NCBI RefSeq assembly: GCF_014196765.1
Contig: NZ_JACIEE010000002.1
Coordinates: 434,001-498,000 of the forward strand
Origin: Mycoplana azooxidifex
GTDB lineage: Bacteria > Pseudomonadota > Alphaproteobacteria > Rhizobiales > Rhizobiaceae
Reading direction: 5' to 3'
DNA: 64,000 nucleotides
The notes beneath the pieces were generated by a model. The model searched no databases. It had not been told where the DNA came from and worked only from the letters and a program-made list of their open reading frames with translations. Numbering within the stretch: position 1 is the stretch's first letter; each line of letters opens with the position of its first letter. Of this stretch, positions 1-64,000 are shown piece by piece. The position numbers and the translations under genes are program-made.

Positions 1-320
1 AAGAGGCTGAAACCGGAGAGGCCAGGATGCGCGGCGGCCGCCGGGCCGAAGAACCGGCCCAACCGGGTAGATGCGGCATCCTCGAACCCCGTCATGCCCT
101 CACCTCTGGTTAGTGGCGGCGGCGATTGGTCTCCTTCGAGACGCTGCATGATCTGGGCCTTCATCGTCAGGTCGTCTGCTTCGGAGGCGAGGGTCTGGTT
201 GATGTAGCCCACTTCGTCCTCGGGAACGCCAGCCGACCTGTCGATTCCTTGATCGGTCAGCCATTGCGCCGTCGCGCGGTCGAGTTGGACTTTACGAAAA
301 CCGTGTGCCCAATGTGAACG
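1..320 (-). other. Unrecognised open frame, cut by window edge
   Basis: The minus strand is open from 320 to the window edge (about 106 codons) after a TAG at 321-323. The reading (…QLDRATAQWLTDQGIDR…PEDEVGYINQTLASEADD…) looks like real protein in composition, with charged helices. There is no ATG, GTG or TTG near the beginning, and the first ATG is deep in the frame. It may be the body of a gene whose 5' end has been lost, next to another decayed gene at 530-838. I do not recognise the family. Confidence 0.2.
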
Positions 321-529
321 CTAGGGAATAGGCGCCGCAAACAGCGGGCGTCACCTGCTGCTCCCCGCCTATGTTCTAGTAAAACGATAGCATGGTTCAC
401 ATGCAATGTCGTCGCCGTTCAAATTGGGGCGGTGCGCGTGAGGGCGCTCTTGGGTATTGCGGAGATCCGCGGCTGGCGACCTCCGGCGTGGCGAAGGTGA
501 CGGGTCCCGGAAGCTTACCGCGTATGCCC

Positions 530-838
530 GGCCGGGCATCACTACTTTTTTGTCGTCGTTTCTGTGATTGCACATCTTATCGAGATCATGGTTTGGGCGG
601 TCGTGTACCGGCCGACGGGCCGAACTGCCGAGCTTCGAGGAAGCCGTCTATTTCTCGGCGATCACCTTCGCCACGATCGTTATGGCGACATCACGCCATC
701 CTCCGAGTGGCGGCGCGCAAGTCCATCGAAGGTATGAACGAAATCCTATTGTTCGGCTGGACCGCGGCATGTCTCTTCAAGGTATCGGAAACATGGTTCT
801 CGCGGCGGACGCCCATCAGAAGACCGATCGATCGTGAA
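530..838 (+). pseudogene. Relic of a 2-TM potassium channel gene
   Basis: This stretch is clearly homologous at DNA level to the intact channel gene at 14582-15025. Shared blocks include the segment before the pore helix (FEEAVYFSAITFATI), the sequence encoding the filter, and the end of the gene (FGWT.A.LFKVSE.WF, finishing in …CGATCGTGAAA). Compared with the intact copy it has lost one base inside the selectivity-filter codons: ATCGTTATGGC against ATCGGGTATGGC. A further frameshift lies just upstream, near 610-620. No single frame spans the protein, so it cannot make a channel. It is a decayed paralogue or leftover of a duplication. Confidence 0.8.
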
Positions 839-1214
839 AGTAACCGCTTACGGTGCGGGACGCGCCACAGGGGACACGAGGACCAGAGCTACGCAGCCAT
901 GAACGCCTGTCCCTCGCTTGGGGGGCTTCGATTGACGAGACCTACAATGGCTGGGCTTCGTGACCTGCTGGGCGAGTTCGGGGCAAGGTCTCAGCTCATC
1001 CTCGATGAAGCCCACCCGCGCCATGCGCCGGATTGCAGGCGGCTTCGAGCACCATCTGTACCTGTAGGCTAAGCCGCATAACGGCCATCTCGGGTCTCCT
1101 GCAATGAAATACATCCACTGCTTGAAACGCTTGCACAAGTGTGTACTATTACAAAATAACAGTGTGCATTTAGTCATATATCGGGTCGTCGGCCATCAGG
1201 TCGAGGGGGGCGCC
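839..1214. other. Intergenic stretch upstream of first antiporter
   Basis: I see no supportable gene here. The last 100 bases (about 1125-1180) are distinctly A+T-richer than the surroundings and probably hold the promoter of the antiporter gene starting at 1215. I could not fix -35/-10 boxes convincingly. Confidence 0.4.
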
Positions 1215-2906
1215 ATGATTGACTGGTTCGTGAACACACTTCGTACCTATCCTGAAATTGCAATATTTCTATCCTTGGCCCTCGGGTATTACTTCGGCTC
1301 CTTTACTTACAAGGGACTCGGCCTTGGAGCTGTAACTGCCACGCTTGTAGCTGCCGTGATCATCGGTCAGATAGGGATCACGATTTCGCCCCCTCTCAAG
1401 GCGACATTCTTTCTGATGTTCCTGTTTGCGATCGGCTACGGAGTGGGGCCGCAGTTCGTCCGCGGCATCGCGAAAGACGGCATACCGCAGGCATTGTTCG
1501 CCGCCGTCGTTTGCGTCTTTTGCCTCGGCGCACCCTATCTTGCAGCCAAGTTCGCGGGCTACGACGTTGGATCCGCGCTAGGCCTTTATGCCGGTTCACA
1601 GACCATATCCGCGTCGATGGGATTGGGAACGGACGCGATCAATCGCCTTGGCCTGCCGCCGGAAGAAACCAAGCGGCTGCTCGATGCAATGCCGGTGGCC
1701 TATGCCGTTACCTATATCTTCGGCACCGTCGGATCGGCCATCGTGCTGGCACTGTTCGGTCCTGCGCTTCTCGGCATCGACCTGGAGGCGGAATGCAAGC
1801 GATACGAGGCCGAGTTCGGTGGCAAGAAGGAACTGGGAGGTGCCGGTACGGCCTGGCATCACTACGAGCTGCGCGCATACCGCGTGCGCGAGGGTGGGCC
1901 GGTCGTGGGAAAGACGGCTCGTGCAGCCGAATCCCTTATTCCCGAGCAGCGCGTGTTCATCGAGCGCATCCGCCGCGGCGGGAAAATCGAGGACGCGACT
2001 GCGGATACCATCATCGAGGCAGGTGACATCGTTGCGGTGGCGGGTCGGCGGGACGTTCTGGTGAGCCTGATCGGCCACGCGGCGGAAGAGGTCGATGACC
2101 GTGAACTGCTGGCGGTGCCGGCCGAGGGCGTCGATGTCCTGGTCACCAACAAGGAGGCCAACGGAAAGACGCTGGCCGAGCTGGCGCAATGGCCGTCATC
2201 GCGCGGGGTCTTCCTGCGCCGGATCGCTCGTGGCGCCACCGCGACCGAAATCCCGATTCTTCCGAACACGCAGATCCATCGCGGCGACATCCTGACGATC
2301 GTCGGACGCACGCAGGACACGGCCGCAGCTGCAAAGGCTCTCGGTGTGGCGGATCGTCCAACCGACGTTGCCGATGTTGCGTTCATCGGCGCCGCTATTA
2401 CGATCGGCGCCCTGATCGGTGCACTCGTCTACAAGGTGGGCGATGTACCGTTTACGTTGTCGACGTCCGGCGGCGCCTTGATCTCGGGACTATTCTTCGG
2501 CTGGTTGCGTTCCGTGCGGCCGAAATTCGGACGGATTCCGACGTCCACGGTCTGGTTCATGAATTCGGTCGGCCTGAACGTCTTCATTGCCGTGGTGGGC
2601 ATCTCCTCGGGACCGGGATTTGTAGCCGGCCTGCAGCAACTCGGCTTCAGCCTGTTTCTGTGGGGCATTTTTGCAACGACCGTGCCTCTGGTGCTCGCCA
2701 TGTATGTCGGGAAATACGTGTTCCGGTTCCATCCCGCCATTTTGCTGGGGTGCTGCTCGGGGGCGCGCACGACGACCGCTTCGCTCGGCATGATCAACGA
2801 CCGCGCCAAGAGCCAGATCCCCGGCCTTGGCTATACCGTCACCTATGCGGTCGGAAATACGCTGCTGACCATCTGGGGAATGGTTCTTGTGATGCTGATG
2901 ACCTAG
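1215..2906 (+). CDS. AspT-type amino-acid antiporter (AAE family), copy 1
   Basis: Protein of 563 residues with the AspT/YidE layout: an N-terminal block of membrane helices (about 1-180), two cytoplasmic TrkA-C/RCK-C domains (about 210-370, with [13 protein letters not shown] and [14 protein letters not shown]), then a second helix block. The family includes the electrogenic aspartate:alanine exchanger, which imports aspartate and exports the decarboxylation product. The start ATG at 1215 follows GAGGGGGGC. The frame stays open to a GTG/ATG about 110 bases earlier, but that extension is not hydrophobic and lacks a ribosome site. Tandem with a PLP decarboxylase (3093) and a paralogue (6022), all on the plus strand. 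The substrate is inferred from context only. Confidence 0.88.
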
Positions 2907-3092
2907 TCCATCGATCGCCCCTGGATTGTTTTGCACTTTGGAATTGGAGCGCTGCGGTGCAGCGTCGGGGTGTGCCGGGTGTCCAAGGGGAAACGCCTTC
3001 ACTTCGCTACAGCATTCGCAGCCGCGACACGTCCACGATGGCGATGCCTGGCCAGCTGAGTGTTCAATGAAAACCGACGTTGGGAGCGTACG

Positions 3093-5804
3093 ATGCCACG
3101 AAAGACCGCACGTGTTGACCAATTCCTGTTGATACATTCTGCACGTGCCGACAGTTGGCGCGAGATCACCACACTCGCCGACGCCTGGGCAGCCGACTGC
3201 GGCGACAGGGCGGTGCTTGAGGCGGCGCTTGCGGATATGGAAGCGGCGGAGGAATATCACGCCTATCCGGGGACGCGACTGCTGGCAGCACTGGCAGAAC
3301 GCATCGCGACAAACGATGCCGGCGGCACGGCGAAGCTCGCGCGCCGCATCTCCAACGGGCTGCTCACCCATGCCTATCGCGGGCGACCGGGCGAATGGGA
3401 TGTCCATGACGAGATGTCGGCGAGCGAGACGGCCGACATCATTCCTCACGGGGCGGGCGAGGCTGCAGGGCATCGCCCCTATTTCGAGGTGCTATTCGTC
3501 AACAGCCAGCCGGCCTCGCGGTGGGCCGCGTTCGCCACGGCGATCCGCAAGCTTCGCCGGCCGGAAGACACGTTCGTCTACGAACCCATCCTCGTCGGCT
3601 CCTTCGAGGATGCTTTCTGCGCCGTGGCGTTGAACCCCGATATCATTTCGGTGGTGCTTGCCGAGGGCTTCCCGTATCGGTCGCGCCACGATGCGCCGGT
3701 GCTACGCTCCGTGCTTGATCCGTTGGGCGAAACGGAGGGACCGGACATGTCGGCGCTGCGGCTCTCGCATGCACTCAAACGCATTCGGCCGGAACTCGAT
3801 GTCTACCTGCTGTCGGACCGCCAGGTCGAGAAGCTTGCCGGCGACCCGGCCGCCGATGCCGTGCGGCGCATATTCTACGCGGTCGAGGAGCCCCTCGAGT
3901 TGCATCTCGCCATCATGGAAGGCGTGCAGGAGCGCTACGAGACTCCGTTCTTCGACAACCTGAAGAAATATGCGCGCCGGCCAATCGGCACGTTCCATGC
4001 GCTGCCGATTGCCCGCGGAAAGTCGGTCTTCAGGTCCGGATGGATTCGCGACATGGGCGAATTCTACGGCCTCAACCTGTTCCTGGCAGAAAGCAGCGCG
4101 ACGACGGGCGGCCTCGATAGCCTCCTGGAACCCACCGGCAACATCAAGCGCTCGCAGGAACTGGCGGCGCGAGCCTTCGGCGCCGACCACGTGTTCTTCG
4201 TGACGAACGGCACCTCAACCTCGAACAAGATGGCCGTGCAGGCGTTGCTGGCGCCCGGCGACATCGCCGTGGTCGACCGAAACTGCCACAAGTCGCACCA
4301 CTACGGCATGGTGATGACCGGCGCACAGCCCTATTACGTCGAGGCCTTTCCGATGACGGAATACTCGATGTATGGCGCCGTGCCGCTCGCAACCATCAAG
4401 CGCGCGCTGCTGGCACTGAAGGCAGAGGGTCGTCTCGACCGGCTGAAGCTACTCGATCTGACCAACTGCACCTTCGATGGGCACATGTACAATGTCAGGC
4501 GCGTGATGGAGGAATGCCTCGCCATCAAGCCGGACCTCATCTTCCTCTGGGACGAGGCGTGGTCCGGGTTCGCCCGCTTCTCGCCATTCCTGCGTCCCCG
4601 TACCGCCATGGGGGCGGCAGCGGATATCGAGGAATGGCTGCGGGATCCGGCGTCGGTCACGGCCTATGAAAAGCAACGCGCGGACCTCGGCGACGACCCA
4701 TCCGACGAGGCGCTGCTCGCCGCCCGCCTGATCCCCGATCCGCGTCTCGTGCGTCTTCGTGTCTACCAGACCAATTCCACGCACAAATCGATGTCGGCGA
4801 TCCGGCAAGGCTCCATGCTGCTCGTCAAGGACGTGGATTTCCACACGGTGGAGGCGCAGTTCCACGAGGCGGTGTTCACGCACGCCTCCACCAGCCCGAA
4901 CCAGCAATTGATCGCCAGCCTCGACGTGGCCCGCCGGCAGATGGAACTCGAGGGCTATGGACTGGTGATGAACGCGATCGAGATCGGGCTCAAGATCCGC
5001 CGCGCTGTCAACGAACATGAGTTGATCTCGAAGTACTTCCACGTCCTCGGCGCCGACGCGATGATCCCCGCCGAATACCGCCAGTCCGGCTTTACCGATT
5101 ACCTTGCGCCCGGTACGACCTGGGCCACGGTGGTCAAGGCGATGCGGGAAGACGAGTTCTATCTGGATCCCACGCGCATGACGCTGGTCTGCGGAACGGC
5201 GGGCTTCGACGGCACCCAGTTCAAAGGACTACTGGCAAGCAAATACGACATCCAGCTCAACAAGACGTCGCGCAACAGCGTGCTGCTGCAGTCGAACATC
5301 AACAACACGCGAAGCGACGCCGCCCACCTCATCCGGGTTCTGGTCGAGATCTGTCACGGCATCGAGAAGCGCCTGGCCGATGGCGGGGAGGAAGAGCGCG
5401 CTGCCTTCGACGCCCGCGTCAAGTCGCTGATGACCGACGTGCCGGACCTTCCCAATTTCAGCCATTTCCATGAGCTGTATCGCAGTGACGCCGGGCGGAC
5501 GACGCCGGAGGGCGACATTCGCAACGCCTTCTTCCATGCCTATGACGCCTCGGTCTGCGAATATGTGCCGCTTGCCGGTGCCGAGTGCGACAGGCGGCTG
5601 CGCGAGGGACCGGAGATGGTATCGGCCAACTTCGTCATTCCCTACCCGCCCGGGTTTCCCATCATGGTGCCCGGCCAGGTGCTGACGCAGGAGACGATCG
5701 ACTTCATGCGCAAGCTGGATGTGAAGGAGATCCACGGATACGAGAAAATGAAAGGGCTGAAGCTGGTCAAACCTGACGCTGTCGCTGCCAGGACAAGGCG
5801 TTGA
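3093..5804 (+). CDS. Orn/Lys/Arg-family PLP decarboxylase, unusually long
   Basis: Protein of 903 residues; biodegradative Orn/Lys/Arg decarboxylases are usually about 710-760. Fold-type-I PLP features are visible: FFVTNGTSTSNK (cofactor phosphate region), DEAWSGFARF (the conserved Asp), and NSTHKSMSAIRQGS with the Schiff-base lysine near residue 565. A wing-like N-terminal domain (FEVLFVNSQP…) is preceded by roughly 110 extra residues. An acidic insert of about 50 residues comes just before the STHK motif. The ATG at 3093 has TGGGAG six bases upstream; an in-frame GTG lies at 3060. The gene sits between two AspT-type antiporters, which suggests a substrate/product exchange cycle that removes protons. 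Arginine, lysine, ornithine or another amino acid are all possible substrates. Confidence 0.85.
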   Translation: MPRKTARVDQFLLIHSARADSWREITTLADAWAADCGDRAVLEAALADMEAAEEYHAYPGTRLLAALAERIATNDAGGTAKLARRISNGLLTHAYRGRPGEWDVHDEMSASETADIIPHGAGEAAGHRPYFEVLFVNSQPASRWAAFATAIRKLRRPEDTFVYEPILVGSFEDAFCAVALNPDIISVVLAEGFPYRSRHDAPVLRSVLDPLGETEGPDMSALRLSHALKRIRPELDVYLLSDRQVEKLAGDPAADAVRRIFYAVEEPLELHLAIMEGVQERYETPFFDNLKKYARRPIGTFHALPIARGKSVFRSGWIRDMGEFYGLNLFLAESSATTGGLDSLLEPTGNIKRSQELAARAFGADHVFFVTNGTSTSNKMAVQALLAPGDIAVVDRNCHKSHHYGMVMTGAQPYYVEAFPMTEYSMYGAVPLATIKRALLALKAEGRLDRLKLLDLTNCTFDGHMYNVRRVMEECLAIKPDLIFLWDEAWSGFARFSPFLRPRTAMGAAADIEEWLRDPASVTAYEKQRADLGDDPSDEALLAARLIPDPRLVRLRVYQTNSTHKSMSAIRQGSMLLVKDVDFHTVEAQFHEAVFTHASTSPNQQLIASLDVARRQMELEGYGLVMNAIEIGLKIRRAVNEHELISKYFHVLGADAMIPAEYRQSGFTDYLAPGTTWATVVKAMREDEFYLDPTRMTLVCGTAGFDGTQFKGLLASKYDIQLNKTSRNSVLLQSNINNTRSDAAHLIRVLVEICHGIEKRLADGGEEERAAFDARVKSLMTDVPDLPNFSHFHELYRSDAGRTTPEGDIRNAFFHAYDASVCEYVPLAGAECDRRLREGPEMVSANFVIPYPPGFPIMVPGQVLTQETIDFMRKLDVKEIHGYEKMKGLKLVKPDAVAARTRR

Positions 5805-6021
5805 GCCTTGAGCAGGGACCGGCAACGCAGACCTCCCTGGATCGTTCTCGCCAGAGGGTATTGCGGCTTGCGCGCAGCCGGGGCGGTGCCGCGCACGGGA
5901 GCGGTTGCGATCCGGCTTGACATGCTGATCTGATACGAAGGTCTGGGAAGGGGTCGGCTGGCTCTCAGCGGTTGCTCTGAAGCACAAGCCGGTGGCCGTG
6001 TAAAAGGGGGCTGGTCTGGTC

Positions 6022-7710
6022 ATGGCTTGGTTGGAGCAATTCCTTGTAAAGTATCCCGAGCTAGCCGTGTTCCTCGCGATCAGCATCGGCTACCTGATTG
6101 GTGGCATCAAGTTCCGTGGCTTCGCCCTGGGGCCCGTTACCGGCTCGCTGTTTGCCGGGATTCTGATTGGGCAGTTTGCCCATGTGCCGGTGTCGGGCAC
6201 GGCAAAGTCGTTCCTGTTCCTGCTTTTCCTCTTCGGCATCGGCTATTCGGTCGGGCCGCAGTTTCTTCAAGCCTTGAAGCGCGACGGAATGAAGCCGGTG
6301 CTGCTGGCGGTGATCGTCTGCGTTTCGGGCCTCCTCACCGCCATTGTCGTAGCCAAGATACTTGGCCTCGATCCGGGATTTTCTGCCGGGCTCCTTTCGG
6401 GCGCGCTCACCGAGAGCCCTGCCATGGGCACGGCCACGGAGGCCATCAACGCGCTCCCCATTCCGGAGGCCGACCGGGCGCGGTTCGTGGCGCATATCGC
6501 AGTTGCGGATGCCGTCTGCTACGTGTTCGGAGCTGTCGGGGTGATCCTGTTCTGCAGCGCCGTCGGCCCCAGACTGCTTGGCATCGATCTGGCTGCCGAG
6601 GCGCTCAAGCTGGAGCAAGAGCTGGGTATTAGTCGGAAAGCACCGGGTGTGGAATCGGCCTGGCATATGTTCGAGATGCGCGCCTATCGGATCGCGGAGG
6701 GTGCGCCAATTGTCGGTCTGTCTCTGAGGGCCGCCGAGGAACGGTCTCCGGAACTCCGGCTTTTCGTCCAGCGCATCCGGCGCAATGGTGCCATACTCGA
6801 GGCTGAGCCGGATCTCGTGATCGAGCCCGGGGATGTCGTTGCGGTTTCCGGCCGCCGGGAGGTATTGGTCAATGTGCTCGAGGCGCGCGCCGAGGAAGTG
6901 GAGGATCGTCAGTTGCTCGATATCCCGGTCTCGATCGCTGACGTGCTCGTGACCCGCCCGGACCTTGGCGGTCGGAGCATCGATGACGTTACAAAGGAGG
7001 AATGGACACGGAGCGTCTATCTCCGCAGCATTTCGCGCGGCGGTCAGGAGATCCCCATAGCGCCAGGGATCAGGGTCGAACGTGGCGACATCCTGCGATT
7101 GGTCGGTCCGGAATCTCAAGTATCGCGCGCTGCCGAGCGTGTCGGCGTGGTCGTCGCGCCGACAACGGCCACAGATTTCTTCGTCCTCGGCCTTGCGATC
7201 TTCCTTGGCGGCCTTGTCGGCGTCCTCGTCACCATCCCGATCGGCGACATGCGGATCTCGCTCAGCACCAGCGTCGGGACACTGCTGGCGGGTCTTCTTG
7301 TGGGACATCTGCGCACCCGCTTCCCCTTGTTCGGCCGGATACCGGACGCGGCTGTGTCACTTATGACGGCGCTCGGCCTTGCGGCCTTCGTCGCGATGAC
7401 GGGCCTGCATGCCGGACCCGTTTTCGTATCCGCCATAGCCGAAGCGGGAATCGGCCTGTTGTTCGGCGGTATGATCGTCACCCTTGTACCCATGATCATA
7501 GGGCTTTACGCCGGTCGCTACCTGCTGCGCATGAACCCGATATTGCTGCTGGGGGGATTGGCCGGAGCACAAACGATGACGGCCGGCATGGCGGCCGTCC
7601 AGGACAGATCGGGCAGCACGGTTGCCGTTCTCGGCTACACGCCGGCCGTGCCGATAGGACACATCCTGCTGACTACCTGGGGAACGGTGATCGTCGGCAT
7701 CATGGCCTGA
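6022..7710 (+). CDS. AspT-type amino-acid antiporter (AAE family), copy 2
   Basis: Protein of 562 residues, paralogous over its whole length to the gene at 1215: matching first helix (FL…YPELAVFLAISIGYLIGG), GIGYSVGPQF, paired TrkA-C domains (AYRIAEGAPIVG, GDVVAVSGRREVLV) and a C-terminal helix block ending …ILLTTWGTVIVGIMA. The order antiporter-decarboxylase-antiporter, with gaps of 186 and 217 bases, suggests a single transcription unit or one regulon. The copies differ enough that they may handle different substrate/product pairs, for example one for the large decarboxylase and one for AspD at 11437. The ribosome site (AGGGGG at about 6005) is rather distant from the ATG. Confidence 0.88.
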   Translation: MAWLEQFLVKYPELAVFLAISIGYLIGGIKFRGFALGPVTGSLFAGILIGQFAHVPVSGTAKSFLFLLFLFGIGYSVGPQFLQALKRDGMKPVLLAVIVCVSGLLTAIVVAKILGLDPGFSAGLLSGALTESPAMGTATEAINALPIPEADRARFVAHIAVADAVCYVFGAVGVILFCSAVGPRLLGIDLAAEALKLEQELGISRKAPGVESAWHMFEMRAYRIAEGAPIVGLSLRAAEERSPELRLFVQRIRRNGAILEAEPDLVIEPGDVVAVSGRREVLVNVLEARAEEVEDRQLLDIPVSIADVLVTRPDLGGRSIDDVTKEEWTRSVYLRSISRGGQEIPIAPGIRVERGDILRLVGPESQVSRAAERVGVVVAPTTATDFFVLGLAIFLGGLVGVLVTIPIGDMRISLSTSVGTLLAGLLVGHLRTRFPLFGRIPDAAVSLMTALGLAAFVAMTGLHAGPVFVSAIAEAGIGLLFGGMIVTLVPMIIGLYAGRYLLRMNPILLLGGLAGAQTMTAGMAAVQDRSGSTVAVLGYTPAVPIGHILLTTWGTVIVGIMA

Positions 7711-7826
7711 TTTGCGCTGCATCGAACCACGCGTCCACGTGCAGGCTACACGCAAGGGTACGATGGCGTTGCGGCAACGCCGGTCACCCGGTCCCGCGCT
7801 ACGAAGAGCAGGGAAGAGGTCGATTA

Positions 7827-8873
7827 TCAGAAGTTCCGCTGGAAGCGAACGACGCCGCCCCAGTTCTTTGCCTCCGGCCCGTCCTTTTCATCCATGTCGT
7901 TTCGGTAGTTGAGTTCCGGTGTGATGGTGAAACCGGGCACGACCTTATAGGCAATGTTCAGCGCACCTTCCGCGTCGCCGCCCTCGTCGAAGTTGGCCGA
8001 GATGTTGATCGCCGCCTTGTCTGTCAGTTCATAGGTTCCCCCGACCCAAAGGGCCCAGTCGCCATCCCAGTTGGTGTAGACGTTCCGCTCGTCGCCATCC
8101 GTGTTCCACCCGCCCATGGCGAAGACAGAGACAGGCCCGAACGTTCCGTCCAGGCGAAGCTTCAGTGCGCCGGACTCTGTTTCGTCGACATAGGCACCGA
8201 CGAAACGGGCCTGGAAGACCTCCGCCTCGTAGCCAATCCCGCCGACAACGTCGGGCATATAGTTGTCGTCGCCGTCTACGGTCGGTTCGTTATCGCTATC
8301 GTCTTCGACCGATACGGCCAGAGACAGGCCCGTAGCACTTTCATAGGTGTAGCGGATCTGGTTCCGGCCGAAATCGCCGTAGTCGACATCGTACCAGTCG
8401 TTGATCGTGGCGCCGGCATCACCCATGAATTCTGTATAGAGCGTGTCGGAGAAACCGAGGCGGAAGCCCGCCAGCTCGATATACATGTTCTCCATGTTGA
8501 TGCTGGAGCCGGTGTTGTCGTCGCGGTTGATCTCGGCCTCCGAATAGGTCTTCAGCGCGCCGTATTCCGTATCGGCGGCTGTGCTGATGCGAAGGGTGAA
8601 GCGGGTGCGGGTGAACCAGGAGTCGCCGCCGCCGCCGGGGTAGGTGTTCTGCGGATTGACGTCACCGCCTTCGACGTCGAAGCGAACATACCCGCCGAGC
8701 TTGAGGCAAGTCTCCGTGCCGGGAATGTAGAAGTAGCCTTCGCCGAATGCGTCGCACACGCGAACATACTCCATCGGCTCGGGTTCGGCTGCGACGATCG
8801 CATCGGCAGCGTGCGCGCCGGAAACCGCAGCAAGCGCCGCTCCCGTGCACAGAAGAAAGCCCTTGAACTCCAT
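7827..8873 (-). CDS. Outer-membrane porin, Omp2b/RopA family
   Basis: Protein of 348 residues with a signal peptide (MEFKGFLLCTGAALAAVSGAHA) and the rhizobial/Brucella porin hallmark near the N-terminus (YVRVCDAFGEGYFYIPGTE, then C-LKLGGYVRFD). It ends in a terminal phenylalanine (VVRFQRNF), as expected for a beta-barrel recognised by the Bam machinery. The start is the ATG at 8873, preceded by GTGGAGGCAGAA. An upstream in-frame ATG would bury the signal peptide. It faces the antiporter gene convergently. Porins of this family pass small hydrophilic solutes, so this one could admit amino acids to the neighbouring exchangers; that link is inference. Confidence 0.9.
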   Translation of the reverse strand: MEFKGFLLCTGAALAAVSGAHAADAIVAAEPEPMEYVRVCDAFGEGYFYIPGTETCLKLGGYVRFDVEGGDVNPQNTYPGGGGDSWFTRTRFTLRISTAADTEYGALKTYSEAEINRDDNTGSSINMENMYIELAGFRLGFSDTLYTEFMGDAGATINDWYDVDYGDFGRNQIRYTYESATGLSLAVSVEDDSDNEPTVDGDDNYMPDVVGGIGYEAEVFQARFVGAYVDETESGALKLRLDGTFGPVSVFAMGGWNTDGDERNVYTNWDGDWALWVGGTYELTDKAAINISANFDEGGDAEGALNIAYKVVPGFTITPELNYRNDMDEKDGPEAKNWGGVVRFQRNF

Positions 8874-9143
8874 TTCTGCCTCCACTCCCTGTACGCGCCG
8901 ATTCGGCGGAAAGCTTAGCTTTAACCCGCTTTCAATTGGGCACAAGTTCGGAATTGTTCGCGAACGCCTTCGCCTTTCTCAGAAAAATTCACGAGCATGT
9001 AATATTGCCACCGATAACTACCTGAGGATGCTTCCGGTTGAAGCTCTCTACCAAAAAAATGGTGCCTCTTTTACTTTCATGCGCCGACATCGGCGCTCGG
9101 AGGAAACGCTCATGGGCCCAGCGATCGCACGATCCAGCCATCC

Positions 9144-10376
9144 TCAATGCCCGCCAAGCACCAGCGTCTGGATCGGAAGCAGTATCGCCTGCATGCGGAG
9201 GATCATCGCATGGACGAGCGCCACCGTGTCTACGACATGGAGAAACAGCCATCGGGAAGTACTGATATTCGGATCGTCGAGCGCATGGTGGTTGTTGGTG
9301 TAGGCGTTGGCGATGCAGCTCCCTCCGGGCGGGACGCCCTCCAGCCCTCCAGCGAAGAGCGGTTCCATGAAGACGGTGATTGTCCCGGGCTGTGCCAATT
9401 GCTGAACATCGATCAGCTGATCGGTGGGCCGGAGCTGCCCCGCGGCGATGACATCCTGGACCTGGGTGACCACGAGCGGGATGATGGAATACGGCTTGCC
9501 GATGCAGGTCGCCTCGCCAATCATGCCGACTTTCATGACCTGCGCCTCGATCTGGCCGAAGCCGGCAATCAAGGCAACGCGACCGGCCTCGGCGGGCACC
9601 AGAATGCCGGCGGGCCGCAGCATGGTGTTGACGACGTCGCCGGGGCGAAGCGTGAACTGTTGAACGGTGCCGGCCACGCCAGCACGTACAAGCGTCTTGT
9701 CCAGTTCCACCTGAGCCTGCGCCAGGGCGGCTTCGGCGCTGGCTTTCTGGGCGGGAAGCAGAGAGCTGATCTTGGTCTGCAGCGTCTGCTTATTTGCCGT
9801 TGCGGCATCGACGGCCCCCAGGCGTCCTTCGACCGCGACCCGAAGGCGCTCGATCTCCCGCACGGACACGACGTTTGCATTGCGCGCCATCAGTTCCGAC
9901 TTCGTTTCCAGTTCGTCCACCGCCTGCTGATAGGCACCACGCGCCTGCTGGATAAGTCCGTCCGCCGCCGCCAGCTCGGTCTGAGCGACAAGGGTCTCGG
10001 CCTCGATCTCGGCGATCTGCCGACGTGCCGTCTCGAGGGCTGCTTCCTGCTCGGAACTGTCGAGCCGGAAGAGCGGCGCCCCCTTCTCCACCGTCTGATT
10101 CAGTCCGACAAAGACTTCGGCCACGCGGCCGCTGGCCTCCGGCAGTATGCTGACCGTGCGGAAGATCGCAGTGACATTCTTGGTAGACGGGTGGAAGTAG
10201 AAGATCAGCGTGATCAGCGAAATGGTCAGCACGAGGCAGGCCGTGATCCCCCAGCGCAGCTCGTACCACATGCTGTAGAGCGTAATTTCCCGTCCGATCC
10301 GCTTGCCCTGAACGTAGCGACGGAACAGATAGTCCGGGAGGATCGTCAACAGGGAGCAGAGCATCAGCTCAAGCAT
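9144..10376 (-). CDS. HlyD-family membrane-fusion (adaptor) protein
   Basis: Protein of 410 residues with one membrane anchor near residues 45-62 (ITACLVLTISLITLIFYF), a biotinyl-lipoyl-like hairpin (VSILPEASGRVAEVFVGLNQTVEKGAPLF), a long coiled coil (about 110-230) and the second lipoyl half (VRAGVAGTVQQFTLRPGDVV). This is the YibH/YiaV type of adaptor. No ABC, RND or MFS pump adjoins it. Its partner is the small membrane protein just upstream (10380-10790), whose stop lies 3 bases before this ATG, so they are co-transcribed and probably co-translated. The reverse strand is also open over the same span but is a mirror frame. Confidence 0.85.
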   Translation of the reverse strand: MLELMLCSLLTILPDYLFRRYVQGKRIGREITLYSMWYELRWGITACLVLTISLITLIFYFHPSTKNVTAIFRTVSILPEASGRVAEVFVGLNQTVEKGAPLFRLDSSEQEAALETARRQIAEIEAETLVAQTELAAADGLIQQARGAYQQAVDELETKSELMARNANVVSVREIERLRVAVEGRLGAVDAATANKQTLQTKISSLLPAQKASAEAALAQAQVELDKTLVRAGVAGTVQQFTLRPGDVVNTMLRPAGILVPAEAGRVALIAGFGQIEAQVMKVGMIGEATCIGKPYSIIPLVVTQVQDVIAAGQLRPTDQLIDVQQLAQPGTITVFMEPLFAGGLEGVPPGGSCIANAYTNNHHALDDPNISTSRWLFLHVVDTVALVHAMILRMQAILLPIQTLVLGGH

Positions 10377-10379
10377 TGA

Positions 10380-10790
10380 TCAGACACCTTCTCCGCTTGC
10401 GCCTTCGTTTTCTTGCGGTCGGGAGACATCGTCCGGCTCTTGCTTGTCACGACCGGACAGTTTCTCGAGTGATGCTGCGATCGAAGTCATCGGCGTTGAG
10501 TAGTCCGGAAACTCGATGAAGGCCAGCAGCAGGGCCGCTATCCAGTAGATGTGGTTGTGGGTGAACAGAGCCAGCAGACACAGAACGGCCACGAGTTCCA
10601 TCTGCACCTTGCTGGTCCGGTGCGCCATGCGCTCGGGCAGGGCGTGGAGCTGAAAATAGAGATTGCCGATCGCGAGAACAGCCACCAGCAGGAAGATTGC
10701 GACGCCGATGAAAAAATAGTCGGTCTCACCTGGAGCGGTGATGAAGGCAGGCACGTGGCTGACAACGGCTGGGTGCATCGCCTGCGCCAT
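10380..10790 (-). CDS. Small inner-membrane protein, DUF3302/YiaW-like
   Basis: Protein of 136 residues with two or three hydrophobic segments (YFFIGVAIFLLVAVLAIGNL, then LVAVLCLLALFTH and IYWIAALLLAFI) and a charged cytoplasmic-looking tail rich in Glu and Asp. In enterobacteria, HlyD adaptors YibH and YiaV are each encoded beside a small DUF3302 protein (YibI, YiaW). The same pairing here supports the assignment more than the sequence alone does. It is the first gene of a two-gene minus-strand operon with the HlyD protein. Confidence 0.6.
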   Translation of the reverse strand: MAQAMHPAVVSHVPAFITAPGETDYFFIGVAIFLLVAVLAIGNLYFQLHALPERMAHRTSKVQMELVAVLCLLALFTHNHIYWIAALLLAFIEFPDYSTPMTSIAASLEKLSGRDKQEPDDVSRPQENEGASGEGV

Positions 10791-11436
10791 CTGGAATTCC
10801 TCGATGCAGTGAAGTCCCTAAATGAAAGATCAACACTAGTCCCGTGCAAGGTCAATAGCAGACCCAGCATCACCAGTCATGTTCCCCACATCTCAATCTT
10901 AGATTGTCGCAGGCTGGCGCAATCACTGAACGTGCAGAGTGAAGTCGTGTCGGCCCCCCGCCCCCACCGCCGGCCGGACAGACGTCGAAAAGATCTGAAA
11001 CGAAAGAACTTTTTGCATATGCCGTCAGAGGTCGCCTGTAACCGTGAGTGGACGGATCAGTTTTTCAAGCTCAAACTTTGCGCCATCGCTTTTGGCAAGT
11101 GTTAGCAAAGATACACCTTTGTCTGCACCCCGCAAGCTGCTACTATTCACTCTGACAAAGTCTAGGGGGTCTATCTGACGACGTCAGGCTTGCTTCATAT
11201 CGAATGAGCAGCGCACGCGCTGGATGCCACATTAATGTCGCCGACATTCGGCCGACAACCGTTCGTGGCGACGTACGCATAAGCATTGCAGAGAAGATTT
11301 CAGCCCCAAGCGGCATGGTGCCCAAGCGACATGGCGTCGGGGTGCGAACGGTTCTGCGCGCCCGCCGCCCGCCGCTTCTGGCATTTTCATTCCGGGCGCC
11401 GCGACGAAAGATCAACGTAGCTAGGAGGACGCGGCA
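10791..11436. promoter_or_regulatory. 646-bp divergent intergenic region
   Basis: No convincing gene. It must carry the promoters of the minus-strand DUF3302/HlyD operon and of aspD. A short palindrome CTGACG-A-CGTCAG sits at 11175-11187 and could be an operator. The ribosome site of aspD (AGGAGGA, 11423-11429) is strong. A small open frame at 11204-11473 overlaps the aspD start and is not supported. Confidence 0.35.
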
Positions 11437-13044
11437 ATGGCAGGGATCGACTATCGGGAATACGAGAAGATGAGTCCGTTCGAGATCAAGGATGGACTGA
11501 TCAAGCTTGCCAAGCGTAGCGCGCAGAAATCCGCCCAGGCGCTCCTCAATGCCGGGCGCGGGAATCCGAACTGGATCGCAACGGTACCCCGCGAGGGTTT
11601 CTTCCTCTTCGGCCAGTTCGCGCTGGTTGAATGCCGGCGCACGATGGACAACCCCATTGCCGGGCTTGCCGGCATGCCGCAGATGAACGCCATCGCCTCG
11701 AGATTCGAGGCGTGGCTGGAAAAACACGCCGACGCACCGGGTGCCGAGTTCCTGAAGAAAATGACAGGCTATGCCGTGAAGACGTTCGGCTTCAATGCGG
11801 ACGCCTTCGTTCACGAGCTTACAGATTCGATCATCGGCGACAATTACCCGGTGCCGGACCGCATGCTTGTGCACGCCGAACAGATCGCGCATCGCTATCT
11901 GATGTGGGCCATGGGCGACGAAGGCACCTCTGCCGGCAAGTTCGATCTCTACGCCGTGGAAGGCGGCACCGCCGCCATGTGCTACATTTTCAAGTCGCTG
12001 ATTGCGAACCGTATCCTGAAGAAGGGCGACACAATCGCGATCGGCACGCCGATCTTCACGCCATATATCGAGATCGCGGAACTGGAGGACTATGCCTTCA
12101 AGGCCGTCTACATCAAGGCGGCACAGGAGCACCGGTTCCAGTATTCGGACGAGGAGCTCAAGAAGCTTGAGGACCCGAAGATCAAGGCGTTCTTCGTCGT
12201 CAATCCGGGCAACCCAACCTCGATGGCGATCGATTCGCCGACGATGAAGAAGCTCGTCGACCTGGTGAAGAAAAAGCGTCCAGATCTGATTCTGCTGACA
12301 GACGACGTTTACGGCACTTTCGTGCCAAACTTCCGGTCGCTCCTCACGGAACTGCCGCACAACACGATCGGGGTTTATTCCTACTCGAAGTACTTCGGCT
12401 GCACGGGTTGGCGGCTCGGGGTCATCGCCATGCACGAAAAGAACATCATCGACGACATGATCGCCAAGCTTCCGGCCAAGGAACTCGAGGCGCTCGACAA
12501 GCGCTACATTTCGATCACGCTGGAGCCGCGCAAACTGAAGATGATCGACCGGCTTGTCGCCGACAGCCGGGACGTCGCCCTCAATCACACCGCCGGTCTG
12601 TCCCTGCCCCAGCAGGTCATGATGACCATGTTCTCGATCAGCGAACTGATGGATACCGAGAAAGTCTATCAGAAAGCCTGCATGGAAATCTGCAGCAACC
12701 GCCTCGCGAGCCTCCTCGAGGGACTGCCCCTGGATGTCCAGCCGAACCCCAACTTCGCCGCCTACTACGGGACGATCGATTTCGAGTTCTGGCTGAGGCA
12801 TTATGTCGGTGAGGACATGGTCCAATGGCTGAAGGCGAACGTTCATCCGCTCGACCTCGTCTATCGTCTGGCGGAGGATCATTCGATCGTCCTGCTCAAC
12901 GGCGGCGGCTTCGAAGCACCCAACTGGAGCGTACGCGTCTCGTTCGCCAACCTGAACGACGACGTGTATGACGATATCGGCCGCGCGGTGCGAGCGGTCG
13001 CGCGAGGCTATATCGATACGTTCAACGCTTCCCAGAAGAATTAG
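11437..13044 (+). CDS. aspD: Aspartate 4-decarboxylase (aspartate transaminase-like)
   Basis: Protein of 535 residues, the usual AspD size and longer than plain aspartate transaminases. It has class-I aminotransferase features: VVNPGNPTS, LLTDDVYGTF, and SYSKYFGCTGWRLG with the PLP lysine near residue 318. The N-terminus (MSPFEIKDGLIKLAKRS…LLNAGRGNPNWIA) is typical of aspartate beta-decarboxylases, which release CO2 and L-alanine from L-aspartate. In lactic acid bacteria AspD works with the AspT antiporter to build a proton-motive force. Two AspT-type antiporters lie upstream in this window, though not adjacent. The ATG at 11437 follows AGGAGGA at ideal spacing. Confidence 0.92.
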   Translation: MAGIDYREYEKMSPFEIKDGLIKLAKRSAQKSAQALLNAGRGNPNWIATVPREGFFLFGQFALVECRRTMDNPIAGLAGMPQMNAIASRFEAWLEKHADAPGAEFLKKMTGYAVKTFGFNADAFVHELTDSIIGDNYPVPDRMLVHAEQIAHRYLMWAMGDEGTSAGKFDLYAVEGGTAAMCYIFKSLIANRILKKGDTIAIGTPIFTPYIEIAELEDYAFKAVYIKAAQEHRFQYSDEELKKLEDPKIKAFFVVNPGNPTSMAIDSPTMKKLVDLVKKKRPDLILLTDDVYGTFVPNFRSLLTELPHNTIGVYSYSKYFGCTGWRLGVIAMHEKNIIDDMIAKLPAKELEALDKRYISITLEPRKLKMIDRLVADSRDVALNHTAGLSLPQQVMMTMFSISELMDTEKVYQKACMEICSNRLASLLEGLPLDVQPNPNFAAYYGTIDFEFWLRHYVGEDMVQWLKANVHPLDLVYRLAEDHSIVLLNGGGFEAPNWSVRVSFANLNDDVYDDIGRAVRAVARGYIDTFNASQKN

Positions 13045-13455
13045 CGGCGCGATGCTGGTTGCTCGATCATCCGGTCGCGCAACGGTGGTGCCCGCGATCC
13101 CCAAGCATGCCACCAGAAAGTGGTAACCGTTTTCGAGGCATGCGGGAAAGCACTGAGCAAAAGCGGGCTGGCAACAAATCGACGTGGGCGGCAAACTCGT
13201 CGGCCCACCTTCGATGCGGCCGCTCACGAGCGTGATACGAGTTATGCGTTCTTGCTCCGGGGCTGGGCAAGTTTTTATAGTATTTTCGCGAGAGAAACGC
13301 AGTAATTCTATCCGCTCCACTAGAAAGCCGCAGTTTCTTGCTTTGCTCTACCCGCACAAACTTGCCGGAGACCGTTGCCGAGCCGAATGCTGCTCCAGAT
13401 GGCATCTTTCCGGGTTTGGCTTCGGGTTTTGCGATTAATCAGAGAGGAGATCGCT
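13045..13455. promoter_or_regulatory. Intergenic region with candidate promoter
   Basis: 411 bases between aspD and the small secreted-protein gene. A candidate promoter is TTGCTC (13252-13257), an 18-base spacer, then TATAGT (13276-13281). I see no gene and no convincing terminator for aspD. Confidence 0.3.
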
Positions 13456-13947
13456 ATGAGAAAAGAGATTGTTGTCGCAATGGCATTGGCTCTCTCGGCC
13501 TCGGTTGCAACCGTTTCGATGGCGCAGTCGAAGTACGGCTCAGCTGCCGGCTGGGATATCTTCGTGAAAGATAGTATGGGGCCCGGATGCCTGATCAAAA
13601 AGGCAAATGCGGATGGCACGCAGATACAGATGGGAATCGACGCTACCACCGGCCCCCGTGGTTACATAGCGCTCTATACCAAGGTCGACGCCAACGTCAC
13701 GTCGGGGGAGAAGCTTGCGGTCCTATTCGATGTCGACGGACAGCAATTCAGCGGCGAGGCGACCGGACAGGTAATGGACGGTTATCGTGGAGCATTCGTC
13801 TGGGTTAACAATCCCGACTTCATCTACGATCTGGCCAAGAAGAAAGTTTTGACGATCACACCGAAGGGAGGCAATCCTATTGCCGTGAATTTGGCCGGGA
13901 CCGATGCCGCCTTCGATGCGCTACGCGCGTGCCAGGCCGCTCAGTAA
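13456..13947 (+). CDS. Small secreted protein, unknown function
   Basis: Protein of 163 residues with a signal peptide (MRKEIVVAMALALSASVATVSMAQ). The mature part is about 140 residues with two cysteines (GPGCLIKK and the C-terminal ALRACQ), which could form a disulfide. The overall layout, with W-D-IF near the mature N-terminus and a final A…AL.AC, recalls IalB-like periplasmic proteins, but identity is not clear. The start at 13456 is set by GAGGAGA and by the signal peptide; a longer in-frame start at 13375 would hide it. It follows aspD in the same direction with its own candidate promoter. Confidence 0.7.
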   Translation: MRKEIVVAMALALSASVATVSMAQSKYGSAAGWDIFVKDSMGPGCLIKKANADGTQIQMGIDATTGPRGYIALYTKVDANVTSGEKLAVLFDVDGQQFSGEATGQVMDGYRGAFVWVNNPDFIYDLAKKKVLTITPKGGNPIAVNLAGTDAAFDALRACQAAQ

Positions 13948-14581
13948 CCGGTGCTGCATCAGCGAGCACGCCCTACGAACTCGTGGCACGGGACTAAGGC
14001 GCGTCGCGATCCTTTGGATTCGCTTTTGGCACTTTACGCCTTTGTTTTACTTTGGAAGGCACGCGCTAGACTGGCCGCCGATTCCGTTGGGGGTTTCCAA
14101 GGGCTGATCGTCCATACGGCGACATTGCTATTGCGGTGTTCAATGGGCGTCCGTCTCCGGACGCCCAAAGGTTGCCTATCTGCTACACATGACAGCAAGC
14201 CAAAGAGGCAGGCGGCCACCGGCACTTTTACACACATTTCATGGCTTAGCGGTTCAAAGGGTCAATGATCCACCGAATTGTTTCCTGGGGTCGGTAACAA
14301 CCAAATAGCGGACAGAGTGATCTGGGGCTAAGGCCACCTTCAACGCAGCGGACTACGAAGTCGGTCCACAGGTGACGGCGGTTATTGGGTATCGGAGCGA
14401 TTAGAGCTCCAACCTCCTTTGTGGGCGGTGGAATGTCCCGGAACCTCGCGACCGTGCTTGCGAAGTTGCAGGCCAACCACTTGAACATTGACGCTGGTCC
14501 AGCGCGCCTGTTCGAAAAGCTGCCTTGTACTCCGACCACGTCGGCGCGTAAAATCAGCAAGTAGTGGGGAGGGCGGGCAGC
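13948..14581. other. Intergenic region with a perfect hairpin
   Basis: 634 bases without a supportable gene. A perfect 9-bp stem with a 4-base loop (GGGCGTCCG-TCTC-CGGACGCCC) lies at 14145-14166; no T-tract follows on either strand, so it may be a factor-dependent terminator or an RNA element. The minus strand is open at 14246-14560, but its product is unfamiliar and it has no good start site. Confidence 0.4.
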
Positions 14582-15025
14582 ATGTTACTTCAGATCATCT
14601 CGGCCGCTGGTGTGTTGCTTACCACAATCTTTATTCACGGCACGGCAGTTATGCTACTGTTCCATATAGGTCAAGGTCCCCTTACCGGTACCCAGAAACT
14701 GGCCGCATCCGTTCGATTGGGCGTCACTTGCTTTTTTGTCATTGGATTCTTGATAGCGCACATTATCGAGATCATGGTGTGGGCGGCGGTGTACCGGCTG
14801 GTAGGCGAACTTCAGAGCTTTGAGGAGGCCGTGTATTTCTCGGCGATTACCTTCGCCACAATCGGGTATGGCGACATTACGCTATCTCCCGACTGGCGAC
14901 TTGCAAGTGCTATAGAAGGTGTGAACGGGATTTTGTTGTTCGGCTGGACCACGGCATTTCTTTTCAAAGTCTCTGAGATATGGTTCGCGCGGAGCGAGGT
15001 TCATCGGGATATCGCTCGATCGTGA
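14582..15025 (+). CDS. Two-TM potassium channel subunit (Ion_trans_2)
   Basis: Protein of 147 residues: membrane segments near residues 2-25 and 40-62, a pore helix (FEEAVYFSAITFAT), the K+ selectivity filter TIGYGD, and a final inner helix (GILLFGWTTAFLFKVSEIW). This is a minimal tetrameric channel without a cytoplasmic RCK domain. The ATG at 14582 follows GGAGGG. A broken copy of this gene lies at 530-838. The AI-2E-type permease gene begins about 120 bases downstream in the same direction. K+ uptake or leak next to acid-stress and envelope genes is in keeping with pH or osmotic adjustment, but regulation is not visible. Confidence 0.88.
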   Translation: MLLQIISAAGVLLTTIFIHGTAVMLLFHIGQGPLTGTQKLAASVRLGVTCFFVIGFLIAHIIEIMVWAAVYRLVGELQSFEEAVYFSAITFATIGYGDITLSPDWRLASAIEGVNGILLFGWTTAFLFKVSEIWFARSEVHRDIARS

Positions 15026-15145
15026 AACAAGGACTTGCACCATGAAATGCGCCTCTGGGAGAACGTGAACCGACTTGCCCAACGATGGCGCCTGTTCCTT
15101 GCCGGGAGGGTCTTCGGCTTCTGGTTCAATTCGGGGGGTGATGTC

Positions 15146-16234
15146 ATGCAAGAGGTGCATAGTGATGGGGGTCAACGCCAGCATGTCGTAGAGACCGCCT
15201 TGGCATTGTTGCTGATGTCCCTGTTGATTGCCGCATCTTTCTGGGTGTTGCTGCCCTTTGTCGGCATCCTGACCTATGCGGTGATCCTGTCCATCGCCAC
15301 CGCGGGGCTGTTTGATCGATTGGTCGAACTGCTGGACGGGAGACGAAAGCTCGCAGCCGTGATTTTCGGCGTCGTCACCGCGGCCATCACCATCGTGCCG
15401 CTGATCTATCTCTGCTCATCCATTGCCAGCTATCTGAGTGTCGCCGAGGCATGGCTCAGGGAGGCCGGTACGCGCGGTATCCCCAACCTTCCCGGTTGGC
15501 TTACGGGACTTCCGCTGGTCGGCGACGACGTGGCGGCGTTCTGGCAGAACCTGCAGCGCGATGGCCTGGTGTTGCTTGAGCGATACCAGCCGCAACTCGC
15601 GGCGATAGGAAAGTGGCTCCTGGCTCTGGGGGCAGGCCTCTTGTTCGCTGTCCTTGAAATTTTCGCGGGTGTGATCGTGGCCGCGATATTTCATGCCTCG
15701 CGCGACCGCGTGCTGGGGTACATCACCGCCATCCTCGAGCACATCGTCGGGCCGAGCGGAAGAGAAGACCTGGCTGCTGCGGGGAAGGCCATACAGGGCG
15801 TAGCAGTCGGCGTCGTTGGAACCGCCGTGCTCGAGGGGGTGCTGGCCTGGATCGGTTTCGCAGTCGCAGGCGTTCCAGGAGCCGTTGCGTTGGCCGCAGC
15901 GACGTTCTTCCTGGCCGTCATCCAAATCGGGCCCTTGCTGGTTTGGGTGCCGGTGGCAATCTGGCTGGGTGCCGAGGGGCAAACCGGTTGGGCAATTTTC
16001 ATGGTCGTATGGGGGATTGTTGCGCTGATGGGGACCGACACCTTCGTCAAGCCCATGCTGATTGCGCGCAGCGGCGAGCTACCGATGCTCGTGCTCTTCA
16101 TCGGCGTCATCGGCGGACTGGCTGCCTGGGGTTTTACCGGCATGTTCATCGGTGCGACGACGCTCGCCGTGCTCTGGACCGTGTTGCAGCTTTGGCTTGG
16201 CGCAAAAGGAAAACGGTCGGCCCCGGCCGCCTGA
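15146..16234 (+). CDS. AI-2E/PerM-family membrane transporter
   Basis: Protein of 362 residues with about eight membrane helices in the AI-2E family pattern: an N-terminal pair (LALLLMSLLIAASFWVLLPF…), a long amphipathic stretch (about 85-165), and the C-terminal helix cluster with GLAAWGFTGMFIGATTLAVLWT. Members export small solutes or act as Na+/H+ antiporters; substrate cannot be deduced. The ATG at 15146, after GGGGGG, starts just before the first helix. A longer frame from 15035 would add an atypical 37-residue leader. It meets the minus-strand DUF2955-like gene tail to tail. Confidence 0.8.
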   Translation: MQEVHSDGGQRQHVVETALALLLMSLLIAASFWVLLPFVGILTYAVILSIATAGLFDRLVELLDGRRKLAAVIFGVVTAAITIVPLIYLCSSIASYLSVAEAWLREAGTRGIPNLPGWLTGLPLVGDDVAAFWQNLQRDGLVLLERYQPQLAAIGKWLLALGAGLLFAVLEIFAGVIVAAIFHASRDRVLGYITAILEHIVGPSGREDLAAAGKAIQGVAVGVVGTAVLEGVLAWIGFAVAGVPGAVALAAATFFLAVIQIGPLLVWVPVAIWLGAEGQTGWAIFMVVWGIVALMGTDTFVKPMLIARSGELPMLVLFIGVIGGLAAWGFTGMFIGATTLAVLWTVLQLWLGAKGKRSAPAA

Positions 16235-16289
16235 GTACGTCCTGCAAGTTTCCGGGGAGGGCAAACGGAACCTCCGAGACCCGCGCTCG

Positions 16290-17318
16290 TCAACTGGCTT
16301 GGCGTTCTCGCGTTTCCGACCTTGGCCAAAGCAATACGGCCAACAGCAGCGCATAGATCAAGGCCGCACCAACAAAGACGATGCGGGTCGCGAAAGATTC
16401 GGCAGCGCTGCCGGGCACCGGTGATACGCCGAGCCCGAACAGGATCAGGAACGTCGTCAGCGCGCCTGCGAACATCTTGGCGTCTTTCGAAGCGGCAGCG
16501 GCGCGTCCGCCAAGGATCAGCGTTACCGCCAGCACGATGAGGAAGATCGAAAACAGGCTGGGGCGCAGCGTAAGGATGGAGTAGGCGACGGACGCCAAGA
16601 TCCCTCCTGACAGATTGACGATCACCAGCCCGATAGCCACGCGGCCGCTCGCAGAGAGATCGAGTTGGCCGAGCAGCGAGGCGACGGTGATGGGAATCAC
16701 GAGCGCTGCGGACAGTTGATCGTTGATCAGGCAGGCCGCGACCGCCACCAGCAGGATTGCCGTATTCGCCAGTGCCCGCCGGTAAGAAGGCGACCGGACG
16801 GTAGCCGACGTCGCCACGGCGCGCGTCGAAGGCGGCTCCGGGATCACCGCATGGGCCAGCCACATCAGAAGCGTGCCGCCGAGAATGCCGGTCACGAGGA
16901 TCGAAAGGATCGAATTCGCAAGGTCCTTGTTCAGGATCCCGATCAGTGGAACCATGATTGCGACCACCTGTACAAGAAAGATCGCGGGACCACCTTTGCC
17001 CGACAACTGCGCCACGAAGCAGAAGAAGTAGATCAGCCCCAAGAGGATCAGGAAGGTCGCATGGCGATCGCCGAACAGGTTGGTCAGCACCATCATGCCG
17101 ACACCCGTGAAAAAGATCAGCAAGGCCGCCCCCAGTGTCTTGCCCAGCGGCATCGGGGCGGTGCTGCCCAACAGGAACTGTGCGGCAAACATGGGCACGA
17201 GGAACGGCACGATCGCACCCATTGCCACGGCGGCGGTGAAGCCCATAGAGACTGCAAACGCTACCCGCAGTCCCTTTCGACGCTGCTCGGCAAGAGGATT
17301 GTGGCGATCAGCCCACAT
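16290..17318 (-). CDS. DUF2955/FUSC-like inner-membrane protein
   Basis: Protein of 342 residues with about ten hydrophobic segments in two halves, a pattern shared by the aromatic-acid-exporter/FUSC superfamily (N-terminal motif KGLRVAFAVSMGFTAAVAMG). Its ATG lies inside the end of the HlyD gene upstream (11-base overlap), so the two are translationally coupled. The pair resembles AaeA/AaeB-type efflux units: an adaptor plus a non-ABC, proton-driven inner-membrane pump. Substrate unknown. Confidence 0.7.
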   Translation of the reverse strand: MWADRHNPLAEQRRKGLRVAFAVSMGFTAAVAMGAIVPFLVPMFAAQFLLGSTAPMPLGKTLGAALLIFFTGVGMMVLTNLFGDRHATFLILLGLIYFFCFVAQLSGKGGPAIFLVQVVAIMVPLIGILNKDLANSILSILVTGILGGTLLMWLAHAVIPEPPSTRAVATSATVRSPSYRRALANTAILLVAVAACLINDQLSAALVIPITVASLLGQLDLSASGRVAIGLVIVNLSGGILASVAYSILTLRPSLFSIFLIVLAVTLILGGRAAAASKDAKMFAGALTTFLILFGLGVSPVPGSAAESFATRIVFVGAALIYALLLAVLLWPRSETRERQAS

Positions 17319-18411
17319 AGGTCAGCACTGACACGATGCGGATCCAAAGCCAGCCCCAGGCATTGGTTATCGGATGATCCCCGGTGTAGATGACGACGTT
17401 CGCCTGTGAGCCATAGCGGATCCCTTGAGGACGCTCCCCGTCCAGAACCAACCTGACGGGAAAGCGCTGCGCCTCCCTGACCCAGCCGGTGTCGTTTCGG
17501 ATCGTCGGCAGTCCTGTCCCCGGATCGGTCCCCTCCTGCGATACGCCGGCGCCGATGCTTTCGACCCTGGCAGGAAAGAGCCGTCCGGGCAGTGCATCGA
17601 AAAGAACCTCCGCCCGGTTGCCGATGGCGACATTCTCCAGGCTGTTCTCCTTGAAGGCGGCATTGATCCAGAACGTTCCGATATCTATGAACGTCATCGC
17701 CGGCTGGCCCGCCGTGACGACCTTGCCGATCGAGAGCTGCAGATTGGTGATGGCGCCCGCTGACGGCGCGCGGACGGTCGTGCGCAACAGATCGAGCCGG
17801 GCGAGTTCCAGTGCCGCGAGCGCCTCGCGAATCTGCGGATTGTCCTGGCCGGCTGGACCAAGCTCCTCCCTGGCTTTGGCAAGTTCCGCCTCCGCCCCCG
17901 AAACCGACGCCTCGGCCTGATCGTAAGCGGTCTTGGTCGCATCGTACCGGGCCTCGGGGTACACCCCCTGCCTCACCAGTCCGCTCGCCCGGGCCACCTC
18001 GTCGCGCATATGGTCGCGTTCCGCCTGTGCCTGCACCAGCTTGGCCTGCGCGGAATCGACAGCTGCGGTCGACGCACCGATGCTTTGGCCTACGCTCTCC
18101 AGCGCGGCTTCTGCATCCTCAACGGCGAGCTCGAATTGATCAGGATCGATGCGGAAAAGGACCTGGTTGGCTTCCACCCACGAATTGTCGGAAACGTTGA
18201 CCTCGATTACCTGTCCCGTCACTTCAGCCGCGATGCCCACGACATAGGCCTGGGCCTGCGCCTGGGACGTGGAAGGCGTCCGTCTTTCCATGAAGACGGA
18301 CAGCACGAAGAGGACGAGTGCCAGGAGGACGATGATGAGTGCTGTCCTGCGCAACGGATTGCGATTAGCGGCGACAGCATCGGCCTGATCTGAAAGCGGC
18401 TTCGAATCCAC
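17308..18411 (-). CDS. HlyD/EmrA-family adaptor protein
   Basis: Protein of about 367 residues: short cytoplasmic tail, one membrane anchor (LRRTALIIVLLALVLFVLSVF), lipoyl hairpin (AYVVGIAAEVTGQVIEVNVSDNSWVEANQVLF), a coiled coil (about 95-190), the second lipoyl half (VRAPSAGAITNLQLSIGKVV) and a beta-barrel. I prefer the GTG at 18411 because AAGGAAG precedes it; a TTG at 18426 is the alternative. First gene of an operon with the DUF2955-like protein, forming a two-part efflux unit. Confidence 0.83.
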   Translation of the reverse strand: MDSKPLSDQADAVAANRNPLRRTALIIVLLALVLFVLSVFMERRTPSTSQAQAQAYVVGIAAEVTGQVIEVNVSDNSWVEANQVLFRIDPDQFELAVEDAEAALESVGQSIGASTAAVDSAQAKLVQAQAERDHMRDEVARASGLVRQGVYPEARYDATKTAYDQAEASVSGAEAELAKAREELGPAGQDNPQIREALAALELARLDLLRTTVRAPSAGAITNLQLSIGKVVTAGQPAMTFIDIGTFWINAAFKENSLENVAIGNRAEVLFDALPGRLFPARVESIGAGVSQEGTDPGTGLPTIRNDTGWVREAQRFPVRLVLDGERPQGIRYGSQANVVIYTGDHPITNAWGWLWIRIVSVLTYVG

Positions 18412-18573
18412 GGCTGCTTCCTTCAAATGACACTGTTCTTAGAGCCCGCGGCGCTTCGGCGCGGCGTTCGCATATTATACCTTGCCAGAAGAGAGGTGAT
18501 GCGAATAGGGGGGCGGGTACCGCGGCCTGCTTTGTCTTTTCGGGTCGCGCAGACGCCTTCACGCGCCGGCATG

Positions 18574-19380
18574 TCATCCTTTCTTTTCCGGCGGGATCTC
18601 CCTGCTGAAAAACTCGAGTGCGCTCCTCGTTTTCGTCTCGTCGCTCGGCTCGGCCGCGACGCCGCACTTGCCCAGGAAGGCCCGGAATTCCACAGCCACC
18701 TGAAAGGCCTCGTCGGGTCTGCATTTCGTCGAGATCTCGAAGATGCGGGATCCGTCCGGGTAGAGCCATAGTTCGACCGTCACCCGGCGATTGAAGTCCT
18801 TCGGCTGATATTTTATGCGGAGAAGGTAGGTCGGTCCCAGCGCCACAAGGGAGTCCAGCGTGATGCCCACAGGAGCGTGTGCCTGGTAGAAGGCGCGCTG
18901 TTCTCGGGAAAACAGCGGCTCGAGCGGCGATCGGCCTTCCGTGACATCGAGCACCTCCTGGCCCGTGCATACGCCCTTGTAGGAGGCCGAACAGACGTAC
19001 CCACCCGGCATGGCGTCGAGTTCTATCTTGAAGCCCGGCACGCGGCGGAGCTCGGGATCGATCGTTTCCGGATCGACGGGGCGGAGCTTGACGACGGTAT
19101 CCCCACCGCCGCCCTGGATTCTCCGGGCGCGCACGACCACGCCTGCCTTGTTCAGCGCGAGGTCGGGCGTATCGAAGAAATAGGCCTGCCTCGGTTCGGC
19201 CTCGACCGGGTCGAAGCGGAGTCCCTTGACCGCCGCGCGATGGCCCATGTCGGGAACCATCAGCTTGAGCTCGACGCTGGTCGACCCCTTCAGGAGTTCC
19301 AGCACCTTGAGCGCATCCTCGCCCGACATGGTCGTCGCTTTAGTGGTTTGAGGCGATTCTACTGTCTTGAGGGTAGCCAT
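18574..19380 (-). CDS. CYTH-domain (triphosphate tunnel) protein
   Basis: Protein of 268 residues recognisable as CYTH superfamily: first strand SVELKLMV near residue 35, then AYFFDTPDLALNKAGVVVRAR, DTVVKLRP and later FKIELDA. CYTH proteins bind triphosphate or polyphosphate chains inside an eight-strand tunnel with divalent metal; members include thiamine triphosphatase, class IV adenylate cyclase and VTC polyphosphate polymerase. The first-strand ExExK signature is reduced here to a single E-L-K, so catalytic ability is uncertain. The neighbouring gene (19444) has a CYTH-like domain fused to an exopolyphosphatase, which makes polyphosphate the likeliest theme. Confidence 0.72.
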   Translation of the reverse strand: MATLKTVESPQTTKATTMSGEDALKVLELLKGSTSVELKLMVPDMGHRAAVKGLRFDPVEAEPRQAYFFDTPDLALNKAGVVVRARRIQGGGGDTVVKLRPVDPETIDPELRRVPGFKIELDAMPGGYVCSASYKGVCTGQEVLDVTEGRSPLEPLFSREQRAFYQAHAPVGITLDSLVALGPTYLLRIKYQPKDFNRRVTVELWLYPDGSRIFEISTKCRPDEAFQVAVEFRAFLGKCGVAAEPSDETKTRSALEFFSREIPPEKKG

Positions 19381-19443
19381 CTTGTCCCCCTGGGTATCCG
19401 GTAATGTCCATCACCTGACTTGCCGACGCCTATTTGCCTTCGC

Positions 19444-20937
19444 CTAAGTCCCGAACCGTTCCACCATCAGGCCATGACGCAGGCCGCGGTCGCTGACCGT
19501 AAGCGTGGCCTTTCCAAGCTTCTGCATGACCCTGCGAACGATCAGGGCACCCGCGAGTATGACCTCCGCCCGGTTCGCCTGCAGTCCGGTGATGGTTCGC
19601 CTGGCGTTGGCATCGCGAGATCGGTAGAGGTCGATTTGCCGGTCGATCTCGGCACTGTCGAGGACAGTGCCCTGCACGACGTCGGGGTCATACGTGGCAA
19701 GGCCATGCTTGACCGCCGTGAGGTTGGTTATCGCGCCGCCCATGCCCACGAGCGCGTCCGGAGAGCGGCGCCCGTCGAGGCGCTGGAGATCCGCTGAGAT
19801 CGCCGACATTGCCTCGCGCAGCACCTCGTCTGATACGGCGCCGTCCAGCCCGAACCGGTCGGTGTAGCGCGCGGCGCCGACGTCGATGCTGAAGCGCTCG
19901 TCGATCGTGCCCCCTTTCCCGAAGGTGAACTGGGAACTGCCGCCGCCGGTGTCGAAGACGACGAGCGAGCCCGCCGTCGATCCCAGCGCGGCCGTCGTGG
20001 CCAGATAGGCCAGCCGTGCCTCTTCCTCGCCCGAAATGACCTCGATCGTAAGGCCGGTGCGCGCGCGAACCGCGGTGACGACGTCGGCCGTGTTGGCGGC
20101 GATCCTCAGTCCGGCGGTACCGACTGCTGCGATCGCCCGCACACCCATCCGTCGGGCCTCCTCCGCCATCTTGGCAATCGCGGCCGCCGTCCGCTCGAGC
20201 GGCGCATCGCCGATCCGGCCGGTTTCCGAAAGCCCCTCGCCAAGGCGGGTGACGTCAGCGCGATCGGCAAGGGTGCGCCACCTGCCGTCCGGATCGCGGG
20301 CGGCCGCATGGAATTTCACCGAGTTGGTCCCGACGTCGACCACGGCATAACTCTCCGGCGCACCGTCGATCAGGGCCGCCAGGGCGCGGGGATAGCTTAC
20401 ATTGGTGTAGCCGCCGAGCCCCAGTCCCTCCACGGCCCGGACGACAGCGCCGCCGTCCTCGGATTCCACCGCGATCGTTCGGGTGGCCTTTCCGTTCGCA
20501 ATGACATCCGAGAGCTCGGACGTGCAGCCGCCGATCACGTATCGTACCCGCCGCTTGTGGACCTTTACGACCCGCAGCCCGCTGTCCTGGCCTGCGAATG
20601 TATCGAGGAACGCGTCGAGCGTATAACCCTCGCGCAAGGATCCAGGCGCGGGCTGATGAAGCGCGCTAAGAACCGCCGCGGTGTCGGCGGCAGCCAGCGG
20701 AAATCCCCTCTTGAGCACCGGCTCCCACTGTTCCAGCCCTTCCGGGCTCACCACCCGCAGGACCTTCAGGTCCATCAGGCCGTCGCGCACCTTCACGTTC
20801 TCGCCGCCGGGAGCGAGCAGATAGATTTCATCGCTCTCCTGAACGCCGGTCGAATCCATTTGCGCAAGCTGCTCGTCAGCCAACCCAAAGCGGCTCCCGA
20901 AGGACCGCCATTCCCAGCGCGGCATGATCTTGGACAT
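19444..20937 (-). CDS. CYTH-like domain fused to Ppx/GppA phosphatase
   Basis: Protein of 497 residues. Residues 1-195 look CYTH-like: MPRWEWRSFG, SDEIYLLAPGGENVKVRDGLM, RVVKVHKRRVRYV, GKATRTIAVESED. Residues about 200-495 are a complete Ppx/GppA phosphatase of the ASKHA fold: YAVVDVGTNSVKF (phosphate 1), GTAGLRIAAN, ISGEEEARLAYL, VFDTGGGSSQFTF (phosphate 2), VGMGGAITNLTA. Such enzymes remove terminal phosphates from polyphosphate or (p)ppGpp. The start at 20937 is set by GGAGG nine bases upstream; the frame could extend to 20976. A partial decayed copy of the N-terminal part lies at 22895-23035. Confidence 0.8.
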   Translation of the reverse strand: MSKIMPRWEWRSFGSRFGLADEQLAQMDSTGVQESDEIYLLAPGGENVKVRDGLMDLKVLRVVSPEGLEQWEPVLKRGFPLAAADTAAVLSALHQPAPGSLREGYTLDAFLDTFAGQDSGLRVVKVHKRRVRYVIGGCTSELSDVIANGKATRTIAVESEDGGAVVRAVEGLGLGGYTNVSYPRALAALIDGAPESYAVVDVGTNSVKFHAAARDPDGRWRTLADRADVTRLGEGLSETGRIGDAPLERTAAAIAKMAEEARRMGVRAIAAVGTAGLRIAANTADVVTAVRARTGLTIEVISGEEEARLAYLATTAALGSTAGSLVVFDTGGGSSQFTFGKGGTIDERFSIDVGAARYTDRFGLDGAVSDEVLREAMSAISADLQRLDGRRSPDALVGMGGAITNLTAVKHGLATYDPDVVQGTVLDSAEIDRQIDLYRSRDANARRTITGLQANRAEVILAGALIVRRVMQKLGKATLTVSDRGLRHGLMVERFGT

Positions 20938-21068
20938 GGAAGAACGCCTCCAATGCAGTTTGGACCGGAGTATCATGAAATGATACTCTCCCCGGTTCGA
21001 GGTGTAGAGTCCCAGACGCGCGTCAAGCCACGATTCCCGAGCACAGATAGTGACGGTCTGGAGACGTC

Positions 21069-22763
21069 TCAGTGGTCCATAGGTGTCGCGGTTGGCCCTT
21101 CAGCGGCGCCGTATGTTTCCAGGTATCTATGTATTCCCACTCGTGCATTGGCGAGTATTCGGTCCGCGCCCAGCCGGTCTTCAAACCCGGATGCGCGTAA
21201 ATAGTCCGCCACGTCCGGATTCAGGCCGGCGAGCCAGACGGTCACGCCTTCTTCTGCCAGGCGACGCTCCCCCTCGATCATCACCTGCAGCGCCGAGTAC
21301 TCGATATCGAAGACGCGGCTGAGATCGAGGATGAGCACCCGCGGTTTGTTTTGAGTCACGACCTCCCGGATTCGCTCGCTGACCTGCTCTGCATTAGCGA
21401 AGAACAACCTGCCTTCGGGCCGCAGCACCACAAGCCCCTCGAAGGTCTCGTCACCCGGGTGATCGGAAGACAGAGGTCGCAGGATATCCTCCCCCCGCAT
21501 GCGACCGATCACGTGCACGCGCGGGTGGGCGGCCTGACTGGCGAGGCCGAGTAGCGAGAGCGCGATCGCGACGACAATGCCCTGAAGAGTGCCGAAGACA
21601 AGCACGCCGAGGAACGCGGCAATGGCCCAGTGGAATTCCATTCGACGGGTCTTGCGGATCGCGGCGAATTCCATCGGCTTGATCAGGCCGATGGAATAGA
21701 CGATCACGATGGCGGCGAGTACCGCCTGCGGCAAAAGCCCCAGCAGCGGGGCCAAAACCAGCATCGTCGCCGCGGAGACGGCTGCCGTGACGAGCGACGC
21801 CTTTTGCGTTCGCCCACCCACCGCGCGCACCACCGCCGTCTGCGATGTTCCGCCACCGGCCGGCATGGCGCCAAAGAAGGCGCCGGACAGGTTGGCGGCA
21901 CCGGTGGCCAGAAGCTCGCGATCGCCCTTGATTGGCGGCTCGCCAGGAAGGGCGAAAGCACGTCCGGCGGCAATTGTCTCGGTAAAGCTCATCAGCGCGA
22001 TGCCCAGTGCGCCGGGCAGGAGTTGCACCGCGAGGTCGAGTGTTGGCAGTGTAATCGACGGCAGCCCCCGTGGAATGAAACCGACGGTGGCAACCCCTGC
22101 GGCGCCGAGCCCCAAAAGCCAGGACATGGCGATCCCGCCAGCAACAACCGCAAGCGGAGCCGGCGAATGCGGCAGCGCCCGCTCCAGGAGCAGAAGCAGA
22201 ACTAAGGCGGCAATACCAACGACCAGCGTCATCGCCGAGGCCTCGGGGAGGTGCCCGGCAATGCTCAGGACGTCGCGAAAGAAACCTTCCTTCGCGATGT
22301 GGATCCCAAGCAGCTTCGGCACCTGGTCGAACACGATGACGAGCCCGATCCCAGCTTTGAAGCCCGTCAGTACGGGCAGTGAGATGAAGTTGGCCACGAA
22401 CCCGAGATGCAAGACCGAGGCCAGGATAAGAATACCTCCGGTGAGGGCTGCGAGCGTCGCCGTAGCGACAATCAGCCCCTGGGCATCTCCGTCCGGCACA
22501 GCCATGCCGAGGTCCGCACCTACGAGGATCGCCAGTGTCGCAGTGGAGCTTACATTCAGCACCCGCGACGTGCCGAGCAGCGCATAGACGATCATCGGAA
22601 CGAAGGCGGTGTAGAGCCCGGCAGCCACCGGCAATCCCGCAACGGTCGCATATGCCATCGCTTTCGGCAGCACGACGGCGGCGGCGGTCAAGCCTGCGAC
22701 GAGATCCGGGCGTATCCCGGCATTGCTCCCGCTTTCCGACTTGTCGGAGCCAGCAAGTGGCAT
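21069..22763 (-). CDS. SulP-family anion transporter with STAS domain
   Basis: Protein of 564 residues with the SulP signature at the N-terminus (GLTAAAVVLPKAMAYATVAGLPVAAGLYTAF), about twelve membrane helices to residue 410, and a C-terminal STAS domain (about 435-545; VLILDLSRVFDIEYSALQVM). SulP proteins move sulfate, bicarbonate, dicarboxylates or other anions; substrate is not evident here. A bicarbonate or dicarboxylate role would suit the nearby decarboxylase system. GGAGAG precedes the ATG at 22763. Confidence 0.9.
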   Translation of the reverse strand: MPLAGSDKSESGSNAGIRPDLVAGLTAAAVVLPKAMAYATVAGLPVAAGLYTAFVPMIVYALLGTSRVLNVSSTATLAILVGADLGMAVPDGDAQGLIVATATLAALTGGILILASVLHLGFVANFISLPVLTGFKAGIGLVIVFDQVPKLLGIHIAKEGFFRDVLSIAGHLPEASAMTLVVGIAALVLLLLLERALPHSPAPLAVVAGGIAMSWLLGLGAAGVATVGFIPRGLPSITLPTLDLAVQLLPGALGIALMSFTETIAAGRAFALPGEPPIKGDRELLATGAANLSGAFFGAMPAGGGTSQTAVVRAVGGRTQKASLVTAAVSAATMLVLAPLLGLLPQAVLAAIVIVYSIGLIKPMEFAAIRKTRRMEFHWAIAAFLGVLVFGTLQGIVVAIALSLLGLASQAAHPRVHVIGRMRGEDILRPLSSDHPGDETFEGLVVLRPEGRLFFANAEQVSERIREVVTQNKPRVLILDLSRVFDIEYSALQVMIEGERRLAEEGVTVWLAGLNPDVADYLRASGFEDRLGADRILANARVGIHRYLETYGAAEGPTATPMDH

Positions 22764-22894
22764 TTCATCTCTCCATGTCAGGCGAAGCCGTGTGAAGCAT
22801 TCTTGCGCTTGTCAGGGAACAAGTCGATGCGCCAGCGCAAGTGCCGCAGGGCGAGCCAGTTAGAATTGCATTTTCAGCACTCCGGACGGTGTCT

Positions 22895-23035
22895 GCGGGC
22901 CTTCATCTCCTTCAGGCCGGGGAGGATTTTCACTCTCTCGCCGCCGGGGCGAGCAGGCAGAGTTCATAACCCCCGTCGAACCCATTCGTGCAAGCTTCAC
23001 GGCAGCCAATCCAAAGTGGGCGATAGTGCGGTCCC
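22895..23035 (-). pseudogene. Relic of the CYTH-Ppx gene N-terminal region
   Basis: Base-by-base reading shows this stretch matching 20756-20900 of the CYTH-Ppx gene in the same orientation. Shared runs include TCTCGCCGCCGG, GCGAGCAG, the GGTCGAATCCATT/CGTCGAACCCATT block, GCAAGCT and CAGCCAA-CCAAAG. Several substitutions and a deletion of about a dozen bases break any frame. It lies alone in the 407-base gap (22764-23170) between the SulP and OmpA-DUF2092 genes. The rest of the gap is A+T-rich near 23040-23160 and likely holds the promoter of the gene at 23171. Confidence 0.7.
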
Positions 23036-23170
23036 TGCCAAATAAACACGAAAATTAAAGTGCTGTTTGTCTCCAGGCGTGCTATGTTTATATTCTAATA
23101 TTCGCGCTGATTATAGCATTGAACGTGTATTGTAATTTAATCCCCAGTAAAAAGTGGAAGGATTGTTGCG

Positions 23171-24433
23171 ATGTTAAGCACACTCACGAACACGCTTGAG
23201 CTCAAAAAAATCATAAGCTTCGGGCGGGTTTCTAGTAGAGACAGATCAATTCGCAGCTGTTTCCTACGCGAAATATTCGCGGTGGCTGTCCTTTCTGCCG
23301 TCGCAACTACCCCCTCGTGGGCCCAGGGCATGGACGACCCGAGCACGCAGTACAGCAAGGAAGCCATGCAGCAGGCGCTTGAGACCAGGCAGCAGTACGA
23401 TGTCCATGGCCTGCGCTTCGACACCGACAAGTCGACTCTTCAGCCGGGCGCGGAACCGCTTCTCGATGACATAGCGACGGCGCTGAAGAATTTCCCCGAT
23501 TGGAGCTTGAGAATTGTCGGCCATACCGATGCGAGCGGCAGTGCGGAAACCAACGAACGTCTTTCCCTTGAGCGTGCCGACACGATCAAGGTGGCGCTGG
23601 TTGACCGAGGGATCGACCCTGACAGGTTGATGGCGGGCGGCGCTGGGCAGGATCGGCCGATCGCCAGCAATGAGACAGAGGAAGGAAAAGCCCTCAACCG
23701 TCGCGTCGAACTCCTGCGGGTGACCAACTCGCCCGAAGCCAGGAAACTGCTCAAGGCCATGTCCGACTATCTGGCAGCCCAGAAGGCCCTATCGTTCAGT
23801 TATGATGCCAATCTCCAGGTCGTCACCAACACCGAACAAAAACTTGGGCTGGCAAGTTCGGGCACCGTGATCCTCAGTCGGCCCGACAAGGTGCACACGA
23901 CACGTTCTGGCGGGTTTGTCGAGAGCGAAGCCTTGTTTGACGGAAAGATGCTCACGCTCGTTGGAAAGAACGTCAACAAGTACACGCAAGTCGAAATGCC
24001 CGGCACGGTCGATCAGCTGATAGACGAGCTGAAGGACAAGCACGGACTGCCCTTGCCGGCCGCCGACTTGCTGATGACCAACGCATATGACGAACTGATG
24101 CAGGGTGTCTACGATTCAAAGGACCTGGGAAGCGGCGTGGTCAATGGCCACGAGTGCGATTCTCTTGCCTTCCGCAAGGACGATGTGGATTTCCAGATCT
24201 GGGTCGCCCACGGCGAACAGCCATTCCCTTGCCGTTTGGCCATTACCTCCAGGGAGGTCAAGGGTGCGCCGGAATACACGGTTCAGATCAGAGACTGGAA
24301 GTCCGGCGACGCGGTCATGCTGGATGATTTCTCTTTCAAGAACCCGACAAATGCCGAAAAGATCGATGTGAACGACCTCAAGCAGAACCTCAGCGAATTG
24401 CCGGGGAACCTCGTCCTGGGAGATGGAAAATGA
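23171..24433 (+). CDS. OmpA-like domain fused to DUF2092
   Basis: Protein of 420 residues. A signal-like segment (EIFAVAVLSAVATTPSWAQG, about 35-55) follows a long N-terminal leader, so the true start may be internal. An OmpA peptidoglycan-binding domain occupies about 75-195 (LRFDTDKSTLQPGAEPLLDDIA, IVGHTDASGSAETNERLSLERA, NRRVEL). Residues about 200-415 fit DUF2092, a periplasmic LolA-like beta domain (FSYDANLQVVTNTEQKLGLASSG). The fusion suggests a wall-anchored periplasmic protein that handles a hydrophobic ligand or lipoprotein. The next gene overlaps its stop by four bases. Confidence 0.75.
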   Translation: MLSTLTNTLELKKIISFGRVSSRDRSIRSCFLREIFAVAVLSAVATTPSWAQGMDDPSTQYSKEAMQQALETRQQYDVHGLRFDTDKSTLQPGAEPLLDDIATALKNFPDWSLRIVGHTDASGSAETNERLSLERADTIKVALVDRGIDPDRLMAGGAGQDRPIASNETEEGKALNRRVELLRVTNSPEARKLLKAMSDYLAAQKALSFSYDANLQVVTNTEQKLGLASSGTVILSRPDKVHTTRSGGFVESEALFDGKMLTLVGKNVNKYTQVEMPGTVDQLIDELKDKHGLPLPAADLLMTNAYDELMQGVYDSKDLGSGVVNGHECDSLAFRKDDVDFQIWVAHGEQPFPCRLAITSREVKGAPEYTVQIRDWKSGDAVMLDDFSFKNPTNAEKIDVNDLKQNLSELPGNLVLGDGK

Positions 24434-24642
24434 ACGTCTATAAGCGCACGGGAATAGTTTGGCTCGCTGTGGCGGCCGCACTTTGCATCGGTGATATGGC
24501 GAGCGACGCGCCAAGCATATTGCTCCCCAGCTTCGTCTCTCCTGCCGCTGCCGTAGTCGGCCGACCGCTGACGCCGGTCAGCGTGGCCGGTGTCGCCCGA
24601 CGGACGACAAGGCGTTGCGCCGCCGGCGTCTACAATTGTTAG
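24430..24642 (+). CDS. Small secreted protein after OmpA-DUF2092
   Basis: Protein of 70 residues starting at an ATG that overlaps the previous stop (ATGA at 24430-24433), so it is translationally coupled. It has an N-terminal hydrophobic segment (VWLAVAAALCIGD) and a short mature region with Arg-Arg-Thr-Thr-Arg-Arg and two cysteines near the end (RRCAAGVYNC). The coupling implies a joint role with the OmpA-DUF2092 protein. Function unknown. Confidence 0.6.
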   Translation: MNVYKRTGIVWLAVAAALCIGDMASDAPSILLPSFVSPAAAVVGRPLTPVSVAGVARRTTRRCAAGVYNC

Positions 24643-24779
24643 GCGACCCCACGGGTGCGCATTAGGGGATAGTTGGGGATAACGGTTGGCGTCAAATTCC
24701 ATGGGCGGCGCGGCGATGGGGAATATGTTGCCGCCGCAGCCCAAACGCCAAAGAGATTGCAAGTCTCCAAGCCACCAGG

Positions 24780-25264
24780 CCCCCGCAACCACCGAAACTT
24801 GTAAATTCGACCATTCTCCCCTCCTAACATCAAGCTCCTCCGCGTAAGCGTCGAGGAGCTTTTTGCGTTTGACCTCTGTATCGAGCTCGCCGGCGGCAGC
24901 GCGCATCTCAAAATCATGCGCGCGGAGAAGCTTCATCCGTTGTTCGAGGATGGTCGAGGCCGCCATCGCAGCCAGGATCGATGCGATCTGTCCATGGACT
25001 TCCAGTGATGCTGGCTGATGGCCGGGCGTCTTGCCGATCACGACTTTCTGATCCCGCTTCCTAGCTCGTGCCAGCAGGGCCTGAATACCGGGAGCTCGTG
25101 CCGCTCACCGCATGGTCGGTAAAGACATCAATCAGCTTCCACCCGCGGCTCTCGATGAAATCGCGGCCGAGTTCGATCTGCGTTTCGATCGATACTTCGT
25201 TCTGCCGTTCGGTGGAATAACGGGCATAGAAAGGACGTTTTTGAGCATGATAGCTCCACTCGGA
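24780..25264 (-). pseudogene. Deleted serine recombinase (resolvase family)
   Basis: Read on the minus strand, 25264-25061 encodes the N-terminus of a large serine recombinase: KRPFYARYSTERQNEVSIE (with the catalytic Ser of ARYS), then DFIESRGWKLIDVFTDHAVSGTS, ending at a TAG. After a frameshift, 25041 to about 24780 encodes the C-terminal region typical of the same rhizobial recombinases (GKTPGHQPASLEVHGQIASI…LLDAYAEELDVRRGEWSNLQ). The whole middle, several hundred residues, is missing. It is therefore an internally deleted, inactive gene marking a former integrative element. Confidence 0.78.
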
Positions 25265-25353
25265 ACGGTGGTGGCAAAACCTAAACAGAGAATCTGGCTT
25301 TCCAGGCCGGTGGACGAATCCTGCCGCCCGCGGGCCTGGCAGTTGGCGAACTG

Positions 25354-25923
25354 TTATGTTGCCGATCCCGGCGGATCGTAGGTGAACCAGTCGCTGTGCC
25401 AGTTCTGTCCATCGAAGCCCTGATAGCCGAGGCCAGGACTATACCAGCCTGTGACTTCCCGGGAGATGGGCCTGTCTTCGGGGAAGGGGGCGTCGACCTC
25501 TTCCACCGTCTTGTTCCATGTCCGGAAGGTGAACACATGGGTTCCGACGGCCTTGACGGAGCTGCCTTGGCGTTTGCGGTAGCGGGCTCCGGGCATGACA
25601 TAGACGTGCAGGCAGATCTCGCCCTGTTCGTTGAAAGTCTTGCCGGGCGACTGTCCATGGGGATTGAGCGCCTGGATCGCCACGCGCAGCGCGAAGGTCT
25701 CGATCCTTTCGCAGAATTCCGCCGGCAACGCGAAGGACCGTAGGATGTGGCCTGTGTCATCATCGATGGCGATCATCATCTTGCCGCTTTCAGTCTCGTG
25801 CTGGCGGCAGGCTTCCTGCATGGCGGCGATCATCCGTTTCTGGCTCTTCATGCCGTAACGGTTTGCGAGTGAACTGGGCGTCGCCGCCGGCGAAATCATA
25901 CCCGCGCGGATATCGCGCAGCAT
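25354..25923 (-). CDS. Unknown protein, possibly amber-truncated
   Basis: Protein of 189 residues from an ATG at 25923, with no recognised family. It has a helical, Arg/Ala-rich N-terminus (MLRDIRAGMISPAATPSSLANRYGM), a central beta-like part (ICLHVYVMPGARY, THVFTFRTWN) and an aromatic C-terminus. The same frame continues upstream: a 30-codon segment starting at an ATG (26040) ends in TAG at 25948-25950, directly followed by SSTRLGRRMLRD…. This may be one 229-codon gene interrupted by a nonsense change. It sits beside the recombinase relic and probably belongs to the same element. Confidence 0.45.
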   Translation of the reverse strand: MLRDIRAGMISPAATPSSLANRYGMKSQKRMIAAMQEACRQHETESGKMMIAIDDDTGHILRSFALPAEFCERIETFALRVAIQALNPHGQSPGKTFNEQGEICLHVYVMPGARYRKRQGSSVKAVGTHVFTFRTWNKTVEEVDAPFPEDRPISREVTGWYSPGLGYQGFDGQNWHSDWFTYDPPGSAT

Positions 25924-26121
25924 GCGGCGGCCGAGACGTGTCGATGACTAGCTCATCAGGCTGGTCCGCAGGGTCGGCCAGGTTTTGTACGCGGTTTCGT
26001 TGCCCTTGCCTGCGGCGGCGATGTTCCGGTTTTGTGACATTGGATACTCTTCAATGGTCGTGGATGAGGGGGATTTGAAGTGGCCGGCACGTCCATCTGT
26101 CGTCGCCGGCCTGATTGCACT

Positions 26122-26736
26122 TTATTTGCGGGGAATGTCGGCCATGGCGGCGGACCGCCCCGTGACGACAAACACCCGTTTGACGCGCTTGCTGCGTCTG
26201 GGAGCGTCGTCGGCGTCGACGACCTGGCCCTCGGTAAAGGTGTCGCAGAACAGCCAGCCGCTGACTGCGACGTAATGCCGGGTGACGCAGACGATGGTCG
26301 GATGGCTGCGCAGCAACCCCTGTCGGCTCTCAAGAAAAGCGGCCAGCGTCGGGTTGCCGGGCACGGTCTGCCAGTGGCCGTGGAAGCCGAGCGAGCGCAT
26401 GGCGTGTTCGACCTCGCGATCTCTCGTGCCCATGATCGGTGGCGAGCGCGGCCTGTCTCTCCAATGGCTACCGAAGCGGGCGAGGCGGAAGCAGTCCCGT
26501 ACGAGCGAGACCGGCGCGCCGGTGATGGCTGCCACGGCCGTCGGGCCGCACCAGGCCCTCGAGCGTGTGTCGTTGATGACGGTGAAGAGCTTGCCGGGTT
26601 CGAGTACCGGTACGCCCGATGGGACGGGGAGGGGCGGCAAGGGCGCCAGGGCCACGGCTGCCGGGCGGACGCCGCCCTGGGGAAGATCCGGCAAGACCTC
26701 CGTGGCGAGGGAGGATGCTGGGATGCGAATGGACAT
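26122..26736 (-). CDS. Papain-like cysteine-peptidase-fold protein
   Basis: Protein of 204 residues with a Cys/His arrangement of the C39/papain type: SRAWCGPTAVAAITG (Cys near residue 63), RHYVAVSGWLFCDTFTEG (His near 160) and a following Asp in VVDADDAP. A proline-rich N-terminal region of about 45 residues precedes it. The ATG follows AAGGAGCATGACGC. Similar proteins occur on plasmids and integrated elements; whether this one is a peptidase is not proven. It heads the same minus-strand group as the gene at 25354. Confidence 0.55.
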   Translation of the reverse strand: MSIRIPASSLATEVLPDLPQGGVRPAAVALAPLPPLPVPSGVPVLEPGKLFTVINDTRSRAWCGPTAVAAITGAPVSLVRDCFRLARFGSHWRDRPRSPPIMGTRDREVEHAMRSLGFHGHWQTVPGNPTLAAFLESRQGLLRSHPTIVCVTRHYVAVSGWLFCDTFTEGQVVDADDAPRRSKRVKRVFVVTGRSAAMADIPRK

Positions 26737-27440
26737 GCGTCATGCTCCTTTGGTTGCACATCGTTTTGTTCGGGATGTCGGGAAAAAACGATGACGGGAC
26801 CGTGGGAGCCGGTATTTACCGTCGCTAGCTCTCTGACGGCAGGTCGGTTGTTCCCAAGCGCTCACAACCGCTTGGGACGACACTGTCGTTCCTTAAACGT
26901 GGGGTGGTTTTGGCGCACGGGCAAGCGTGCGATACAAAAATGACCACGGGTGTGTAGCATGGTTAATTAGTGGCCTTCGTCAGTGTCGTTAATCGGAGGG
27001 AATCCGATGTGTATCGAGGTGCAAGACCATTCAGATGGGTTTGCCGCGCCTTGGAAAAAAATTGAAGCACGTCATGCGCGGGTCACGACGATGCATGTTG
27101 ATTTACGCTTGCGCGATTCCTGACGCGGGATTGCCGATTCCCTTCTACCGTCTGGCGATTCCGGGACAAATGATGTTTGCGGCAACGGCGTTTGCGACAG
27201 GCTCGATGCCCATTCTTAGCAGCAAAGCGGTATTGGTTTACGAGCGCTCGCTTTCAAATTTCCCCGGACTGTCGTTCCGGAATGTCGTACAAGACTGTCG
27301 TACACACATATTAGGTGATCATGATTTGTTAACCTTCTCAAAGGCTTGAAAAAAGGCTGATTCCTTAGCTGGGAATCCTGGCGCCCCAGCCACTATGTCC
27401 GCTCTCCCTCCAATCCGCCGCCAATTTCCCTCCTTTGCCT
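26737..27440. other. Intergenic region with TGTCGT repeats
   Basis: About 700 bases without a supportable gene; a 104-codon plus-strand frame at 27035 lacks a family and a good start. TGTCGT occurs at 26884 and 26984 and then three times with a 13-base period (27270, 27283, 27296). This is the junction between the accessory island and more ordinary gene content. Confidence 0.4.
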
Positions 27441-27512
27441 CCGATCGATCTTTCTAGTTGACTAGGAAACAATCCCCGTATACTTTCCAAGTCAACTATA
27501 AAGATCGATCGG
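27441..27512. promoter_or_regulatory. 29-bp inverted repeat over the marR promoter
   Basis: Arms 27441-27469 and 27484-27512 are inverted copies matching at 27 of 29 positions, separated by 14 bases. Each arm runs CCGATCGATCTTT then TAGTTGACT and GGAAA. A promoter fits inside: TTGACT at 27458-27463, 17 bases, then TACTTT at 27481-27486. The repeat ends two bases before the MarR start codon, so it is probably the regulator's own operator. Confidence 0.75.
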
Positions 27513-27514
27513 CC

Positions 27515-27976
27515 ATGGACGAAACACCACCCGTATCCTCCCTCGAATCCCACCTGGGCTACTGGCTTCGGGCGGTCTCCAACAATGTCTCGCAAGGTTT
27601 CGCGCGCAAGCTCGAGGACGAGGGGGTGACGGTGGCGGAGTGGGTGTTCATGCGCATGCTCTTTGATTTCGAGACGGTTTCGCCGTCCGAACTCGCAGAG
27701 GCGATGGGCATGACGCGGGGGGCGATCTCGAAGCTTGCCGACCGGCTCGTCGCCAAGGACCTGGTCGAGCGCCGCGCGAGCCTTGCCGACAAGCGCGCCC
27801 AGACGCTCGCCTTGAAGCCTGCGGGTCGGGCGCGGGTGCCGGTGCTGGCGGCACTTGCCGACGGCAACGACAGGGAGTTCTTCGGCGTGCTCGAAGAGGA
27901 GGAGCGCGGCGAGCTCGACAGGCTCCTGAGGAAGATCGTCTCCAAGCGGGGGCTGGCGGCGGTCACGACCGACTAA
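27515..27976 (+). CDS. MarR-family transcriptional regulator
   Basis: Protein of 153 residues with a winged-helix centre (VTVAEWVFMRMLFDFETVSPSELAEAMGMTRGAISKLADRLVAKDLVERRAS) flanked by the dimer helices of MarR proteins; the wing contains DKRAQTLALKPAGR. The ATG at 27515 directly abuts the large inverted repeat, which implies autorepression. A longer frame from 27458 would run through that repeat and is unlikely. The DUF1398 gene lies about 190 bases downstream, beyond an intergenic repeat, and could be a target. Confidence 0.85.
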   Translation: MDETPPVSSLESHLGYWLRAVSNNVSQGFARKLEDEGVTVAEWVFMRMLFDFETVSPSELAEAMGMTRGAISKLADRLVAKDLVERRASLADKRAQTLALKPAGRARVPVLAALADGNDREFFGVLEEEERGELDRLLRKIVSKRGLAAVTTD

Positions 27977-27977
27977 G

Positions 27978-28078
27978 GCATGTGGCGCAAAAGCGTGCCG
28001 CGGTTTTGTGACTGCAACATGCGCAAGAACAAGGCCCGAGGCGCGGCAGTGAATTTGAGCGATCGCGAAATGCGTTGG
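27978..28078. repeat. Rhizobial intergenic palindromic repeat, copy 1
   Basis: Begins GCATGTGGCGCAAAAGCGTG two bases after the marR stop and includes the inverted partner ACATGCGCAA and a second part ending GATCGCGAAATGCGTT. It aligns along its length with the copy at 34158-34260 and with the shorter one at 31706. It resembles the mosaic (RIME-type) elements of Rhizobiaceae. Confidence 0.75.
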
Positions 28079-28168
28079 GCGCCGTGGCAGCGGCATGCGA
28101 CGTGCGTCAGCGGCCGTGGCGCCGGGGCGAACGGACAACAACACACACCGAAAGAGAAGGAGTGCGCC

Positions 28169-28573
28169 ATGGACGCGCATCTAAAGACTGTTGCCGAGAA
28201 ATGCCTCTCGGCCTCCTATGCCGGCACGATGGCCTTCCCCGAAATCGTCGGCACGCTGATGGCCGCCGGCTTCGAGGGATACCTCGTCGACTACCGGCGC
28301 GCCACCAACACCTACTATCTCCCCGACGGCGACAGCGTCGTCCTCGACAACGAGCCCTCCGACGGCAAGGTCGCCGCCGGGTTCAACGCCGCCGGCGTCG
28401 AGGCGGAGGTGCGGCGGGCGCAGGCGAACGGGCCGGACTACACCTACAAGGGCTTCTGCCAGAGCGCGAAGGCACATGGATGCGCCGGCTACATCGTCTC
28501 CTTCTCCGGTCGCCGCGTCGTCTATTTCGGCCGGACGGCCGAGACCCATGTCGAGCATTTTCCCGACCAATAG
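28169..28573 (+). CDS. DUF1398 (YbcV-like) protein
   Basis: Protein of 134 residues matching the DUF1398 pattern: FPEIVGTLMAAGFEGYLVDYRRATNTYY near the N-terminus, then YTYKGFCQSAKAHGCAGYIVSFSGRRVVYFGRTAETHVE. The function of the family is not established. Soluble, no signal peptide. The ATG at 28169 follows GAGAAGGAG. Follows marR in the same direction. Confidence 0.85.
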   Translation: MDAHLKTVAEKCLSASYAGTMAFPEIVGTLMAAGFEGYLVDYRRATNTYYLPDGDSVVLDNEPSDGKVAAGFNAAGVEAEVRRAQANGPDYTYKGFCQSAKAHGCAGYIVSFSGRRVVYFGRTAETHVEHFPDQ

Positions 28574-28728
28574 GACCGGTGCGGTGCGGGCGTTCGGGCG
28601 TTCCCTCGGCCGCGTTACAGGCAGTGTGCGGCGCAGCATGCATTGGCGCCGCGGGACTGGTAGAGTGGTCGCCGCGGCGTGGGGGCCTGGGGTTGCACCG
28701 GGCTGCCAGCGACCGCCGGAGGAGAGCC

Positions 28729-29724
28729 ATGTCCCGTGTCCTGCGCGTGCTTTTTTTCATCATCCTCGTTCTTCCGGTAACGGTTCTGGCCCAACAGGTT
28801 CTGGCCCAGGAACTGCCCTCCTGGAACGACGGCGCGAGACGGCAGGCGATCGTCGATTTCGTCAAGCGCGTCACCACCGAGGGCGGTCCCGATTATGTGG
28901 CGCAGGCCGAGCGCATCGCTGTGTTCGACAACGACGGCACGCTGTGGTCGGAGCAGCCGTTCTATTTCCAGCTCGGCTTCATCATAGACCGCGTCAAGGC
29001 CCTGGCGCCGGAGCATCCCGAATGGCAGCAGAAAGAGCCGTTCCGCTCGATCCTCGCCGGCGATCTCGCAGCCATCGCCGACAGCGGCCAGAAGGGCCTC
29101 GTCGAGCTTGGGATGGTAACCCATGCCGGCATGACGACCGAGGCGTTCGAGACGATCGTCACCAACTGGTTCGCCACCGCCCGCCATCCGAAGACCGGCA
29201 GGCTCTATGATGAGATGACGTTCGTGCCGATGGTCGAACTGCTCGAATACCTGCGCGCCAACGGCTTCAAGACCTATATCGTCTCCGGCGGCGGCATCGA
29301 GTTCATGCGGCCGATGACCGAGGGCGCCTACGGCGTTCCGCCCGAACAGGTGGTCGGCAGCTCGATCGTGACGGAGTACAAGGAGGTCGACGGCAAGCCG
29401 ATGCTGGAGCGGCTGCCGAAGATCGACTTCATCGATGACGGCCCGGGTAAGCCGGTCGGCATCAACACCTTCATCGGCCGGCGTCCGATCTTCGCCGCCG
29501 GCAATTCCGACGGCGACTACGAGATGCTGCGCTGGGTGACGAGCGGCAGCCGGCCATCGCTCGGCATCATCGTCCACCACACCGATGCCGTCCGCGAATA
29601 TGCCTATGATCGGAAATCGCATTTCGGCAGGCTGGACAAGGCGCTGGACGAGGCCGGCGAGCGCGGCTGGCAGGTGGTCGACATGAAGGCGGACTGGAAG
29701 AAGATCTATCCCTTCGACCCGTGA
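28729..29724 (+). CDS. Exported HAD-family phosphatase
   Basis: Protein of 331 residues with an N-terminal signal peptide (VLFFIILVLPVTVLAQQVLAQ) and a phosphoserine-phosphatase-like HAD fold: IAVFDNDGTLW (nucleophile Asp), YIVSGGGIEFM (motif II) and AAGNSDGDYEML (motif IV). Its substrate in the periplasm is unknown. The ATG at 28729 has GGAGGAGAG upstream. An open frame reaching back across the DUF1398 gene is only an accident of high GC. Confidence 0.85.
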   Translation: MSRVLRVLFFIILVLPVTVLAQQVLAQELPSWNDGARRQAIVDFVKRVTTEGGPDYVAQAERIAVFDNDGTLWSEQPFYFQLGFIIDRVKALAPEHPEWQQKEPFRSILAGDLAAIADSGQKGLVELGMVTHAGMTTEAFETIVTNWFATARHPKTGRLYDEMTFVPMVELLEYLRANGFKTYIVSGGGIEFMRPMTEGAYGVPPEQVVGSSIVTEYKEVDGKPMLERLPKIDFIDDGPGKPVGINTFIGRRPIFAAGNSDGDYEMLRWVTSGSRPSLGIIVHHTDAVREYAYDRKSHFGRLDKALDEAGERGWQVVDMKADWKKIYPFDP

Positions 29725-29842
29725 TTAGGCACGCTCTCGAGCTTTGTCCGGTCGGCCGGGAGTGGATCGGCCATGCGCCGACGCGCCGCGACATTACGCG
29801 CGACAAGGGCAGGGGACCCGGCGGCCATGCCTGGAGCTGGCC

Positions 29843-30172
29843 TCAGCGCAGCGCCCTGTGCCAGCCCGCGGCCACCGCCTGCTCCTCGCTGCAGAACCAG
29901 CGCTCGCCGTCCGCGGGGTGGATGCGGATCGCGCCGTAGCGGTCCTGTCCCGGCAGGTAGTAGGCGCGGCTGCCGTCGACGAGGTCGATATTGCCCTTGA
30001 TCTGGCAATCGGCCACGGCCGCGCCGAAGGCGGCGACCAGCCCGGCGCCGCTCAGCATGTCGAAGATGAAGAACACGAGCCCGACACAGATCAGGCCCGG
30101 AATGGCTGACACAAGCGGCAGGCCGCGACGTCGGTCGCCCTGCCTATGCTCGGCAAATTTCGGGTGCATCAT
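29843..30172 (-). CDS. Small membrane protein with sunset-type domain
   Basis: Protein of 109 residues: charged N-terminus, one membrane helix (VSAIPGLICVGLVFFIFDML), then a short C-terminal domain CQIKGNIDLVDGSRAYYLPG…RIHPADGERWFCSEEQAVAAGW. This C-IKGNI…YYLPG…GERWFCSE-EA-AAGW pattern is the 'sunset' domain, often attached to nucleases and membrane proteins in alphaproteobacteria; its role is unknown, possibly nucleic-acid or wall binding. Stands alone between convergent neighbours. Confidence 0.7.
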   Translation of the reverse strand: MMHPKFAEHRQGDRRRGLPLVSAIPGLICVGLVFFIFDMLSGAGLVAAFGAAVADCQIKGNIDLVDGSRAYYLPGQDRYGAIRIHPADGERWFCSEEQAVAAGWHRALR

Positions 30173-30299
30173 ACGCCCTCCAGCATGGCGCCATGATCGC
30201 GCCCGCGCGTTGCCGTCGACTTAAGAAACGCTCTTATTGCAGAATGAAATGATATTCTAAAATTTTAACGATCGGTTAGCGGGGGCCGGAATTGCAGGT

Positions 30300-31055
30300 C
30301 TATCGGCCGCTCGCGGCAAGGCCGCCGATCGGAATGATCTCGGGCGCGCCCGGATGCCAGTCCCCGCCCTGCCAGTCGCCCGCCCAGCGCCGCACCTCCA
30401 GTCCGCTTTCGGCCAGCAGGGCTTCGATCCTGTCCTTGCTTGTAAACAGGATCTGCGATGTTGCCTGCAGGTGCCGACCGTCGGCTGCGACGAGATAGTG
30501 CGTCTCGTAGGTGACGATGCCGGTCGCAGGATCGTGCGCCATGTCGTTCCACGCCTTCACTGGTCCGAGCCGGTCGTGGACGAGTTCGCGCCCGGAGGCC
30601 TGCGGCACCCATTCCTCCCATTCGCGGACGGCGGGGTTGCGGCTGTCGAAGACGAAGCGGCCGGTAGGCGACAGGTGGGCTGCGATGGTGGCGAGCACGG
30701 CGCGCTGGTCGGCTTGCGTGAGGAAGACCTGGAAGGCGTGGCCGGTCATGACGATCAGGTCAAACGTCTCGCCGAGCCGGATCGTGCGCGCGTCGCCCTC
30801 GACGAAACGCGCGGCCGCAGCACCCGGCTTGCCCCGGGCGATGTCGAGCATGGCCGTGGCCGGATCGACGCCGACGACGCGGCGCCCGCCGGCAAGCGAG
30901 AGCGCGAGTTCGCCCGTGCCGCAGCCGAGGTCCAGCACCGATCCGGCATCGGCCGCAAGGGAACGGCAGGTGTCGAGGTCGGAGCCCCAGCCGTTCTCCA
31001 GGTCGTAGAAAGCGGCCAGGTCTGCGTCGTCGAAGAGGCGATCGAAGGCGGGCAT
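30300..31055 (-). CDS. SAM-dependent class I methyltransferase
   Basis: Protein of 251 residues with motif I SVLDLGCGTGELALSL, acidic loop VVGVDPATAM, and FDLIVMTGHAFQVFLTQADQRAVLATIAAHLSP in the motif IV/post regions. It resembles small-molecule methyltransferases; substrate unknown. The start at 31055 is set by AGGAG seven bases upstream. The reading frame is open further upstream only by chance and would overlap the lipoprotein gene. Confidence 0.85.
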   Translation of the reverse strand: MPAFDRLFDDADLAAFYDLENGWGSDLDTCRSLAADAGSVLDLGCGTGELALSLAGGRRVVGVDPATAMLDIARGKPGAAAARFVEGDARTIRLGETFDLIVMTGHAFQVFLTQADQRAVLATIAAHLSPTGRFVFDSRNPAVREWEEWVPQASGRELVHDRLGPVKAWNDMAHDPATGIVTYETHYLVAADGRHLQATSQILFTSKDRIEALLAESGLEVRRWAGDWQGGDWHPGAPEIIPIGGLAASGR

Positions 31056-31179
31056 GCGATGTCTCCTCTTGTCCGCTCTCTCTTCATGCTTCATGCCCCG
31101 GCCGCGCCTCCTCGATCCGGGCGCCGGGAAAGAAGGAAGGCCGGGGAGCGCACGGCCTTGCGATCGATCAGGCCTTCGA

Positions 31180-31527
31180 TCAGGCCTTGGGAGCCGCGTC
31201 CAGCACCCGTTCGCAGTGCGAGGGGCCGCCCTTCGGGTCCTTGCGGTCGACGACGGTGCGGATCTTGCGGATCCGGTAGTCCTCGCTGACGCCGAGCTCC
31301 ACCTGGCAGGCCCTGCGGTTGATGTAGCCGCCGCGCCAGGCATAGAGCGTCATGCCGTTCGCGCCGGCGACGTCGTTGACCGGCGGGCCGTAGGCGGCGA
31401 AGAACTCGCCGGCGGTGCGGCCGATCCAGCGGCTCTCGAGCGGCGTGGTCGGCGCTGACGGCGCGACGGAGGTGCAACCGGTTACGGCAAGCGCGAGGCC
31501 TGCCAGGAGGGCGAAGCGGAAGGTCAT
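31180..31527 (-). CDS. Small lipoprotein
   Basis: Protein of 115 residues with a lipoprotein signal peptide (MTFRFALLAGLALAVTGC, lipobox LAVTGC) and a compact C-terminal part with several cysteines and charged residues (YAWRGGYINRRACQVELGVSEDYRI…HCER). It probably sits in the outer membrane. The pattern recalls small SmpA/BamE-like folds (IGRTAGEFFAAYGPP…LYAW), but that is weak. ATG at 31527; a TTG lies two codons upstream. Confidence 0.75.
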   Translation of the reverse strand: MTFRFALLAGLALAVTGCTSVAPSAPTTPLESRWIGRTAGEFFAAYGPPVNDVAGANGMTLYAWRGGYINRRACQVELGVSEDYRIRKIRTVVDRKDPKGGPSHCERVLDAAPKA

Positions 31528-31705
31528 GGCCAAATCCTTGGGCGTTGTGCGGGCGAAGGCTCTTGGGAGCAGTCCGTGCTAGCGCAGGCCATGGCCTTGG
31601 GGGAATCGCTTCTTGCGCCGTCGCCGCTTGTCCACCTCACCGCGCCTTGAAGTCTGGCCGAATTGCAACACTTTGGCGACGGACCGCGGGAGCTGCGACG
31701 ATAAA

Positions 31706-31762
31706 GCATGTCGCGCAAAAGTGTGCTGCGGTTTTGCGACTACGACATGCGCAAGATCACAG
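31706..31762. repeat. Rhizobial intergenic repeat, copy 2 (half)
   Basis: GCATGTCGCGCAAAAGTGTG at 31706 and the inverted partner ACGACATGCGCAA near 31741, enclosing GGTTTTGCGACT. Only the left palindrome of the element is present; the right half seen in the copies at 27978 and 34158 is missing. Confidence 0.7.
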
Positions 31763-31817
31763 GCAACCGCCCGCGCAGGTTGCCGGCGCTTGCCTCGGCG
31801 GTCGGGCCCCGGTATCC

Positions 31818-32285
31818 ATGGACGCCATGACACTCGAATCCGTCCGCAAGTTCTTTCAGGCGCATGCGCCCGAGATCGAAATCCTCCAGACCGAGGAAAG
31901 CTCTGCGACCGTGGCGCTCGCCGCCGCGGCCCATGGCGTGGCGCCCGAACAGATCGCCAAGACCATCTGCCTGCGCGTCGGCGAGGAGACGATGCTGATC
32001 GTCGCCAGCGGCACCGCCCGCCTCGACAATCGCAAGTTCAAGGATCGCTTCGGCGGCAAGGCGCGCATGCTCGATGCCGAACAGGTGGTGGACGTCACCA
32101 GTCATCCCGTGGGCGGCGTCTGCCCGTTCGGCCTTCCCTCCGTGATCCCGATCTATTGCGACGTCTCGTTGAAGCCCTTCGACGAGGTCGTGCCCGCCGC
32201 CGGCGCCACCAACGCCGCCGTCCGCATCCCCACCGAGAAGATGGTGCAGCTGGTAGGCGGCACTTGGGTCGATGTCTGCCAGTGA
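31818..32285 (+). CDS. YbaK/EbsC-family aminoacyl-tRNA deacylase
   Basis: Protein of 155 residues with the YbaK/ProX fold: VALAAAAHGVAPEQIAKTICLRVGEETMLIVASG, the conserved lysine stretch DNRKFKDRFGGKARMLDAEQV, and HPVGGVCPFGLP with the GGV-PFGL substrate loop. Family members hydrolyse mischarged tRNAs such as Cys- or Ala-tRNA(Pro). A tRNA-Pro gene lies 2 kb away, probably by coincidence. ATG at 31818; another lies three codons later. Confidence 0.85.
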   Translation: MDAMTLESVRKFFQAHAPEIEILQTEESSATVALAAAAHGVAPEQIAKTICLRVGEETMLIVASGTARLDNRKFKDRFGGKARMLDAEQVVDVTSHPVGGVCPFGLPSVIPIYCDVSLKPFDEVVPAAGATNAAVRIPTEKMVQLVGGTWVDVCQ

Positions 32286-32373
32286 CGGGCGAGGAGTGAC
32301 GGGCGAGGCCTGAAACATTTGTCCGGAACGGCGCGTAAGCCATTCCGCATCCACCTATGATAAGCTGGTTCCC

Positions 32374-33552
32374 ATGGCCGACGGCAGCAGCGACGATTTC
32401 TTTCGCAACCTCCCGAGCTTTTCGGATTTCGAGGACGTGGCGGATGCGCGCAACTATCATCCGCTGCCGGATGGCTGGGTGCTGGTCCTGGCCGACATCG
32501 TCGATTCCACCGGCGCGATCGAGGCGGGCCGCTACAAGGCCGTCAACATGGCCGGCGCCAGCGTCATTTCCGGCGTCCTGAACGCGACCGGCCGCCACGA
32601 CCTGCCCTATGCCTTCGGCGGCGACGGCGCCATGGTCGCAGTCCCGCCTTCGCTGGCCGGGGCTGCAAGGAGCGGGCTGTCGGCGGTCCAGCGCTGGTCG
32701 CTGGAGGAGCTCGGCTTTGTCATGCGTGGCGCAGTCGTGCCGGTTTCCACGATCCGGGATGCGGGTCAGGACGTGCTGGTGGCACGCTACGCGGCGAGCG
32801 ACCTCGTCTCCTACGCGATGTTTGCCGGCGGCGGCGCGGCCTGGGCCGAGCGGCGCATGAAGGCTGGCCTGGAGACCAACCCGATGGCGCCGCCCGGCAC
32901 CCGGCCCGAACTCGTCGGCCTGTCCTGCCGCTGGAACCCGATTTCCGCCCGCAACGGCGAGATCGTGTCGATCATCGCCGTTCCCGCCGAAGGTGCCTCC
33001 GAGGACGCCTTCCGCGCCCTGATCGCCGACGTCGTGGCACTTGCCGCGCGCCAAAAGCGCGGCGGTCGGCCGGTGGAAGTGGAAGGCCTCGAGCTCGGCA
33101 TCAGCCGCGCGTCCCTCGACATGGAGGCGAGGGCGGCCGTGCCGCCGGGGCGGCGCTGGCGGCGCAAGCTCTTCATCGCCCTGCAATATGTGCTGATGCG
33201 GGTGCTGACCGTGTTCGGCCTGACCCTCGGCCGCTTCGACCCGCGCCGCTACCGTGACGATATCGTCGCCAATTCCGATTTCCGCAAGTTCGACGACGGC
33301 CTGAAGATGACGCTCGATCTCGAGCCACAGCGGATCGAGGCCATAGAGGCGCGGCTGGAGGAGGCGCGTCTCGCCGGCATCTGCCATTTCGGCCTGCACC
33401 GGCAGGCGTCCGCGCTGATGACCTGCGTCGTGCCCACGCCGCTCGCGCGCGACCACGTCCATTTCATCGACGGCGCGGCCGGCGGCTATGCGCTCGCAGC
33501 AAGCCGGCTGAAGAACGCGATGCGACTGGATGCCGCCGCGGCCGCCAGATAG
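32374..33552 (+). CDS. DUF3095 family protein
   Basis: Protein of 392 residues matching the DUF3095 family: WVLVLADIVDSTGAIEAGRYKAVNMAGA near the N-terminus, then LPYAFGGDGAMVAVPP. The D-I-V-D-S-T and GGDGA elements resemble the metal-binding and substrate motifs of class III nucleotidyl cyclases, so a cyclase-like domain at about 30-170 is plausible; catalysis is unproven. The C-terminal part has LPs such as FRKFDDGLKMTLDL. Monocistronic as far as visible. Confidence 0.8.
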   Translation: MADGSSDDFFRNLPSFSDFEDVADARNYHPLPDGWVLVLADIVDSTGAIEAGRYKAVNMAGASVISGVLNATGRHDLPYAFGGDGAMVAVPPSLAGAARSGLSAVQRWSLEELGFVMRGAVVPVSTIRDAGQDVLVARYAASDLVSYAMFAGGGAAWAERRMKAGLETNPMAPPGTRPELVGLSCRWNPISARNGEIVSIIAVPAEGASEDAFRALIADVVALAARQKRGGRPVEVEGLELGISRASLDMEARAAVPPGRRWRRKLFIALQYVLMRVLTVFGLTLGRFDPRRYRDDIVANSDFRKFDDGLKMTLDLEPQRIEAIEARLEEARLAGICHFGLHRQASALMTCVVPTPLARDHVHFIDGAAGGYALAASRLKNAMRLDAAAAAR

Positions 33553-33788
33553 GCGCCCGCTCGCCCCTCGCGCGCCACAGCACCTGCGCTCGTCCACACC
33601 CCCGCCTCGAAAAAAGGCGTCCGCCGCCGCAGCCGGGCGCGATCTTGCCAATATCCGCAAGCATTCTGGCGAAGGTCGCCCGAATTCAGGATCCGGTTTC
33701 GGGAAAGGCACCAGGGCGCGACGGGCGCAGGCCAGCCGCTTCAACGTGCCGCAAGCGGCCGGAGACCGGGCCGGAGGAGGAGGGACGC

Positions 33789-34109
33789 ATGCGACTGGTA
33801 CGCCCTGTTCTTGTGTTCGTTGTCGTGGTGGGCGGCACCGTGGCCTCCGGAAACCCGCGGCCCGCCAGGGCGCACAGCTTCTACGATCTGGAATGTTGTT
33901 CCAACCGCGATTGCATGCCCGTCCCCGACGAGGAGATCATGGCGACGAAGGAGGGCTGGCGGGTGCGCACCACCGGCGAGGTCATCGGCTACGACAGCTG
34001 GCCGATCAAGCACTCCCCCGACGGCCGCTTTCATCGCTGCGCCGGGCTCGGCAATTTCGGCCCCAAGGGAAGGACGCAGTGTCTTTATGTGCCGGATTTC
34101 GGTCAATGA
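33789..34109 (+). CDS. Small secreted Cys-containing protein
   Basis: Protein of 106 residues with a signal peptide (PVLVFVVVVGGTVASG…ARA) and a mature domain of about 78 residues holding five cysteines: FYDLECCSNRDCMPV, FHRCAGLGN, TQCLYVPDF. The pattern H-S-FYDL-CCS-DC is shared with small exported proteins of rhizobia. Function unknown. A strong ribosome site (GGAGGAGGAGGG) precedes the ATG. Confidence 0.75.
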   Translation: MRLVRPVLVFVVVVGGTVASGNPRPARAHSFYDLECCSNRDCMPVPDEEIMATKEGWRVRTTGEVIGYDSWPIKHSPDGRFHRCAGLGNFGPKGRTQCLYVPDFGQ

Positions 34110-34157
34110 TCGGTGACGGCGATTGAAGACCCGCGCGACTGCCCCACCTCTTCTACA

Positions 34158-34260
34158 GCATGTCGCGCAAAAGTGTGCAGCGGTCTTGCGACTACGACAT
34201 GCGCAAAATCAAAGGCCTAAAGCGCAGGAGCGAATCTGAAAGATCGCGACGCGCTTTAGA
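34158..34260. repeat. Rhizobial intergenic palindromic repeat, copy 3
   Basis: GCATGTCGCGCAAAAGTGTG at 34158, inverted partner ACGACATGCGCAA, then a second palindrome with AAAGCGC at about 34219 and GCGCTTT at 34251-34257 around GAATCTGAAAGATCGCGAC. The full-length two-part element is present. Confidence 0.8.
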
Positions 34261-34275
34261 AAAGAGGATCACGCC

Positions 34276-34365
34276 ATGTCACCTGAACTGCCGATGTTTC
34301 TCATGCAATGCGCCGCACTGCTCCTGCTCGCAGGAGCCTTCTGCATCCGCGGCGCGGGCGACTAG
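34276..34365 (+). CDS. Candidate 29-residue membrane microprotein
   Basis: A short frame from ATG 34276 to TAG 34363, with AAGAGGATC upstream. The product is one hydrophobic helix (PMFLMQCAALLLLAGAFCIR) with a short polar tail. Composition fits a single-span microprotein; only length and ribosome site support it. Confidence 0.35.
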   Translation: MSPELPMFLMQCAALLLLAGAFCIRGAGD

Positions 34366-34393
34366 CGCCACCGGATAGACACGTCCAGAAACG

Positions 34394-34419
34394 AAAAAAG
34401 CCCGGAGATCCGGGCTTTT
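34394..34419 (-). terminator. Intrinsic terminator of tRNA-Pro
   Basis: Stem GCCCGG-AGAT-CCGGGC (34400-34415) flanked by an A-run on the left and TTTT on the right. Read on the minus strand it follows the tRNA 3' end by a few bases and ends in a T-tract. Confidence 0.85.
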
Positions 34420-34423
34420 CGGC

Positions 34424-34500
34424 TGGTCGGAGTGGAGTGATTCGAACACTCGACCCCCTCGTCCCGAACGAGGTGCGCTACCAGGCTGCGCTACACTCCG
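34424..34500 (-). tRNA. tRNA-Pro (anticodon CGG)
   Basis: On the minus strand the 77-base gene starts CGGAGTG and ends CACTCCG-A-CCA, with the 3' CCA encoded. The D arm is GCGCAGCCTGGTAGCGC, the anticodon arm CCTCG-TTCGGGA-CGAGG gives anticodon CGG, and the T loop is GTTCGAATC. All arms pair. A terminator follows directly. Confidence 0.97.
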
Positions 34501-34658
34501 TGACCAGCGGCGTCCGTATAGAACAGGGTTACGGTTTCGACAAGCGGAAAAAATCAAAAAAAATTCACACGCCGACCCGCGGGCCAGTCCACGGGCCGGG
34601 GCGTGGATGCCATGCGGGCGCGGGCGGAACTTCCACCGGGCGCGCGCGTTTGTCGGGC

Positions 34659-35216
34659 ATGCAAGCGATCCTCGACGACATCTTCATGACGACCGAGTTG
34701 CCGCTGGCGGTGATCGTCGCCCGGCTGACCGGCGCCATCCTGCTCGGCGCGCTGGTCGGCTTCGAGCGGGAAACGCGCAATCACCCCGCCGGGTTGCGCA
34801 CGCATATCCTTGTCAGCCTCGCCGCCGCGGTCATCGCCGTCATCTCCGTCGAGATGGTGCACCTGCATCATCTTGACGACCAGCAGGTGCGCATCGACCC
34901 CCTGCGCGTCGTCGAGGCGGTGACTTCCGGCGTCGCTTTTCTTGCCGCCGGCATGATCATCTTCTCGCAAGGGAAGGTGAGGAACCTAACCACCGGGGCC
35001 GGAATGTGGCTTTCCGGCGGCGTCGGGTTGTCGGTCGGGCTCGGATACTGGGCGATCGCCGCCTTCTCAACCCTTGCCTGTCTCGTCGTTCTCAATATAC
35101 TTGGACGGCTGGTAACGGACGATGCGGGGGCGCAGGAAGAGGCAGCGGACGAAGCCGGCACGCAACCGGCGGCAGGGGAGCCCATTTCCGGGGCAGACGA
35201 GGCAAAACGGGTTTAG
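34659..35216 (+). CDS. MgtC/SapB-family membrane protein
   Basis: Protein of 185 residues with four or five membrane helices and the MgtC N-terminal signature: RLTGAILLGALVGFERETRN, then AGLRTHILVSLAAAVIAVIS and a GMIIF…LTTGAGMWLSGGVGLSVGLGYW block. The C-terminal 35 residues are acidic and Ala/Glu-rich. This short form lacks the ACT-like tail of virulence-type MgtC. Start ATG at 34659. The frame is open through the antisense of the tRNA gene upstream, which cannot be coding. Confidence 0.85.
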   Translation: MQAILDDIFMTTELPLAVIVARLTGAILLGALVGFERETRNHPAGLRTHILVSLAAAVIAVISVEMVHLHHLDDQQVRIDPLRVVEAVTSGVAFLAAGMIIFSQGKVRNLTTGAGMWLSGGVGLSVGLGYWAIAAFSTLACLVVLNILGRLVTDDAGAQEEAADEAGTQPAAGEPISGADEAKRV

Positions 35217-35439
35217 CCGTGTCGAATTGAACGACATGGTAGAATTTTGCTTTAGATGTCTCTAAAATGCCCTTTTACCGCCATTTTGTACTTTTGATTT
35301 GTGAATAATACCGATCGTATATCGTCTTTACTCTGAGACGACACGCCTGCCTTGTCTGCGGCCGCCCTGACGGACCGACGTGGCAGGTTTTTCGTGTTTT
35401 GATGTTCGATGCCGACTATCGGTGGAAAGAGGGCAAAAC

Positions 35440-37179
35440 GTGGCAATTTCTGCTGGCAATGGCGGTGCGGACGAACTTCGCGCCGCACTGAAGGGGAGCG
35501 CCCAGGCGTTTCTCGCGATGGGGTTCTTCAGCTTCTTCGTCAATCTCCTGGTCCTGACCGGACCGCTCTTCATGCTCCAGATCTACGATCGCGTGCTCGC
35601 GTCGCGGTCTGAAGCGACACTGGTGGCGCTGACCGGCCTGATCGTCGGCCTCTTTGCCATCATGGGCGTGCTCGACCATATCCGTGCCCGCCTCGCAGCC
35701 CGCGTCGGCGCGAAGTTCCAGGCGCGGTTCGACAAGCGCGTCTTCAACGCCGTGCTCGACCGCACCGGCCTCAACGCCCGCGGCATCTCCACGCTGACCG
35801 GCATGCGCGACCTCGACGCGATCCAGAAGGTGCTGTCGTCGCCTGCAGTCTTCACCGTCTTCGACATTCCCTGGACGCCGTTCTTCCTCTTCGTCATCTT
35901 CATGTTCCATCCCTGGATGGGCCTGCTCGGCGTCGCCGGCGGCCTGGTCCTGGTGGCGCTCACCTGGCTGAACCAGAACGGCACCAAGGGCGACCAGGAA
36001 CGCGCCATGGTGGCCGGCCGCCAGAGCGACGAGATGACCCAGACGCTGCAGAAGGAAAGCGACACCGTGCGGGCGCTCGGCATGCGCCGCTCGGTCGCCG
36101 CCCGCTGGCAGGTGCTGCGCGACCGCGCGCTCGAGGCCAATATCCGCTACAGCGACAGCAACGGCTTCTACGCCATCTCGTCCAAGACCTTCCGCGTCTT
36201 CCTGCAGTCGGCGATCCTGGCGCTCGGCGCCTATCTCGTGCTGCAGAACGAGATCTCGGCCGGCGCCATGATCGCAAGCTCGATCATCATCGGCCGCGCG
36301 CTCGCCCCGATCGAGGGCGCCATCGGCCAGTGGTCGCTGGTCCAGCGCGCCTTCCAGGGCTGGAGGCAGCTTTCGGAACTGCTGTCCAAGGTGCCGGAGG
36401 AGGAGAGCCGCACCGCGCTGCCCAAGCCGCGCGCGATCCTCGAGCTCAACCAGGTCACCGCCATCCCGCCGGGCGAGAAGGTCGCCACCCTGCGCATGCT
36501 GAGCCTGGAGCTCGGCCCCGGCCAGGCGCTCGGCGTCATCGGCCAGAGCGCCTCGGGCAAGTCGACGCTGGCGCGCATCCTCACCGGCATCTGGCCGCCG
36601 GCCGGCGGCAACGCCCGCCTCGACGGCGCCTCGCTGGAGCAGTACGGCTTCGACGGGCTCGCCGAACATGTCGGCTACCTGCCGCAGGACGTCGTGCTGT
36701 TCGAAGGGACGGTCGCCGAGAACATCGCCCGCATGCAGGTCAATCCGGATGCGGAGAAGGTCGTGGCTGCGGCGAAGAAGGCCGGCGCCCATGACATGAT
36801 CCTGCGCCTGCCGGACGGCTACGACACCCGCCTGCCGGCCAACGGCGGCCGACTTTCGGGCGGCCAGAAGCAGCGCGTCGGCCTCGCCCGCGCGCTCTTC
36901 GGCGATCCCGTGCTGGTCGTGCTCGACGAGCCGAACTCCAACCTCGATGCCGAAGGCTCGATGGCGCTGAACCTCGCCATCCGCAACCTCAAGGCCGAGG
37001 ACAAGTCCGTCGTGATCATGGCGCACCGCCCGGCCGCGATCGAGGAATGCGACCTCATTCTCATCCTCGAGAACGGCCAGCGCCTCGCCTTCGGCCCGCG
37101 TGACGAAGTGCTGCGCGCGCACCTGCGCAACCATGCCCAGGTCGTCTCCGGCACCGGCACCGCCGGCAGCAACAAGTAG
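35440..37179 (+). CDS. Type I secretion ABC transporter (permease-ATPase)
   Basis: Protein of 579 residues in the PrtD/AprD arrangement: membrane domain of six helices (about 25-300; FFVNLLVLTGPLFMLQIYDRVLASRS) and a C-terminal ATPase with Walker A GQSASGKST, signature LSGGQKQR and Walker B VLVVLDEPNSNLD. No N-terminal C39-like domain. I take the GTG at 35440 as start because AAAGAGGG lies before it. The adaptor gene follows 56 bases later. The outer-membrane TolC partner is not in the window. Confidence 0.9.
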   Translation: MAISAGNGGADELRAALKGSAQAFLAMGFFSFFVNLLVLTGPLFMLQIYDRVLASRSEATLVALTGLIVGLFAIMGVLDHIRARLAARVGAKFQARFDKRVFNAVLDRTGLNARGISTLTGMRDLDAIQKVLSSPAVFTVFDIPWTPFFLFVIFMFHPWMGLLGVAGGLVLVALTWLNQNGTKGDQERAMVAGRQSDEMTQTLQKESDTVRALGMRRSVAARWQVLRDRALEANIRYSDSNGFYAISSKTFRVFLQSAILALGAYLVLQNEISAGAMIASSIIIGRALAPIEGAIGQWSLVQRAFQGWRQLSELLSKVPEEESRTALPKPRAILELNQVTAIPPGEKVATLRMLSLELGPGQALGVIGQSASGKSTLARILTGIWPPAGGNARLDGASLEQYGFDGLAEHVGYLPQDVVLFEGTVAENIARMQVNPDAEKVVAAAKKAGAHDMILRLPDGYDTRLPANGGRLSGGQKQRVGLARALFGDPVLVVLDEPNSNLDAEGSMALNLAIRNLKAEDKSVVIMAHRPAAIEECDLILILENGQRLAFGPRDEVLRAHLRNHAQVVSGTGTAGSNK

Positions 37180-37235
37180 GACGCCTGACGGCACCAGACG
37201 GAACACGCCGGCGGAACAGGCCGGAGGAAACAGGA

Positions 37236-38543
37236 ATGAGTACCATGAACAAGACCTGGAGCGGTCGCAACTACGCTCTCATCGGCTACACCACGGTGTT
37301 CCTGCTGCTCGGCGGCATGGCATCGTGGGCGGCCCTGACGAGGATCAACGGCGCGGTCGTGGCAAGCGGCATCATCGAAGTGGCGAGCAATCGCCAGGTC
37401 GTGCAGCACCTAACAGGCGGCGTCGTCGGCAAGATCAACGTGCACGAAGGCGACCGGGTGAATGCCGGCGACGTGCTGATGCGCCTCGACGACACCTTCG
37501 ACCAGTCCGAGCTCGCCGTCATCGAAAGCCAGCTCTACAGCCTGATGGGCACCGCCGCGCGCCTGATCGCCGAGCAGGACGAGAAGCCGGAGATCAACTT
37601 CGATCCGGAGATGATCGAGCGCGCCAAGTCCGATCCGGAAGTAGCCGAGATCATCGACGGCCAGACGCGGTTGATGAAGGCGCGCCGCGAAACCCGCGAC
37701 AAGCAGATCGGCCAGCTGACCGAGCGCAAGAACCAGATCGGCAAGCAGAACGAGGGTCTCGACAGCCGCATCGCCGCCCTGGAGACCCAGCTGAAGCTGA
37801 TCAGCCAGGAGCTCGACGCTCAGAACAAGCTCTTGAAGCAGTCGCTGACCAATGCCAGCCGCGTGCTGCAACTGCAGCGCGAGGAGGCGGAGATCTCCGG
37901 CACGATCAGCCAGGCGAAGTCGAGCATCGCCGAGAACGCCGGCAAGGTCGCCGAGATCGAGCTTGCGATCCTCAACGTCGATTCCGACATGCGCGAGGAG
38001 GCGACCACGTCGCTGCGCGAGATCGAGGCCAAGATCGCCGAGCTGAAGGAAAACCGCACGGCCAAGCACGAGACGCTGAGCCGCATGGACATCACCGCCC
38101 CGGTCCCGGGCGTGGTGCTCGGCATGCAGGTGCATGCGCTGCGCTCGGTCATCAAGCCGGCCGATGCGCTGATGTTCATCATCCCGCAGGAAAACGACCT
38201 CGTCATCAAGACCCAGATCTCGCCGACCCAGATCGACCAGGTCCATATCGGCCAGGTGGCCCACATCCGCTTCGGCGCTTTCGACCACCGCTCGACGCCG
38301 GAAATCTTCGGCCATGTGACAAAGGTGGCGGCCGACGTGCTGCAGGACCAGCGCACCGGTGCGACCTATTACCAGGCGGAGATCAAGCCGGATGCCGGCG
38401 AGATGCTGAAGCTCGGTGAGGACAAGCACGTGATGCCCGGCATGCCGGTCGAGACCTTCATCCAGACCGCCGAGCGCTCGCCGATGGAATATCTGATCAA
38501 GCCGCTGGCCGACTATTTCGCCAAGGCGTTCCGCGAGCGATAG
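37236..38543 (+). CDS. Type I secretion adaptor (HlyD/PrtE family)
   Basis: Protein of 435 residues: one N-terminal membrane anchor (ALIGYTTVFLLLGGMASWAAL), lipoyl-like hairpin (ASGIIEVASNRQVVQHLTGGVVGKINVHEGDRV), a long coiled coil (about 105-290) and the C-terminal barrel (ITAPVPGVVLGMQVHAL…MFIIPQENDLVIKTQI). It bridges the ABC transporter with a TolC-like channel. ATG at 37236 preceded by GGAGGAAACAG. Operon with the ABC gene. Confidence 0.9.
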   Translation: MSTMNKTWSGRNYALIGYTTVFLLLGGMASWAALTRINGAVVASGIIEVASNRQVVQHLTGGVVGKINVHEGDRVNAGDVLMRLDDTFDQSELAVIESQLYSLMGTAARLIAEQDEKPEINFDPEMIERAKSDPEVAEIIDGQTRLMKARRETRDKQIGQLTERKNQIGKQNEGLDSRIAALETQLKLISQELDAQNKLLKQSLTNASRVLQLQREEAEISGTISQAKSSIAENAGKVAEIELAILNVDSDMREEATTSLREIEAKIAELKENRTAKHETLSRMDITAPVPGVVLGMQVHALRSVIKPADALMFIIPQENDLVIKTQISPTQIDQVHIGQVAHIRFGAFDHRSTPEIFGHVTKVAADVLQDQRTGATYYQAEIKPDAGEMLKLGEDKHVMPGMPVETFIQTAERSPMEYLIKPLADYFAKAFRER

Positions 38544-38648
38544 TTTCTGTCGTCAGAGATCGATCGGACGCAATTTTGTGACATTTTCGATTGAAACCTC
38601 CGTCCCGCGGGCGTACTGCGGGGCGGATTTTTCGTTTTGGAGACTGTT

Positions 38649-39608
38649 GTGAAAGCCATCGCATCCCTTTCCGCCTTCGTCGGAAAGACATTCGCCCTCT
38701 GGGTCATCCTCTTCGCCGTTCTCGGCTTCGTCCTCCCCGACACGTTCAAGCAACTGACGCCGTACATCGTCACGCTCCTCGGCGTCATCATGTTCGGCAT
38801 GGGCCTGACGTTGTCGCTCGACGATTTCCGCGAGGTCGCACGCCGCCCGGTGGACGTCGGCATCGGCGTCGTTTCGCAGTTCGTCATCATGCCGGGGGTC
38901 GCAGTGATCCTGACGATGCTGATCCCGATGTCGCCGGAGGTGGCTGCAGGCGTCATTCTCGTCGGCTGCTGCCCCGGTGGCACATCCAGCAACGTCATGA
39001 CCTACCTTTCGAAGGGCGACGTTGCGCTGAGCGTCGCCTGCACGAGCGTTACCACGCTGGCAGCCCCCCTCGTGACGCCGTTCCTCGTCTGGCTGTTTGC
39101 CAGCCAGTACCTGCCGGTGGATGCCATGGCGATGCTGATCAGCATCATCAAGGTCGTGCTGTTGCCGCTGGCGCTGGGCTTCGCCTTGCAGAAGTTGGTG
39201 CCCGGCATCGTCACCGCGGCGGTCCCGGCGTTGCCGCTCGTCAGCGTCGTCGGCATCGTCCTGATCGTCGCCGCCGTCGTCGGCGCCAGCAAGGCCGCGA
39301 TCGCCAGCACCGGCTTTCTGATCTTCCTCGTCGTCGTCCTGCACAACGGCATCGGCTACCTTCTGGGCTATCTCGCCGCGAAGGTCAGCGGACTTTCCGT
39401 CGCCAAGCGCAAGGCGATCGCGATCGAGGTCGGCATGCAGAACAGCGGCCTGGGGGCTGCCCTGGCCAACGCGCATTTCTCTCCGGTCGCAGCTGTCCCA
39501 AGCGCCATCTTCAGCGTCTGGCACAACATTTCCGGCGCCTTGATCGCCAACTACTTCGCTCGCGTGCCGAACGAAGAGACCGGTGACGAGGCGCTGGCCA
39601 CGCGCTGA
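38649..39608 (+). CDS. BASS-family (bile acid:sodium symporter-like) transporter
   Basis: Protein of about 319 residues with ten membrane helices and the BASS motifs GVIMFGMGLTLSLDDF, GVILVGCCPGGTSSNVMTYLSKGDVALSV and the late IEVGMQNSGLGAALA. Relatives carry pantoate, pyruvate or other organic anions with Na+. The GTG at 38649 has GGAG six bases before it; a TTG at 38637 is less likely. A terminator lies 60 bases downstream. Confidence 0.88.
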   Translation: MKAIASLSAFVGKTFALWVILFAVLGFVLPDTFKQLTPYIVTLLGVIMFGMGLTLSLDDFREVARRPVDVGIGVVSQFVIMPGVAVILTMLIPMSPEVAAGVILVGCCPGGTSSNVMTYLSKGDVALSVACTSVTTLAAPLVTPFLVWLFASQYLPVDAMAMLISIIKVVLLPLALGFALQKLVPGIVTAAVPALPLVSVVGIVLIVAAVVGASKAAIASTGFLIFLVVVLHNGIGYLLGYLAAKVSGLSVAKRKAIAIEVGMQNSGLGAALANAHFSPVAAVPSAIFSVWHNISGALIANYFARVPNEETGDEALATR

Positions 39609-39668
39609 CCGCCGGCGATCTCCACGATCCCGCAAACAGGCGCGAAAGCCCGGCGCCTGACATGAGAG

Positions 39669-39704
39669 AAGGCCCTCGCGCACCATGAGGCGCGGGGGCC
39701 TTTC
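39669..39704 (+). terminator. Intrinsic terminator after BASS transporter
   Basis: Stem AAGGCCC-T-CGCGC / GCGCG-G-GGGCCTTT around ACCATGAG, ending in TTT. Suits termination of the transporter transcript. Confidence 0.75.
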
Positions 39705-39772
39705 TGCTGCCTTGCCGGCAGGTCTGAAAGCGGCCCGCCGCGGAACAATCGGCCCGGTCGCCCGTTCACTCC

Positions 39773-39808
39773 CCAGCGTATCTGCAAAAGCCAGCGTATC
39801 TGCAAAAG
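39773..39808. repeat. Perfect 18-bp tandem duplication
   Basis: CCAGCGTATCTGCAAAAG occurs twice in direct succession (39773-39790, 39791-39808), just before the ribosome site of the microprotein at 39818. Confidence 0.9.
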
Positions 39809-39817
39809 GAGAACATC

Positions 39818-39895
39818 ATGGCTCGGGCACTGATCTTGTGGTTGATGGGCGTTCCGCTCTTCGTCGTGCTTCTGATCTGGTATTTCTTTTTCTGA
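39818..39895 (+). CDS. 25-residue membrane microprotein
   Basis: A frame from ATG 39818 to TGA 39893 with an excellent ribosome site (AAAAGGAGAACATC). The product is a single hydrophobic helix, LILWLMGVPLFVVLLIWYFF, nearly the entire protein. Single-span proteins of this style are common and usually unannotated in rhizobia. Function unknown. The 18-bp duplication directly precedes its leader. Confidence 0.6.
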   Translation: MARALILWLMGVPLFVVLLIWYFFF

Positions 39896-39916
39896 GCCAG
39901 ACAAGGCGCCGGACCG

Positions 39917-40639
39917 TCAACGCGGCCGGCGCCGACCCACCACGGCGGCAACCGTCTGCGGTGACAGTTCGCGCACCAGCTTCTTCCTGAACGCTGCCGC
40001 AAAATCGCGCACACTCCTGACATCCATCACGAACGAGCCAACGCCGACGATCACGGACTTTGTAAAATAGTCGGCGAGGTCCGGCACCTCGTCCGATACG
40101 GTCAGGGCATTGACGGTAACGCCCATTTCGCGCGCCCGCCGACGCGCGACCGGCAGCGACGCCACCTGTCGCCGCTTGGGCGCGATCGTCTCCCGACCGT
40201 CACCCGAAAGGTTGATCAGCGTTCGGGCCGCGCAGATTCTGGGATCGGCCAGCATGTCCAGCGCATTCCATATCCCGCTGCCGATATCGGTGTTGCCGAA
40301 GACGTTGCGCGGCGTCCGCTCGATTTCGCTGGCGAAAGCATCCAGGCCGAACCCGCTCCGCACCACGTGCCACTCGAGTTTCTGCGACGCGAATTCACCG
40401 TCGCCCCAGAAGACTGCCGAGAGCGCCACGGTGCCCGCCGCCTCCAGCGCATGCCGCACCTCGGCGCTGCGCAATGCCGCCGCAATTCCGCCCTTCTGGA
40501 AGGCGAACTCGTCGTCGGTGATGCTGCCGGATCCATCGACGGCCAGCACGAGCGCGATATCGACGCAAGGAGCTGCAAGGGCAGCCGGTGCGCCTGCCAC
40601 GACCAGTGCGGCGATCATCCCCGAAAGCGTCCTGATCAA
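39917..40639 (-). CDS. Secreted vWA-domain protein (DUF1194)
   Basis: Protein of about 240 residues: signal peptide (MIAALVVAGAPAALA), then a von Willebrand A-like domain with MIDAS residues (LVLAVDGSGSITDDEF, and NLSGDGRET for the later Asp), matching DUF1194. The best start is a TTG at 40639 eight bases after GGAGG; the ATG at 40618 is an alternative. Divergent from the regulator at 40763, 123 bases away. Confidence 0.82.
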   Translation of the reverse strand: MIRTLSGMIAALVVAGAPAALAAPCVDIALVLAVDGSGSITDDEFAFQKGGIAAALRSAEVRHALEAAGTVALSAVFWGDGEFASQKLEWHVVRSGFGLDAFASEIERTPRNVFGNTDIGSGIWNALDMLADPRICAARTLINLSGDGRETIAPKRRQVASLPVARRRAREMGVTVNALTVSDEVPDLADYFTKSVIVGVGSFVMDVRSVRDFAAAFRKKLVRELSPQTVAAVVGRRRPR

Positions 40640-40762
40640 TGCCCGAACCTCCGCCCCCGCGTTCAGATTGGAACGGTTTCGGACTATGTCAGCTTGCCGC
40701 TTTTGCGCCGTTATATTAGCGTTACATTGAAGGCCGGGGATCAGGTTTTCTGCGAGGTTCTG

Positions 40763-42721
40763 TTGGGCTTTTCGCTGCGCTTGTATGGCCGGTTCCAATT
40801 GCTCGCCCCGAATGGCGAAAATATCGCCATACCGTCACGCAAGCACCGTGTCCTGATCGCCATGCTGGCGCTGGCCGGCGGCAAGCCCGTCCCGCGCTCC
40901 AGGCTCGCCGGTCTGCTGTGGCCCGAGCAGAGCGAGGAGCATGCGAGGAACAGCCTCAGGCAGGCCCTTTTCGCCATCCGGCACGCCGTCGAGGGCCACG
41001 GCCCATCGCCTGTCGTGATCGACCACGCTTCCGGCTGGATAGAGAAGGGGGCGCTTGCAAGCGACGCCGACGCCCTGGCCGAGGCGGCCGCGACGGGGTG
41101 GCTGGATCTTTCCGGCGACAGCTATGACGGCGAGTTCCTGGAAGGCCTGAGCTTCCAGGACGAGGCCCTCGATACATGGCTACACATCGAACGCGATCGC
41201 CACCGCGACCGTCTGATCGACTGCCTGACGGGTTTTGCCGCGGCGATGGAGAAGGCCGGCGACGCCGGGCAGGCGCTGGCTGCGGCCCGCTGCACCTTGC
41301 TGCACGATCCCTATCACGAGCCCGCCCACCGCGTCATCCTGCGCGGCCATCTCGAACGCGGCGAGCGCGCCCGCGCCTTGCGCCACTGCGACACGCTGCA
41401 GGCGCTGCTGGAGAGCGGCCTCGGCGTTTCGATGGACGCGGAGACGAGGAGGCTCGTGGACCACGTCCGCGGCGAGACTGGCGGCGCCCCGGACAGCCGC
41501 CCGGCTCCGGACCACCCAGCCCCGGACGGCCGGCCGGCGCAGAACAGGCCGCGGGTCGCCGTCCTGCCGATGGTCAATCTCTCCCGCAACGAAGCCCTCG
41601 ACGGCGTCTCAGAGACGCTGACGCGGCGGATGATCGCCGAACTGGGGCGGTTCTCGCCCATATCCGTGGTCGCCGCGGCGACGATGCTGGCGCTGAGGGC
41701 AAAGGATCTCACGATCGAGGAGATCGGCCGCCGCGTGAACGCCGCCTACGTGGTGGAACTGTCGTATGAAGCCGCTCAACAGGGCGGGGCGGTGCTGGTG
41801 CAACTGGCCTCCGTGGACAGCGGCACGCAGATCTGGAGCCGGCGATACCCGGCAACCGCTCTCGATGCGCCAGACGGGCAGGACAGGCTGATCCGCGCCA
41901 TCGTCGGCAGCCTGTACCAGATCCTGATGTGGCACGCCGCCGGCGACGCCGATGCCGAGCCGCGGGACAATGCCGGCTCCGAGCAGATCTACCTGCAGGT
42001 GTTCTACCACATCCAGCGGCCGACGAGGGCGGGGATGGAGCTGACGCGCCGGCTGTGCGACCGGTTGCTGCTGGCCGATCCGCGCCATGTACTCGTCCGC
42101 GAGAGCCTGGCCTGGACCAATTTCCATTGCGCCTTCAACGGCTGGACCGATGATCCGCAGGAGGCCTTCCGGCAGGCGCGCGACATGGTACTCGCCGGCC
42201 TCAGGCTGAACGACCGGGAGCCCTACCTGCTGAGCGCCCTCGGCCTTGCGCAGACCTACCTGGGCGACAGCCGCGCCGGGCTCGATGCGCTCCGCCGCGC
42301 CGTCGACCTCAATCCCAACGATGCCGAATTCCATACCTGGCTCGGCACGGGCCTGACCTGCGCGGGCAGGATCGAGGAGGCGCATGCGGCATTCGACCTG
42401 GCCGACCAGACCAACCCGGACTATCATCCAGTGTTTCTCTTCCGCGCCGATGCCCATCTGTCGGCCGGCGAATTCGAGCGGGCGATCGCGGGCCTGGACC
42501 GTTTCCTCGCAGTCCTGCCGGAATATCACTGGGCCCGCCTGCTGCGGGCTGCGGCGCACGGCGCCCTGGGGGAAGCGGAAACGGCGCGGGCCGGCGTCGA
42601 CCATGTCCGCCAGACGGTGCCGTCTCTCGATGGCCGATACCTCCGGCGTCTCCTCCTGGCCCGCGAGGCGGGCTACCGCGACTGGCTGACGGAGCGCCTC
42701 GGCGCGGCAGGACTTCCATAA
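40763..42721 (+). CDS. SARP-like regulator: wHTH, BTAD and TPR domains
   Basis: Protein of about 652 residues. Residues 1-90: OmpR-like winged helix (LRLYGRFQLLAPNGENIAIPSRKHRVLIAMLAL…LLWPEQSEEHARNSLRQALFAIR). About 95-240: bacterial transcriptional activation (BTAD) domain of helical repeats. After a Pro-rich linker (about 250-275), a TolB/FlgO-like alpha-beta segment (VAVLPMVNLSRNEAL…RMIAELGRFSPISVVA) and TPR repeats to the end (PYLLSALGLAQTYLGDSRAGLDALRRAVDLNPND). No enzyme domain. The start is uncertain: TTG at 40763 with GAGG upstream. Divergent from DUF1194 and just upstream of the RTX gene, which it may control. Confidence 0.75.
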   Translation: MGFSLRLYGRFQLLAPNGENIAIPSRKHRVLIAMLALAGGKPVPRSRLAGLLWPEQSEEHARNSLRQALFAIRHAVEGHGPSPVVIDHASGWIEKGALASDADALAEAAATGWLDLSGDSYDGEFLEGLSFQDEALDTWLHIERDRHRDRLIDCLTGFAAAMEKAGDAGQALAAARCTLLHDPYHEPAHRVILRGHLERGERARALRHCDTLQALLESGLGVSMDAETRRLVDHVRGETGGAPDSRPAPDHPAPDGRPAQNRPRVAVLPMVNLSRNEALDGVSETLTRRMIAELGRFSPISVVAAATMLALRAKDLTIEEIGRRVNAAYVVELSYEAAQQGGAVLVQLASVDSGTQIWSRRYPATALDAPDGQDRLIRAIVGSLYQILMWHAAGDADAEPRDNAGSEQIYLQVFYHIQRPTRAGMELTRRLCDRLLLADPRHVLVRESLAWTNFHCAFNGWTDDPQEAFRQARDMVLAGLRLNDREPYLLSALGLAQTYLGDSRAGLDALRRAVDLNPNDAEFHTWLGTGLTCAGRIEEAHAAFDLADQTNPDYHPVFLFRADAHLSAGEFERAIAGLDRFLAVLPEYHWARLLRAAAHGALGEAETARAGVDHVRQTVPSLDGRYLRRLLLAREAGYRDWLTERLGAAGLP

Positions 42722-42910
42722 CGGGCCGGGCGCGCGGCGCCCGTACCTGTTGCTGCCCCTCTCCCTGTCCCGCCAACACACAGCTTCGTCCGCTGAAGGT
42801 AACCGGCGGCCCCGCCCGATCTGGCGGGTTGATCGCCTGACGCGTGCCGTTAACCTGCGCCCGTGCAAGGACACTCGCCCTCCGATTCCCCCAGTGCGAA
42901 GGAAATCACA

Positions 42911-44302
42911 ATGCCCACCTTGAGCAATGGCAGCGAGCTTGATGTCTGGGAAGACGTCAACAACGAGAGCCCCGACGCGATCCTTTTCCGTATCACCGGG
43001 AGCGACGGTGACGTCCTCGGGCCGGTCGGCGCCGTCTCGGACTTTCCGTTCGGCGGGATCGACATCGCCTCGATCGACGTCTTCGACGGTTTCTTCACCC
43101 TGACCACCTTCACCAATGACGGCCGGACCCAGATGTTCACGACGGTGGACACGGTCGTCTTCGACAACGAAGGCAACTACATCCGCACCCTGTCCGCCCG
43201 GGCGGCCTACCGCTCGACCGAGATCCTGTCGGTGACCGCCGAAAGTCCCGACGACATCACGGTGGCCTGGCAAGGCGCCACCGAATATTTCGGCGGCGAA
43301 AACACCCAGTACGGCAGGCATGAGATCATCGTGGAAGACGGTGTGCTCCAGCCCGACACCTTCGTCAATCACGCGCCGATCACCACCGACATGAGCTTCA
43401 CCCTCTCGCCGGGACAGTCCCTGGACGACGTCGCCTTTGCCGCAACCGATGCCGATTACGACCTGTTGTCCTTCGTCGTCGTCGACGGCCCGGACCATGG
43501 GACGCTGTCGCAGGAGACGCGATTCGAGGAAGGCCACTACCCCTTTCCGCAAGGCCATTACTTCGACAGCCTCCATTATCACCACTTCCTGAGCGGCAAT
43601 CTCTTCGACTATGCCGCCGAAGCGGGCTTCACCGGCACCGACACCTTCACCATCTACGCCACCGACGGCCAGGCCAGCAGCAGTCTCGCCACCATCACCA
43701 TCACCGTGGTGCCGCCCGCAGAACCGATCACCCTCACCGGTGCGAAGGACGTCGTCAGCTACGAGGCCTACGATCATGCCGTTCTGGTTGCGGCCCTGGC
43801 CGGCAACGACCGGATCAGGGGCAGCGCCTTCGACGACACGCTGGAAGGCGGGGCGGGCCAAGATCGCCTGCGCGGCGGCGCCGGCAACGATACCCTCGAC
43901 GGCGGCAAGGGCGAAGATTTCGTGAGCGGCGGCAAGGGCGACGACGTCCTGGATGGCGGAACCGGCCGCGACGTTCTGGTCGGCGGAAAGGGCAGCGATG
44001 CCTTCGTCTTCGACACAAGGCCCGGCCGCGGCAATGTCGACTGGATCACGGACTTTTCCTCCGGAAGCGACGAGATCCGGCTGGACAGCGCCGTCTTCAC
44101 AGGCATCGCCACAGGCGCCCTCGATCCGGAGGCCTTCGTCAAGGGCAGGGCAGCCCTCGATGCCGACGACCGCATCATCTACCACAAGTCCTCAGGCCGG
44201 CTGATGTTCGACGCGGACGGAACGGGCGACGCGGATGCCGTGACGTTTGCGATGCTGACCCCGCGCACGTCCGTGGCAGCCGACGACTTCAGCTTCGTCT
44301 GA
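42911..44302 (+). CDS. RTX-repeat exported protein
   Basis: Protein of 463 residues without a signal peptide. An N-terminal beta-rich domain (about 1-160) is followed by a cadherin/Ig-like module (NHAPITTDMSFTLSPGQSLDDVAFAATDADYD…FTIYATDGQASSS). Five or six nonapeptide calcium repeats follow (GGAGQDRLR, GGAGNDTLD, GGKGDDVLD, GGTGRDVLV, GGKGSDAFV), and the C-terminus ends in DDFSFV, like many type I secretion substrates. The type I ABC and adaptor genes lie 5 kb upstream. ATG at 42911 after GAAGGAAATC. Confidence 0.85.
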   Translation: MPTLSNGSELDVWEDVNNESPDAILFRITGSDGDVLGPVGAVSDFPFGGIDIASIDVFDGFFTLTTFTNDGRTQMFTTVDTVVFDNEGNYIRTLSARAAYRSTEILSVTAESPDDITVAWQGATEYFGGENTQYGRHEIIVEDGVLQPDTFVNHAPITTDMSFTLSPGQSLDDVAFAATDADYDLLSFVVVDGPDHGTLSQETRFEEGHYPFPQGHYFDSLHYHHFLSGNLFDYAAEAGFTGTDTFTIYATDGQASSSLATITITVVPPAEPITLTGAKDVVSYEAYDHAVLVAALAGNDRIRGSAFDDTLEGGAGQDRLRGGAGNDTLDGGKGEDFVSGGKGDDVLDGGTGRDVLVGGKGSDAFVFDTRPGRGNVDWITDFSSGSDEIRLDSAVFTGIATGALDPEAFVKGRAALDADDRIIYHKSSGRLMFDADGTGDADAVTFAMLTPRTSVAADDFSFV

Positions 44303-44417
44303 CCAGGCCCGACCACAGGCTGTCGCTGACCATCTGGCGGGCATGACGGCGGGTTCGCGCCGTCAGCCGCAATTGCGCGTGCTGGCCGCATCCCGCGGAA
44401 ACGGTTGGCCGCAGTGG

Positions 44418-45470
44418 TCAGGACGGACGTGGCGTGGGTATCGGAACGTCCGCGGCCTTGTCGTCGGCCCAGGTCGTGATCGCGTGCACCTGCCCTGGGA
44501 TCTGATCCCGCAGATAGGTTTCATGACCCGGCAGGCCCATCGGATAGAGAGCGTCCCGGCTCGCCTCGTAAGCCGCGCTCTGGTCGGTGCAGAGGCGGAC
44601 GCGCATGTCCTGCGGCGCGACGTCGGTCCGGTTTCGCAGATTGTCCACGAGCCCCGCACCGGCAGACAGGCGGCCTTCGAAGGCCTGCGTCAGATATTGC
44701 GCGGATCGTTCGTTGCGTTCGCGTTCCGTGGTCGCGCCCAGGATGACGACCATAATGCGCTTTCCATTGCGCGTGGCAAGCCCGACGAAGTTTCGTCCGG
44801 ATGCGCACAGAAAGCCGGTCTTCATTCCGATGGTGCCGCCGAAGCGGGTCAACAGCAGGTTGTTGGACTTGATTTCCTTGCCGTCGATCGTGACTGCCGA
44901 CGCCAGGAAGAAGCGCCGGTACTCGGGAAACTGTCGGTCCACTTCCAGTCCGAGGATCGCGAGATCGCGTGCGGTCGAATAGGTGTTCCGGTCGAACAGG
45001 CCGTTCGGACTGGAGAAATGGGTGCCCGTAAGACCGAGGCGCGCTGCCGTGTCGTTCATTCGCCGGACGAAGGACGCCTCGTCGGTGGACACGGTCTCTG
45101 CAAGCGCTACGGCGACGTCGTTCGCCGATGCGGTGATCAGGGCATAGAGCGAATCTTCGAGCGTCATCGCGCGGCCGACGGTCAGGCCGGACTCCAGAAA
45201 TGCCTGTTTCATCGCGGCGCGGCTCATGGTGACCGGCGTAGCCAAGGTCACCTCGCCGGATCGAAGTGCTTCGAACACCACGAGTGCCGTCATCAGCTTG
45301 GTCGTCGAGGCCGGATACCACTGCACCGCGGCATCCTCCTGATAGAGCACCTGACGGCTGTCGGCGTCCACGACGAGCACAGGCGTTGCATTCGCCGGCA
45401 CCCACGCAAAGAGGGATGCGGTCAATACCAGCCCTTTTAACGCTCGTCCGGCCATGCGGGTTTTCGCCAT
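44418..45470 (-). CDS. D-alanyl-D-alanine carboxypeptidase (S11 family)
   Basis: Protein of 350 residues with a signal peptide (LKGLVLTASLFAWVPANA) and all three PBP motifs: STTKLM (SxxK), SAND (SxN type) and KTG (MKTGFLC). These enzymes trim the terminal D-Ala of peptidoglycan stems. The C-terminal about 90 residues have no clear domain and end in a Pro-rich tail. The start at 45470 is chosen by GGAG eight bases upstream and the signal peptide. Confidence 0.9.
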   Translation of the reverse strand: MAKTRMAGRALKGLVLTASLFAWVPANATPVLVVDADSRQVLYQEDAAVQWYPASTTKLMTALVVFEALRSGEVTLATPVTMSRAAMKQAFLESGLTVGRAMTLEDSLYALITASANDVAVALAETVSTDEASFVRRMNDTAARLGLTGTHFSSPNGLFDRNTYSTARDLAILGLEVDRQFPEYRRFFLASAVTIDGKEIKSNNLLLTRFGGTIGMKTGFLCASGRNFVGLATRNGKRIMVVILGATTERERNERSAQYLTQAFEGRLSAGAGLVDNLRNRTDVAPQDMRVRLCTDQSAAYEASRDALYPMGLPGHETYLRDQIPGQVHAITTWADDKAADVPIPTPRPS

Positions 45471-45650
45471 GTGTCGATCTCCGAAAGGAAGACGTCCTAA
45501 TGCCACGATGCTTCCTTGGAACACAAGCACCTGCTGCGGTCTGATCGTGTCAGGCGAGCGAAGAGGTGCCGCCCGCTCGCTCCGCACGGTCCGCCGAAAT
45601 TGGGCGCCGTTCGGAGCTCGACCCGACCGGATGCTCGTTACTCCCGGCCG

Positions 45651-45688
45651 AAAAAAAACCGCTCGCAGCGTTTGCGCTGCAAGCGGTT
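45651..45688 (-). terminator. Intrinsic terminator of the cysHDN genes
   Basis: A stem of CCGCT-C-GCAGCG with CGCTGC-A-AGCGG (45659-45686) has eight A residues on its left, i.e. a T8 tract on the minus strand. It lies 65 bases past the cysN stop. Confidence 0.88.
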
Positions 45689-45752
45689 CCTTGTCGATGC
45701 GATCCTGCACGTGCCGGTAAAGGCCCCGCTCGTTCGTTCCGGAATGCCCCGT

Positions 45753-47231
45753 TCACTCGTCCAGGTCGGCGAGGATCTCGGCGGCGCGGCCGGCGTTGGT
45801 GTGGCGCACCTCGGCGTCGTGGCGGCGGCTTGCGAAGATCTCGGTCGCCATCAGCCTGTCCGCAAGATCGGCCGGCAGCGACAGGATCACCCGCTCGTCG
45901 CCCTTGTGGATGCCGCCGAGTTCGGAATGCCGCCCGGTGATCATCCCGCCCGCAACGGTGTTGTGCGTGTCGGGGTCGATCAGGATGAAGGCGCCGGTCG
46001 TGCGGTTCTGCTCGTAGGTGTCGAAGACCGCCTGCTCGTCGAAGGACAGCGCCACCTTGCCGATGGCGTTCATCGCAAGCTTGTCGGTTGCGGTCCAGTT
46101 GCCGTTCTTCAGGTCGAGCTGGCTTGCCGGTGCGACGCTGACGCGCTGGCGTCGGCTGCCGCTCTTCAGCCAGTAGCGCTTGCCCGGCTCAATCCCGTCC
46201 GGCTGCAGGGCGACGAGCTGGGCGTCGAAGCTGCGGCCGGTCATCGGCTGGCTGTCGATCGAGACGATCATGTCGCCGCGGGAGACGTCGACCTGGCGGT
46301 CGAGGACGAGTGTGATCGCGTCGCCGCCGACCGCGGCATTGCGCACGAGGTCGAAGGTGACGATCTGCTTGACGTTGGCGACCATGCCGGAAGGAAGCAC
46401 GACGACGCTGTCGCCGGGCTTCACCGCGCCGCCGGCAACCGTGCCCTGGTAGCCGCGGAAGCTCTCGCCCGGACGCGAGACGCGCTGGACCGGCAGGCGG
46501 AAGCCGACCGTCTGGTTGGAGCGGGCGGTCGCCTTCTCCAGCGTCTCGACCAGCGTCGGTCCCTCGTACCACGGCATCGAGGCGCGGCCGTCATAGACGA
46601 CGTTCTCGCCCTTCAGCGCCGAGACCGGGATCGCGGTGATCTGCTTGACGCCGAGCGACAGCGCCAGTTCCTTGAACTCGTGGCTGATCTCGTCGAACCG
46701 GGCGCGGTCGTAGCCGGTCAGGTCGATCTTGTTGACGGCGAGCACGAACTGGCGAATGCCCATCAGGGTGGCGATGGTGGCATGCCGGCGCGTCTGCTCG
46801 AGAATGCCGGTGCGGGCATCGACGAGGAGCACGGCGAGGTCGGCGGTCGACGCACCCGTCGCCATGTTGCGGGTATATTGCTCGTGGCCGGGCGTGTCGG
46901 CGACGATGAAGGAGCGACGATCCGTCGAGAAATAGCGATAGGCGACGTCGATGGTGATGCCCTGCTCGCGCTCGGCCTGCAGGCCGTCGAGCAAAAGCGC
47001 GAAATCGGGCAGGCCGAGGTCGTTCTGCTTGCCGGAGGAATCGCGCTGCAGCGTTGCCGCCTGGTCTTCCTTGACTGCCTTGGTATCCCAGAGCAGGCGG
47101 CCGATCAGCGTCGACTTGCCGTCATCCACGCTGCCGCAGGTGATCAGCCGCAGCGGCCGCGTATCGCGCGTGACGCGTTCGGTCTCGACGGCCGGGAAGG
47201 CGCTGACGGTTGCAGTTGCCGATGCGGTCAT
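45753..47231 (-). CDS. cysN: Sulfate adenylyltransferase subunit 1 (GTPase)
   Basis: Protein of 492 residues with an EF-Tu-like GTPase: P-loop CGSVDDGKSTLIGRLLWD, VADTPGHEQYTRNMATGAS (G3), VNKID (G4) and the beta-barrel domains behind it. With CysD it makes APS from sulfate and ATP, driven by GTP. It ends without a CysC kinase domain, unlike the 630-residue NodQ/CysNC fusions, which agrees with an APS-using CysH. The ATG at 47231 follows the cysD stop by one base, so translation is coupled. Confidence 0.94.
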   Translation of the reverse strand: MTASATATVSAFPAVETERVTRDTRPLRLITCGSVDDGKSTLIGRLLWDTKAVKEDQAATLQRDSSGKQNDLGLPDFALLLDGLQAEREQGITIDVAYRYFSTDRRSFIVADTPGHEQYTRNMATGASTADLAVLLVDARTGILEQTRRHATIATLMGIRQFVLAVNKIDLTGYDRARFDEISHEFKELALSLGVKQITAIPVSALKGENVVYDGRASMPWYEGPTLVETLEKATARSNQTVGFRLPVQRVSRPGESFRGYQGTVAGGAVKPGDSVVVLPSGMVANVKQIVTFDLVRNAAVGGDAITLVLDRQVDVSRGDMIVSIDSQPMTGRSFDAQLVALQPDGIEPGKRYWLKSGSRRQRVSVAPASQLDLKNGNWTATDKLAMNAIGKVALSFDEQAVFDTYEQNRTTGAFILIDPDTHNTVAGGMITGRHSELGGIHKGDERVILSLPADLADRLMATEIFASRRHDAEVRHTNAGRAAEILADLDE

Positions 47232-47232
47232 T

Positions 47233-48186
47233 TTAGAAATACCCTTCACGCTTCTTCTTTTCCATGGAGCCGGACTGGTCGCGGTCGATCGCGCGGCCCT
47301 GGCGTTCGGAGACGGTTGCGGTTTCCAGCTCCGAGATGATGTCGTCCAGCGTCGTGGCAGCGGACCGGATCGCGCCGGTCAGCGGGAAGCAGCCGAGCGT
47401 GCGGAAGCGGATCAGGCCCTCCTGTTTCGTCTCGCCGGGAAGAAGCTCCAGCCGCGGGTCCTCGGCCAGGATCATCATGCCGTCGCGCTCGACATACGGG
47501 CGCTTCTCGGCAAAGTAGAGCGGCACGATCGGGATGTTCTCGGCCTGGATGTAGCGCCAGATGTCGACTTCGGTCCAGTTAGACAGCGGGAAGGCGCGCA
47601 CGCTCTCGCCGCGGCTGATCATGCCGTTGTAGATGTTCCACAGTTCCGGGCGCTGGTTGCGCGGGTCCCAGCGATGGTCCGGCGTGCGGAACGAATAGAT
47701 CCGCTCCTTGGCGCGCGAGGCTTCCTCGTCGCGGCGCGCGCCGCCGAAGGCTGCGTCGTACTTGCCCGCGTCGAGCGCGTGGCGCAGCGCTTCGGTCTTC
47801 ATGATGTCGGTGTAGCGGGCCGAGCCGTGCGTGAACGGCGTGACGTTCTCGGCCGCACCGCGCGGGTTGATGTGCTCGATCAGGTCGAGGTCATAGCGCT
47901 TCACGATCTCGTCGCGGAAGGAGATCATCTCGGCGAACTTCCAGCCGGTGTTGACGTGCAGCAGCGGGAAGGGGATGCGGCCGGGATGGAAGGCCTTGCG
48001 GGCGAGATGCAGCAGGACCGACGAATCCTTGCCAATCGAATAGAGCATCACCGGCCGTTCGAATTCGGCGGCGACCTCGCGGAAGATGTGGATGGCCTCG
48101 TTTTCGAGCGCCTTGAGATGGGGATCGAGCGGCGGCTTGGATGCTGCAGCACCCTTGGCTTCCGCCTCGTTGCGGGAATCGGACAT
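47233..48186 (-). CDS. cysD: Sulfate adenylyltransferase subunit 2
   Basis: Protein of 317 residues of the PP-loop ATP pyrophosphatase family: [33 protein letters not shown], and the C-terminal [17 protein letters not shown] and [10 protein letters not shown] typical of CysD. Start ATG at 48186. Middle gene of cysH-cysD-cysN. Confidence 0.95.
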
Positions 48187-48230
48187 TCTCTGACGGTCTC
48201 CGGAAATCTGTTCGGCCGGGGGAAGGGGCC

Positions 48231-48980
48231 TTAGAGCGAACTTGAATTGAGCGAAGGTATGGCGGCGTCGGGAACGTGGAGACCGCATTCGCGCTTCTCG
48301 TCGTTCTCCCACCACCAGCGGCCGGCGCGCTCGGGCTCGCCCGGCTTGATGGCACGGGTGCAGGGCTCGCAGCCGATCGAGGGATAACCGCGCGCATGCA
48401 GCGGGTTCACCGGCACGGCGTTGTCGGCCACGTAGGCGTTTATCGTATCGAGATCCCAGTCGGCAAGCGGGTTCACCTTGATCAGGTTGCGCTCGGCGTC
48501 GTACTCGGCAAACGGCGTTTCCGCCCGGTTGCCCGACTGGCCGCGGCGCAGGCCGGTGATCCAGAAGGATGCCCCTTCGAGTGCGCGCGCAAGCGGCTTG
48601 AGCTTGCGCGCGCCACAACAGGCGTGCCGCGCTTCGACGCTCTCATAGAAGCCGTTGAGGCCGTACTGGGCGATATAGGCGTCCAGGTCGTCCTTCTGCG
48701 GGTGGTAGCGGACGATCTCGATGCCGAAGCGTTCCTCGGTCTCGCCGATCAGGTCCGCCGTCTCCTTGAAAAGGCGGCCGGTCTCGAGCGTCGAGACGTC
48801 GATCGGCAGGCGGTTCAGGCCGATCTCGGCGGTGATCACCTGGTCCTCGATGCCGAGGCTGGTGGTGAAGACCGTGCGGCCGCCGAGGCTGGCGACGAGC
48901 GCAAGCCGCGCTGCCAGGTCGAGTTCGGCAAGTTGTTCGTTGAGCGTCCTGGCGGCGCTGTGTTCCGTCACTGCAGTCAT
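48231..48980 (-). CDS. cysH: Adenylyl-sulfate (APS) reductase
   Basis: Protein of 249 residues, PAPS/APS reductase family. It has the iron-sulfur cysteine pairs of the APS-using type: RHACCGARK (CC) and [12 protein letters not shown] (C-x-x-C), then the catalytic RECGLHV near the end. It reduces APS to sulfite with thioredoxin, so no APS kinase is needed, consistent with the absence of CysC. First gene of the operon; cysD follows after 44 bases. Confidence 0.93.
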
Positions 48981-49494
48981 GGAAAAAGACCCTGTCCAAA
49001 GTTGCCCGGATTATCGCAGCCGGGCCCCGGGGCGGACAGGAAAACGGATTTCCATTCGTTCTGGCTTAGAGCAAATATCTCTCCATCTCGCGCCGATCAA
49101 AGAATTCCTGCCGCCTCGCCGTCGGGGCCGGCCGCCGGGGGGAAGCGGTTTCCCGGCCCTCCATCGGCGCCATCGAGGCTTCGGCCGAAGCGATGCACCG
49201 GCTTCCGCAAGCGCGATTTCTGCCCTAAGGTGGCGGCGTTCGTGCCGCGGCAGAGCGCGTTCTGCAGGCCGGGAGGCGGTGGAAAACCCCGATCCGACCG
49301 GTCGGATCGACGCCGGTCGCGTTTCGTGTTGTGGCGTTTTTGCGGCAGAAGCATGTCGCCGGGCCCCCCGGTCATGGGAACGGTTTTGCCGTCCCGAGCG
49401 TCGCAGGGAACCACTTTTGCAAAGTCCGCCTTCAATGTTGACTCACTCTACTAACTAGATAGAGTTTGTTCACGAACCGAAGAGGGAGTGGAAA
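48981..49494. promoter_or_regulatory. Divergent control region of sulfur genes
   Basis: 514 bases between cysH (minus) and the sulfate-binding protein gene (plus), with no gene. Near the plus-strand gene there is TTGACT at 49438-49443 and an inverted repeat ACTCTA-9 bases-TAGAGT at 49445-49465, about 30 bases before the ATG. It could be a promoter plus an operator of a sulfur regulator; I cannot name the regulator. Confidence 0.4.
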
Positions 49495-50514
49495 ATGTCC
49501 ATTATTTCCAAACGCTTGAGTGCAGTCGTCCTGGGCCTTGGCCTGGCCGCCGGCAGCCTCACCGCCGCCTGGGCGGAAACGACGCTGCTGAACGTGTCCT
49601 ACGATCCGACCCGTGAGCTCTACAAGCAATACAACGCCGCCTTTGCCACCCACTGGAAGGCCGAGACCGGCGAAGACGTCTCGATCCAGCAGTCGCACGG
49701 CGGTTCCGGCAAGCAGGCCCGCTCCGTCATCGACGGCCTGGAGGCCGACGTTGTCACCCTGGCGCTCGAGGCCGATATCGACGCCATTGCCGAGCACTCC
49801 AAGAAGATCCCGGAAAACTGGCGCACGCTGCTGCCGAACAAGTCGACGCCCTATTCGTCGACGATCGTCTTCCTCGTTCGCAAGGGCAATCCCAAGGGCG
49901 TCAAGGACTGGGGCGACCTGATCAAGGACGACATCCAGGTCATCACGCCGAACCCGAAGACCTCGGGCGGCGCGCGCTGGAACTTCCTCGCTGCCTGGGC
50001 CTGGGCCGACAAGGAGTTCGGTGGCGACAAGGCCAAGGTGACCGAATACGTCACCACGCTCTTCAAGCACGTACCGGTCCTCGACACCGGCGCGCGTGGC
50101 TCCACCACCACCTTCGTCGAGCGCGGCATCGGCGACGTACTGCTGGCCTGGGAGAACGAGGCCTGGCTGGCGCTCGAGGAACTCGGCCCGGAGGAGTTCG
50201 AGATCGTCGCGCCGTCGATCTCGGTCTACGCCGAGCCGCCCGTCGCAGTGGTGAAGGGCAATGTTGAGGCCAAGGGCACGGAAAAGCTTGCCAACGCCTA
50301 CCTCGAGTATCTCTATAGCAAGGACGGCCAGAATCTCGCGGCCAAGAACTTCTATCGCCCATCGGATCCGTCCATCGTCGATCCGGCGCTGCTCGAGAAG
50401 TTTCCGAAGCTGGAGCTCGTGACGATCGAGGACTTTGGCGGATGGAAGAAGGCGCAGCCCGAGTTCTTCGGGGATGGCGGAATCTTCGATCAGGTCTATA
50501 AGCCCGGGAACTGA
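49495..50514 (+). CDS. sbp: Sulfate/thiosulfate ABC substrate-binding protein
   Basis: Protein of 339 residues with a signal peptide ([19 protein letters not shown]) and the sulfate-binding pattern: [61 protein letters not shown] and a C-terminal YRPSDPSIV. First gene of the importer operon, divergent from cysH. Confidence 0.94.
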
Positions 50515-50537
50515 TACCGAGGAGCACTGACAACGAC

Positions 50538-51398
50538 ATGACATCCGCCCGCAGCGCTGCGCGGTGGCATTGGAAAAACCCGAGCGTCATTCCAGGATTC
50601 GGACTGACGCTCGGGTTTACGCTTGCCTACCTGACGCTCATCATTCTCATTCCGCTGGCGGCTCTCGCCTGGCGTTCCGCTTCTCTCGGGTGGTCCGATT
50701 TTCTCCGCCTCGTTCTCGATCCCCGCACGCTGGCGGCACTCAGGATCTCGTTTTCGACCGCGCTGATCGCCGCCGTCGTCAACGTCGTCTTCGGCGTCGT
50801 CGCCGCCTGGGTTCTGGTGCGCTACAATTTCCCCGGCCGCCGCATCGTCGATGCGGTCGTCGACCTGCCGTTCGCCATCCCGACCGCCGTCGCCGGTATT
50901 GCGCTCACCGCGATCTATGCGCCGAACGGCATGATCGGCAGCCTGCTCGCGCCCCTTGGCATCAAGGTGGCCTATTCGCCGCTCGGCATCGTCGTGGCGC
51001 TGATCGCGATCGGCCTGCCCTTCGTCGTGCGCACGGTGCAGCCGGTGATGCAGGAGATCAGCCAGGAGGTCGAGGAGGCCGCGGCCTCTCTCGGCGCCAG
51101 CCGCTTCCAGACGATCTTCCGGGTCATCCTGCCGGGCCTGACGCCGGCGATCCTCACCGGCTTTTCGCTCGCGCTCGCCCGCGGCATCGGCGAATACGGC
51201 TCCGTCATCTTCATCGCCGGTAACATCCCCTTCGTCTCGGAGATCGCCCCGCTGCTGATCGTCATCCGGCTGGAGGAATTCGACTATGGCGCGGCGACGG
51301 TGATCGCCACCGTCATGCTGATCATTTCCTTCCTGATGCTGTTCCTCATCAATTTCATCCAGGCCTGGAGCAGGCGGAGGTTCGGCTATGAGCAATGA
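50538..51398 (+). CDS. cysT: Sulfate ABC transporter permease CysT
   Basis: Protein of 286 residues with six membrane helices and the permease EAA loop ([27 protein letters not shown]). The [27 protein letters not shown] region is characteristic of CysT/CysU. Starts 23 bases after the binding-protein gene, with GAGGAG upstream; overlaps cysW by 11 bases. Confidence 0.93.
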
Positions 51399-52242
51399 GC
51401 GCTTCAAGAACCCGATCACCGAAAGCGCGCCCGTCCGCTGGGCGCTGATCGCAGCCGTTCTCGCCTTCCTCGCCCTCTTCGTCCTCACGCCGCTGGTGAT
51501 CGTCTTCACCGAGGCCTTCAGCAAGGGCTGGGAGGAATATATTCTGGCCCTGCAGGAGCCCGACGCGGTCAAGGCGATCAGGCTGACGCTGCTGGTCGCC
51601 GCCATCGCCGTTCCCGCAAACCTTCTCTTCGGCCTTGCCGCCTCCTGGGCGATCGCCAAGTTCGAGTTTCGCGGAAAGTCCTTCCTGATCACGCTGATCG
51701 ACCTGCCGTTCTCGGTTTCCCCGGTCATCTCCGGCCTGGTCTACGTGCTGCTGTTCGGCGCCAATTCGGTGCTGGGCCCGATCCTGAAGTCGCATGGCCT
51801 GCAGATCGTCTTTGCCGTGCCCGGCATCGTGCTGGCGACGATCTTCGTCACCTTCCCCTTCGTCGCCCGCGAACTGATCCCGCTGATGCAGGACCAGGGG
51901 ACCGGCGACGAGGAGGCGGCGATCTCGCTCGGCGCCAACGGCTGGCAGGCCTTCTGGTACGTCACCGTGCCGAACATCAAGTGGGCGCTTCTGTATGGCG
52001 TGCTGCTCTGCAATGCCCGCGCCATGGGCGAGTTCGGCGCCGTCTCGGTCGTTTCCGGGCATATCCGCGGGCTGACCAACACCATGCCGCTGCATGTCGA
52101 GATCCTCTATAACGACTATAACGTGGTCGGCGCCTTCGCCGTCGCCTCGCTCCTGGCGCTCTTGGCGCTGCTGACGCTCGTGCTTCGCACAATTCTAGAA
52201 ACGCGCTACGGTTCCGAGCTGTCGGCCGGCCAGAAACACTGA
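51388..52242 (+). CDS. cysW: Sulfate ABC transporter permease CysW
   Basis: Protein of 284 residues, second permease of the importer: [41 protein letters not shown] loop [22 protein letters not shown] and the CysW-type [20 protein letters not shown]. Overlaps the end of cysT, implying coupled translation. Confidence 0.94.
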
Positions 52243-52258
52243 GAAGAACAGACCGCAC

Positions 52259-53290
52259 ATGGAAATTCGCGTTGAAAAGATCCGCAAGGAATTCGACCTC
52301 TACCCCGCTTTGCACGACGTCTCGCTGAAGATCGAATCGGGCGAACTGATCGCCCTGCTCGGTCCCTCCGGCTCGGGCAAGACGACGCTGCTGCGGCTGA
52401 TCGCCGGCCTCGAGCAGCCGACACAGGGCCGCATCTTCTTCGGCAACGAGGACGCCTCCTACCGGTCCGTCCAGGAGCGCAATGTCGGCTTCGTGTTCCA
52501 GCACTATGCCCTGTTCCGCCACATGAGCGTGCTCGACAACGTCGCCTTCGGCCTGAAGGTGCGCCCGAAGGGGCAGCGCCCGCCCAAGGCCGAGATCCGT
52601 CGCCGCGCGCTGGAGCTTCTGGAGATGGTGCAGCTCAACGGCCTGGAAAAGCGCTTCCCCAGCCAGCTTTCCGGCGGCCAGCGCCAGCGCGTGGCGCTCG
52701 CCCGCGCCATGGCGATCGAGCCGAAGGTGCTGCTGCTCGACGAGCCGTTCGGTGCGCTCGACGCCAAGGTGCGCAAGGAACTGCGCCGCTGGCTGCGCGA
52801 CTTCCACGATCGCACCGGCCATACGACGGTGTTCGTCACCCACGACCAGGAAGAGGCGCTGGAGCTCGCCGACCGCGTCGTGGTCATGAGCCAGGGAAAG
52901 ATCGAGCAAGTCGGCTCGTCGGACGACGTCTACGACCGCCCGAACTCGCCCTTCGTCTTTTCCTTCATCGGCGAAAGCGCCAGCCTGCCGGTCAAGGTCG
53001 AGGGCGGCGTGGTGCATTTCCACGGCGCGCCGACCGGGTTGACGGCGCAGCGCGACGGCGAGGCGCGCCTGTTCTTCCGGCCGCAGGACGTCTCCCTGAT
53101 CGAGGAGGGGCCGGGCATGACCGGACCCGTCACCTCCAGCCGCCGCCTCGCCGGCACCCGAATTGCCGAGATCGAGCTCGGCTCCCCCGAGAAGCCCTGT
53201 CACGTCGAGGTCGAGGTGCCGCTGGAAGCGTCCGCGTCGAACGGCTCTATCCTGTCCTTCCGCCCGACGCGCTGGAAGCTCTTCTACTGA
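52259..53290 (+). CDS. cysA: Sulfate ABC transporter ATPase CysA
   Basis: Protein of 343 residues: Walker [10 protein letters not shown], signature [14 protein letters not shown], Walker [13 protein letters not shown], switch [16 protein letters not shown], and a C-terminal TOBE/regulatory domain (about 240-343). Last gene of the sulfate importer. A GC-rich hairpin lies just after its stop. Confidence 0.95.
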
Positions 53291-53296
53291 CCCCGG

Positions 53297-53331
53297 CCAT
53301 CGCCCCCGGCCGCGCCGGCCCGGGGCGATGG
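53297..53331 (+). terminator. GC-rich hairpin after cysA
   Basis: Arms CCATCGCCCCC and its complement CGGGGCGATGG around GGCCGCGCCGGCC. No T-tract follows, so it is either a weak terminator or a 3' RNA-protecting hairpin. Confidence 0.55.
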
Positions 53332-53439
53332 ACTGGCCGCCCGCGCACCAAACGTTCAAGCAATGGTGATCCGTCTCGCCTTCGCGGACGTGTACGCTAC
53401 CTTCGTTTTCACCTGCCACCGAAACGGAAGGAATGCGTC

Positions 53440-53823
53440 ATGCGTACATCGATCGGCATGCTTGCCGCGGCGGCCGCTGGCGTGGCGTTCGCCGCCACCG
53501 CCGCCCTTGCCCATCACGGCTGGAGCTGGGCCGAGGAGGAGCAATCCGAACTGACGGGAGTCGTCCGCACGGTGACGATCGCCCCGCCCCATCCTTCGCT
53601 TCAGGTCGAGACGCAAGGCGACGGCCTGTGGAAGATCGAGCTCGGCAATCCGCGCCAGACCCAGCGCGCCGGCTTCGTCGAGGGCTCCGCCAAGCCGGGC
53701 GACGAAGTCGTCGTGCTCGGCAACCGCTCGCTCGACCAGAGCGAGAAGCGGATGAAGGCCGTGCGCATCACCGTCAACGGCACGGTATTCGACATCTATC
53801 CCGATCGGATCCGGATGAACTAG
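53440..53823 (+). CDS. Secreted DUF6152-like protein
   Basis: Protein of 127 residues with a signal peptide (GMLAAAAAGVAFAATAALA) followed by HHGWSWAE, the start of the mature protein and typical of DUF6152. The rest is a small beta domain (LTGVVRTVTIAPPHPSLQVETQGDGLWKIEL…GDEVVVLGNRS). The His-His N-terminus could bind copper, which is speculative. The next gene begins four bases after its stop. Confidence 0.75.
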   Translation: MRTSIGMLAAAAAGVAFAATAALAHHGWSWAEEEQSELTGVVRTVTIAPPHPSLQVETQGDGLWKIELGNPRQTQRAGFVEGSAKPGDEVVVLGNRSLDQSEKRMKAVRITVNGTVFDIYPDRIRMN

Positions 53824-53827
53824 CGGC

Positions 53828-54298
53828 ATGGAGGCGCTCGACTGGCTTTCGACAACAGGGCTCGCAATCTCGCTGAAGGCCTCCGGCACGCTCTACCTGT
53901 TCGTCAATGCCGCGCATATCCTGTCGATCGGCACGCTGTTCGGCGCGATCCTCGCCCTCGACCTGAGGATACTCGGCCTCGGAAGGTCGCTGCCGCTTGC
54001 AGCGGTCGCGCCGTATCTTTCGCGCCTGGCGGCCGTGGGCCTGGCGCTCGCCGCCGTCACCGGCCTCTGTCTCTTTTCCGTCCGCCCGGCGGAATATGCC
54101 GGCAACCCGGCATTCCTCGCCAAGCTCGGCCTGATCGCGCTCGGCCTCGCCAATGTCGCAGCCGTCCATCTCGGATCCGGCTGGAAGACAGTGCTGGCCG
54201 GCGGGACGCCGGATACTGCGCTCCGCCTGGGCGCCACTGTCTCGATTCTCGTCTGGCTCGCCGCCGTCGTGGCCGGCCGATGGATCGGCTTTCTGTAG
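53828..54298 (+). CDS. Four-helix membrane protein, DUF6644-like
   Basis: Protein of 156 residues with four membrane helices (LYLFVNAAHILSIGTLFGAILALDLRIL, LAAVGLALAAVTGLCLF, and two more). Conserved His in helix one (NAAHILS) and Arg in DLRILGL recall haem-linked or copper-linked small membrane proteins. Pairs with the DUF6152-like gene in one operon; function unknown. Confidence 0.65.
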   Translation: MEALDWLSTTGLAISLKASGTLYLFVNAAHILSIGTLFGAILALDLRILGLGRSLPLAAVAPYLSRLAAVGLALAAVTGLCLFSVRPAEYAGNPAFLAKLGLIALGLANVAAVHLGSGWKTVLAGGTPDTALRLGATVSILVWLAAVVAGRWIGFL

Positions 54299-54353
54299 GG
54301 CCGGATTTTGGTCTTCCGGGCCTTGCTTGATCGCGGCTTTGATTGCGGGTAAA

Positions 54354-54374
54354 TTGCATCGCAATTGCAACGCA
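54354..54374. promoter_or_regulatory. Possible operator of the toxin-antitoxin pair
   Basis: TTGCATCGCAATTGCAACGCA contains the palindromes TTGC-ATC-GCAA and GCAATTGC and lies 13 bases before the antitoxin start. Autoregulated operators of such pairs sit here; support is positional only. Confidence 0.35.
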
Positions 54375-54386
54375 CGAGGTGCCGCC

Positions 54387-54659
54387 ATGAAGACCGCCAC
54401 CATCCCGTCGCTCCGCGTCGACCCGGAACTGCGCGCAGCCGCCGAAAGCGTGCTGGAGGAGGGCGAAACGCTGTCGGCCTTCGTCGAAAACTCGCTCCGC
54501 CGACAGATCGATTACCGCCGGACGCAAGCCGAGTTCATTGCGCGGGGGCTGGCATCCAGGGAAGAGGCCAAGAGGACCGGTGAATACTACAGCGCGGAAT
54601 TCGTCCTGGCCGAGCTGAAGGAAATGCTGGACGAAGCCATGGCCAAAGACGAAACCTGA
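54387..54659 (+). CDS. Antitoxin of a ParE/RelE-type pair
   Basis: Protein of 90 residues with an N-terminal ribbon-helix-helix-like start (TATIPSLRVDPELRAAAESVLEEGETLSAFVENSLRRQI) and a charged C-terminal tail expected to wrap the toxin. The stop overlaps the toxin ATG by one base, the usual gene order with antitoxin first. Confidence 0.75.
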   Translation: MKTATIPSLRVDPELRAAAESVLEEGETLSAFVENSLRRQIDYRRTQAEFIARGLASREEAKRTGEYYSAEFVLAELKEMLDEAMAKDET

Positions 54660-54958
54660 TGGCATACACGGTCCGCTTGACGCGCAGGGCCCGGGAAAAC
54701 ATCCAGCGGCTGTATCGATATCTTCTTCTCAGGGACAAGCATGCCGCAAGGCGGGCGTTTTCCACGCTTGAGAAGGGCATCGCCTCTATTGGAGAGTTCC
54801 CGTTCAGCTACAGAAAGACCTCCCCCGAGCAGGCCTTCCTTCGGGAGATGCTGATCCCCTTTGGCGACTCTGGCTATGTCGTCCTCTATGAAGTGGAGGA
54901 GGGTGAGATTGTCACCATACTCGCCGTCCGCCACCAGCGCGAAGACGACTACCACTGA
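54659..54958 (+). CDS. ParE/RelE-superfamily toxin
   Basis: Protein of 99 residues with the ParE/RelE fold pattern: YTVRLTRRARENIQRLYRYL (N-terminal strand and helices), GEFPFSYRK, LREMLIPFGDSGYVVLYEVEEGEIVTILAVRHQRED. It is either a gyrase poison (ParE) or an mRNA interferase (RelE); the sequence does not decide. Overlaps the antitoxin gene. Confidence 0.82.
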   Translation: MAYTVRLTRRARENIQRLYRYLLLRDKHAARRAFSTLEKGIASIGEFPFSYRKTSPEQAFLREMLIPFGDSGYVVLYEVEEGEIVTILAVRHQREDDYH

Positions 54959-54976
54959 TCACCGCTGCGCGCCCGT

Positions 54977-56629
54977 TCACCTGTCGCTCGTCTCCCAGCG
55001 CGGGTTGATCCACGGTTCCTGGTTGGAGCGGGGCAGGGGCTGGCGCCCGAGGATATGGTCGGCGGCCTTTTCGCCGGTCATGATCGATGGGCCGTTGAGG
55101 TTGCCGTAGGTGACGTGCGGGAAGATCGACGAGTCGGCGACGCGAAGGCCGTCGACGCCGATGACTTTCGTTTCCGGATCGACCACAGCCATCGGATCGT
55201 TCCGGTCGCCCATCCGGCAGGTGCCGCTGGGGTGATAGGCGCTTTCGAGGTGCTCGCGCAGGAAAGCATCGATCTGCTCGTCGGTCTGGACGCCTTCGCC
55301 CGGCTGGATCTCGGGACCGCGATAGTGGTCGAAGGCCTTCTGGCCGAAGATCTCGCGCGTCAGCCGCACGCAGTGGCGGAATTTCTCCCAGTCCTCCGGA
55401 TGGCGCATGTAGTTGAAGCGGATCACCGGGTCGGCCATCGGATCGGCCGACTTGAGCGTAACATTGCCGCGCGACTTCGACAGGTTGTAGCCGACATGCA
55501 CTTGGAAGCCGTGGCTCTTCGCCGCCGCCTTGCCGTCATAGGAGATCGCCACGGGCAGGAAGTGATACTGGATATCCGGCTGCTTGACGCCGGGGGCGGA
55601 GCGCAGGAAGGCGCAGGCCTCGAACTGGTTGGAGGCGCCGAGCCCGCCATTGGACACAAGCCATTGCGCGCCCGCCACCCCCTGCCAGAACCATGGCAGC
55701 CAGGAATAGAGCGATACCGGCTTGGTCGAGACCTGCTGGAAATAGAACTCCATGTGGTCCTGCAGGTTGGCGCCGACGCCCGGCCGGTCCACCTTCACCG
55801 CGATGCCCATATCCTTCAGGTGCTGCGCCGGACCGATACCCGACAGCATCAGGAGCTTCGGCGAATTGAACGAGGAGGCCGAGACGATCACCTCGCGATT
55901 GGCGCGGACCACCTCGATCTTGCCCTTGCGCTCGATCTCCACGCCTATGGCGCGGCCGTTCTCGATCACGATCCTGCGGGCGAAGCAGCGCACGAGTTCG
56001 ACATTCGGTCGTTTCAGCGCCGGCTTGAGATAGGCGTTGGCCGCCGACCAGCGCCGGCCGTTGTGGACGGTTTGCTCCATCAGCCCGAAGCCTTCCTGCT
56101 TGGAGCCGTTGTAGTCGTCGGTGAGTTCGAAGCCCGCCTCCTTGCCCGCCTCGATGAAGGCACGGAACAGCGGGTTCTTCACCGGCCCGCGCCGGACGTG
56201 CAGCGGCCCGTCGGTGCCGCGCCAGCCCTCCTCGCCGCCGTGGCTGTGTTCCATGCGCTTGTAATAGGGCAGCACGTCCGCATAGGCCCAGCCGCGCGCC
56301 CCGAGCGCCTCCCAGCGGTTGAAGTCCTCCGCATGGCCGCGCACGTAGACGAGCCCGTTGATGGAGGACGACCCGCCGATCACTTTGCCTCTGGGGGCCG
56401 TGATCCGCCGGTTGTTCAGGTTCGGCTCCGGCTCCGAGAGATACCCCCAGTTGTAGCGCTTCATGCTCATCGGCCAGGCAAGGGCCGCCGGCATCTGGAT
56501 GAACGGCCCGAAGTCCGACCCGCCGTACTCCAGCACCATGACCGTGTTCTTGCCATCCTCGGAGAGGCGATAGGCCAGCGCCGAGCCGGCCGAGCCGGAG
56601 CCGATGATGATGTAGTCTGCCTGCTGCAT
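54977..56629 (-). CDS. betA: Choline dehydrogenase
   Basis: Protein of 550 residues, GMC oxidoreductase: FAD-binding [20 protein letters not shown] at the N-terminus, [40 protein letters not shown], and the active-site [13 protein letters not shown] near the end. It oxidises choline to betaine aldehyde. Last gene of betI-betC-betB-betA, separated from betB by a palindromic repeat element. Confidence 0.94.
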
Positions 56630-56661
56630 TGTGCTGCCCCTTTAATTCTTGCCGTCGGCAA

Positions 56662-56777
56662 GCCCCCTCATCCGGCTGCCGCCACCTTCTCCCCGTGGGG
56701 GAGAAGGGTATGTTGCGCCGTCTCCTTCCCCCTTCTCCCCTCGGGGAGAAGGTGCCCGAAAGGGCGGATGAGGGGGA
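56662..56777. repeat. REP-like palindromic element between betA and betB
   Basis: Outer arms CCCCCTCATCCG and CGGATGAGGGGG bracket two hairpins: CCTTCTCCCCGTGGGGGAGAAGG and CCTTCTCCCCTCGGGGAGAAGG. The same two-hairpin plan is present at 59831-59949. Confidence 0.8.
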
Positions 56778-56788
56778 TAACTTCTAAC

Positions 56789-58252
56789 TCAATACGGCGC
56801 CTCGACCGGCCCCATCGCCACATACACCGTCTTCAGCTCCGAGTAGTGCTGCAGCGCCGCCAGCGAATTCTCGCGGCCGAATCCGGATTGCTTCGATCCG
56901 CCGAAGGGGATCTCGACGGGGCAGAGGTTGTAGGTGTTGATCCACAGCGTGCCCGCCTCCAGCTTGTCGACGACGCGGTGGGCGCGGGTGACGTCGGCGG
57001 TGAAGACGCCGGCGGAGAGGCCGAACTCGGTGGCGTTGCCGCGGGCTATCACCTCGTCCTCATGCTCGAAATCGAGCACGCACATCACCGGCCCGAAGAT
57101 TTCTTCTCGCGCGATCGTCATGTTATCGGTGACGTCGGCGAACACGGTCGGCTGGATGTAGTAACCCTCGCCGGGGACATGGTTCGGGATGCCGCCGCCG
57201 GTGAGGAGCGTCGCACCTTCCGCCTTGCCCTTGCCGATATAGTCCAGCACCTTGTCGCGCTGCGCCTTGGAAACCATCGGCCCCAACTGCGTCGCCTCGT
57301 CCATCGGCTCGCCGATGACGATCTTCTCCGTCCGCTCCTTCAGCCGCGACAGGAATTTCTCCTTGATGGCCTTATGCACGAACACGCGGGTGCCGTTGGA
57401 GCAGACCTGTCCGGTGGAATAGAAATTGCCGAGCATCGCCCCGCCGACAGCGCTTTCGAGATCGGCATCGTCGAAGACGATCAGCGGCGACTTGCCGCCG
57501 AGTTCCATCGTCACGTGCTTGAGCTCGGAAGCCGCAGCGCCGGCCACCTTCTTGCCGGTCGGCACCGAGCCGGTCAGCGACACCTTGGCGACATCAGGAT
57601 GGTTGACCAGCAGCGGCCCGGTGCTCCGGTCCCCCTGGATGACGTTGAAGAGCCCCTTGGGCAGGCCTGCCTCGATCAGGATCTCGGCGATCTTCAAGGC
57701 GCCGAGCGGCGTATTCTCCGAAGGCTTGAACACCATGGCATTGCCGCAGACGAGCGCAGGTGCCGCCTTCCAGCAGGCGATCTGCTGGGGATAGTTCCAG
57801 GCGCCGATGCCGACGCAGACGCCGAGCGGCACGCGCTTGGTGAAGGCGAAATCTGCCCCGAGCGGGATATAGTCGCCGTTCAGCCCGGCGGCGGCGATGC
57901 CGCCGAAGAACTCGAAGCTGTCGGCGCCCGAGGTCGGGTCGGCGACGATCGTCTCCTGTATCGGCTTGCCGGTGTCCAGCGTCTCCAGTTCCGAAAGCGC
58001 GCGGTTGCGCTCGCGCATGATATCGGCTGCGCGCTTGAGGATGCGTCCGCGCGCCGTTGGGCTCATGGCAGCCCACTCCGGTTGCGCGCGCTTCGCCGCC
58101 GCGATCGCCTTCTCGACGATCGCGGGCGTTGCCGCATGCAGTTTCGCGATCACCTCGCCGGTGGCGGGGTAGAGGCTTTCGAACGGCGTGCCCGCGGTGT
58201 CCTCGACATGTTCGCCGTCGATGAAGTGGCTGGCTTTCGGCTGGGCTCTCAT
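56789..58252 (-). CDS. betB: Betaine aldehyde dehydrogenase
   Basis: Protein of 487 residues, aldehyde dehydrogenase family: [27 protein letters not shown], the glutamate motif [14 protein letters not shown] and the catalytic cysteine in [15 protein letters not shown]. The end is [23 protein letters not shown], typical of BetB. Oxidises betaine aldehyde to glycine betaine with NAD(P)+. Confidence 0.95.
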
Positions 58253-58253
58253 C

Positions 58254-59783
58254 TCATTCTCCCCGCGGGTAGCGTTTGGATTCCTCGAGGTTGTCGAGGT
58301 TCATGTGGTTGCGCATGTAGCGTTCGGAGGCTTTTTGCAGCGGCTGGTGGTCCCAGGGATAGTAGGCGCCGTTGCGCAGCGCCTCGTAGACCACCCAGCG
58401 CCGCGCCTGGCTCTCGCGCACGGCGGAATCGAAGGCCTCCATGTCCCAGCGCGCCTCGCGCATCTGCCTGAACGCCTCCAGTGTCGCCCTGATGACGGGA
58501 TTGTCGGAGACAGCCAGGTTGTTCAGCTCCAGCGGGTCGGCGCCGAGATCGTAGAGCTGTTCGGGGTCGAGCGCGCAGTAGATATATTTCCACTTGCCCT
58601 CGCGGATGCCGACGATCGGCGCATAGGAAGCCTCCGCCGCATATTCCATCAGCACCGGCGTGGTCCGCTCCGCTCCGTTGATGACCGGCACAAGGCTCTC
58701 GCCGTCCGTCCACGGCATTACCTCTTCCATCGAGATGCCGGCGAGATCGCAGAGCGTCGGCGTGACGTCCAGGTTAGAGACGGGACTTGCGTGCAGGCCG
58801 GGGGCGACGCCGGGGCCGGCGATCATCAGCGGCACCCGCGCCGAGCCCTCGAAGAAATTCATCTTGAACCATAGCCCGCGCTCGCCCAGCATGTCGCCGT
58901 GGTCGGAGCAGAACAGGATCAGCGTGTCGTCCAGCATCCGGGTCCGCTCTAGCGTGTCGACCAGTTCGCCCACCTTGTCGTCGAGATAGGAGATGTTGGC
59001 GAAATAAGCCCGGCGTGAACGGCGCACGTCCTCCTCGGTGATCGACATGCCGGCATAGTCGCAGGAATGCAGGATGCGCTGCGAGTGCGGGTCCTGTGTC
59101 TCCAGCATGCCGATCTCGGGTGTCAGGTGTTCGCAGTCCTCGTAGAGATCCCAGTATTTCTTCCGCGCCACGTAAGGGTCGTGCGGGTGGGTGAAGGAGA
59201 CGGTGAGGCACCAGGGGCGGCGGGCCTCGTCGTCGTTCTCGCGGGCGAGATGGTAGATCTTCTGGCTGGCGAGGAAGGCGACCTCGTCGTCATATTCCAT
59301 CTGGTTGGTGATCTCGGCCACGCCCGCGCCCGTCACCGAGCCCATGTTGTGGTACCACCAGTCGATCCGTTCGCCGGGCTTGCGATAGTCCGGCGTCCAG
59401 CCGAAATCGGCCGGGTAGATGTCCGTCGTCAGCCGCTCCTCGAAGCCGTGCAACTGGTCAGGCCCGACGAAGTGCATCTTGCCCGACAGCGCCGTGTAAT
59501 AGCCGGCGCGGCGCAGGTGGTGGGCAAAGGTCGGGATCGAGGAAACGTATTCGGCGGCGTTGTCGTAGACCCGCGTCCGGCTCGGCAATTGCCCGGCCAT
59601 GAACGAGGCACGCGCCGGCGCACAGAGCGGCGAGGAGGTGTAGTTGTTGGCAAACCGTGCCGAGCGCTTCGCCAGCGCCTTCATGTGCGGCGCATGCAGC
59701 CACTCCGCCGGCCCGTCGGGAAACAGCTTTCCGTTCAGCTGGTCGACCATGATGATCAGGATATTGGGCTTTCTGGCGGTCAC
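58254..59783 (-). CDS. betC: Choline-sulfatase
   Basis: Protein of 509 residues, type I sulfatase: [13 protein letters not shown] at the N-terminus, the formylglycine site [21 protein letters not shown] (Cys of C-x-A-x-R), [18 protein letters not shown] and [18 protein letters not shown]. Hydrolyses choline-O-sulfate to choline and sulfate. Its presence inside the bet operon is typical of rhizobia. One base separates its stop from the betB start. Confidence 0.94.
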
Positions 59784-59830
59784 GGGATGCGGTTCCTTGA
59801 GGCGAGGGAGATCGTGGCGGACGAGAGATT

Positions 59831-59949
59831 GCCCCTCACCCTAACCCTCTCCCCGCAAGCGGGGAGAGGGGACTGCAGAAGGCGAGGGCGCCGTATCCGT
59901 CCTTCTCCCCGCTTGCGGGGAGAAGGTGCCGGCAGGCGGATGAGGGGCA
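59831..59949. repeat. REP-like palindromic element overlapping betI end
   Basis: Outer arms GCCCCTCACC and CGGATGAGGGGC enclose hairpins CTCTCCCCGCAAGCGGGGAGAG and CCTTCTCCCCGCTTGCGGGGAGAAGG. The betI reading frame runs into it and stops at 59841. Confidence 0.85.
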
Positions 59950-60548
59950 ACACCGGAGGCCGTACCCCCGACAACCCGCAACTGCGCCTCCAGGTAATCC
60001 TCCGTCAGCGCGATCGACGCCGCAGCGCTGATCGGGGCGGCGCGCAGGCCCTGGCGGATGTAGAGCCCGTCGATCATGGCGGCAGCCCCCTCGGCGATGC
60101 GGACGGCGTCCTCGCGCGGGCAGAGCGTGGCAAGCCGGGCAACGAGGTTCGAGCGCAGCCGCCGGGCATAGAGCACGAGCAGGCGCCGCGTCTCCTCCGA
60201 TCGCTGCGCCTCGGCATAGAAGGCGAGCCAGGCGGCGATCGTCTCCGGCGCGAACTGGTCGGCGTGGAAGCTGACGCGGATGATCGCCGACAGCTTCTCG
60301 CGCGGCGTGTGAACGGCTTGAACGGCTTTCACCGCATCGTCGCGTAACTGCTGGAGAAGACTCCTGATTGTGGCGAGCAGCAGCTGCTCCTTGGAGCCGA
60401 AATAGTGGTGCGCCAGCGCCGGCGAGACGCCGGCATGGCGCGCGATCTCCGACATGGTGACGGCCAGCGAGCCGTGGTCGCCGACCGCCTTCAGCGTCGC
60501 GTCCATCAGCGCCCTGCGGCGCACCGGCTCCATTCCGACTTTCGGCAA
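59841..60548 (-). CDS. betI: BetI, TetR-family repressor with repeat-encoded tail
   Basis: Protein of 235 residues against a usual length near 200. N-terminal BetI features: MPKVGMEPVRRRALMDATL and the helix-turn-helix VTMSEIARHAGVSPALAHHYFGSKEQLL. The native part ends near LTEDYLEAQLRVVGG. The last 30-35 residues (PPAGTFSPQAGRRTDTAP…SPRLRGEG) are translated from the REP-like element, so the original stop has been replaced. The start is a TTG with AGGAGACAGGTC upstream. Represses choline genes, with choline as inducer in the family. Confidence 0.88.
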   Translation of the reverse strand: MPKVGMEPVRRRALMDATLKAVGDHGSLAVTMSEIARHAGVSPALAHHYFGSKEQLLLATIRSLLQQLRDDAVKAVQAVHTPREKLSAIIRVSFHADQFAPETIAAWLAFYAEAQRSEETRRLLVLYARRLRSNLVARLATLCPREDAVRIAEGAAAMIDGLYIRQGLRAAPISAAASIALTEDYLEAQLRVVGGTASGVAPHPPAGTFSPQAGRRTDTAPSPSAVPSPRLRGEG

Positions 60549-60581
60549 GACCTGTCTCCTTTTGTCGGGATGTTATTTTTA

Positions 60582-60599
60582 ATTGACTGGCCAATCAAT
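60582..60599. promoter_or_regulatory. Candidate BetI operator
   Basis: ATTGACTGG-CCAATCAAT is a palindrome with one mismatch per half, 34 bases before the betI start. Location and symmetry suit autorepression by the TetR-type regulator. Confidence 0.65.
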
Positions 60600-60698
60600 A
60601 AAAATCTGCGCGTCACCGGCGCGTATCCCGCAGGCGATGACAACTGCCGATTTCGTGTTACTATCGGTTTGTTTTGTTTCGGCAATCGGGGGATCGTC

Positions 60699-61250
60699 AT
60701 GGCTGTGCACTCGTCAATACCGCGTCTTTCGGACGTGCGCGGAAAATGGGGCTGGTTCGTCGCCCTCGGCTTCGCGCTCCTCGTCTTCGGCTTCATCGCC
60801 GCGGGCAACCTTCTCTGGGCCACCGTCGTCACCGTCTACTATGTCGGCATGCTGATGATCGTCGGCGGCGCCGTCTATCTCGCCCATGCCTTCCAGGTGA
60901 AGGCGTGGAAGGACACGATCTACTGGGTGTTGAGCGCGCTGCTCTATCTGGCCGCCGGCGTGCTCGCCTTCGTCAACCCCATCCTCACCTCCAAGGTGCT
61001 GACGCTGTTCATGGCCTGCGCGCTGCTGGTCTCCGGCCTGTTCCGCATCTGGGTGGCGATGCGCGCCCGCGAGGAGGGCGGCTGGGGCTGGCTGCTGGCA
61101 GGCGGCATCGTGACCGCGCTTGCCGGCATCGTCTTCCTGATCGGCTGGCCGGTGAACAGCCTGTGGCTGCTCGGCCTGTTCCTCGCCTTCGACCTCGCCA
61201 TGCAGGGCTGGGCGCTGATCGGCTTCGGCCTGGCGCTGCGCAAGGCATAG
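60699..61250 (+). CDS. hdeD: HdeD-family acid-resistance membrane protein
   Basis: Protein of 183 residues with six membrane helices in three pairs, the HdeD/DUF308 layout: WFVALGFALLVFGFIAAGN, YYVGMLMIVGGAVYLAHAFQ, WGWLLAGGIVTALAGIVFLIGWP. HdeD helps enterobacteria survive acid at high density; mechanism unclear. Divergent from betI, 150 bases away. A hairpin follows the stop. Confidence 0.87.
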   Translation: MAVHSSIPRLSDVRGKWGWFVALGFALLVFGFIAAGNLLWATVVTVYYVGMLMIVGGAVYLAHAFQVKAWKDTIYWVLSALLYLAAGVLAFVNPILTSKVLTLFMACALLVSGLFRIWVAMRAREEGGWGWLLAGGIVTALAGIVFLIGWPVNSLWLLGLFLAFDLAMQGWALIGFGLALRKA

Positions 61251-61255
61251 GAATT

Positions 61256-61287
61256 CCGGCGGCGCTGCGGTTTGACAGCGCCGCCGG
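61256..61287 (+). terminator. Strong hairpin after hdeD
   Basis: A perfect 12-bp stem, CCGGCGGCGCTG with CAGCGCCGCCGG, around an 8-base loop, five bases past the hdeD stop. No T-tract follows. Confidence 0.6.
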
Positions 61288-61311
61288 ATCCGCGATAGGA
61301 ATTTTCCGTGT

Positions 61312-61372
61312 GATGGGGATGGAGCTCCCCGACAACCGCCATGACGGCTGATAGCTCCTGCCAGAGGCGGAC
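61312..61372 (+). ncRNA. Fluoride riboswitch (crcB motif)
   Basis: The sequence GATGGGGATGGAGCTCCCC, then ACAACCGCC, a short loop, GGCTGATAGCTCCT matches the fluoride-sensing aptamer: the first stem GGGG/CCCC, the AACCGCC-GGC pseudoknot element and the conserved GGCTGAT…CTCCT end. It lies 85 bases before crcB, the classical fluoride exporter gene. Ligand binding would be expected to permit crcB expression. Confidence 0.9.
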
Positions 61373-61456
61373 CGGAAGGTCGCCCGGTGCAGGCATGCGA
61401 CCAGCAGCCGCTCTTGGGTGGTTTCCGTTGCCGCCACATCGTGGAGAGGTGACGAC

Positions 61457-61843
61457 ATGAACTATCTCATCGTGTTTCTCGGGGCAGGGGTCGGCGGTGC
61501 CGGCCGCCATGGCGTCAATGTCCTTGCCGCTCGTCTGTTCGGCAACGGCTTTCCGCTGGGAACGCTCGCCGTCAACATCCTCGGCTGCCTGGCGATGGGC
61601 CTGCTCGCCGGCTACTTCGCCTTTCGCGGCCACCTGCCGCAGGAAGCCCGGCTGTTTCTGACGACCGGCGTGCTCGGTGGTTTCACCACGTTTTCCGCCT
61701 TCGCCCTCGACACGGCGCTGCTTTGGGAGCGCGGCAACCTTGCCGCAGCCTTCGTCTACGTGTTTTCGAGTGTCGTCCTGTCGCTGGCCGCGGTTGCTGC
61801 CGGCCTCTTCCTGGCGCGCCTCTTTCCGGTGGCGCTCGCGTGA
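61457..61843 (+). CDS. crcB: Fluoride channel CrcB/Fluc
   Basis: Protein of 128 residues with four membrane helices and the Fluc motifs: GAGVGGAGRHGVN at the N-terminus, TLAVNILGCLAMG (conserved Asn) and GVLGGFTTFSAFALD (the Phe-Thr-Thr-Phe-Ser stretch lining the pore). Assembles as an antiparallel dimer that lets fluoride out. Preceded by a fluoride riboswitch. Confidence 0.95.
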   Translation: MNYLIVFLGAGVGGAGRHGVNVLAARLFGNGFPLGTLAVNILGCLAMGLLAGYFAFRGHLPQEARLFLTTGVLGGFTTFSAFALDTALLWERGNLAAAFVYVFSSVVLSLAAVAAGLFLARLFPVALA

Positions 61844-62277
61844 GGTCGCTTCTGCTTTCCTGGCAATTCTGGGCCATAGGCTCGGCGGTCTTTGCGGCGC
61901 TGACGGCGATCTTCGCCAAGGTCGGCATCGAGGGCGTCGGATCCGACTTCGCCACCTTCATCCGCACGATCGTCATCCTCGTCTCCATCGCCTTCGTCCT
62001 GCAGGTGACGGGTGGTTGGCAGGCGCCCTCGACCGTATCGCCCAGAAGCTGGCTGTTCCTCGTCCTGTCCGGCCTTGCGACCGGAGCGTCGTGGCTCTGC
62101 TATTTCCGGGCGCTCAAGCTCGGCAACGCCTCCCAGGTCGCTCCCGTCGACAAGCTGAGCGTGGTGCTGGTGGCGGCGTTCGCGGCGATCTTCCTCGGCG
62201 AGCGCCTCTCGCCGGTGCACTGGCTGGCGGTTTGCATGATCGCTGCAGGTGCCATCATGCTGACGATCCGCATTTGA
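61840..62277 (+). CDS. EamA-domain half-size transporter
   Basis: Protein of 145 residues with four or five helices making one EamA (drug/metabolite transporter) domain: FWAIGSAVFAALTAIFAKVGIEGVG, LFLVLSGLATGASWLCYFRALKLGNASQVAPVDKLSVVLVAAFAAIFLGERLS. It starts at a GTG overlapping the crcB stop (GTGA), so it is coupled to crcB. Half-size members dimerise; substrate unknown. It may be under the same fluoride control. Confidence 0.82.
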   Translation: MRSLLLSWQFWAIGSAVFAALTAIFAKVGIEGVGSDFATFIRTIVILVSIAFVLQVTGGWQAPSTVSPRSWLFLVLSGLATGASWLCYFRALKLGNASQVAPVDKLSVVLVAAFAAIFLGERLSPVHWLAVCMIAAGAIMLTIRI

Positions 62278-62403
62278 AGGAAATTTGATTTAACCCTTTG
62301 CAGTCATTGAAGTTTCATCAAACTGTCATGTTGCTTAAAGGGATTGTTCAGATTCGGTACAGAAGAGTCGGGTCGCAATGTCCTGACCCGGAGTTTCCGC
62401 TCG

Positions 62404-64000
62404 ATGTCCGCCGCCGAAATGATCTCACTGCGCCGCTTCGGCGACGATCAGATTGTCACGCTTGCCAAGCTCGTGGTCGAGACGGCGTTCCAGCCGATCG
62501 TGGAGACGGCCTCGGGCGCGGTGTTCGGCTATGAATCCCTCATGCGCGGTCACGACCGGCTCGGCTTTCGCTCCCCGCTCGATCTTCTCGACCGGGCCCA
62601 CGAGGCCGGGCAGTTGCTGGCGCTGGAGCACATGGTCAACAGCCGCGCGCTCGCAGCCTTTGCCGCCCTGCCGGACTTTGCCAGCCGCACCCTGTTCATC
62701 AACCTCGATTCCCGGCTGGTCACCGAGGCCGCCGACGTCGTCGACCGCCTGTCCGGTCATCTGAAGCGGGCCGGCATCCCGGCCTCTTCCATCTGCTTCG
62801 AAATCTCCGAGCGCTTCGACAACGGCAGCATGCCCGAGTTCGGCACCCTGATCGCGCGCCTGCGTCAGGAGGGCTTCAAGCTCGCCATCGACGATTTCGG
62901 TGCCGGCCACAGCGGCATGAAGGCGCTGTGCGACCATCCGTTCGACTATCTCAAGATCGACCGGCACTTCATGTCCGGCCTCGATGCGGATGCCCGCAAG
63001 CGCCACCTGGTCAAGAGCACGGTCAACCTCGCCCATGTGCTGGGCATCCGGGTGATCGCCGAGGGCGTGGAGACGGAAGCGGAGTTCGTCGCCTGCCGCG
63101 ATTGCGGCTGCGATCTCGTGCAGGGCTGGTACATCGCCCGCCCGCAGACCGACATGTCCGCCCTGCAGGCGGTCTATGCGCCGGTGGCGCGTGCGGCGAC
63201 CGGCCGGCGCAACTCGGCCTCGCTCGACAGCATCCTCATCCGCCGCCAGATCGAGCACCTGCCGGCCGTCCACGAGAGCGACAGCCTGGAGTCCGTCTTC
63301 GAGCTCTTCCGCCGGGACCCGCGGCGCACCTTCTTCCCGGTGCTCAACGCCAATGACGAGCCGCGCGGCATCCTGCACGAATACCATGTCCGCGAAGTCA
63401 GCTACCATCCCTTCGGCCGCGATCTCCTGAAGAACAGGATCTACCAGAAGAGCCTGTCGAACTTCTCCACCATGGCCCCGGTCGCCGATCTGGAGACGCC
63501 GGCCGAGCAGCTGCTCTCCATCTTCGCCGACATGGGCGGCAGCGAATGCGTGATCCTGACCGAGAACATGCGTTACGCCGGCATCCTCAGCGCCTCCTCG
63601 CTCCTGAAGATCATCAGCGAGAAGCAATTGAAGAATGCCGAGGACCAGAACCCGCTGACGAGCCTGCCCGGCAATCGCTCGATCCACGACTACCTGCAGG
63701 ACCGGACGCTCGACGGCGACCAGTTGCGCTGCTTCTGCTATTTCGACTTCGACAACTTCAAGCCGTTCAACGACCACTACGGCTTCCAGATGGGCGACCG
63801 CGCCATCCTGCAGTTCGCCTCGCTGCTGCGTCGTCACTTCATCGGCGAGGACGTCTTCATCGGCCATCTCGGCGGCGACGATTTCTTTGCCGGCGTCTCG
63901 GGGCGGACGGTATCGGCGGTGCGGGCGCTGATCGAGCGCCTGCTCGGCGATTTCGCCCACGAGGCACGGCAGCTCTATGCGCCGGCGGACCTGCTTGCCG
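62404..64000 (+). CDS. EAL-CBS-GGDEF protein, cut at window end
   Basis: 532 codons are visible and the 3' end is missing. EAL domain at about 25-255: FGYESLMRGH (ESL in place of EAL), FEISERF, AIDDFGAGHSG, LKIDRHFM, IAEGVETEAE. A CBS-like pair follows at about 275-395, then a GGDEF domain from about 415 (CYFDFDNFKPFNDHYGFQMGD, HLGGDDFF). Both cyclic-di-GMP synthesis (GGDDF) and breakdown motifs look mostly intact. The order EAL before GGDEF, with CBS between, is like YfgF/RocR-type sensors of nucleotide state. ATG at 62404. Confidence 0.9.
   Translation, partial: MSAAEMISLRRFGDDQIVTLAKLVVETAFQPIVETASGAVFGYESLMRGHDRLGFRSPLDLLDRAHEAGQLLALEHMVNSRALAAFAALPDFASRTLFINLDSRLVTEAADVVDRLSGHLKRAGIPASSICFEISERFDNGSMPEFGTLIARLRQEGFKLAIDDFGAGHSGMKALCDHPFDYLKIDRHFMSGLDADARKRHLVKSTVNLAHVLGIRVIAEGVETEAEFVACRDCGCDLVQGWYIARPQTDMSALQAVYAPVARAATGRRNSASLDSILIRRQIEHLPAVHESDSLESVFELFRRDPRRTFFPVLNANDEPRGILHEYHVREVSYHPFGRDLLKNRIYQKSLSNFSTMAPVADLETPAEQLLSIFADMGGSECVILTENMRYAGILSASSLLKIISEKQLKNAEDQNPLTSLPGNRSIHDYLQDRTLDGDQLRCFCYFDFDNFKPFNDHYGFQMGDRAILQFASLLRRHFIGEDVFIGHLGGDDFFAGVSGRTVSAVRALIERLLGDFAHEARQLYAPADLLA

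Follow-up and report, generated by a model that had tools for sequence, protein, structure and literature searches.

A candidate acidic amino acid decarboxylase of the OKR fold and its proposed AspT-family exchanger partner in Mycoplana azooxidifex and other Proteobacteria

Our comparative analysis of the window, a stretch of 64,000 nucleotides from the Rhizobium-type genome of Mycoplana azooxidifex (contig NZ_JACIEE010000002.1, positions 434,001 to 498,000), points to two decarboxylation/exchange cycles interleaved in a stress-type island: a glutamate/GABA-type cycle, formed by a decarboxylase of the OKR fold (DC) and the exchanger T1, and an aspartate/alanine cycle, formed by the aspartate 4-decarboxylase AspD and a second exchanger, T2. 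We assign this reading a probability of roughly 55%. The two cycles are probably interleaved because T1-type exchangers recur beside DC, including in loci that have no AspD in the stretch, and T2-type exchangers adjoin AspD in loci ordered DC>T1>AspD>T2. A sequence-only reading of the window had recognized a rhizobium-like host and proposed a compound system based on an exchanger doubled around a decarboxylase other than AspD. A decarboxylase/exchanger cycle is still the best reading of the locus, although probably as two cycles, and two exchangers do flank DC; however, they are not simply a doubled AspT, since T1-type and T2-type proteins form separate clades with different partners. For the same reason, we rejected a doubled AspT serving one decarboxylase as a general rule.

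Organization of the locus and its island

T1, DC, T2 and AspD are encoded by open, full-length reading frames, all on the plus strand (Table 1). As first described from the sequence, T1 and T2 are full-length exchangers of the AspT family (hereafter AAEx) on both sides of DC, and a dedicated aspartate 4-decarboxylase follows 3.7 kb after the end of T2, beyond a porin, an HlyD-like gene and a small membrane protein gene on the minus strand. Both exchangers exceed the equivalog cut-off of the aspartate-alanine antiporter model TIGR03802 (546.95 bits), and AspD exceeds that of TIGR03801 (435.1 bits), covering positions 1-520 of the 521 of the profile. The longest reading frame of T1 opens at 1104, but its first 37 codons (1104-1214) are probably non-coding because the annotated homologue in locus L018 matches the length given by the start at 1215. 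An ATG at 3093 is an alternative possible start for DC. A promoter and terminator scan of positions 900-13500 found no excess over shuffled sequences (2 promoter-like hits versus a mean of 3.4, and 13 terminator-like hits versus 10.2).

Table 1. Coordinates of the locus and of neighbouring island genes in the window
Feature	Position	Strand	Evidence
T1, AAEx (AspT-family) exchanger, proposed DC partner	1215..2906	+	TIGR03802 699.8 bits; T1-type clade adjoins DC
DC, 914-aa OKR-fold PLP decarboxylase, long subfamily, proposed to act on glutamate (or aspartate) as an alpha-decarboxylase	3060..5804	+	PF01276; Rv2531c 9n0o; Foldseek; residue changes
T2, second AAEx exchanger, proposed AspD partner	6022..7710	+	TIGR03802 575.5 bits; adjoins AspD in DC>T1>AspD>T2 loci
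Porin (Porin_2)	7827..8945	-	PF02530 E 2.6e-86; porins recur in some related loci
HlyD/EmrA-like membrane-fusion protein	9144..10376	-	NCBIfam PRK10476 and 8a0101, both below cut-off; family in 36/85 loci
Small membrane protein, remotely similar to DUF3302, gene paired with that of the HlyD-like protein	10380..10790	-	PF11742 18.2 bits (cut-off 32); cluster in 15/85 loci
AspD, aspartate 4-decarboxylase	11437..13044	+	TIGR03801 772.5 bits; co-occurs with clade-1 DC in 15/18 genomes
Ion channel (Ion_trans_2), recurrent island gene	14564..15025	+	PF07885; cluster in 19/85 loci
AI-2E family membrane transporter, recurrent island gene	15035..16234	+	PF01594; 23/85 loci
SulP anion transporter with STAS domain, recurrent island gene	21069..22763	-	PF00916, PF01740; 27/85 loci
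OmpA + DUF2092 periplasmic protein, recurrent island gene	23171..24433	+	PF00691, PF09865 on residues 1-277; 8/85 loci

A long OKR-fold decarboxylase with altered residues

DC carries the domain PF01276 (OKR_DC_1, E 2.8e-69) and belongs to a long OKR subfamily that is uncharacterized. The nearest solved structure is that of Rv2531c, which aligns with residues 56-909 of DC, including the long N-terminal part (9n0o, E 1.4e-216), and gives the best Foldseek matches (9n0o, TMt 0.93); residue K321 of DC is nonetheless an alanine in Rv2531c. The activity of Rv2531c (PDB 9n0n, 9n0o, 9n0p) is given as unknown in PMC12910592. DC shares the OKR fold with AdiA, CadA and SpeF (26, 26 and 22% identity, respectively) and retains the PLP-site residues K576 (the PLP lysine in SxHK), H410, D498 and W501, but it is ~160-200 amino acids longer and has lost acidic positions. 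Two positions that are acidic in the lysine and ornithine enzymes, CadA E663 and E526, which we take to be part of the negatively charged channel lining, are occupied by Q873 and N734 in DC, and these changes occur in all 48 aligned long-family sequences; AdiA itself has T571 at the position of CadA E526. A negatively charged patch lining the channel is described for Lys/Arg/Orn-type decarboxylases in PMC4832331. Residues R319, K321, R582 and R738 of DC are invariant in the aligned long-family sequences, and none of the corresponding residues of AdiA, CadA and SpeF is basic; these four were picked from 16 such columns as sequence positions, with no location in the pocket implied. In the AlphaFold model of DC (mean pLDDT 81), the active-site loops 307-323 and 337-359 score under 50, so that we claim no pocket geometry.

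The family annotation would make DC an arginine, lysine or ornithine decarboxylase, with an AAEx recruited to exchange a basic amino acid for its amine. The PF01276 fold and the conserved PLP residues agree with this, as do structure searches, where AdiA, LdcI and SpeF come closest among the enzymes whose activity is known. Yet DC matched six NCBIfam arginine, lysine and ornithine decarboxylase models and reached the cut-off of none (best 169.8 bits versus 968), its acidic positions are replaced and basic ones gained, a homologue of AdiC, CadB or PotE occurs in only one of the 144 loci scanned (L105), and the other decarboxylases adjoining T1 or Tb (a further exchanger type beside DC) in the loci seen are GadB or AspD. 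We thus regard this possibility as improbable, and 'Orn/Lys/Arg decarboxylase' as probably the wrong function for DC. In place of the Arg, Lys or Orn implied by the family name used in the sequence-only reading, the substrate is probably acidic, with glutamate favoured, as suggested by the residue changes and by GadB being found beside the same exchanger types. The residue changes alone do not identify what clade 1, the clade of DC, acts on, since they are shared by 8 of 8 sequences of clade 2, which lacks AAEx partners.

Conserved linkage and replacement of DC by GadB

In an even sample of 297 Rhizobiaceae genomes, clade 1 (at least 61% identity to DC) occurs in 18, and in all 18 an AAEx directly adjoins DC, at 37-239 bp. 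This is the conserved neighbourhood on which the original proposal had been staked. By contrast, in the sister clade (clade 2, 47-52% identity) no AAEx neighbour was found in the six loci inspected of the seven in the family sample (genome G630 was left out), nor in the nine fetched from other samples (eight from the class sample and one from the relatives sample); the clade-2 stretches L116, L118 and L119 end early at contig ends. Among 80 loci fetched with DC as the query, which are therefore not an even sample, 70 have an AAEx within 500 bp of DC, three lie on cut contigs, and seven (five Bradyrhizobium loci, Rhizobium cauense and Ignatzschineria) have none within 10 kb. Certain named loci and sampled genomes are identical in sequence (e.g., L078 and L133), and the neighbour maps omit matches shorter than 120 amino acids, such as the terminal AspD fragment of L072. 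The adjacency of DC and AAEx is more than chance.

AspD is also linked to DC, occurring in 15 of the 18 clade-1 genomes versus 16 of the 279 others (Fisher p 3e-14). An AAEx is present in all 19 AspD stretches without DC, of which L149, L151 and L157 come from genomes with DC elsewhere. One could suppose a loose stress island in which shared regulation links DC and the exchangers, and the DC product serves another use (osmolyte, signal) without any exchange. Unrelated envelope and stress genes do recur near DC (SulP, HlyD, PPK2, DUF3300/DUF2950), and the seven loci lacking a nearby AAEx would fit such an arrangement. Nevertheless, in the clade-1 stretches each of the other genes tested occurs in at most 10 of 18, against 14 of 18 for AspD and 18 of 18 genomes for the adjoining AAEx, and the pair exists in Acetobacter, Comamonas, Lysobacter and Alcaligenes with few or no other island genes, which makes this explanation very improbable. 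HdeA was dropped as an island mark, being present only in L019 and, weakly, in L053.

The exchangers also occur with GadB in the place of DC. A survey of an even sample of 347 genomes of the order, searched with the GadB-linked Tb from L178 (E limit 1e-150), retrieved 12 Tb loci, in which the adjacent gene is DC in nine, GadB in two, AspD in none and neither of these in one (genome G421 of this survey is locus L110). L178 is a further GadB-Tb-AAEx locus. In L145, an otherwise similar island without DC, T1 is directly followed by GadB on the same strand. These GadB proteins pass the TIGR01788 cut-off (380.4 bits) with 535.0 (L145), 524.9 (L178), 517.9 (L199) and 515.5 bits (L200), and a 74% identical relative in L179 accompanies a GadC-like antiporter and a glutaminase. 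The GadB-linked Tb proteins nest inside the DC-linked Tb clade. The lineages behind this swap are few: one genus supplies the two GadB loci of the survey, and another genus six of the nine DC loci.

Alternatively, all four genes might act on aspartate, with DC as an alpha-decarboxylase that yields beta-alanine and T1 exchanging Asp for beta-Ala (or Ala). T1 may simply exchange Asp for Ala since T1-type proteins adjoin AspD, where DC is missing, in 4 of the 26 full-length T1-type places of the family sample as well as in L193 (Caballeronia) and L195 (Ruegeria); T1 passes TIGR03802, and the residue changes of DC suit any acidic substrate. The swap with GadB speaks against this possibility, both for the Tb-type partners of DC (beside AspD in 0 of 12 loci and beside GadB in two, plus L178) and for T1 itself (L145), and we consider it rather unlikely. 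Against glutamate stands the presence of GadB next to DC in L106, and of both GadB and GadC in L138, where DC would be redundant if it were a glutamate decarboxylase. The transport substrates are not readable from the sequence because R76 in TM3 of AspT, presumably a residue implicated in substrate transport, varies: the position holds G in T1 and S in T2, and also E or Q among the AAEx linked to AspD. Being variable even among AspD partners, it is not a strict mark of the AspT family, and we dropped it as a substrate marker.

Proposed cycles and their significance

From these findings we infer substrates, transport direction, partners and an acid-resistance role as follows. T1 would take up an acidic amino acid, with glutamate(1-) as the likeliest, while releasing the neutral compound (GABA) left by its decarboxylation; this step, carried out by DC in the cytoplasm, would consume one proton. 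In the second cycle, AspD would form alanine from aspartate, with aspartate(1-) entering through T2 (or T1) as alanine(0) leaves. Cycles of this kind serve bacteria in acid survival. As both cycles would use protons and carry net negative charge inward, they would raise internal pH and/or build a proton-motive force. The locus resembles the AspT/AspD cycle of Tetragenococcus halophilus in that AspD and both exchangers belong to the AspD and AspT families, but differs from it in having a second, unrelated decarboxylase with its own AAEx partner and in lacking R76. It resembles GadB/GadC acid resistance in that GadB takes the place of DC in the four loci cited above; however, DC has the OKR fold and no TIGR01788 match at E 0.001, T1, T2 and Tb are AAEx and not of the GadC family, and the equivalence that we propose is functional only. 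From AdiA/AdiC, CadA/CadB and SpeF/PotE it differs in the partner of DC, which is an AAEx instead of an AdiC/CadB/PotE-type antiporter.

More tentatively, and at a little less than even odds, DC would be an OKR-fold glutamate decarboxylase and T1 and Tb AAEx-family glutamate/GABA exchangers, making up a glutamate-dependent acid-resistance system that has no part in common with GadB/GadC, extends across Alpha-, Beta- and Gammaproteobacteria, and is accompanied here by a complete aspartate/alanine cycle. In the open full-text literature, we found no description of the DC-AAEx pair (the searches returned AspT/AspD, Lys/Arg/Orn decarboxylases and Rv2531c) and no OKR-fold glutamate decarboxylase. 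In Castellaniella MT123, according to PMC12915299, glutamate decarboxylation was inferred without GadB/GadC, and a homologue of OKR decarboxylases is present. If our proposal is true, the DC type would be a candidate for such cases, with no clade membership implied for that homologue. It also offers a testable lead for the long OKR subfamily, in which no activity is known for the member with a solved structure, and places in a named neighbourhood the DUF3300/DUF2950 pair, whose induction in root-nodule bacteria, in two RNA-seq studies, is reported in PMC4653623. Genes of plant-associated, acetic-acid and environmental bacteria that carry the annotation 'decarboxylase' or 'Orn/Lys/Arg decarboxylase' would then be misassigned, and would encode an unrecognized glutamate (or aspartate) acid-tolerance system.

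Genes of the window and residues of the decarboxylase

Our analyses recover all four genes named by the sequence-only reading, two exchangers of the AspT family (AAEx), here T1 and T2, an OKR-family decarboxylase (DC) and an aspartate 4-decarboxylase (AspD), each with an open reading frame, in the window (G000:C2:434001-498000, from a genome of 5.88 Mb assembled in 29 contigs). DC does carry the OKR domain, but its sequence indicates that it is no ordinary Orn/Lys/Arg enzyme: it matches six NCBIfam arginine, lysine and ornithine decarboxylase models, far under the cut-off of every one. Its nearest solved relative both by sequence (E 1.4e-216) and by fold (36% identity, TMt 0.93) is Rv2531c (9n0o), the activity of which is not known according to a 2026 review (PMC12910592).

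Features and their positions (window positions unless a locus is named)
Feature	Position	Strand	Description
T1	1215-2906		AAEx exchanger, exceeds TIGR03802 cut-off
DC	3060-5804		914 aa; OKR decarboxylase major domain, match split into two stretches
T2	6022-7710		AAEx exchanger, exceeds TIGR03802 cut-off
Porin, HlyD-like and weakly DUF3302-like genes (n=3)	T2-AspD interval	-	
AspD	11437-13044		Aspartate 4-decarboxylase, full length
Second HlyD-type gene and adjoining membrane protein	17308-18426 and 16290-17318	-	Weak DUF2955 match in the membrane protein
DUF3300/DUF2950 genes	L034:1-1452, L067:3740-4672 and others		Near DC-AAEx loci
Clade-2 DC relatives	L022:9833-14072, L026:10088-14279		With a "biotin carboxylase" gene, C45 peptidase and ABC transporters
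T1-type exchanger, Cupriavidus plasmid	L194:6001-7685		Reads in two overlapping frames
AspT-family gene, Parabacteroides	L196:6001-7698		Precedes genes for aconitase, isocitrate dehydrogenase and citrate synthase; the stretch has no annotated decarboxylase

The PLP residues are kept throughout an alignment of 51 sequences (39 from the DC clade, or clade 1, eight from the related clade 2, one intermediate and three E. coli enzymes). All 48 long-family sequences have Gln in place of the glutamate of CadA 663/AdiA 708/SpeF 671, and Asn at the position of CadA E526/SpeF E532 (AdiA T571). At four columns all three E. coli enzymes have an acidic residue and the window DC does not; of these, the invariant one is Q873. 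At 16 columns at least 97% of clade 1 has a basic residue where none of the three E. coli enzymes has one. Among these 16 we singled out 319, 321, 582 and 738 for their position within or beside motifs near the PLP lysine or the changed acidic positions; the predicted DC model is too uncertain around them for a structural check. The clade-2 relatives at L022 and L026 show the long OKR subfamily in other surroundings.

Neighbourhoods and proposed pairing of the exchangers

In an even sample of 297 Rhizobiaceae genomes, DC matches (E 1e-100 or better) occur in 25, 18 at 61-100% identity (clade 1) and seven at 47-52% (clade 2). An AAEx exchanger lies 37-239 bp from DC in all 18 clade-1 genomes, window included, whereas none occurs anywhere in the six clade-2 stretches fetched from the seven genomes, nor in nine more from the class sample of 385 (eight) and the relatives sample of 61 (one). 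AAEx coupling is therefore a property of one DC clade. An intermediate sequence (L111, 54%) has a distant AAEx gene less than 1 kb upstream on the opposite strand. Across 80 named loci found by DC in Alpha-, Beta- and Gammaproteobacteria and in MAGs of a few other phyla, AAEx lies within 500 bp in 70, three are cut by contig ends and seven have no AAEx within 10 kb. The neighbourhood is conserved in relatives. AspD is found in 31 of the 297 genomes; of the 18 genomes with clade-1 DC, 15 have it, 14 of them in the same ~20 kb stretch (Fisher p 3e-14 for co-occurrence, a value that does not count independent events because the genomes are related). All 19 AspD stretches fetched that lack DC contain an AAEx gene. 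At four loci without DC (L147, L148, L149, L150), two different exchangers flank AspD, a doubling around AspD itself, and a Burkholderiales MAG (L105) has the order T-DC-T-AspD, with genes for a glutaminase and a PotE-like antiporter close by.

Among 124 AAEx proteins placed on a tree, 22 (20 rows) form a group inside the T1-type clade whose members all adjoin DC; under the length filter applied, 19 lack AspD in the stretch and three have it (L134, L135, L069). The T2-type clade adjoins AspD in DC>T1>AspD>T2 loci (L078, the contig of L133; L122; L130-L132), and DC instead in the window and its closest relatives. From these neighbours we propose that DC pairs with T1 and AspD with T2, with the reservation that T2 begins 217 bp after DC in the window. 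Both exchangers flank DC in the window, but a doubled AspT serving one decarboxylase does not hold as a general rule, T1- and T2-type being separate clades with different partners. A third, deeply separate type (Tb) fills the T1 place in Bradyrhizobium, Roseomonas-like bacteria and Lysobacter; it is adjacent to DC in 27 of 27 proteins, but their loci were fetched by DC.

Glutamate or aspartate as possible substrate

Loci were scanned for E. coli acid-resistance genes. The genome of locus L145 carries T1, T2 and AspD and lacks a DC match; in its otherwise similar island, T1 is followed directly, on the same strand, by glutamate decarboxylase (GadB), with a gap of 136 bp between the matched parts and ~40 bp between the longest ORFs. 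In a survey starting from the exchangers rather than DC, the 26 full-length T1-type places of the family sample (at least 53% identity) adjoin DC in 18 cases, AspD without DC in four, GadB in one and none of these in three, two of which have GadB ~9-10 kb off on the same contig. The 12 Tb-type places (in 11 of 347 genomes of the order) adjoin DC in nine, GadB in two (L199, L200), neither in one (L209) and AspD in none. Independent events are fewer than these loci, since six of the nine DC loci come from one genus and both GadB loci from another. A further GadB-Tb-AAEx locus (L178) belongs to a third genus in another family, and L207 has the same arrangement of three genes with DC replacing GadB. 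GadB of L145, L178, L199, L200 and L194 passes TIGR01788; in L194 it lies ~1.8 kb from the T1-type gene, near SulP, and that exchanger is perhaps broken or affected by a sequencing error. A GadB relative in L179 accompanies a GadC-like antiporter and glutaminase. GadB-linked Tb proteins form their own group (support 98) nested in the DC-linked Tb clade. On the simplest reading, DC and GadB share one job beside Tb and T1, which favours a glutamate/GABA-type cycle for DC and T1, with aspartate/alanine exchange left to AspD and T2. Glutamate transport by an AAEx protein is plausible, since one member of the family is described as a glutamate exporter (PMC9527358).

The swap is nevertheless suggestive rather than proof. 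AspD is the neighbour of T1-type exchangers in Caballeronia (L193), Ruegeria (L195) and four loci of the family, so that T1 may handle aspartate, and the alternative that DC itself acts on aspartate keeps real weight. DC also occurs beside GadB, immediately downstream of it in L106 and in L138 in the order GlsA (opposite strand), GadB, GadC, DC, AAEx, which could mean either redundancy or another DC substrate. Finally, among the 17 family genomes with GadB matches (E 1e-60 or better), AAEx is adjacent in two (L145, L178) and farther off in the stretch in two (L180, L181), and the stretches of five include GadC homologues (L138, L179, L182, L190, L192).

Surrounding island and proposed cycle

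Recurrent around clade-1 DC, as identified from one scanned representative per cluster, are SulP, HlyD with a small partner, AI-2E, an ion channel, PPK2, DUF3300-DUF2950, the cation exchanger Cax and DUF2092; the window has SulP, HlyD and its partner, the ion channel, AI-2E and DUF2092. In the even sample, no island gene tested occurs in more than 10 of 18 clade-1 stretches or in any of six clade-2 stretches. Bradyrhizobium surroundings add a histidine kinase, response regulators and a Crp-type regulator. Judged by these genes, the neighbourhood looks like a stress island. The second HlyD-type gene of the window and its membrane protein are possibly another efflux pair. DUF3300 and DUF2950 lie near DC-AAEx loci in 27 and 23 of 85 cases; two RNA-seq studies are reported to have found them co-localised and induced, without a neighbourhood clue (PMC4653623). 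In Zymomonas, acetate is reported to up-regulate an operon that encodes an AspD together with an AspT homologue (PMC4189746), which fits a stress role of the AspD/AspT half.

AspT is described as catalysing electrogenic Asp(1-):Ala(0) exchange coupled with AspD (PMC9508256), and we infer by analogy that the DC/T1 cycle would work likewise. The exchanger would swap an anionic amino acid in for a neutral product, moving one negative charge inward per turn, and decarboxylation would use up one cytoplasmic proton.
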